Positions 1-28,155 of a stretch of DNA of 28,155 nt are shown here, in pieces (position 1 is the stretch's first letter; every line of letters starts with the position of its first letter). The stretch is from positions 1 to 28,155 of the IMG/VR virus record IMGVR_UViG_3300023192_001146. One strand, given 5' to 3'. The notes under the pieces are model-generated. The model had not been told where the DNA came from, made no database searches, and saw only the letters and a program-made list of their open reading frames with translations. Source of the stretch: a virus. The position numbers and the translations under genes were made by a program.

Positions 1-159
1 AGTTGTTCCATCAGTTGAACCACCCGAAGATAAATTACGAATATCAAGAATTGTTGGTTTAATTCTATGGGCGGCGGCAATTCCTAAAGTCGAATCCATA
101 ACCGATGTTGAAGGCCAATTATCTCTCAATAATTGAGTAAAATAGGTTACTTCATCCAT
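1..159 (-). CDS. Gene cut by the left edge, probably neck or tail protein
   Basis: Only the first 53 codons are visible, from the ATG at 159, which has AGGTGATTTATA as a strong ribosome binding site. The peptide begins M-D-E-V-T-Y-F-T-Q-L-L-R-D-N-W-P and later has I-K-P-T-I-L-D-I-R-N-L-S. A short helix, then N-W-P and a strand with P-T-I, resembles the start of head-tail joining or tail-terminator proteins, and the position after the connector agrees. The call is tentative because the rest is missing. Confidence 0.6.
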   Translation of the reverse strand, partial: MDEVTYFTQLLRDNWPSTSVMDSTLGIAAAHRIKPTILDIRNLSSGGSTDGTT

Positions 160-170
160 TATAAATCACC

Positions 171-449
171 TTAAGCCATATCTAAATAATTCTTATAATG
201 TTTATCCATTATTTCTAAAATTTGTTCATTCATTGATGTATATAGTGCTAAAGTTTCCGAATCAGTCTCCCCTCTCATTTCATATTCATTTACATTTAAT
301 TCTTCTTGCAAACTAGCAAATATTCCATTTGGATTCATTTCATTAATACCCATATCTAAAGCATATTCTTTTCCATGATGTTTAATCATATAATTTAAAA
401 ATGCCTCTTGCCCCTTAGTTATTTGTTTTAGAATTATTTTCCAACTCAT
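171..449 (-). CDS. Small tagged protein near the connector
   Basis: This is a 92 aa protein starting with the tag MSWKIILKQ, the only tagged gene on the neck side of the capsid gene. The rest is helical and acidic, with a short basic segment around residues 22-28 (M-I-K-H-H-G-K). It starts in a TAATG overlap with the preceding stop and has GGGATTATA before it. Its stop is followed directly by AGGTGATTTATAATG of the next gene. Function is unknown; the tag again suggests a place inside the head or neck. Confidence 0.75.
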   Translation of the reverse strand: MSWKIILKQITKGQEAFLNYMIKHHGKEYALDMGINEMNPNGIFASLQEELNVNEYEMRGETDSETLALYTSMNEQILEIMDKHYKNYLDMA

Positions 450-592
450 TATAATCCCTTCACTGCATCATTAATTTTTTTATTAACTTCATTTTCAACT
501 GCTTCCGAAACATATTTTTCTATTTCTATATCCGAATAAGTATAAGCACCTAATCCACTTTCAATAAATAATTTATTACGTTCTTTATACAT
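449..592 (-). CDS. Small hypothetical protein
   Basis: This is a 47 aa protein from the ATG at 592, with AAAGGACTGAAATT in front. The frame extends to a TTG at 631, but that would overlap the connector stop without a good ribosome binding site. The product has a short N-terminal basic helix, a Gly/Ala/Tyr-rich middle and an acidic helix at the end. Its stop TAA shares a base with the next ATG (TAATG). Small size makes this call depend on the array context. Confidence 0.55.
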   Translation of the reverse strand: MYKERNKLFIESGLGAYTYSDIEIEKYVSEAVENEVNKKINDAVKGL

Positions 593-627
593 AATTTCAG
601 TCCTTTTAATTATAGTAATAATTCTAT

Positions 628-1683
628 TCAATCATATTTTTCCTTTACTGATATTTGATTGCCCGATTCTGTAATTAATACCGTAGCATCATCGGAGCGC
701 AATATTTCACAAGCAACTAATTTAGTAGCAATGTCTGTAATCATTGCTGGAACTCTACTACTACCAGCAAAATAAGTCACCTTAACAGAATTTAATTGAA
801 TATATGGAAATTTATTACGGAAAAATATTCTCCCCTCTCTATCAATTTTCCACCACTCATTCATTCTTCCTGCATCTTCTTTATCAGTAAAAAAAGACAC
901 TTCAAGACCATGTGCGGAAGTAGTTGAAGAACTACCATTTAGATAAATAGAACAACTTGCCCCATCATCACTAGGCAATAATGATGATATTAGAACTTTA
1001 TTGGAATTTTCGGAATCAAGCGAAGCATAAAAGAAATTCGAGACCGTTTTTGCCCCAGTGCTATCTGTTTGTGCTTTTGTAGCGATTGCCCCCGTTAAAC
1101 TAGCAGTGCTTGAAGGAAATCTTTCATTGATTAGTGAAACAAGTTCTTCTGCGGCTGTTTTATTACCATATGTAGTATCGAATCTTGAAGTTGTAGTTCC
1201 TGCTAATAGATTAAATATTAAACCACTATTAGGCAATCTAAGATTAATTTGAGATGTTCCACTAATCATAGATGTATAATCATTAAAAGTTACTGATGCT
1301 TCGGCAGACGCTAAATTAGTCCAATTATTCCCCTGCCATATTTCTAATTTAATAATTTTAGAAATGTGGTGTCTATCTAATTGAACAAATCCAATATAAT
1401 CTCTCCAAGCACTAGCAGGATAATGCCCAACACCAAAAGTAAAATTATGATGTTCCTTTTCATAAAGTAATCTTCGCCAAGAAGTTCCAGTTTTTTCATC
1501 AATAAAATCTTCTACCCTTTTTATAAATTCTCCAATTTCGGAATGCATTGGGGTAGTATTAGCATCGAAATCTGGAATCTGTAATAATTCTGCCACTTTA
1601 GAAGAAGTAGTATAATACCCATTTCCCGTTGCATAATTAGGATTAATTGTTGTATAATCTGAAGGGGAAAAGAATTTAGTCAT
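628..1683 (-). CDS. Head-tail connector (gp6-like) protein with extra beta domain
   Basis: This 351 aa protein probably joins the portal to the tail. The N terminus (residues 28-70) matches the gp6-like connector pattern: V-A-E-L-L-Q-I-P-D-F, then I-G-E-F-I-K-R-V-E-D-F-I-D-E-K-T-G-T-S-W. The C terminus (about 310-345) has the matching helix V-P-A-M-I-T-D-I-A-T-K-L-V-A-C-E-I-L. Between them (about 100-300) lies a Ser/Thr/Asn/Gly-rich, beta-rich insertion absent from the usual 90-120 aa connectors. The start follows the previous stop by 2 bases. The identification is by pattern from memory, and the role of the insertion is unknown. It is followed by small genes and then by what looks like the next neck or tail gene. 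Confidence 0.75.
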   Translation of the reverse strand: MTKFFSPSDYTTINPNYATGNGYYTTSSKVAELLQIPDFDANTTPMHSEIGEFIKRVEDFIDEKTGTSWRRLLYEKEHHNFTFGVGHYPASAWRDYIGFVQLDRHHISKIIKLEIWQGNNWTNLASAEASVTFNDYTSMISGTSQINLRLPNSGLIFNLLAGTTTSRFDTTYGNKTAAEELVSLINERFPSSTASLTGAIATKAQTDSTGAKTVSNFFYASLDSENSNKVLISSLLPSDDGASCSIYLNGSSSTTSAHGLEVSFFTDKEDAGRMNEWWKIDREGRIFFRNKFPYIQLNSVKVTYFAGSSRVPAMITDIATKLVACEILRSDDATVLITESGNQISVKEKYD

Positions 1684-1685
1684 AA

Positions 1686-2978
1686 TTAATTCCCCGCAGA
1701 TGGAATATCTTCTATTGCATCTTCTAAAGTTCCTACTCTATTTTTAAGATGTTTAACATAAGCATCTCTCGCTCTATTATATGGAGAAGTTTCTTTTTTC
1801 CTCTGTCTAAAAACATATGAACCCATTTCTTTTAAATTTATATTTACTTTAACTTCTATATAATTTCCTAATTCTTCATCATCATGAATTGGAATTTTGT
1901 TTCCTTCATCATCTAATTTAGGTTCTTCAAAATTAGGATTTGGTTCTGTTTCTTCTATTCTAACTTCTCCTGTTTCTTTATCTTTAATTTCTTCTGTAAG
2001 AAATTCTCTTTCATCTATTTCAAATGATTCCACAACTTCACCTATTTTATCAAATCTAAATTCAACTGTTAGGTGTAAATCATATAAATTATATGGGTCA
2101 CTAAGTTGTTCGGGTAATATTTGAAATAATGGGCTATTTTCACTCAAAAAATAGTCTTCTATAATTTTTTTAGGGGTTTTTCCTTCTTGTTTAGATATTT
2201 TTTTATCTTTCATTTCACGTTTTTTGTCTTCAAAATCTTTCAGTTGTTGTTCTTTAGTTTCTTCTCTTGTTAATTCTTTTACTTCTTCTAGAAAATCCTT
2301 TTTTTTCTGATGTTCTTTATTCCATTCTTCAATAAATTTTTTATCTAATTTAACATCATTAACTTTACTTGTATTTACTATTGTTTTTGGTCTAGAATAT
2401 TTCTTAAAAGAAAAATTTTCCGTTCCTAATACTTCTAAATTGGGTTCTGGTTGATTATATTTTAACTCTATTATAAGTTTATTTTTCTCTTCATCAAAAT
2501 CTAATTTAACATATTCATTACCTAATTTACTTCCATAAAGACTTTTAATTTTTTCTAATATTTGAGAATTGGTTATTTCCTTAACGCCCCTCATTATATC
2601 TATATCTTCATCTGCTTTTCCAACAAATTCTTGAGATAAATCTCTATTAGTAATATGTTCTAATAAAAAACTTTCAGGTATTTCTCCTAATTTAGAATAA
2701 AAATTTCTATCTTTCTTAGTAACATATAATTCAAATAATTCATTTAAAGAAGTGGTTTTTAATTCTGCTAAAACTTCTTTAGAAGTATCTCTTATCCAAT
2801 TTTCATGATTACTAGTATAATCAATTCCCTCATTAATATCTTGAAGTTTTTCATCAATCTCATCAATATTGCCTTTCATATCTTCTTCATAGCGATTTAA
2901 AATAAATATTCCAAAGACTTTTTTTAAATTAAAAGATGTAATAGTTTCAATATCATCTTCAAGCCAAAGGAATTTCAT
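1686..2978 (-). CDS. Acidic, charged unknown protein upstream of the connector
   Basis: This is a 430 aa protein, acidic with long Glu/Lys/Asp runs. The start has GAGGTGATTTCAA before the ATG. The N-terminal 120 residues are helical; the middle (about 215-280) is a charged coiled coil of the K-E-L-T-R-E-E type; and residues about 310-400 alternate beta-like segments (L-H-L-T-V-E-F-R-F and Y-I-E-V-K-V-N-I-N-L) with acidic loops. The final 45 residues are more basic. It has no enzymatic motif and is not recognised. Its place next to the head-tail connector suggests a neck, tail or assembly role, which is only inferred from position. Confidence 0.78.
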   Translation of the reverse strand: MKFLWLEDDIETITSFNLKKVFGIFILNRYEEDMKGNIDEIDEKLQDINEGIDYTSNHENWIRDTSKEVLAELKTTSLNELFELYVTKKDRNFYSKLGEIPESFLLEHITNRDLSQEFVGKADEDIDIMRGVKEITNSQILEKIKSLYGSKLGNEYVKLDFDEEKNKLIIELKYNQPEPNLEVLGTENFSFKKYSRPKTIVNTSKVNDVKLDKKFIEEWNKEHQKKKDFLEEVKELTREETKEQQLKDFEDKKREMKDKKISKQEGKTPKKIIEDYFLSENSPLFQILPEQLSDPYNLYDLHLTVEFRFDKIGEVVESFEIDEREFLTEEIKDKETGEVRIEETEPNPNFEEPKLDDEGNKIPIHDDEELGNYIEVKVNINLKEMGSYVFRQRKKETSPYNRARDAYVKHLKNRVGTLEDAIEDIPSAGN

Positions 2979-2989
2979 TTGAAATCACC

Positions 2990-3673
2990 TCAAGCCAGCC
3001 ATTTAGCCCATGCCGCACCCTTGGTAATCATTTTTCCTAATCCTAATCCGCTTGATGGGGGGGTATAACTCGCTTGACCCGTAGCAGGGTCCATCCAATA
3101 AGGATTATTATATTGGTCATAGCCATTAGGAGCAATAGGATAACCGCTTGTATTACCCATCGCTCCTTGTTGCATATTCATCTGTTGATTCATTCCCCCC
3201 ATTTGTGGGTTTCCTTGTATATTCATTGGGGGTTGTGTCTGCATTTGTGAAGTTGCTCCTACACTATCAACCCCAAATCCTTGTGATTCTAAATATTGAC
3301 TTTTAGCCATTTGTCTTTGATGAATTACTTCTTGATTAATACATGCATCTAAAATCTTTTGAATATCCAAATCAATATTTTCTTGAGTAATTTTTTGATA
3401 TTCAACAAGGCATTGTTTTTCTAAAATTATATCCCCTTGTGCGGCATCTAATTTAAATTGCAAACCAGCCAACATTTGACTCATTACCCTTTGAACTACA
3501 TCTTCCATCATATGTTCTACTTCTCTTAAAAATGCCTCACCATGATATTGAAAAAATTCCTCAACATGATTATCTTGTAAAGTCAAAAGATTGTTTATGG
3601 CTTTAAAATTATTATCTGTATTTTGAGTCATTTGACTGGCTAATGCACTATTACTTGTTCCCATTATTCCCAT
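2990..3673 (-). CDS. Met/Gln/Asn-rich low-complexity protein, possible virion protein
   Basis: This protein is about 227 aa from the ATG at 3673, preceded by GGTGAATAAT; a GTG three codons upstream overlaps that site. Residues 15-125 are helical and coiled-coil-like (H-H-M-M-E-D-V-V-Q-R type, with D-A-A-Q-G-D). Residues 145-205 are Gln/Met/Asn/Gly/Pro-rich and likely disordered (repeats of the G-M-N-Q-Q-M-N-M-Q-Q kind). The last 18 residues (G-K-M-I-T-K-G-A-A-W-A-K-W-L-A) form a short amphipathic hydrophobic helix that may touch a membrane. It lies between the zinc-site protein and an acidic protein. Function is unknown; a flexible internal or surface structural protein is plausible. Confidence 0.72.
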   Translation of the reverse strand: MGIMGTSNSALASQMTQNTDNNFKAINNLLTLQDNHVEEFFQYHGEAFLREVEHMMEDVVQRVMSQMLAGLQFKLDAAQGDIILEKQCLVEYQKITQENIDLDIQKILDACINQEVIHQRQMAKSQYLESQGFGVDSVGATSQMQTQPPMNIQGNPQMGGMNQQMNMQQGAMGNTSGYPIAPNGYDQYNNPYWMDPATGQASYTPPSSGLGLGKMITKGAAWAKWLA

Positions 3674-3674
3674 A

Positions 3675-4295
3675 TTATTCACCTATTAATTCTTCTATTT
3701 GATTTATTCTTCCCTTTAAGTTTATTAACAATAACACTAATTTTTCTTCTGCATTTATAGTATCGGCCTTCGGGGGTGTTATTTCCCAACCCTTAGCAGT
3801 TAATGAAACTATATCCTCTTTAGATAAAGCAACCAATGGACCCTTATTTATAATTTGGGGGATTCTTGGTTTGGGAATATATCTTTTAAATTCTAATCCA
3901 TGCTTTTCAGCAATAATTTGTTGCTCTAACATCTCTAATTGTTTAAATATAGAAGAGTGTTTAGGACAATAAGTTCCTTGAAGTGGCCTTCCTTTAGTAA
4001 CATGACTTAATGGAATTGGTGGACGTAAAACATCTCCCGATTCCCAAATATGATGTGCGCCACAAACAATACATCTATCTCTAATATTGAACTTATAACC
4101 AAATTTAAAAATAAATTTTTTCTTTTCCGGTGTTAATATTTTCTTTAATTCTTTTAGTTGCTTTTTAACACGCAAAGATTTAAACTCATAATTAATTATT
4201 GGACCAGCAATTCTAGCATTTCCACTAATTTTAAATGGATTAACCATAGAATTATTTTGCCCAATAATATTCGGTGCATAGACTTGTTGATTCAT
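3675..4295 (-). CDS. Zinc-site protein after the GTPase, unknown
   Basis: This is a 206 aa protein. C75-x2-C78 with H81/H82, and C110-x2-H113, form a likely zinc site with a 31-residue spacer. The N-terminal 60 residues include a low-complexity start and a Lys-rich segment (V-K-K-Q-L-K-E-L-K-K). The middle contains Pro-rich turns (P-P-I-P and K-P-R-I-P-Q). The C-terminal end is helical. GAGGGAATAATATG gives the ribosome binding site, 9 bases after the GTPase stop. It may be an effector or adaptor of the GTPase, or a structural protein; no family is recognised. Confidence 0.75.
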   Translation of the reverse strand: MNQQVYAPNIIGQNNSMVNPFKISGNARIAGPIINYEFKSLRVKKQLKELKKILTPEKKKFIFKFGYKFNIRDRCIVCGAHHIWESGDVLRPPIPLSHVTKGRPLQGTYCPKHSSIFKQLEMLEQQIIAEKHGLEFKRYIPKPRIPQIINKGPLVALSKEDIVSLTAKGWEITPPKADTINAEEKLVLLLINLKGRINQIEELIGE

Positions 4296-4304
4296 ATTAT
4301 TCCC

Positions 4305-4982
4305 TCAATATTCCTTAACCATAGTCATTATTCCTCGATAGACCATCTCAGGGTCCGATTTGGCTGATATAATATACTTGAAGCATGGTATTCCTCTATC
4401 CTGTAACCTTTGCATACCGAGCCTGAATGGTTCAAAAATTGGATGTTTCTCGATTGGTCCGTCGTGTTCATATTTATCCTTCCATAAATCATATTTATTA
4501 GCCCATATACCTACTGCCACTGGAAAGTCCTTATCCTTTTTCTTTTTAGATTTTCCCTTCGCTAATCTCCAATAATCATCACATATTATATTAACTAAAT
4601 ATTCCCAACTTAAATGATGTTCTAAATTATATGCCTCGGATAAATGTCTATCATCAATCATAAAAATAATATATTTTACTCTGCGCCTCATTAAATCCTG
4701 TTTCCATTCTTCCCAAAATTGACTTTGACCCCCTACATCTGCGGTTTTAATTGTTCTAGAATCCCTATCTATTTTAATGACCTTTCGCCCCGCCCTACTT
4801 AATTTTGTTGTTCTACCTTTAATTATTGGAACTTCACCCCTTGTTCTTAATTGGTGATGTAATGTTGTTTTTCCCACCTGCCCTGCTCCATATATTCCAA
4901 AATTAATAGCGTGTATTCTCCTATACATTCCCGCAACTACTTCTGCGGTTATGATAGCAAAGCCGGTTAATAGCGTTGCCAT
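4305..4982 (-). CDS. Arf-like small GTPase with hydrophobic N terminus
   Basis: This 225 aa protein has a complete Ras-superfamily G domain: P-loop G32-A-G-Q-V-G-K-T39, switch II D82-V-G-G-Q86 (the Arf/SRP-receptor-like form, with the Gln that normally positions water), N162-K-Y-D165 and S206-A-K208. A candidate switch I lies around residues 55-62 (K-G-R-T-T-K). The first 20 residues are a hydrophobic stretch (L-L-T-G-F-A-I-I-T-A-E-V-V-A) that could insert in or lie on a membrane, as the N-terminal helix does in Arf and Sar1. There is a Lys-rich insertion at 142-151. It is directly preceded by two membrane-protein genes and followed by a zinc-site protein. Host-derived archaeal GTPases are known; one placed in a virion gene block is unusual. 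Its target is unknown. Confidence 0.9.
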   Translation of the reverse strand: MATLLTGFAIITAEVVAGMYRRIHAINFGIYGAGQVGKTTLHHQLRTRGEVPIIKGRTTKLSRAGRKVIKIDRDSRTIKTADVGGQSQFWEEWKQDLMRRRVKYIIFMIDDRHLSEAYNLEHHLSWEYLVNIICDDYWRLAKGKSKKKKDKDFPVAVGIWANKYDLWKDKYEHDGPIEKHPIFEPFRLGMQRLQDRGIPCFKYIISAKSDPEMVYRGIMTMVKEY

Positions 4983-5201
4983 TCAATCCCATCCTATTAC
5001 CCCTTTAAGAGAATCAATACCATAACCTATTACATCAACACCTAATGCACCCATAATATTACCAATTAAAAAGAAAGAAATAGTGAGGATTATTCCCCAT
5101 GTGTATGCCCTAAGTTTTAAAAAAAATACATCGGCAGAATGCGCTCTCGATAAATCATAGGCTAAAGCCTGTTCATCAACCCCTAATAATCTATCCAACA
5201 A
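4983..5201 (-). CDS. Small single-pass membrane protein next to the GTPase
   Basis: This is a 72 aa protein from a TTG start (5201) with GGTGATATTCT before it; no ATG is available in the frame before a stop codon. Residues 1-30 are amphipathic (acidic and basic with D-E-Q-A-L-A-Y-D-L). Residues 34-54 (T-W-G-I-I-L-T-I-S-F-F-L-I-G) are one transmembrane helix, and the Gly-rich C terminus (55-72) has additional hydrophobic residues. The stop is directly followed by the GTPase ATG, so the two are probably made together. It may be the membrane partner of the GTPase. Confidence 0.7.
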   Translation of the reverse strand: MLDRLLGVDEQALAYDLSRAHSADVFFLKLRAYTWGIILTISFFLIGNIMGALGVDVIGYGIDSLKGVIGWD

Positions 5202-5213
5202 AGAATATCACCA

Positions 5214-5591
5214 TCACGGCTCAAGTTGTAAAAATGTTTCGGGAACTTCATCATATACTTGAGTCTGTTGAAAATGTTGATTTCGACTATTTTTATGGTG
5301 TTCTCTAATCTTTTCTCTTTGCCTTTCATCTCGCTTTTTCTTTTCCCAATAAAAATCAATTTTACGATTAAGCAACCACATTTCCAATCTTTCATTAACT
5401 ATCATATCAAATAATGCCTTTTGCATCATAATTACACCAACGGTAATTAATGCAAAAAGCATCGCATGGGTAAATGGGCTAAATGGTAAATCTCCACCAT
5501 ATATCGAATAAAAATAAACATTCATTCCTGCCATTGCGCCTACATACATTATAGTCATTATTAGTCTTGTATCTTTGTCTAGTGCCGCCAT
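5214..5591 (-). CDS. Membrane protein with two transmembrane helices and charged C-terminal tail
   Basis: This is a 125 aa protein. Residues about 10-30 (I-M-T-I-M-Y-V-G-A-M-A-G-M) and 42-66 (H-A-M-L-F-A-L-I-T-V-G-V-I-M-M) are two clear hydrophobic helices separated by a short Gly/Pro loop. Residues 67-125 are very charged (K-K-K-R-D-E-R type) and then Gln/Asn-rich, probably cytoplasmic or inside the virion. The start has GAGGGAGATAAAATG. The next gene is another small membrane protein and the one after that a GTPase. A holin is possible, but the long charged tail and the neighbours fit a structural or membrane-anchoring role as well. Confidence 0.78.
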   Translation of the reverse strand: MAALDKDTRLIMTIMYVGAMAGMNVYFYSIYGGDLPFSPFTHAMLFALITVGVIMMQKALFDMIVNERLEMWLLNRKIDFYWEKKKRDERQREKIREHHKNSRNQHFQQTQVYDEVPETFLQLEP

Positions 5592-5601
5592 TTTATCTCC
5601 C

Positions 5602-5919
5602 TCAATTAAATTCCACAGTGAATTTAGTTCCCGTTCCTACAACATCAGTTACATCAGCATATAACCCAGTTTTGAATATAACCCCATGCATATCTGCTTC
5701 TTCAAATGCCGCCCCAGTTGAGGCTAAACCTACATACAATAATCCAATCATATTAGCATCAGTGCAAGCACCCTGCGTTAAAGCATCATGTAATGTAACA
5801 TAACCAGTATCAGTGGTAAGTGAATATCCATGAATACTAATTAATTTACCTGAACCTGTATAAATTAAAGTATCTGCGCTAAACGCACCACTGCTTCTGC
5901 ATCCACCAACGCCGGTCAT
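5602..5919 (-). CDS. Small beta-rich protein, probable surface or decoration protein
   Basis: This is a 105 aa Gly/Thr/Ser/Ala-rich protein with alternating hydrophobic residues (L-I-Y-T-G-S-G-K-L-I-S-I-H and G-T-K-F-T-V-E-F-N at the end), typical of a beta-sandwich. Its start has AGAAGGAATTGTT, a site that can fold into a hairpin. It is low in Lys and has no tag or membrane segment. The composition resembles the 120 aa protein before it. Context suggests a capsid decoration or head-associated protein. The adjacent membrane proteins leave open a role in a membrane-linked structure. Confidence 0.72.
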   Translation of the reverse strand: MTGVGGCRSSGAFSADTLIYTGSGKLISIHGYSLTTDTGYVTLHDALTQGACTDANMIGLLYVGLASTGAAFEEADMHGVIFKTGLYADVTDVVGTGTKFTVEFN

Positions 5920-5926
5920 AACAATT

Positions 5927-5944
5927 CCTTCTCCATGAAGAAGG
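5927..5944 (-). promoter_or_regulatory. Small hairpin that would mask a ribosome binding site
   Basis: The minus strand reads CCTTCT, then TCATGG, then AGAAGG: a perfect 6-base stem. The 3' arm AGAAGG is the Shine-Dalgarno of the gene starting at 5919 (7 bases downstream). The loop holds an ATG that opens a six-codon frame (M-E-K-E-L-L) whose stop TGA overlaps that gene's ATG. In a read-through transcript this could limit or couple translation. It could also be chance. Confidence 0.35.
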
Positions 5945-5959
5945 CTAAACCGATAAAGC

Positions 5960-5967
5960 GTATAAAA
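5960..5967 (-). promoter_or_regulatory. Possible TATA-box promoter for the post-capsid module
   Basis: The minus strand carries TTTTATAC just after the stop of the 111 aa gene, in one of the longest gaps between genes here (about 48 bases). An archaeal transcript would start about 25 bases on, near 5935, giving a short leader before the ATG at 5919. This is a weak call, since the genome is AT-rich. Confidence 0.25.
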
Positions 5968-6303
5968 TTACTCATCGGAAGGGGCGTCTTCTTTTGGTTT
6001 TATAATAGTTTCTTTGACCTTTGCAGTGATTTTAGCGACGGTCGATTTCTTAGGCAATACCCTACCTTTAACTTCCGATACATTACAATTTAATTTTAAA
6101 GCCATATTAGTAAGAATCCCTTCATCTATATCTTTAAAATCTACTTCATTAAATTCAATTTTAATATTAGAAGCATCCATATATAACATTCCCAATTTAA
6201 CAGAAATGTCTTGAGAAATATCTATTTCAAAAATCTGCCCATTAAGTGCAGTAAATAACCCTGCATTTTGATGGGTTGGTTCTAATAGCGTTAAAGTCGC
6301 CAA
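5968..6303 (-). CDS. Small protein after capsid gene, unknown
   Basis: This is a 111 aa protein starting at a TTG (6303) with GAGGCGATTTG in front. The first 70 residues look like mixed beta/alpha (for example G-Q-I-F-E-I-D-I and I-K-I-E-F-N-E-V-D-F). The C-terminal 35 residues are Lys-rich with Thr/Val and end in an acidic tail. There is no tag or membrane segment. Located between two beta-rich proteins, it may be a further head accessory protein; its function is not recognised. Confidence 0.68.
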   Translation of the reverse strand: MATLTLLEPTHQNAGLFTALNGQIFEIDISQDISVKLGMLYMDASNIKIEFNEVDFKDIDEGILTNMALKLNCNVSEVKGRVLPKKSTVAKITAKVKETIIKPKEDAPSDE

Positions 6304-6313
6304 ACAAATCGCC

Positions 6314-6676
6314 TCAAATTAAACCCCAAACTCTAACTCTAACGGTTCCGCCATTATCATCAGATGTAACTGTTGTTCCGCTTGCTACTGTGGTAAATTT
6401 AAATGCTACCGAAGTATTTGATTCATAAGCACCTGTTGCTGAACATTCTACTGTTGGTATAATATAATTAGTAGAATTATTGACGTTATCATCACCTGTA
6501 ATGCAAACCGCAGTAATTGTTGATAGTCCAAAATCACTAGCAGGTATAACTGAACCTAGCGCAACTATTTGTGTAATGTCGCAATATGCATCAACAACAT
6601 ATTCATCACCTACAACTTTTGGATTAGTCATCCCTTTATGGTCTGCAATTATTGTTACTGCTTTTACTAATGCCAT
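6314..6676 (-). CDS. Small beta-rich protein, probable capsid decoration or cement protein
   Basis: This is a 120 aa protein right after the capsid gene, preceded by GAGGTGATTAAAAATG. It is rich in Val, Thr, Gly, Ala and Asp with alternating hydrophobic residues (for example V-A-F-K-F-T-T-V and T-V-R-V-R-V-W-G-L-I at the end), as in a beta-sandwich. There are few Lys residues, and no tag, signal or membrane segment. Small beta-rich proteins directly downstream of HK97-type capsid genes are commonly head decoration proteins, so this is the likely role, but the call rests on context and composition. Confidence 0.75.
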   Translation of the reverse strand: MALVKAVTIIADHKGMTNPKVVGDEYVVDAYCDITQIVALGSVIPASDFGLSTITAVCITGDDNVNNSTNYIIPTVECSATGAYESNTSVAFKFTTVASGTTVTSDDNGGTVRVRVWGLI

Positions 6677-6687
6677 TTTTAATCACC

Positions 6688-8040
6688 TCAGTAAAGATTG
6701 GTAATCTTACCTTGACCCTTAAAGAAAGTGCATCCTGTTTCTCCCATTGTTCGGTAAAGTCCTCGATTTCCGAGAACACCGACACCAAATGGATTTCCAT
6801 GTGAAATACCATCTTCAAAGTATTGGGTTGGTTTCATAGTTGCAAACCAAAGGTGGTCTGTATCTAATAGAAGCATATCGGATATTTTTGTTCCAGTGTA
6901 AGCACCAGTCTGTGCCATATCCTTACACGGAATCATAGGAATATCATAGTAGGTTGCTACTCGGAATCCAACTTCTGCACCCTTAACACCCTTTACCCCA
7001 TTATGAGAAGGAATAATTTCTTTAGAATCCATAAATCTTTCTTGAGCCTGTAACAAATCAGAAATTGCCTGTATTGTATCATACCCTGTTAGAATAACCT
7101 TTGGTGTTCCACCATTTAATCGAAGGTTTTGAATTGTTGCATTTATTACACTTAGAGTCATTACCCGACCTGCTGTAGCATAACTACCACCAAAATTTAC
7201 TTCGGAATCAAGATATGATGCAGTTCTTCGGTCTGCTCCATAGATAGTAGTTACATCATCATCAAGTGTTGCTAGATTAGTTGATGAAGTAAGATTGTGA
7301 ATACCAGTAGTATCAGCCAATTCAGCATTGCTACTTACTATCTTATTCAATGATGTGTAATTCTGCCTAATCAATCCACCACTGGTATCTGCGCCGAGAG
7401 TATCATAATTTTCAAGAGGCATAACCAGCATTACTGATTGAGATTCTGCATGGAATTTACCCATATCTTCACGAATCAATTTTCGTATGTCTCCAACACC
7501 ATCATCAATCTTTGCCATTTCTGCCGCCAATTCGCTGTAATCAAACATATGAGCGACAATCTTTGGATTCATGTAAAGAGTTGCATATTCTGGTGCTAGT
7601 GCTACAAGAGATGTTGATGCAAGTTCTTCGTTTTCACCAACGCCACCTAACAAATCACCATCAGGTTGGTCATCACCCATTGCATTTCCAGTTGTTGTAT
7701 TAACGGAGAATGCCGCACCACTCCCACCTTGAGGGCGGGCGGTCATTACTCTCCAACCGCTTGAAGTGTATGGCCGCTTAGGTAGAATTGAAAGTGGGTT
7801 GATTTCTTGATTAAGCATCGACCATACTTTTTGACCGTAAACCATATTGTAAAGTGCAGTTAGATTACTGCCCGCAGTTCCATTTAAACTAAGAGCATCA
7901 GCACTAGAACCAGCAAAACCAGAACCAATTTGAAATACACCACCAGCACTCTTCAAAAGAGCATTTCCCCCAGTTACATTCAATCCATAGCCATAAGTAG
8001 CCGCCTCTAAGTCTTTAATTGTATTAATATATGTAGTCAT
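6688..8040 (-). CDS. Major capsid protein, HK97 fold
   Basis: This 450 aa protein is the shell subunit. The call rests on its position right after the protease/scaffold, the Gly/Ala/Thr/Ser/Asn-rich composition without Lys-rich runs, and HK97-like C-terminal sequence: a helix with A-I-S-D-L-L-Q-A-Q-E-R-F, then F-R-V-A-T-Y-Y-D-I-P-M-I-P, then L-L-L-D-T-D-H-L-W-F-A-T. These patterns fit the P-domain core strands. The start has GAGGGGGCATAAAAATG. The base composition is richer in G+C than in its neighbours, as expected for a highly expressed protein. Length is within the normal range. Residues 1-110 could include an N-arm or a region cut by the protease. Confidence 0.9.
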   Translation of the reverse strand: MTTYINTIKDLEAATYGYGLNVTGGNALLKSAGGVFQIGSGFAGSSADALSLNGTAGSNLTALYNMVYGQKVWSMLNQEINPLSILPKRPYTSSGWRVMTARPQGGSGAAFSVNTTTGNAMGDDQPDGDLLGGVGENEELASTSLVALAPEYATLYMNPKIVAHMFDYSELAAEMAKIDDGVGDIRKLIREDMGKFHAESQSVMLVMPLENYDTLGADTSGGLIRQNYTSLNKIVSSNAELADTTGIHNLTSSTNLATLDDDVTTIYGADRRTASYLDSEVNFGGSYATAGRVMTLSVINATIQNLRLNGGTPKVILTGYDTIQAISDLLQAQERFMDSKEIIPSHNGVKGVKGAEVGFRVATYYDIPMIPCKDMAQTGAYTGTKISDMLLLDTDHLWFATMKPTQYFEDGISHGNPFGVGVLGNRGLYRTMGETGCTFFKGQGKITNLY

Positions 8041-8042
8041 TT

Positions 8043-9338
8043 TTATGCCCCCTCAAACCTTTCAATTAGAGCATTAATATCATTCCAATCCATATTACCA
8101 ATTTCTTCTCCACTAGGGATATTTAATTCAGCAATTACCTCTTCTTGTTTTTGGATGATGGTATTCTCTTCTTCTTTAAGTGAATCTAATAGGTCAGTAA
8201 ATTGCTTCTTAAGTGAATCCACTTCTAACTTAGCATCATAATTACTTCTTTCAATTTCATCAGTCTTTGATACCATTTCCGTATCAAAACGTGATTGAAA
8301 GCCATCCTTAATTTTATCATAGGCCAACTTTTCTAATTGTTCTGCCTTAAATTGGGTATAAGCCTTCTCTAGATTTTCAACTGATAAATCTAAAGTCGAT
8401 TGGTCTTCATATTTAGCCATGTATTTACTATCTAATTGTGGGTGCGCATCGGACACCATTTCTCCAGCATTTCCGGCTTCTATTTGACCCGTAGGCAAAT
8501 CTGGTTTCGATTTATAAGTTTCTTCTTCGGGTATATTAGGATTATCTCCTTCTATGGATTCTATATCATCACCAACATCTGTATCTAATGCATCTATGGT
8601 ATCATCTACAATTTCTTCTTCTTCTTCATCTTTCTCTAAGTCCGACATTTCAATTGCCCCCTCTACTGTTTCTGTATTTTCTCTAAGGTTCTTTATATTG
8701 TTTTCTGTTAATTCTTCTATTTTTGCCAAATTATCGCTATTATTAATCTTATCCAAAGTCTTATTTAACTCGTTTAATGCATTTTCAATTTCATTCATAC
8801 CATTACCTCTATCTTGTTTTAGAATATCAAATCTTGCTTCGGGGTTAATTCCCTTTTCACATACAGTTACTTCATGTAATTCTAATTTAGAGATTTCATT
8901 ATAATCTCCATATTCTTTATGAGTTTTCTTTTTCTTTTCCAAGGCTTGACCCCCAATAGAAAATGAGCGCAAAGACCCATCTCTAATTTCTCGACTAACT
9001 TCTTTGGCCTTTTCAATATCTTCTCTTATTTTTATTACTACGAAAAACCCAACATCATCAACCTCAGTTTTCCATAATCTACCTTCTTTATCTCTATATT
9101 GGGGAACAACTTCTCCTACTTGAACATTAGAATGATTAGTCATTACATTTCTAAATTTAGGCGTTACCATATATTTCTTAACTGCTTCGTGTAATGCTTC
9201 TAAAGTGATTAAATCATTTTGTTTATCCACCATTTCAATAGAAGCATAACCACCAATAACCAAATCATCTGCTTTAAGAATATCAAAAGAATCTCGCCGC
9301 AAGGGATTAATAGTTTTGAGCATAACAGCAGAACTCAT
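8043..9338 (-). CDS. Prohead protease (S78/XkdF-like) fused to scaffold-like domain
   Basis: This 431 aa protein is likely the capsid maturation protease and internal scaffold in one. The N-terminal domain (about 1-175) has the HK97-protease pattern: I-G-G-Y-A-S near 28, H69 in T-N-H-S, S127 in S-F-S-I-G-G, and E156 in L-H-E-V-T-V, the probable triad. Residues 185-290 are acidic with Asn-rich and Glu/Asp runs, and residues 310-400 are coiled-coil helical, as in scaffolds. The last 18 residues include M416-D-W-N-D-I-N-A-L, shared with the 78 aa mini-scaffold protein and similar to the N-terminal tags. No strong ribosome binding site is seen; a second ATG at codon 6 is possible. It sits directly before the capsid gene, as is typical. 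Confidence 0.9.
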   Translation of the reverse strand: MSSAVMLKTINPLRRDSFDILKADDLVIGGYASIEMVDKQNDLITLEALHEAVKKYMVTPKFRNVMTNHSNVQVGEVVPQYRDKEGRLWKTEVDDVGFFVVIKIREDIEKAKEVSREIRDGSLRSFSIGGQALEKKKKTHKEYGDYNEISKLELHEVTVCEKGINPEARFDILKQDRGNGMNEIENALNELNKTLDKINNSDNLAKIEELTENNIKNLRENTETVEGAIEMSDLEKDEEEEEIVDDTIDALDTDVGDDIESIEGDNPNIPEEETYKSKPDLPTGQIEAGNAGEMVSDAHPQLDSKYMAKYEDQSTLDLSVENLEKAYTQFKAEQLEKLAYDKIKDGFQSRFDTEMVSKTDEIERSNYDAKLEVDSLKKQFTDLLDSLKEEENTIIQKQEEVIAELNIPSGEEIGNMDWNDINALIERFEGA

Positions 9339-9360
9339 ATTTAACTTTAAATTAAAACAA

Positions 9361-11838
9361 CTATTTTAATTCTTCCGGCATTAAATCCGAATATTTATCA
9401 TTTGTAATATCCCATATACCATCATCACTACTAGAATCAACAGGTTTAGTTTCTAATCCAGTCCACGCCAACCATATTTTTTTATCCTTTACAGGTATGA
9501 CTCTAACATGAAATTTTGTATCGAATTTATTACCTTGTAAAATATATTCATGATAACCATTTCTTTGAACCCCTAATTCAACATCTCCAGAATCTATTAA
9601 TTTCCCTTTTCGGAAATTAGTTTGAATTTGGGCAGGGAATTTACCAGATTTGCCAAATAAAGAAAATATATCATCTTCGGATTCTATTTTTATTTCCCAT
9701 CCTATTGTAGTATCGTGTAATTTAAAAAGAATTGAAAGAGTATCATTATTATGATAAATTTTAAAATCCCCTTTTCTATATTTATCAGGGGTTTTATATG
9801 CTTTTTCTAATGTTCCTTCATTAGCAATAAATTTCCCATTACCTAAATAATCAATATCTTCTTGATGCCTAAGCCAATTCATCATTTTCTTTGAATCACT
9901 ACCAAATACATTATTAAATTCCTTTGGATTATTCTTTTTAACATATTCTTCTATTTCAGAAAACAGAGTTTCCCCATCTTTTTCAAGTAAAAAATTTCTA
10001 ATTGAGACTCTTAAATAGGCTTTTTCTTCTTTGAGCATATCTTCTATTTGGATTTTCCATACATCTAAATCTATTAATGCATTTTTAGCCATTAAATTAT
10101 TTTCTTCAAAACCATAAAATGTAAACCCATCCATCTCTCCTTTTATTATCACGGTCGCCTCTCCATGAATAGAATCAGTAATAGAATATCCTTTCTCTAA
10201 AGCCTTAACATCATAATTTAATGATTTTTTAGTATCTTTAGATAACATTTCCAAAGTAATTAATTTATCTGGTGTTTCTACTTCAGGAATTTCAATTACC
10301 TTAGCAGAAAACAAAGTATAACTCCCATCTTTATTTTTCTTAACTTCATCTACCTTTACCCGAATTATATCACCAATATCCACTTCTGTTTTAGTATTAA
10401 GGGCTTTACCAACATTAAGATATATCTTTTCATTAATGGTTTTAGTATTCTTATATTCTTCATCAACAGGACCAGCACCTAAAGTATAGGTGAACATATT
10501 AGATTTGGTTGTCTTCTTTTCTAATACTATTAAATCTAAATCTACAAATTTTTTCCATTTAATCCATTTGGGGTTTTTCTTTGTTCCTATAAAATAAGTA
10601 GAAGTAAGGTCTTTAATAACCACACCTTCTGCCGTGGGAATTTCCATTATTTCTTTTGCATAATCTTCAACTTGTTTTATTGAATCCGCAAAACGGGTAT
10701 CTTTTTTAGATGGAAAGGCCAAAAATTCATCCGAATGGATGGAATAATTATTGAAGAGAATTTGCAATCTTTCGGATAATGGGGCATCATGTAATTCGGT
10801 ATTCTCATTTCTCATAATATCAAATACATGAGCCTTCAAAACACCGTTGGATTTTTTACCTTTGAATATGCGAGCCACTACTTCTGCTCGATGTAATGGA
10901 GTTTCCCCATCAAATAACATTAATTCACCATCAAGTATGCAATCTCCAAAATGTTTTTTCTTCATAATTTCTATTTGTTTAGGACAATACTTGGTTATAT
11001 CTTTTCCATTAAAAGAATAAATCTTGACCTTATTATCTATTTTATGAATTTGAATCCTCATACCATCGTATTTTTCTTGAACTACATAATCTCCAGTGAA
11101 TCCCTTAAGTTCTTTTAAATCATCAATGTCGAAAATTCGATACATTGGTTTATTGGGAATTAGAAAATGCATGGCTGACTTTTCTGCTTTCTTTAAACTA
11201 ATGATATTATTCCAAGCAGAAGAACTATGTTGAGCAATGTAAATTTCTTCAAGTAATTTTTTAGCCGCTAAATATTTTCCCTTGATACGTTTAGTATCTT
11301 TATCATCACCATAATGTTCAACAATAAAATTTGCAATATCCGATTCTGCAAGATTAAGGCCAACATATCCATCAGTTAGAATATCTGGTTCTAAATCCTT
11401 AGATTTCCACGCATCTTCGGATAATGCGTTTCCATGACGACGAATGGCCCAATGAATAAATTTAGCAAAAATAGAAACGTCTTCAAATAAATTTTCTAAA
11501 ACTTCTGTTTTGAATTTATTAACGAAAGGGTCTTTTATTTTCTCGGAAGAATAACGTAAATCTTTAATCTGTTCATAAAGATGCCTAGCAGTATCACTTT
11601 CAACATTTTCCGCTTCATTAGAAAATAAATCCTTTTCAACAATTACATCTTTAATTACTTTGCTAAAATCGTCAATATTATCCCATTGTTCTCTTAAAGT
11701 CTTAACTTTACTCATCCATTTTTTAGCATATACCTTTGGGTCGGATAGGGCAGAAAGATAACCCATTCGGAAGTCTTCAAAAAAATGAATAATCCTAATA
11801 GTTAAAGGGTCTTTCTCTTTTTCAACGGAAAGTGGCAC
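9361..11838 (-). CDS. ATP-dependent DNA ligase with large N- and C-terminal extensions
   Basis: It seals nicks via a covalent lysyl-AMP intermediate. It is 825 aa from a GTG (11838) preceded by AAGGTGATTTT. Motif I is K256-Y-D-G-M-R; motif III I-L-D-G-E-L (302-306); motif IV E-G-V-V-I-K (404-409); motif V W-I-K-W-K (425-429); all are intact, and an OB-fold region follows to about 530. Archaeal ligases are usually near 560-600 aa, so about 290 residues after the OB-fold are extra. That part has a winged-helix-like segment (about 640-690) and a beta-rich end with H-E-Y-I-L-Q-G and W-L-A-W, distantly recalling LigD phosphoesterase-like domains; this is tentative. The N-terminal 240 residues do not obviously match the usual ligase DNA-binding domain. 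Its place in the head module suggests packaging or virion DNA repair. Confidence 0.9.
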   Translation of the reverse strand: MPLSVEKEKDPLTIRIIHFFEDFRMGYLSALSDPKVYAKKWMSKVKTLREQWDNIDDFSKVIKDVIVEKDLFSNEAENVESDTARHLYEQIKDLRYSSEKIKDPFVNKFKTEVLENLFEDVSIFAKFIHWAIRRHGNALSEDAWKSKDLEPDILTDGYVGLNLAESDIANFIVEHYGDDKDTKRIKGKYLAAKKLLEEIYIAQHSSSAWNNIISLKKAEKSAMHFLIPNKPMYRIFDIDDLKELKGFTGDYVVQEKYDGMRIQIHKIDNKVKIYSFNGKDITKYCPKQIEIMKKKHFGDCILDGELMLFDGETPLHRAEVVARIFKGKKSNGVLKAHVFDIMRNENTELHDAPLSERLQILFNNYSIHSDEFLAFPSKKDTRFADSIKQVEDYAKEIMEIPTAEGVVIKDLTSTYFIGTKKNPKWIKWKKFVDLDLIVLEKKTTKSNMFTYTLGAGPVDEEYKNTKTINEKIYLNVGKALNTKTEVDIGDIIRVKVDEVKKNKDGSYTLFSAKVIEIPEVETPDKLITLEMLSKDTKKSLNYDVKALEKGYSITDSIHGEATVIIKGEMDGFTFYGFEENNLMAKNALIDLDVWKIQIEDMLKEEKAYLRVSIRNFLLEKDGETLFSEIEEYVKKNNPKEFNNVFGSDSKKMMNWLRHQEDIDYLGNGKFIANEGTLEKAYKTPDKYRKGDFKIYHNNDTLSILFKLHDTTIGWEIKIESEDDIFSLFGKSGKFPAQIQTNFRKGKLIDSGDVELGVQRNGYHEYILQGNKFDTKFHVRVIPVKDKKIWLAWTGLETKPVDSSSDDGIWDITNDKYSDLMPEELK

Positions 11839-11849
11839 ACAAAATCACC

Positions 11850-12302
11850 TTAATTTATTTTATCAGCAATAGCATCTATAACTTTTGTAAATTCCATTAA
11901 ATCCTTATCATAATCTAAAATTCCTTTTTCAACATAATGATTAATAATAGTATAAACTTCATCAACTTTTTTATTAAAGACATTTATATTCATTCCTAAT
12001 CTTTTAGGTTGTTTTGCTCCACCTAATCTTTTTGCTCCACCTAATCTTTTAGGTTCAGTATCATCTGGTTCTAAACCAAGTCGTTTTCTTGACCATGCAG
12101 AATCCTTTTTAATTTTAGAAATAGTTCCACTTGCATATTCTCTTTCACCTAACTTCACACTTTGACTTTTATCCGAAGAAAGATGTCCAACGCCAAGTTC
12201 CTTCAATTTGACCTTTTCACCTTTTGTTCTCTTAACTTTAACTTCTTCACCAATGATGAATTTCATTAATTGTTCTGCGTATTTTGTTTCTTTATTCGTC
12301 AT
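11850..12302 (-). CDS. Basic protein with KRLG repeats
   Basis: This is a 150 aa, strongly basic protein from the ATG at 12302, which has GGTGATTAAA in front; a GTG three codons upstream is less likely. The N-terminal 60 residues are Lys-rich with K-x-K-x patterns. The central region has four K-R-L-G copies, including a perfect R-L-G-G-A-K doublet encoded by two 18-base direct repeats (12016-12051). The C-terminal 45 residues are helical and acidic. There is no typical tag. A basic repeat protein just upstream of the ligase and capsid genes might bind DNA or line the capsid interior, but no known family is recognised. Confidence 0.72.
   Translation of the reverse strand: MTNKETKYAEQLMKFIIGEEVKVKRTKGEKVKLKELGVGHLSSDKSQSVKLGEREYASGTISKIKKDSAWSRKRLGLEPDDTEPKRLGGAKRLGGAKQPKRLGMNINVFNKKVDEVYTIINHYVEKGILDYDKDLMEFTKVIDAIADKIN
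12016..12051 (-). repeat. Two 18-base tandem direct repeats inside the KRLG protein gene
   Basis: Two adjacent 18-base units, identical except for the last base, encode R-L-G-G-A-K twice. The unit length is a multiple of three, so expansion or loss keeps the frame. This points to replication slippage that alters the number of basic repeats. Confidence 0.8.
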
Positions 12303-12307
12303 TTTAA

Positions 12308-12574
12308 TCACCCATATTTTTCCATAGCAAGTTCTACTAATCTTTCTTGATTATTTTTATCTAACATAGACCAAACTTTATCCGGCCTAGATGAAATTGC
12401 CTGTAAGAATTTATCATAATAACCAAATTGATTCTCTTCTTCAAAATTATCAGGGTCTTTATTAAAAATATTCATAATTAATGTTGGTGGATGATTATTC
12501 CATAATAGCATTAATACATTATTAACTGCTTTCCATTCTACACTTTCTTTTCTAATTGTATTTTCCCAAGTCAT
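12308..12574 (-). CDS. Small tagged protein, divergent tag
   Basis: This is an 88 aa protein starting with MTWENTIRKE, a divergent tag that keeps Trp3, Ile7 and the basic residue at 8. The start is directly adjacent to the stop of the preceding gene (TGA then ATG), with GGTGGTGAT as the ribosome binding site. The body is helical with several Trp and Phe residues (about residues 13-60) and an acidic C terminus. The last codons form the GGTGATT site of the next gene. Function is unknown. Confidence 0.72.
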   Translation of the reverse strand: MTWENTIRKESVEWKAVNNVLMLLWNNHPPTLIMNIFNKDPDNFEEENQFGYYDKFLQAISSRPDKVWSMLDKNNQERLVELAMEKYG

Positions 12575-12811
12575 TCAATCACCACCTAATTTTCCAACTA
12601 AAGTATTAATATCATTCCAACTCATATTTGCGATACTGTTAGAATCTGGAATAGTATCATGTTTAGTGATAATAGGAGTAGGAGATTCAACTTTCACAAT
12701 ACCTGATTTCATTAAAAGGTTATCACTATTGTAAACCGTCTGCTCTATTTGCTTTATGCGAGATACTAATTCTTTCAGTAAATCCATCATTTCATTATTT
12801 TCTTTTTTCAT
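12575..12811 (-). CDS. Mini-scaffold-like coiled-coil protein with C-terminal tag variant
   Basis: This is a 78 aa protein from the ATG at 12811 (a GTG three codons upstream is less likely). Residues 1-32 form a clear amphipathic helix or coiled coil (M-D-L-L-K-E-L-V-S-R-I). Residues 40-60 are a Pro/Thr/Ser linker. The last 16 residues, M63-S-W-N-D-I-N-T-L through G-G-D, match the C terminus of the prohead protease/scaffold at 8043 and resemble the N-terminal tag of the small proteins. The domain order (oligomerising helix, linker, shell-binding end) resembles a minimal scaffolding protein or a dominant competitor of the main scaffold. This is inference from architecture. Confidence 0.75.
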   Translation of the reverse strand: MKKENNEMMDLLKELVSRIKQIEQTVYNSDNLLMKSGIVKVESPTPIITKHDTIPDSNSIANMSWNDINTLVGKLGGD

Positions 12812-12812
12812 T

Positions 12813-13064
12813 TTAATCATCTCTTAATAAATATTTAAATTTTTCTTGATAAAATTTTCCAAATGTAGATTGTAATTCTTTAAAATCTGGACTATCTATA
12901 AACAGATTATCTAACTCATCGGGTGTTGTATTATATTTCAAAAGAAACTCGGCTAATATTTTTATGGTTAATTCACTATCACCCATTATTTGCTTAGGGC
13001 GTCTTTCTTGTTCTTGCCAAATCTCGTCTTCTGCATCTTTCTTTAATTCATTTTTCCAACTCAT
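12813..13064 (-). CDS. Small tagged acidic unknown protein
   Basis: This is an 83 aa protein starting with MSWKNELKK, a tag variant in which the usual Ile at position 6 is Glu. The tag is followed by a strongly charged segment (D-A-E-D-E) and a compact helical body with several Phe and Leu residues. The last codons supply the ribosome binding site region of the next gene, and its own start lies in a 4-base ATGA overlap with the preceding stop. No domain is recognised. It is part of the tagged cluster between portal and ligase. Confidence 0.72.
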   Translation of the reverse strand: MSWKNELKKDAEDEIWQEQERRPKQIMGDSELTIKILAEFLLKYNTTPDELDNLFIDSPDFKELQSTFGKFYQEKFKYLLRDD

Positions 13065-13516
13065 TTCTTATCCCTCAAACTACCTGCACTTTTTGGATAT
13101 ACTATTTTTCTAATTTGACGATACAATTGTTCATACTGCTTACGAAGTTTGCTGGCAGTAGCAATCATATCAACATTTTGCTCATTAATGGATTTCATCT
13201 TTTTCTTTAATTTGGAATCATCTTTAACCAAATCCAATGTTTCCATCATATCAATTAACTCTCCTAACTTAGTATAATCTTGACCGAAATATTCTGTTGG
13301 TTCTGCCGCCTGTAATGTTTTCTTAAGGCTTTTCTTCTTTTTAGAATCGAGAGCATTAAGAATTTTACTCTCTTCTTTTAATAAAGACTCTTTCTTAACA
13401 GACTCAACCTGCTCAACAGTTGCAAGAGCATCAACCATTGGTTCATCAGTATTACCATCACCATCTAAATCAGGGTAATCGGGTCTTTGGTTTTTAAGTA
13501 TATTTTGCCAATTCAT
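13061..13516 (-). CDS. Tagged protein with calcium-loop-like motif
   Basis: This is a 151 aa protein starting with the tag MNWQNILKN. Right behind it, residues 16-25 read D-L-D-G-D-G-N-T-D-E, which looks like the Asp-rich half of a calcium-binding loop (D-x-D-x-D-G), although the usual Glu at position 12 is missing. The remainder is basic and helical, with Lys-rich runs (residues about 55-65 and 98-108) and a C-terminal Arg/Lys-rich tail. The start has GGGGGTAATTAAAATG. It overlaps the next gene by 4 bases. One candidate role is a basic internal protein that contacts DNA. Calcium binding is only a possibility. Confidence 0.75.
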   Translation of the reverse strand: MNWQNILKNQRPDYPDLDGDGNTDEPMVDALATVEQVESVKKESLLKEESKILNALDSKKKKSLKKTLQAAEPTEYFGQDYTKLGELIDMMETLDLVKDDSKLKKKMKSINEQNVDMIATASKLRKQYEQLYRQIRKIVYPKSAGSLRDKK

Positions 13517-13517
13517 T

Positions 13518-14882
13518 TTAATTACCCCCCTCTTCCTCTTTCTCTTCCTCTTTCTCTCTCAAACTACCCAATTCACGTTTTTTACCTTTAGGGTCTTTTT
13601 TACCACTAAGTAGTTCTTCTATTATATTTAATCTATCAGCAACTTCGGCTTTAGATGGTTTTTCTACTTTGGGTTTTTCTTCTTCGGCTTCTTCTTCTTC
13701 GGCTTCTTCTTCTACTTCGGGTTCGCCTTGTCTTCTTGCGTGTCTTTCTGCTCTAGATTGACTAACATACCTTTCTTCTCCTAATCTACCCAATAAATTT
13801 TCTCTAGGAATATTTTGTAATTCTTGCAATCTTCGTAGTATTTCCTTCCTATGTTGAATTTCCGCCCTAACTACACCTGTTTTCTGTTCATAAACATACA
13901 TTATGGCTTTACCTAATGATTCTGTAATTTCTTTACCATATTTATCAGGGAAAGTAATGTCCTTCGTTAGATAATTGTAAATATCTTCATGTAGTTTTAT
14001 GATTTCGGGTTCTGCCGTCATATCTATTTTTGCCCCCACTTCTACATTTTCAAATATTTGTGCATTTTTTGGATTATCAATAATTTCTAAGACTAAAGAT
14101 TCAATATCCTCATTATAAATTAATCGACCTGCATAATCAAGAACATTATCTTTAACTAATGAACTTCTAATTTCCACTAATTTACGTTTAAAGGCTTTAA
14201 GTTTGGTCTTTTGCCCTTTAACTGGTGCAAGGCCCACACTAGTTGGGGCCATTGTTGATGCACCTTCATAAGCAGTAATATTACGAAGTTTGGCTTCACT
14301 AAGTCTTTCATTCTCAATATCAATGAAGTTATCTATCCTTCGTTTTATTCTAGAAATTTGAATATTATCTTTTACGTTATCTAATAATTTTTTGAACTTT
14401 CTTAAACTAGATAATCGTTTACTATCTGTAAATAAATTTCCAGCGGGAATACGTTTAGGTTCTGCTTCTCTTTCTTTAATCCATTCATTTTTTATTTTTT
14501 GCCACTGCTTTTCAGTTAGTGGTTGTTTATATTTGTGTGCCTTTTTCCTTTCTATTTCAGGGGGCTTATCTCCTATCTTAATTTTATTTTTTAAGTTAAT
14601 CTTTTTTCTTCGTATATTCATTTCAATAAGTGTAGGAAATGTTTTTTCAGTTTCACCCTTTGGAAATTCAGTTAATTCAGGATAAGTTTCTAATAATTTA
14701 TCAAGTGCCTCTTTCAACTTTTCTAATCTTTCACCATGAACTTTCTCTTCATATTCATCTAAATTAGACCTTAATTGAGTAGCATAATCACCTATTTTTT
14801 GCTTTTTAATTTCATTAAGATAATGCTTAAGCAAAAGAAAGGGGTTATCTATTCCCATTAAATATGCCTTAAGTAAAGTCAT
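13518..14882 (-). CDS. Charged 454 aa unknown protein, scaffold-like composition
   Basis: This protein is very rich in Lys and Glu and probably mainly helical and coiled-coil. The start ATG has GAGGGATAGTT before it. Residues 1-30 contain several hydrophobic residues (L-L-K-A-Y-L and F-L-L-L-K-H-Y) but no clear membrane segment. The C-terminal 90 residues carry Glu/Ala repeats of the E-E-E-A-E type and then Lys/Pro and Glu/Lys runs, so they are likely disordered. No enzymatic motif is recognised. It lies between portal and ligase among tagged small proteins and is encoded two bases from the next gene. Composition and place suggest a virion-assembly protein, for example a second scaffold or core protein; this is inference. 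Confidence 0.8.
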   Translation of the reverse strand: MTLLKAYLMGIDNPFLLLKHYLNEIKKQKIGDYATQLRSNLDEYEEKVHGERLEKLKEALDKLLETYPELTEFPKGETEKTFPTLIEMNIRRKKINLKNKIKIGDKPPEIERKKAHKYKQPLTEKQWQKIKNEWIKEREAEPKRIPAGNLFTDSKRLSSLRKFKKLLDNVKDNIQISRIKRRIDNFIDIENERLSEAKLRNITAYEGASTMAPTSVGLAPVKGQKTKLKAFKRKLVEIRSSLVKDNVLDYAGRLIYNEDIESLVLEIIDNPKNAQIFENVEVGAKIDMTAEPEIIKLHEDIYNYLTKDITFPDKYGKEITESLGKAIMYVYEQKTGVVRAEIQHRKEILRRLQELQNIPRENLLGRLGEERYVSQSRAERHARRQGEPEVEEEAEEEEAEEEKPKVEKPSKAEVADRLNIIEELLSGKKDPKGKKRELGSLREKEEEKEEEGGN

Positions 14883-14891
14883 AACTATCCC

Positions 14892-15113
14892 TCAATAAAA
14901 TGGTATATTTTCCTTTTTAGGTTTTCTTTGTTTAGGCAAATGAATCACACTAGGAATTTCATTTGTTTTAGGTTCTGGTCTATCCTTTTCTTTAGATAAA
15001 TTCATTGGCCTGTAATCAGTATTTTCCATCTTCGCTCTTTCTTGCTGAGTAAGAATCCTTTCTGCTTGCATTAGTTTTTTTCTCATTTTTGTCGTTTCTT
15101 CTCTTGTTACCAT
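14892..15113 (-). CDS. Small basic hypothetical protein
   Basis: This is a 73 aa, very basic protein without the tag. The N-terminal half is a charged helix (Thr/Lys/Arg/Glu), and the C-terminal half is Pro/Lys/Asn-rich and probably disordered. The ATG is preceded by GGACAAGTAAT within the end of the previous gene, with which it overlaps by 7 bases. A downstream ATG at residue 10 is an alternative. Basic composition is compatible with nucleic acid binding or charge neutralisation inside a capsid, but nothing in the sequence proves either. Confidence 0.62.
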   Translation of the reverse strand: MVTREETTKMRKKLMQAERILTQQERAKMENTDYRPMNLSKEKDRPEPKTNEIPSVIHLPKQRKPKKENIPFY

Positions 15114-15355
15114 ATTACTTGTCCAATAATTAGTTCAACTGCACTATTCATATCTAATGCTTTATCTCCCTTTCCCATCGCATTATGCATAATTAATTTA
15201 ATACTATAATATAAAGAAGAAATATCTTTTGGTGAATAATCTTTCACATTATCTATTGTTATAGTTTCTTTTTCATCCTCTTCCCAAGGCCCATCAAAGG
15301 CCCCTGTTTCTTCAAATGTAGGCACTTTCTCTTTAAGTATTTTTTCCCAAGTCAT
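15107..15355 (-). CDS. Small tagged unknown protein
   Basis: This is an 82 aa protein from the ATG at 15355, giving the tag MTWEKILKEK. The frame is open from a GTG three codons upstream, but that GTG lies inside the GGTGATT ribosome binding site that serves the chosen ATG. After the tag comes a low-complexity acidic linker (about residues 13-30, E/D-rich with Pro and Gly), then a helical C-terminal half. It overlaps the next gene by 7 bases. Function is unknown; the tag plus acidic linker layout matches other members of the set. Confidence 0.72.
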   Translation of the reverse strand: MTWEKILKEKVPTFEETGAFDGPWEEDEKETITIDNVKDYSPKDISSLYYSIKLIMHNAMGKGDKALDMNSAVELIIGQVIW

Positions 15356-15356
15356 T

Positions 15357-15647
15357 TTAATCACCCATTATCTTTTTTTGTTGTAAAAGACTAATCCATT
15401 GTTCTCTTAATCCCATATCTCTAGTAATATATTTAGTTAAAGGCTCAAGAATTATAACTGCATTATCTGTTACCGAACCCTGCGTTTCTACATCTCTATA
15501 TTGCGTCTTTTGACCCACATTTTCATGCCATTTATTAGAAATCTCTCGACCATTCTTAATGTTGTTATTCAACATCCATAAAACCATCTCTTCAATATTA
15601 TTAAATTGTGGTGGTGTAATTTCTTTTAATATATTTTTCCAATTCAT
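15357..15647 (-). CDS. Small tagged unknown protein
   Basis: This is a 96 aa protein starting with the tag MNWKNILKE, then a short Thr-Pro-Pro linker and a helical, mixed-charge body. GGCGGAATTTAATG supplies the ribosome binding site, and the start overlaps the portal stop by one base (TAATG). It is the first of the second cluster of tagged genes. The final codons GGGTGA supply the ribosome binding site (GGTGATT) of the next gene. No known domain is recognised. A position right after the portal would fit an internal head protein or a portal-associated factor. Confidence 0.75.
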   Translation of the reverse strand: MNWKNILKEITPPQFNNIEEMVLWMLNNNIKNGREISNKWHENVGQKTQYRDVETQGSVTDNAVIILEPLTKYITRDMGLREQWISLLQQKKIMGD

Positions 15648-17293
15648 TAAATTCCGCCTCTTTCAGTCCTTCTATCTACATTATTATTTGCGGCTTCTTT
15701 TGGTAAACCTTTGTTCCGATTAGGTGGCCCTACGCTCATTTTAGGTTTAGGACTTGCGGCTTTTACTTTGGCTGGTTGCCCTGCTTCGGCCATTGTTGGT
15801 TTAGTTCCGGCTTCCATCATTTGCCCTAATTGTGATTGGTCTATATCTGTTCCAGCATAAGGGTCACGTTCTATTTCTTCCTCTTCTTGAACTTCTCCTT
15901 CGGGTTGGGGTTCAGGTTTTGTATAAATGAATTTACCTTCTTCATCCATATCTACCTCAAATCCAAGATTCTTAATTTGCCCTGCAATATTAACTTCAAT
16001 TTCACGCTTTCTCATTGTAGCAATTTCATCTTCTTCTTCCGAAGGTGGTAGCACAATATTCCAATCAGTAATTCCAAATTGTTTAACAATAAATGTAAAT
16101 ACATACTTATTCCAAACACTCTGCGCCATTTCAACTGCACGATTAGTTACAAGAATTTGCATACCTTCATTATTTAATCCACCACTAGTTGAACTATCAG
16201 CCATGAAAATTTTACTTACACCATAAAATGCTGAAATCCTATCTCTTAAATCTTCTTTAACAGCCATATAATCCATTTCTTTTAAACTATCCATAAATTT
16301 AATCCATTCAACAGAACCTTTCCCATTTTCTGCTTCAATACCCATCACTGGAATAAAATGGGCATCTTGTTCCATCTTTTCTTTAACACCTCGCCAAAAT
16401 GTTCGCATAGATTCAATATTTCTAGTTTGAACAGCCAATAATCCTCTAGGCATTCTTGCTTTGGTATAGGCTTGATTAATATAATTCTCCATAGCAATAA
16501 GAGTTGTTAAGTGATTCCACATAGTAATGATTGGACTTGACCCATATAATCTACTAGGAGAATATTTACTAAAATGAAGAACTTCTCCTTTAATGAAATG
16601 TTGTTCTTCTCCATGCGCTCTATTAGTATAATGAACAGGGAATAATTCACATCCACATTCATCACATTTCTCAAAAGGTTCTGTAACTATTATATCTCTA
16701 TGATTAATACAAGTAAAAGCATTTCCACCCTTATTGCCATCATCATCACATACAATAGCCATAGTTACTGGGTCAGCCCTATATAATTGTTTAATTCTAT
16801 GCGCCTTAATCTGCCCATTGCCATCAAGGAAATATTCTTTGACTAGAACTAAATATGCGTCATCCATGATATTCAAATCATCTTCTAATTCCTTAAGAAT
16901 ATCAATAAACATTTGTTCCGATTCATTTACATATTCACAATGTAGAAAAGTATCTGCGTATATTTTTTGTGCAGGGTCAGGTTTTCGTAAATTATTAGAT
17001 TTACATTCAGCACATTTATCCACAATATTACCATGTTCTTTTCCGCAATCTTCACATTTCAATTCAAATTTAGACGACCATTCATATCCTCTTCTAAATA
17101 TTTCATTCTTTAATTGGGTAATACAAGTTCGCAAAATTACAGAACTTTGAGAAATATGGTAAATAATTGGCCCAGTCATCATTAAAGGATGATGCTGTTC
17201 TTGAATGCCCATTTGATAAATTTCTCTGTCTAAAGGAACAGGTGTAGATTTCCTAAAAAAATTCATAACTGAAAATCGTCGCTTTTCCGTCAT
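15647..17293 (-). CDS. Portal protein with two zinc-ribbon-like insertions
   Basis: This is the dodecameric vertex channel for DNA entry and exit, called from length (548 aa), position right after the terminase block, and typical portal sequence such as Y-H-I-S-Q-S-S-V-I-L-R-T near residue 45-56 and the helix-rich middle with F-Y-G-V-S-K-I-F-M-A-D (about residue 353-363). The start has GAGGGAGAATG. Unusually, it carries two candidate zinc ribbons: C80-x2-C83 with C94-x2-C97, and C195-x2-H198 with C210-x2-C213 (plus C215). The C-terminal 100 residues are Pro/Glu/Lys-rich and look disordered. Zinc sites could stabilise the portal or bind a partner such as the protease or terminase. The stop overlaps the next start by one base. 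Confidence 0.9.
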   Translation of the reverse strand: MTEKRRFSVMNFFRKSTPVPLDREIYQMGIQEQHHPLMMTGPIIYHISQSSVILRTCITQLKNEIFRRGYEWSSKFELKCEDCGKEHGNIVDKCAECKSNNLRKPDPAQKIYADTFLHCEYVNESEQMFIDILKELEDDLNIMDDAYLVLVKEYFLDGNGQIKAHRIKQLYRADPVTMAIVCDDDGNKGGNAFTCINHRDIIVTEPFEKCDECGCELFPVHYTNRAHGEEQHFIKGEVLHFSKYSPSRLYGSSPIITMWNHLTTLIAMENYINQAYTKARMPRGLLAVQTRNIESMRTFWRGVKEKMEQDAHFIPVMGIEAENGKGSVEWIKFMDSLKEMDYMAVKEDLRDRISAFYGVSKIFMADSSTSGGLNNEGMQILVTNRAVEMAQSVWNKYVFTFIVKQFGITDWNIVLPPSEEEDEIATMRKREIEVNIAGQIKNLGFEVDMDEEGKFIYTKPEPQPEGEVQEEEEIERDPYAGTDIDQSQLGQMMEAGTKPTMAEAGQPAKVKAASPKPKMSVGPPNRNKGLPKEAANNNVDRRTERGGI

Positions 17294-19077
17294 TCTCCCT
17301 CATCTCCTTTTGGCCCTTTATGTTCAAATAAATAATCACTTGCATCATCAACACTAGACCATTCATGTTCAGTAAGTTCATTTTCCTCTTCAATTTCTTC
17401 AAGGTCATTTATTACTTCATCGACATTACCTTTATTTGTTTCTGCCCATTTATCCCATTTATCTTCCCATAACTTAACAACATTCATTATTTTATCTATA
17501 ACTGATTGTGGAAATCTAACAAAAGAAATTCCAGATTCATCCTCGTTTAAATTATTAATTATTTCTTTTTCCTTATCTGTTAATTGATTAACAATTGTAT
17601 TAACCATATCTGGTATATACATGAAATGCACTTTATCTTTAAAATAAGCAGGGACGGCAGACAAATTGACTGAAGGTTCAATAATCCATTCTTTAATTGC
17701 TCGATTAACTTTATCCGATTTAACAATACTTTCTAATTCAGTCATAGTATTCATTTTACAATTATCTTTATATTTAGAAATATTTTCAATATCAATATCA
17801 TCTTTAGAAAAATCATAATTTACATGGTCTGCATGATTAGCCCATTTCATTAATTTAAACAGTTCAGTCATTCTTTCTTTAGCCCAAGGCTCTTTCTTAT
17901 GGTTTTTCTTAATACGAATTAATTCTGTAAGAATATCAGCATTGGCTCCCTTCATACGAAAATAAGGTCTACATTTTCCAATTAATGTTGTAATATCTCC
18001 TTGTGAATAAAAATTAAGTCTATTTACAGGGCGAGTTCCTTGTGGGGATTTTTGGTCTAAATGTAATTTACCAATTCCTAATTCTTTGTGTAACTCAGTA
18101 ACGAAGGCTTTTCCACGATTTCCAGTAGCAACCATACCTATTCTTGGGTTGTGGTTTCTATCCATTGTAATATAACCATCCGAATCTATAAAAGCGGCAG
18201 TATAGGCATACAGGTCTTTTTTAATTTCATCTGTTAATTTATAATATTCACCTTCAATATTAGTAATATCCAACCTATCTGCAACCTTACAAATCATCTG
18301 TGTAGAACTTCTCCGATGCAATTTAGAAGGCAATTTATCATAAATATTTCTTGCGGAAATTCCCTGATTTTCACATACTGACTTCAATACAAAATCATCT
18401 AATTGAGAAGAAATATTTTTCTTAATAGAGTGAATTGGAATTTTATTAATACATTTCCTAAATTCTCTTTTAGCCTTAGTCATTTTCTTACTTAATTTAG
18501 AATAATCTTCATTGTAATTTACACCTCTATGTAATTCTGCTTCCCAATATTTACAGAGGCTTTCAATTATTTCCCGTCTATTTGTTTTATCTTTAATTGA
18601 ATGTATTTTCTTTAAATCTGCTTCTGTATAACGCATTTGCCGTAATGGGGTTTCATATGGAGATAACCAATATATTGATTTAATACAATTTGAAAGGTGG
18701 TCGGAATAAGCCATAATTAAATTATCAATTCCTTTACTAAATTCTATCTTTTCTTCACCTTTCAGGGTTCTTCTAAATTTCTTTAAATCTTTAACAAGTG
18801 TTGGAATCTTTTTCTCTTTAATCACATATTCTTTAGGAAATGATTCTAAAGAGCGTTTCGCTTGTGAAATATTCACATTATATTTTTTAGAAATTCCAAT
18901 GGCTATTTCATAATCATCATTAATTGGAAGGGTGCTTATCCAATTACGAACACTATCTAAATCTTCTTTAACTTCGTCTTTTTTATCTGCCAAAATTGCT
19001 AATTCTCCAATATGTTCTGCTTCTAAGCGAAGTTTTTTACCTTCTTCACCTTCTTCATTTTTAGAAATTAAGACCAA
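17290..19077 (-). CDS. LAGLIDADG homing endonuclease-domain protein between terminase and portal
   Basis: This protein is about 595 aa from a TTG at 19077, preceded by GGGGGGTGGAT; a GTG at 19086 and a TTG at 19149 are alternatives. The N-terminal 200 residues are charged and helical. A winged-helix-like segment follows (about residues 235-275), then a single LAGLIDADG motif, A-A-F-I-D-S-D-G-Y-I (around 294-303), with the expected strands and helix after it (I-G-M-V-A-T-G-N through P-Y-F-R-M-K-G). The last 30 residues are strongly acidic. It overlaps the terminase stop by about 17 bases and shares ATGA with the portal start. Such tight coupling is odd for a free-standing selfish gene. It could be a domesticated nuclease or a virion gene carrying an endonuclease insertion. 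Confidence 0.85.
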   Translation of the reverse strand: MVLISKNEEGEEGKKLRLEAEHIGELAILADKKDEVKEDLDSVRNWISTLPINDDYEIAIGISKKYNVNISQAKRSLESFPKEYVIKEKKIPTLVKDLKKFRRTLKGEEKIEFSKGIDNLIMAYSDHLSNCIKSIYWLSPYETPLRQMRYTEADLKKIHSIKDKTNRREIIESLCKYWEAELHRGVNYNEDYSKLSKKMTKAKREFRKCINKIPIHSIKKNISSQLDDFVLKSVCENQGISARNIYDKLPSKLHRRSSTQMICKVADRLDITNIEGEYYKLTDEIKKDLYAYTAAFIDSDGYITMDRNHNPRIGMVATGNRGKAFVTELHKELGIGKLHLDQKSPQGTRPVNRLNFYSQGDITTLIGKCRPYFRMKGANADILTELIRIKKNHKKEPWAKERMTELFKLMKWANHADHVNYDFSKDDIDIENISKYKDNCKMNTMTELESIVKSDKVNRAIKEWIIEPSVNLSAVPAYFKDKVHFMYIPDMVNTIVNQLTDKEKEIINNLNEDESGISFVRFPQSVIDKIMNVVKLWEDKWDKWAETNKGNVDEVINDLEEIEEENELTEHEWSSVDDASDYLFEHKGPKGDEGE

Positions 19078-20509
19078 ATAATCCACCCCCCAATATCTGT
19101 TCCTGTGGACTAGGGCTATCAAATATTCCCATGTCTTCCAACAAAACAAACGATTCTAACATATCATGGGTAGCAGAATTGGCTAAAGCCAACCCCATAA
19201 CTAAATCATCATGCGCCCCAACCCCCTCAAATTTTCCCGTATCTGTAATACTGAACATAGATAACTCTTCAATTATATTATCAGTTACTTTACGAGATTC
19301 GTCATTACCTCTAGGAAAAATAATTTTAGTATTTTCGATATTCATTTGAAGATTAAGAATAATTTCTTCTTTTTTACGTCGAGTCATAGTTATATCTCTA
19401 ACATTTAAATCAGTTTCATTGCGTAATTCTTGAGTAAATGATTTAGCAAAAGCATTAGTTTCAAAATAAATAATATCTGGTTCAAATAATCTTCCAATAA
19501 ATTTTATTTTATTGATATTTTCTCTAAATTCAACATTTTTCTGCCTATCAACATAAATTATTCGTTTATTGCGGTGTTCATCCACTTCAAGAACAATAAT
19601 AACATTGTAATCCCCATCAGTTGAAATGGCTGGGTCCACTCCTGCATAATACTTGTAACCAGCGTCTTTCCTATGACGTAGATGTAAAATATCTTTCTTC
19701 CCTGCTTTCTTACATTTATCTATATGTTCTTGACTGAATAATGCTGTTCCAGTTGAAATAGGAATGCAAAGATATTCTCTTGTAAATTTTAATGAACCAA
19801 CTTCTGCCTTTCTTTGCATGAGTTTTTCATAAGACCACCTTTTAGGCCAAAGAGATTCATTATTTTGATTAAGGCAAGGATAATTTCTAACAGTATAGGC
19901 TTTAGAATATTCTTCACTGGCTAATAATGAAAAAATATCCGTATAAGTAAATGGTGTTCCAATCATTCTTAATGAGGCTGTATGGTGGAGAGTTGGAATC
20001 ATATCTCCGAAGAACCAATCAGTTACTTTTTTAATGGCCGTTAAATTAAATTCTTTTAGAGGGTCGTCAATAATAATTTCTTGTGGATGAAGTCCACGAA
20101 TTTGAGAACCAATTGACCTTTCAAGAATTGAATTACCATTTGTAAGAGTAATATTTCCCACAGCCCACCCCCTTGAAGGTTTAAAATGGGTAATTATTGG
20201 ATTATTAAACATCTTATCTATTTCTCTCATATGAACCATAGTCTGTTTATGATTAGAAGAAATGTATAACATTTGATATGGCGGCGGCTGGAAACATAAT
20301 TGCCAAACTGCCCATGAATGCATAAATACTGATTTACCAAAATCACGACTACAAACAATAACAGTCCTATCAGTAGTATTTACTAATTCCAACCATTCTT
20401 CATGAAATGGGGTAAAATCAAACCCAAGAACTTCTGTAAAAAAATATGGAAAGGAAGTTTTGGATAATTCCATATCCATTTTTTGCCCAAAATCTAATTC
20501 TTCTAACAT
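19061..20509 (-). CDS. terL: Terminase large subunit (packaging ATPase and nuclease)
   Basis: This is the DNA packaging motor, docking at the portal and pumping and cutting the genome. About 482 aa when started at the second ATG (20509), which has AAGGG at correct spacing; the ATG six bases upstream is too close to it. An unusual Walker A, C-S-R-D-F-G-K-S, lies at about residues 53-60, Walker B I-I-I-D-D at about 145-149 and the coupling motif I-G-T-P at about 183-186. The C-terminal RNase H-like nuclease has D in A-G-V-D-P-A (about 292), E in Y-F-E-T-N (about 350) and paired Asp in G-A-H-D-D (about 434-435), all intact. Length is usual for the family. No small terminase is recognised in the window. 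The end overlaps the start of the endonuclease-containing gene. Confidence 0.95.
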   Translation of the reverse strand: MLEELDFGQKMDMELSKTSFPYFFTEVLGFDFTPFHEEWLELVNTTDRTVIVCSRDFGKSVFMHSWAVWQLCFQPPPYQMLYISSNHKQTMVHMREIDKMFNNPIITHFKPSRGWAVGNITLTNGNSILERSIGSQIRGLHPQEIIIDDPLKEFNLTAIKKVTDWFFGDMIPTLHHTASLRMIGTPFTYTDIFSLLASEEYSKAYTVRNYPCLNQNNESLWPKRWSYEKLMQRKAEVGSLKFTREYLCIPISTGTALFSQEHIDKCKKAGKKDILHLRHRKDAGYKYYAGVDPAISTDGDYNVIIVLEVDEHRNKRIIYVDRQKNVEFRENINKIKFIGRLFEPDIIYFETNAFAKSFTQELRNETDLNVRDITMTRRKKEEIILNLQMNIENTKIIFPRGNDESRKVTDNIIEELSMFSITDTGKFEGVGAHDDLVMGLALANSATHDMLESFVLLEDMGIFDSPSPQEQILGGGLFGLNF

Positions 20510-20518
20510 ATTCATCCC

Positions 20519-21049
20519 TTATAATAAAATTTCATCTCTCCAATCTTTTCTAATTAATATTTCATCTTTAAAAAGAATATCTTTCCAAAATATTCCCTTT
20601 TTAATACCCCAATTTTCCCCATATTTTTCTTTCATTGTAGTAATAACTTCTTCAGGAACACCCTCATATTGGTCTGGATTTATATTCCATTCCCACTCTC
20701 TTAATTTCGCCATCCATGTTTCTTGACTACCTCTTTTAGCATTAAAACCAGCAACTTTAGGTCTTTTTTGAATCCATTTTTCTCTTTCTTCAGTAATAGC
20801 CACCATAGTTCCTTTAGTTCCTTCTCTTGCTTTATTTCCACCAACATAAGCAAAAGAACCCTGAATAGTAAAACCTGAAAGACCAATGACTTCTCCATTA
20901 ACTACTCTAATTAACCAGTTTTCTAAATCCCCACTAATGGAATGAAAAGTTCCCCCTCTTGAATATAAATCATTAGGATTATCTTCATTCCATAATTCAA
21001 CGGCACTATCCATAGTCATATGATGAATGCCATCGGGAAGTTCCTTCAC
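20519..21049 (-). CDS. GNAT-like acetyltransferase-fold protein (tentative)
   Basis: This protein is about 176 aa. The frame extends further upstream into the end of the 829 aa gene, but the best ribosome binding site is AGGTGATTAT followed by two GTG codons (21052 and 21049), so I start at the second GTG. Residues about 45-80 read like the central GNAT beta strands and acetyl-CoA loop: W-L-I-R-V-V-N-G-E-V-I-G-L-S-G-F, then a strand Y-V-G-G-N and a basic/Gly loop (K-A-R-E-G-T-K-G). A second possible GNAT strand, K-V-A-G-F-N, follows. The canonical R/Q-x-x-G-x-G/A loop is imperfect, so activity is uncertain. It ends just before the terminase start. It may modify a virion or host protein, or be a fold relic. 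Confidence 0.6.
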   Translation of the reverse strand: MKELPDGIHHMTMDSAVELWNEDNPNDLYSRGGTFHSISGDLENWLIRVVNGEVIGLSGFTIQGSFAYVGGNKAREGTKGTMVAITEEREKWIQKRPKVAGFNAKRGSQETWMAKLREWEWNINPDQYEGVPEEVITTMKEKYGENWGIKKGIFWKDILFKDEILIRKDWRDEILL

Positions 21050-21056
21050 CACATAA

Positions 21057-23546
21057 TCACCTAAACATTGATTTAATTGTATAAACGGCATCTTCATTAA
21101 TACCATAATTTCTAGCAATAGAATCATAAGAAGCAACTGCATCGACAATTTTATTAATTTCAGTTACAGTTAAATCTAAATCATATTCAATTTCCATCTT
21201 AGTGAGAATTTTATCCATATGTGTAATATCTACTAATGATAAAGAAGCATGTAATATAGGTCTATTCTCCATTTTCCTAATAGTATCGTGAGCATATAAT
21301 AAACTCTCATTTATTCTATCCATATTGTGAAATGTTTCTAATGTATTTTTTAATTTAATTAAGGCTTTAACTGTGGCTGGTGGTAACATTGATTCTTGAC
21401 CTAGTTTTTCTTCCCAAATATCTCTATCTTCCGATATACCAAGCCATGCAGTAAATTCTGGAGATTCAACAGCAAATCTAAGCATATCAATTGGATAAAG
21501 ATGTTGTTTTCCTTGTTGTTCTTGATATTCAGCATCAAGAATTGCTAAATCTTCTCCCATAAATAATGGAATTTCTTTAACTTCTTCTCTCATTTTATCA
21601 ATATAGCCAGTTTTTTCTCCTATATCGTAAATAAGGCTTCCAATAGATTGTTTATTCTTTTGAGAAAATTCCTTCCCAAATAATTTATTCAAAGTAGTTA
21701 CTGCTCTTTTAGCACTTCTATATATATCCGTTTGGCGGAAATTTTTAACACCACCTTGACGAACCATATCAATAAAATCAGTTAAATTATTTATTTGCCT
21801 AGCAGTAATTCCTTCTAAACCATAATCTAAAGTTCGGTCAAGAAATGCCCCTATTGGATTTAATTTGGCTTCCTTAAGAGCCAATATTAACCCTTGACGA
21901 CCTTTAACCCATCTCGGTCTTTCTTTCTGTTGAACAACGTATTTACTACTTGCTGGCATTAAATAATATAAATTAATTTGTTTTATCATATTATTCCAAG
22001 CACCATCAAGTTTTTCCGGTATATATCTTGTTCCTTTACCTCTCACTGCCGGTCTTTTTCTTTCTTTAAAAGTTTCAACCATTATTCTATCGGGGTTTTT
22101 ACCAGTCATTTTTCTTTGATATACAGAAAAAGAATCTGTGGCTGATTTATCAATTTCCACAACTAATTCTAAAAATTCAATAGTATCATCTTCTAAATTA
22201 TCCATTGCGCTTGCTCTTTTTCGACCTTTTTCATCTTCTATTTTATCATAACCAATTTTTCTACCCTGCTCAATAATAAATGGAGATACTGGAAGATAAA
22301 ATCCTTCTTTATCTTCCTCACTTAACATACTTTGTTTCTTAAAATCTTCATACCATTTTTCAAAAGACGCTTTATATTGAGGATATTCGTCAAAAAGGAA
22401 ATGCTTTAATCCACCCCTATCTTCACTACCAGTAATCAACTCTTCTATTTGGTGTAATTCAATTTCGGAAATTTTAATACTTTCAAAATCTTTATGGTTT
22501 TCATACCATTGAATAGGGTCTAGTTCAATTTTCACCATCCCACCTTTACGCTCTTTAAAATCATCAAGTAAATCTTCTATTAGATTTTCTTGAGTTGGGT
22601 CAACCCACCCACTTACCCTTGCGCCTTCGGGGTCTTTAGACCAATCTGCTCCCTTTTCTTTTCCTTTTTCCTTTTCGGGTTTAATTACCCCCCCTAATTT
22701 ACTAAATAAATTCATTATTTTAATTGCTTTAGTTAAAGTATCAGGGGTAGAAGTTTCAAACTTTGATAAATGTAATACATAATTATTCAAACGCTTTTCA
22801 TTTACAAATCGACTCAATTTATCAACATCAGCATGAAATTCCTTAAATGCATTCTTTTTATCTTTATTAAAGTCCGACTCTTCTAACAGTTCTGCCTGTT
22901 GCAAAAATTCCTTTACTGATGTTTCTAAATCATCAAACCTACCATATATATTAGCCCAATAATTGTAAATTTTATCTCTAGAAGACCATCTACTTAATTG
23001 CATATCTCCAATTTCATCTGCCCATCCAATATCAACATAAGTTTGGGCTTCTTTATCTGCCCTAGTCTTCAATTCATTATCTCTATTATAAATTCCAATT
23101 AATGATTTTAAATTTTCAAAGGCAACATCATCCGATTGCAATAATTCAGCAACATTTCTAAAGAAATCTCCTAAATCTTGTCGCAACGCTTCACCTTTAG
23201 TTTTAACAAGAGAAGATTTGAAACCTTCTTGTCTCATATCAGCAATTTTCAAAGGAGCATTTTTATACAGAAAATATGTTTTAAATTTTCTATCAAAGGT
23301 GGCTTCCTGAAATACTTTCTTTTCTTCTTCTTCCTCAATAGGTAACATTTCTTCTATTGGATGGGCTTTAGAAGGTGAAAGGATATATTGTTTTAATTCA
23401 CGCATCTTTTCCCTTCTTTCAGTAGGGTCGCTTTGAGGATTTTGTTGAGCCAAATGGTCGAGTAATTTAATACGAATATCTCTAGTCCATCCACTTTGTT
23501 TTATATCATCTTTAAGAGAATTTAAAAATTCTTTATCATACTTCAT
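21057..23546 (-). CDS. Large helical protein of unknown function
   Basis: This 829 aa protein is the longest in the window. The ATG start has GAGGTGAAATCTAATG before it, inside the end of the previous gene. The composition is charged and helical throughout, with a Lys/Gly/Glu-rich low-complexity linker around residues 288-301 and many Trp, Tyr and Phe residues in the second half. There is no tag of the M-S-W type at either end, no signal peptide and no membrane segment. I recognise no nuclease, polymerase or peptidase motif. Being paired with the tagged 699 aa protein just before the packaging genes suggests a shared role, perhaps an inner-virion or core structure. Confidence in the coding call is high; function is unknown. 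Confidence 0.85.
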   Translation of the reverse strand: MKYDKEFLNSLKDDIKQSGWTRDIRIKLLDHLAQQNPQSDPTERREKMRELKQYILSPSKAHPIEEMLPIEEEEEKKVFQEATFDRKFKTYFLYKNAPLKIADMRQEGFKSSLVKTKGEALRQDLGDFFRNVAELLQSDDVAFENLKSLIGIYNRDNELKTRADKEAQTYVDIGWADEIGDMQLSRWSSRDKIYNYWANIYGRFDDLETSVKEFLQQAELLEESDFNKDKKNAFKEFHADVDKLSRFVNEKRLNNYVLHLSKFETSTPDTLTKAIKIMNLFSKLGGVIKPEKEKGKEKGADWSKDPEGARVSGWVDPTQENLIEDLLDDFKERKGGMVKIELDPIQWYENHKDFESIKISEIELHQIEELITGSEDRGGLKHFLFDEYPQYKASFEKWYEDFKKQSMLSEEDKEGFYLPVSPFIIEQGRKIGYDKIEDEKGRKRASAMDNLEDDTIEFLELVVEIDKSATDSFSVYQRKMTGKNPDRIMVETFKERKRPAVRGKGTRYIPEKLDGAWNNMIKQINLYYLMPASSKYVVQQKERPRWVKGRQGLILALKEAKLNPIGAFLDRTLDYGLEGITARQINNLTDFIDMVRQGGVKNFRQTDIYRSAKRAVTTLNKLFGKEFSQKNKQSIGSLIYDIGEKTGYIDKMREEVKEIPLFMGEDLAILDAEYQEQQGKQHLYPIDMLRFAVESPEFTAWLGISEDRDIWEEKLGQESMLPPATVKALIKLKNTLETFHNMDRINESLLYAHDTIRKMENRPILHASLSLVDITHMDKILTKMEIEYDLDLTVTEINKIVDAVASYDSIARNYGINEDAVYTIKSMFR

Positions 23547-25635
23547 TAGATTTCACCTCTATAATACCCTTCCTAATTAATTCTTTAAAGATTGTTTTCC
23601 CCTTTGCCGCTTCCTTCTTATAATGTAGGGGGTGTGCAATAATATCTTTAACTTTATCTTCAACATCTTGAGTAATTTTTGTGCGTAATTGGGGAATAGC
23701 ATTAACGAACTGCCCAGTAAATTGTTTTATTTCTTCTACTAATGGTGGAGAATCAACATTAAAATCCAAATCTTCTTCTCTTCCCTCTTCCAATTCTATA
23801 ATAGTTTGACCTAAATTATTACCAGTATGGTAAATATCATCAAGAACAATAATTGCATTAACTATATCGGTGAAATTGAAACCAGCCATAACATTTTTTG
23901 AAAATACTACTTCTCCACTTAATACATCATCAAGACGTTCATCCGATTGTAACACTTTGTAAATTATTTCAGCAAATTGTTTTTCTAACGTGGTTGAAAA
24001 AACATCCTTATTAAATTCAACTTCATATTCTTGTTCTTGTTGAGCCAAAAAATCTCGTAGTTGAGTTTCAACCTCTTCATTCTCATCTTGTATCTCTTCC
24101 CATTCTTCTTTTAAATTAGCACTATCGGGTAAGGAATCCACCATCGTTAAAACTTCTAATATCAAATCCTTTTGAGTAGTTGTAAAAAACTCTAAAGATT
24201 GCTCTCCTATTTTTATTTCATCTCCTCTAAATGTAGGAGAAGCCTCTTTTAATTTTTCAATCAACTCTTCTGCAACATCATCTATGCTCTCAAATAAATT
24301 ATTATCTAAATCCGTTGTTATAATTAATTCTATAAATTCCTTTTGACTAGGGGTAACACCTGCCCTTTTTTCTCTTTTTTGACCTTCCTCAATTTTCCTT
24401 TTAACTTCGTTAAATTTATCCTTAAATATTCCATCTCTTCCAGTCAATTCTTTGAAAATAGCGTGTTTAACGGAATCATAAGATTCTTCCCCAAAATCTT
24501 TCCAATACCAATTACTATCTTTTAAGGCATTATGAATCATACGAGCATAATAGCCTTGCAACTTAGCAGTTGAAACAATTTTGGTTTCCATACTTTTGAT
24601 AAAAGATTCTGCAAAATTATCTAAATCTTCCTCTTCTAACTCTAGAATCCCCCGTAAATATTTATCCACAAAATGAACAGTTTTTCCCACACCTGCGGCC
24701 TTTTTAGCCTCTTTTATATTTTTAGTAAGAAATAATTCTGTATGATGTTCAATAGTATTAAGATATTTTAAAGCAGTGCCAGCAGTAAAGGGTTCTTGCA
24801 TGGTATATTCTTCTACTGTAATATCATCTTTAATTTTCTTAACCAAACCAAAGATTTTAGTAATTGGTAGCGGCGCAAAATTGGGCAGTTTTTCCATTCT
24901 AACATTATCTACAAGTTCTCCTCTAGTGCTAATCGTTTGTTTTTTATCTACAATCTTCTTCCAAAATCCTTTTTCTTCACTAAAACCAAATCGGGTTAAA
25001 TCATCTTTAGATTTAACAGTTACAACTCTAGCATCTAATAAAGATAAATCCCCTTCTATATCAATATCAGCAAGAGTAATCTTTTCTAATATTGGCTTCA
25101 TCATTGTAGAATATTTATGACTTAAAAATGGTTTATACTCATCATGTTTCCTTTTATCTATAAATACCCTATTCCAATATTTAATGTAAAAATGTTGTTC
25201 TTCTTCTGTTAATTCCTCAAAGGTATCTAATACTTCACTAATGCTTTCTTTAGAAATATCATATTTTCGGGCCTTTCCCCCTTTTTGCCCTGCTTTTTGT
25301 TTACCACCTTTCCTTTTCCCCTCTAAAACAGGCAAAACCTCAGTAATTATTCTTTTAATTCTATTCTGTAATTGTTGGGGAGAAACATCAAATTCCCTTA
25401 CTTGTCGCAATGTCCTTATCTCTTCTCTACTTTCAGCATTATTGGGGTTTTCTTTCCAAAAGCGCAATTCTGCTAACGTGGAATCAATACCCTTTAGGTC
25501 AAAATTTCCCGCTTTAATATCGGAAATAAAACCATCAGTTAAAGCCTCAGTTCTTAAGATTTGATTTGCCCAAACACTATCATCATCTTTAGGTAACTTA
25601 ACTTTAGCCTTTAGCAAAAGTAATTGCCAACTCAT
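23536..25635 (-). CDS. Large tagged protein, unknown, possible internal virion protein
   Basis: This is a 699 aa protein when started at the ATG at 25635 (MSWQLLLLK, a hydrophobic variant of the tag), with GGAAATGATTTTATG in front. A TTG five codons upstream is less likely. The sequence is highly charged and mostly helical, with a Lys/Gly-rich basic patch near residues 113-130 and acidic, coiled-coil-like stretches toward the C terminus (around residues 520-545). No enzymatic motif is seen. It lies two genes before the terminase and is followed, with an 11-base overlap, by another giant helical protein. Large tagged proteins at this position could be scaffold, inner-core or ejected proteins, but this is inference. 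It could also be an early or regulatory protein. Confidence 0.8.
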   Translation of the reverse strand: MSWQLLLLKAKVKLPKDDDSVWANQILRTEALTDGFISDIKAGNFDLKGIDSTLAELRFWKENPNNAESREEIRTLRQVREFDVSPQQLQNRIKRIITEVLPVLEGKRKGGKQKAGQKGGKARKYDISKESISEVLDTFEELTEEEQHFYIKYWNRVFIDKRKHDEYKPFLSHKYSTMMKPILEKITLADIDIEGDLSLLDARVVTVKSKDDLTRFGFSEEKGFWKKIVDKKQTISTRGELVDNVRMEKLPNFAPLPITKIFGLVKKIKDDITVEEYTMQEPFTAGTALKYLNTIEHHTELFLTKNIKEAKKAAGVGKTVHFVDKYLRGILELEEEDLDNFAESFIKSMETKIVSTAKLQGYYARMIHNALKDSNWYWKDFGEESYDSVKHAIFKELTGRDGIFKDKFNEVKRKIEEGQKREKRAGVTPSQKEFIELIITTDLDNNLFESIDDVAEELIEKLKEASPTFRGDEIKIGEQSLEFFTTTQKDLILEVLTMVDSLPDSANLKEEWEEIQDENEEVETQLRDFLAQQEQEYEVEFNKDVFSTTLEKQFAEIIYKVLQSDERLDDVLSGEVVFSKNVMAGFNFTDIVNAIIVLDDIYHTGNNLGQTIIELEEGREEDLDFNVDSPPLVEEIKQFTGQFVNAIPQLRTKITQDVEDKVKDIIAHPLHYKKEAAKGKTIFKELIRKGIIEVKSNEV

Positions 25636-25639
25636 AAAA

Positions 25640-25909
25640 TCATTTCCCAATCATTTCTAAAACTTCAGGAAGGATTTTATTTAAATTATAAGTAGTTAAA
25701 TATTCTTTCCCATTAACATTAATCGCAAATTCACTTATGCCCTTTTGTATAATTTTTATATATCCAGCATCATGAGAAAGAATCATATCAATTTTCCATT
25801 TTCCCCTTCCTCTCATTTTATCTGTAATCTCTCCACCTGTTTTTTCCTGAATAGATTGTAGAAATTCTCTAGCAGTTATTATTTTTTTCAGTATATCTTG
25901 CCAACCCAT
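25640..25909 (-). CDS. Small tagged basic/mixed unknown protein
   Basis: This is an 89 aa protein when started at the ATG at 25909, giving the tag MGWQDILKK. An ATG three codons upstream (25918) is also in frame, but it overlaps the end of the previous gene and leaves no room for a ribosome binding site, whereas GGAATGATTACA lies well placed before the chosen start. The body has a Gly/Arg/Lys-rich stretch near residues 27-37 and a beta-like segment with Asn-Gly-Lys-Glu-Tyr around residue 65. Function is unknown. The stop codon TGA lies inside the leader of the next gene. Confidence 0.72.
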   Translation of the reverse strand: MGWQDILKKIITAREFLQSIQEKTGGEITDKMRGRGKWKIDMILSHDAGYIKIIQKGISEFAINVNGKEYLTTYNLNKILPEVLEMIGK

Positions 25910-25914
25910 TGTAA

Positions 25915-26232
25915 TCATTCCTTAAAAAATTTAATCGCTTCTTCAATCTCAGGTTCATAGCCTTTTACAACTTCAACCCAATCTACATCACTAATTCCAT
26001 CAGAGGGTTCATATTCAGTTAATTCTACCATGAAACCATCCAAAAGCGCCATTCTCTCAGGAAGAAATTTAACAACCGCATTAAAAATTTCATCTTTATC
26101 TAATCCCTGTCGGGCTTTTTCTTTTATAAATTTATAAATATCTTGATAAAGTTCATAATCATTCATAGCCCACAATTCAGCAGAACGAGTCGCTGTCGCT
26201 GTTCCTTTTCTAAGTATATTTTTCCAACTCAT
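25915..26232 (-). CDS. Small tagged unknown protein
   Basis: This is a 105 aa protein starting with the tag MSWKNILRK, then a short Thr/Ala-rich linker (residues 10-17), then an acidic, largely helical domain with aromatic residues. GGAGAGATTACAATG supplies the ribosome binding site. It ends GGAATGA, overlapping the leader and possible upstream ATG of the next gene. The linker between tag and folded body fits a detachable address peptide. No known domain is recognised, and there is no membrane segment or signal peptide. Confidence 0.75.
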   Translation of the reverse strand: MSWKNILRKGTATATRSAELWAMNDYELYQDIYKFIKEKARQGLDKDEIFNAVVKFLPERMALLDGFMVELTEYEPSDGISDVDWVEVVKGYEPEIEEAIKFFKE

Positions 26233-26247
26233 TGTAATCTCTCCTTA

Positions 26248-26430
26248 TTAATTTCCCCTCATTGTTGATTGTAGCATACTAACTAAAGAATTAATTATTT
26301 TATTCAAATCATCTTCATTATAGACTTCTTCAATCTGTGGAATATAACCATTTAATATATTGATATACATAGCAATATCTTGGTCTACTTCATCAAGAGA
26401 TTTACTTTTTATTATATCTTGCCAACTCAT
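26248..26430 (-). CDS. Small tagged unknown protein
   Basis: This is a 60 aa protein starting with the tag MSWQDIIK, followed by Ser-Lys-Ser-Leu and a mostly helical, acidic body (about residues 13-57). Its start is preceded by AAGGAGAATATACAATG, a clear Shine-Dalgarno with normal spacing. It stands alone between two other tagged genes with gaps of 12-15 bases. Codon usage and base composition match its neighbours. Its short length makes the coding call rest mainly on the tag, the ribosome binding site and the fit in the gene array. Function is unknown. Confidence 0.7.
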   Translation of the reverse strand: MSWQDIIKSKSLDEVDQDIAMYINILNGYIPQIEEVYNEDDLNKIINSLVSMLQSTMRGN

Positions 26431-26442
26431 TGTATATTCTCC

Positions 26443-26697
26443 TTAATATGTTTTCTCTCTCCAAGCACTTTCAGGTGGTTGTGGTTTATTCTCATATTTT
26501 CCCTTAAAACTACCTAATCCATATTTCATTTGAATTATTTCTATAGCCTTTTGACCAGTAAGACCCGCTTTAATATGATTATTTACTTCTTGTTTTTGAG
26601 AAGTAGATAATTGATTAAATAAATCTTGCAATGATGTTTTAATTACATCTTGCCAATTCATTGTAATGTCTATTTTAAGTATATCTTGCCAACTCAT
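26443..26697 (-). CDS. Tagged unknown protein with two tandem tags
   Basis: This is an 84 aa protein with two tags in a row: MSWQDILK at residues 1-8 and MNWQDVIK at residues 13-20. The second copy is preceded by ATTACAATG, the leader found before other tag genes, so the first tag looks like a later addition fused in frame upstream of an already functional start. The body is a predicted helical region (about residues 21-60) ending in a Pro-rich, Lys-rich tail. The first start has AGGGGAAATTAATATG, a good ribosome binding site. Function is unknown; membership of the tagged family suggests virion-internal cargo. Confidence 0.72.
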   Translation of the reverse strand: MSWQDILKIDITMNWQDVIKTSLQDLFNQLSTSQKQEVNNHIKAGLTGQKAIEIIQMKYGLGSFKGKYENKPQPPESAWREKTY

Positions 26698-26725
26698 ATT
26701 AATTTCCCCTGTTCTCTTAAAAATA

Positions 26726-27106
26726 TTATTCTTCCGTTAAATCTCTTACACTTTCACTACTATGTGGGTTAAAATCAGGTTTATAATCATCAGCAGGTTT
26801 TACTTGACTAATTACATACCAATAATTAGCATTAGAGCCACCCTGTTGTAGAAACCCCCTAATAAGATTTCTTGTTACTCCTTCATTTTTATCTCCTTGA
26901 ACAGTCATACCTACAACAGCCATTATCATCTTAAATCTTTTATATGTTTCATCTTGAGAATCCGTTTCAATCGCTTCTGCTTCTTCTTCATATGAAGGGT
27001 CTGCTATTGATTGAAGAATATTCATATACCCACCCCCATCATAATCTCTAATATAAGCATTCCAAGTTCCTATTTTTAATATATTTTTCCAATTGTAATC
27101 ACTCAT
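26726..27106 (-). CDS. Tagged unknown protein with displaced tag
   Basis: This is a 126 aa protein of unknown function. Its N terminus MSDYNWKNILK carries the tag core W-K-N-I-L-K three residues later than in its relatives. The start is supported by AAAGGGAATATT before the ATG and by an 8-base overlap with the preceding gene. The codons for SDYN read AGTGATTACAAT, which resembles the leader (GTGATTACAATG) that precedes other tag genes. A small deletion seems to have removed the original ATG and turned the old leader into coding sequence. The rest is acidic and helical, with a Gly-rich turn near residues 20-28 and an acidic C terminus. There is no signal peptide or membrane segment. Confidence 0.75.
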   Translation of the reverse strand: MSDYNWKNILKIGTWNAYIRDYDGGGYMNILQSIADPSYEEEAEAIETDSQDETYKRFKMIMAVVGMTVQGDKNEGVTRNLIRGFLQQGGSNANYWYVISQVKPADDYKPDFNPHSSESVRDLTEE

Positions 27107-27932
27107 AATATTCCCTTTTCATATGTTGTTGGTCGCCCTTTTTATTTTCTAACCTATATACAATTCCAGATGAAATGGTAAATCCTCTAGCAATATCTTT
27201 ATCTTCTTCAGGTAAATTTTCATAAAATTCTTTTGGGGGTTTTCGGTCATTGTTTAACGCTTTAAGTGCGTCAATTGCTTCTTTCTTTGGTAATGGCCCC
27301 ACACTTTCTCCTAAATAGTCGTAATTAAAATACCACCAACCGCCTTCTTCTGGACCACCATATTGTTCAATTTGTTTATATTTTCCAACATAAAACTCAT
27401 TTGCGTCAAAATCTATTATTTTCAGTATATCTTTCCAACTCATTCTAAATCCTGTGGGTGTTGCTTTTTTTGGTTTAGAATCAGGGTCTTTAGGAACCCA
27501 ATGAACACCACCTTCTTTAATGTATTTTAAAGACATAGCAGTTTCATCTAAATCCATTTCTTCTGGTGTTCTTCCTATCATTTCAATAAATTTAACTACA
27601 AAGGCATACACCTTTTCTGGATTTTTCATCATAGTGATATAATCTTGAGTATAAAAAGAATAAAAATAATTGTCTGCTCCACTACCAATTTTTAAATCAA
27701 AACCATCATCAATGTGCAAACTTACATTATCAGTATCTATTTGATTATATGGTGAACTTTTACCACCTTTAAGGTCATTTAATATTTTTTCAGCAATTTC
27801 TTCTGTTAAATTTCCATCAACAATAGGTTGATTAGATTCTCTTGTAAGAAGACTTCTATTAGATTTAATAAAATCTAAAATTTTATTTAGTTCTTGTATA
27901 GACGAATTTTTCAATATATCTTTCCAACTCAT
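27099..27932 (-). CDS. Tagged unknown protein, apparent fusion of two tag-bearing genes
   Basis: This is a 277 aa protein of unknown function. It starts with the tag MSWKDILK, and an identical MSWKDILK recurs in frame at residues 164-171. The segment before the second tag (about residues 12-150) is acidic and mixed alpha/beta. The segment after it (residues 172-277) is short and Tyr/Trp/Glu-rich. The second tag is preceded by AGGATTTAGAATG, a plausible ribosome binding site with its ATG, so a separate 114 aa product (27099-27443) could also be made. I read it as two once-separate tagged genes joined by loss of a stop codon, or as a gene with an internal start. It overlaps both neighbours by 4 and 8 bases. 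Function is inferred only from the tag: possible internal capsid cargo. Confidence 0.75.
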   Translation of the reverse strand: MSWKDILKNSSIQELNKILDFIKSNRSLLTRESNQPIVDGNLTEEIAEKILNDLKGGKSSPYNQIDTDNVSLHIDDGFDLKIGSGADNYFYSFYTQDYITMMKNPEKVYAFVVKFIEMIGRTPEEMDLDETAMSLKYIKEGGVHWVPKDPDSKPKKATPTGFRMSWKDILKIIDFDANEFYVGKYKQIEQYGGPEEGGWWYFNYDYLGESVGPLPKKEAIDALKALNNDRKPPKEFYENLPEEDKDIARGFTISSGIVYRLENKKGDQQHMKREYYE

Positions 27933-28155
27933 TCTAACCTCTCCTTCATTCTACTCTTAACATCTAACCAAACATCGGGGTGTTGTTGCGCCAATACTTC
28001 TTGAACAATATTCATTTGAGCAATAATAACGGTATCTTGTCTTTTGTGAACCAACTGCCCTTTAAATTCCAAAAGATATTTCAAAGACTCTCTAATCTCT
28101 TTTGCAAGTCTAGTTAAACTATCTATATATTTAGGGTTCAAATCATCTTCTGCAA
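27929..28155 (-). CDS. Hypothetical protein, 5' end cut by the window edge
   Basis: The product is not recognised. The reading frame stays open to the right edge of the window: before the first possible TTG start (28141) the frame still encodes Ala-Glu-Asp-Asp, so the gene probably begins outside the window. The visible part is about 70-75 residues, mostly helical and charged, with a Lys/Arg/Glu-rich C terminus (MKERLE). It overlaps the next gene by 4 bases (ATGA type), so the two are likely co-translated. No tag of the M-S-W type is visible, but its true N terminus is missing. Confidence 0.6.
   Translation of the reverse strand, partial: AEDDLNPKYIDSLTRLAKEIRESLKYLLEFKGQLVHKRQDTVIIAQMNIVQEVLAQQHPDVWLDVKSRMKERLE

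Follow-up and report, generated by a model that had tools for sequence, protein, structure and literature searches.

A five-gene unit was identified in the virion gene block of a virus represented by 28,155 nt of DNA (IMG/VR record IMGVR_UViG_3300023192_001146, positions 1 to 28,155; hereafter, the window). It comprises genes for an Arf-like small GTPase, two membrane proteins (TM125 and TM72), a zinc-site protein (ZN) and a fifth protein (c230). The existence of the module, its all-or-none inheritance, the intact catalytic motifs, the Arf-type fold, the helices and the position among the virion genes form the established part of the explanation put forward here. We propose, at slightly less than an even chance, that the unit is a vertically inherited late module consisting of a membrane-associated Arf-type GTPase switch and its own partners. 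The GTPase would cycle GTP, be recruited to a membrane and, through interactions among the five proteins, take part in assembly or egress.

Gene order

The unit is flanked by the head genes on one side and by the connector and tail-tube genes on the other, all on one strand and with gaps of a few bases. The features of the region are as follows.

6688..8040 (-): major capsid protein, HK97-type (SU10_MCP), HCTV-1-related, given for context
5602-5919, 5968-6303 and 6314-6676 (-): three small genes in the capsid-accessory position, the left border
5214..5591 (-): TM125, 125 aa, a hairpin of two helices with an invariant Phe-Leu at the end of its basic tail, 12 nt upstream of TM72
4983..5201 (-): TM72, 72 aa, a one-helix membrane protein with a juxtamembrane RAHSA, directly abutting the GTPase gene with no gap
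4305..4982 (-): Arf-like small GTPase, 225 aa, assigned from G motifs, Pfam matches, an AlphaFold2 model and PDB fold ranking
3675..4295 (-): ZN, a 206-aa soluble protein with a CxxC...CxxH site, 9 nt downstream of the GTPase gene
2990..3682 (-): c230, 230 aa, the fifth member of the unit by co-inheritance
1686..2978 (-): T2, a length-variable gene downstream of the unit, equivalent in position to a 577-951 aa gene of the sister clade described below
628..1683 (-): T3, a protein in the head-tail-connector position, relative of HCTV-1 gene 117, the conserved right border

Portal, terminase, protease and HK97-type capsid genes flank the cassette, and the gene order was the same in essentially all of 80 relatives. 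A reading of the window made from the letters before any searches (the sequence-only reading) had described a GTPase gene preceded by two membrane proteins and followed by a zinc-site protein within the virion block, and this arrangement was borne out. The same reading had ended a four-gene cassette at the zinc-site protein; the zinc site stood, and the boundary did not. Because c230 (2990-3682) is co-inherited with TM125, TM72, the GTPase and ZN, the unit is taken as five genes.

Several other features of the surroundings were recorded. Within the head block, between the portal and protease genes, an ATP-dependent DNA ligase of 825 aa with a long N-terminal extension is encoded (9361-11838, -). 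A 619-aa frame with an HNH-endonuclease match (17290-19149, -) sits between the genes for portal and terminase, sharing ~90 bases with the terminase frame. The product of the gene just before T3 (window 1686-2978; in the sister clade, for example, L196:5590-8247) varies from ~350 to 960 aa among relatives and gave no family match. The GTPase and ZN genes of some relatives are separated by an additional gene or by as much as ~0.9 kb, and the product of one such gene (L040:8666-9205) starts with MWFDILK, like the tagged proteins described below.

Motifs and fold of the GTPase

The following parts of the GTPase were located in the window, with switch-I Thr58 serving as G2.

4914..4979 (-): hydrophobic N-terminal helix, residues 2-23, with near-invariant Glu14 (model and hydropathy)
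4866..4889 (-): G1 / P-loop, GAGQVGKT, residues 32-39 (alignment and pattern)
4725..4739 (-): G3, DVGGQ, residues 82-86, with the catalytic position Gln or Glu only in relatives
4488..4499 (-): G4, NKYD, residues 162-165 (motif)
4359..4367 (-): G5, SAK, residues 206-208 (motif)

Searching Pfam with the window GTPase gave SRPRB (E=3e-5), Arf (E=3e-4) and MMR_HSR1 (E=1e-3), all just below the curated cut-offs; the top match, SRPRB (PF09439), scored 23.8 bits against a cut-off of 25, and Arf (PF00025) scored 21.0 bits against 22.3. An Arf match at E<=0.1 was obtained for just 28 of 48 relatives. The AlphaFold2 model, built with 48 relatives as input (pLDDT 76.7, pTM 0.78), has an N-terminal helix at residues 2-23, hydrophobic by hydropathy, ahead of the G domain. 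In the PDB fold ranking, where rows within 1 Z count as tied, ARF6, ARL1 and ARF1 came out on top (Z 16.9-16.6, rmsd 2.4-2.6 over ~161 residues), and G-alpha (Z ~15) and Rab (Z ~14.5) ranked lower. Classification of the GTPase rests on this fold comparison because a PDB profile search with the family alignment gave no match at E<=0.01. The window protein is a complete small GTPase, of Arf type by its predicted fold. Sequence, Pfam and fold (Z up to 16.9) thereby agree with the earlier description of an intact GTPase having all G motifs and a hydrophobic N terminus.

Among relatives, DxGG[QE], which is of the Arf/SRbeta/G-alpha type, was found in 80/80 and switch-I TxG in 79/80, the exception being the window's own copy (TTK). 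Residue 14 was Glu in 79 of the 80 and Asp in the other one, and the N-terminal helix is moderately amphipathic (mean moment 0.34). The phage collection searched with the GTPase protein gave no match at E<=0.01, the plasmid collection gave noise only, and the defence-system library gave no match. In the viral fold library, the recognised virus names among the matches listed were those of giant-virus proteins, mostly of Rab/Ras type, with no tailed phage among them.

The Pfam result bears on one alternative, that the GTPase is an SR-beta or Arf-like decoy diverting the protein-translocation or vesicle machinery of the host, with the membrane proteins as its anchor. SRPRB as top match, just short of the cut-off, is in keeping with it, as is the hydrophobic N terminus, which recalls the membrane anchor of SR-beta. 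Neither the virion-block position nor the constant linkage to ZN and c230 points to a decoy, however, and a decoy would have no need of the catalytic residues that are kept. To our knowledge, archaea do not generally carry SR-beta, and we regard a decoy as improbable.

Conservation and selection

A scan of IMG/VR returned at least 410 contigs encoding the GTPase. The G1, G2, G3 and G5 patterns were present in all 173 distinct GTPase sequences and G4 in 172, and G32, G37, K38 and T39 were invariant in a 48-member alignment. Residue 86, the catalytic position of G3, was Gln in 44 and Glu in 60 of 104 thinned sequences, with nothing else found there; the two were swapped at least four times on the tree, three of these swaps being forced by strong branches. 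Ras with Glu at the catalytic Gln site hydrolyses GTP faster than the wild type. The limitation of residue 86 to Gln or Glu argues for hydrolysis having been retained.

Median dN/dS, approximate since it was obtained by the Nei-Gojobori method on moderately diverged pairs, was 0.12 for the GTPase, 0.18 for the capsid protein and 0.16-0.26 for TM125, ZN and TM72. Pairwise distances of the GTPase and the capsid protein agreed (Mantel r 0.86; 0/999 permutations as high), and the GTPase is therefore considered to be inherited vertically with the virus. Together, the sequence comparisons support a GTPase that is under purifying selection and is a fixed member of the virion gene block throughout one virus clade.

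Inheritance of the unit

Family profiles were applied to loci spanning the capsid to the connector gene. All five genes were present in 102 loci, none in 46, and a mixed set in 0, the counts of 102 and 46 including some contigs that appear under several locus names. As a guard against circularity in the sampling, the linkage test was repeated from other ends, namely, the capsid gene and TM125. The GTPase was present in 47/47 capsid-found loci with >=3.5 kb downstream, TM72 and the GTPase were both present in 66/66 TM125-found loci, and all five genes were present in 59/59 further GTPase loci with both flanks. TM72 was found in every cassette-bearing locus that spans its position.

The sequence-only reading would have been refuted by absence of the gene from close relatives, as a chance acquisition, or by decay of the G motifs in them. 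The presence of the GTPase in all 47 capsid-found loci speaks against chance acquisition, and the motifs are intact in the 173 distinct sequences, bar the one G4 change. Confinement of the unit to one clade is what neutral cargo, of no use to the virus, might look like, but the intact motifs, the low dN/dS and the constant linkage already contradict it, leaving it a very slight probability.

A second capsid search, seeded on Haloarcula tailed virus HCTV-1, added haloviruses and a further marine clade. In these loci outside the GTPase clade (the haloviruses and the sister marine clade), no GTPase, TM125, TM72 or ZN was found near the capsid gene, and longer contigs of the sister clade (up to 92 kb), searched over their whole length, gave no GTPase, ZN or TM125. 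On a capsid tree of 101 sequences, made by a quick method with a midpoint root, GTPase presence maps as one change, on a branch with an SH-aLRT of 98%. The order in the sister clade is capsid, three small genes, one large variable gene and connector T3, the last being a clear homologue (profile E 1e-104). Relative to this order, the GTPase clade has the five genes as an insertion that separates the variable gene from the small genes. The candidate explanation that the sister clade's large gene represents fused cassette genes was rejected, as it had no profile similarity to the GTPase, TM125, TM72, ZN or c230.

Since the haloviruses also are without the unit, its history is most simply read as a single gain. 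The flanking head and connector genes are shared by the sister clade, where the unit is missing, so the unit is dispensable for this head type in general. It is optional for the general virion plan, no loss was seen once it had been gained, and the sister clade also has polymerase and chaperonin genes.

Among 84,980 prokaryote genomes scanned with exact short patterns, which leave distant host GTPases beyond reach, the cassette was found in two contigs only, both of one Maricaulis MAG. These contigs (L160 and L161; NZMJ01000024.1 and NZMJ01000101.1) carry the viral cassette and a capsid gene, and they are most likely mis-binned virus DNA.

Virus identity

The capsid protein of the window is related to that of HCTV-1. 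A 72.8-kb contig (L001) is near-identical to the window, with a GTPase that is 100% identical, and it has a family-B polymerase, as do longer relatives. The criteria used for Magrovirales were an HCTV-1-related HK97 capsid protein, a viral family-B polymerase, a chaperonin and genomes of 90-100 kb. All of the 5 GTPase-clade records examined for it had a family-B polymerase, split in two in three cases, and 4/8 GTPase-clade records had a chaperonin, these records being kin of the window fragment; the sister clade has a chaperonin too. A two-piece polymerase is also shown for Aoguangviridae in the ICTV profile (PMC10768690). Judged by these genes, the window virus fits the magroviruses, viruses of marine Poseidoniales archaea, and the large ocean virus clade carrying the unit probably infects archaea. 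The GTPase is not mentioned in a survey of magroviruses (PMC10160649).

Membrane proteins TM125 and TM72

TM72 of the window has a TTG start and one helix by hydropathy. An invariant Arg-Ala-His-Ser-Ala precedes the single helix of the family and is followed by Asp in most members (RAHSAD). In TM125, helices joined by a short loop form a hairpin, and a long charged tail follows, its invariant Phe-Leu end placed behind a variable linker. At the hydropathy threshold used, two helices were called in 53 of 79 TM125 members and one in 26, including the window's copy. Of the two-helix and one-helix proteins described earlier from the window, the second is therefore as described, and the first holds for the 53 members, the window's own copy passing for one helix only.

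The late position of these genes and their products, small membrane proteins with charged tails in a class II holin-like topology, would suit a lysis or holin-type module in which the single membrane would be permeabilised by TM125 and TM72 at a time set by the GTPase or ZN. A membrane has to be opened by archaeal tailed viruses, and few of their lysis genes are known. Against such a module, no holin family match was obtained for the membrane proteins in Pfam, PHROGs and NCBIfam, where archaeal lysis proteins are poorly represented; typical holins are far less constrained than the juxtamembrane motif of TM72 and the C-terminal Phe-Leu of TM125; and we know of no lysis genes that require a GTPase. 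The sequence-only reading would have yielded to proof that the membrane proteins are an unrelated lysis pair. Because the five genes are co-inherited all or none, an unrelated pair is unlikely; a lysis role for the whole unit stays a rival of the membrane-switch reading, and a quite unlikely one.

ZN and c230

The four putative zinc ligands of ZN (C75-x2-C78 ... C110-x2-H113) were invariant in 48 aligned relatives. ZN has no Pfam relative and resembles no known GAP; its fold model was modest (pTM 0.52) and had no PDB match at Z 2 or more, an absence that shows nothing. c230 starts with a conserved, helical-looking part, continues with a linker rich in Q, N and M and closes with a C-terminal stretch that is again conserved and ends in KWLA. 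Short conserved ends behind flexible linkers are typical of docking peptides, and the FL of TM125, the KWLA of c230 and the RAHSA of TM72 resemble docking sites and may act as such.

N-terminal peptide in other genes

Ten of the 36 window genes start with a W-x-x-hydrophobic-hydrophobic-K/R peptide, for example, MSWKDILK, compared with 0.08 expected in shuffled proteins. The tagged genes are listed below.

171-449, 13061-13516, 15107-15364, 15357-15647 and 25640-25918 (-): N-terminal peptide
25915-26232, 26248-26430, 26443-26697, 26726-27106 and 27099-27932 (-): N-terminal peptide

Many of the tagged genes show no evident similarity past the start, and the proteins encoded at 26443 and 27099 contain a similar peptide once more, internally. 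The tag was found at the N terminus of 161/2658 ORFs of the GTPase clade (3.6 at internal sites), 85/446 ORFs of the sister clade (0.2 at internal sites) and 0/257 ORFs of the haloviruses. The cassette proteins of the window are without it. It may serve in targeting, docking or processing, by analogy with the capsid-targeting sequence of T4, and the observation may rival the finding of the GTPase module.

The tag also bears on whether the five proteins are virion components, whether as minor proteins of the head or connector or as an internal lipid patch, the GTPase then acting inside the particle or once delivered to the next host. The genes sit between the capsid accessory genes and the connector and tail-tube genes, the conserved C-terminal peptide of c230 follows a disordered-looking linker as in scaffold-like or docking proteins, and the GTPase diverges in step with the capsid protein (Mantel r 0.86). 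It is nevertheless hard to fit two integral membrane proteins in a lipid-free tailed virion, the sister clade makes the same head without the unit, and the cassette proteins lack the W-x-x-I-L-K tag common to many other proteins of these viruses. A virion location is considered unlikely, at roughly one chance in five.

Comparison with known systems

The closest working analogue of the viral unit is ArvABC, the archaeal vesiculation operon of Haloferax volcanii (HVO_3014-3012) (PMC10927574). ArvA is a small GTPase that drives membrane budding and is needed for normal vesicle formation, and its deletion abolishes RNA-associated vesicles in Haloferax; membrane insertion is predicted for its amphipathic helix at the N terminus (PMC10927574). 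It has two operon partners, one of which, ArvC, is a Zn-ribbon protein and a proposed GAP (PMC10927574). Like ArvABC, the viral unit combines, in a short operon, a small GTPase having a hydrophobic N-terminal helix with a zinc-site partner, and ArvA, like the viral GTPase, is hard to place between PF01926 (MMR_HSR1) and PF00025 (Arf). ArvABC differs in being cellular and in having no component of two membrane proteins such as TM125 and TM72. ArvB (DUF2073, PF09846/OapB) had no match in the window, whereas the control genomes Haloferax and Methanosarcina did match, and 0/48 ZN members matched the ArvC family (DUF2072) at E<=1. The unit is not classed as ArvABC because the ArvB family is absent from the window and ZN is unmatched to the ArvC family.

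Arf, Arl and Sar proteins, including Asgard ArfR (PDB 8oum, 8ouk), were the best structural matches to the viral GTPase (Z 15-17) and share DxGGQ, the switch-I TxG and a helix before the G domain. Cells employ GTPases of this kind for bending and tagging membranes. The viral protein differs from them in its 14-25% identity over the fold, a similarity to PDB chains that is too low for building a tree, in having no Gly2 for myristoylation and in the Glu that replaces Gln in about half of its members. SRP receptor beta is likewise a membrane-anchored Arf-like GTPase and the top Pfam match, but the viral GTPase falls below the Pfam cut-off, has no SR-alpha partner and carries a short helix with a near-invariant Glu in place of a clear anchor. 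Taking these likenesses together, we infer that the viral GTPase may work like ArvA or Arf, with membership of neither family claimed.

Virus-encoded small GTPases are also represented by the Mimivirus Rab (PDB 5xc5). Giant viruses encode Rab-type GTPases, one of which was proposed to serve virion membrane formation (PMC4569851). These Rab/Ras-like GTPases differ from the viral unit described here in belonging to eukaryotic viruses of another realm, in being of Rab type and in having no fixed structural-gene cassette with membrane partners. No Arf-like GTPase module was found reported for a tailed virus in the open-access papers searched, an earlier mention in magrovirus papers outside this set being possible.

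Proposed role

In the proposed membrane switch, whose genes would be expressed alongside those of the virion, TM125 and TM72 would be seated in the host membrane, and the GTP-bound GTPase would move onto that membrane by way of its N-terminal helix, the GDP form being released. The membrane-bound GTPase would then recruit the soluble partners ZN and c230, which would bring capsids or connectors to a site on the membrane used for virion assembly or for exit from the cell. The near-invariant Glu and the moderate amphipathicity of the N-terminal helix count against such a switch, as does the lack of resemblance of ZN to any known GAP or to ArvC.

Tailed viruses are thought to assemble without membranes and to exit by lysis. 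In its fuller form, the proposal is that an entire clade of tailed viruses abundant in the sea supplies an Arf-type GTPase, together with two membrane partners and two adaptors, by which the membrane of the archaeon is remodelled or marked at virion assembly or in non-lytic egress, in parallel to Arf/COPI and ArvABC; this is possible, and we hold it to be rather unlikely. Of what the sequence-only reading had suggested, dedicated membrane partners for an intact Arf-like GTPase were upheld, and assembly at or release through the membrane, or a membrane inside the particle, gained no direct support. Since the sister marine viruses and the haloviruses are without the unit, it answers no general need of this virion type.

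The exit of archaeal tailed viruses is largely unexplained. If true, the presence in viruses of abundant marine archaea of a fixed Arf-like switch that they encode themselves, with membrane partners, would give a concrete handle on it. It would also mean that Arf-type membrane control has reached prokaryotic viruses, for which the sister clade without the unit would offer a natural comparison.
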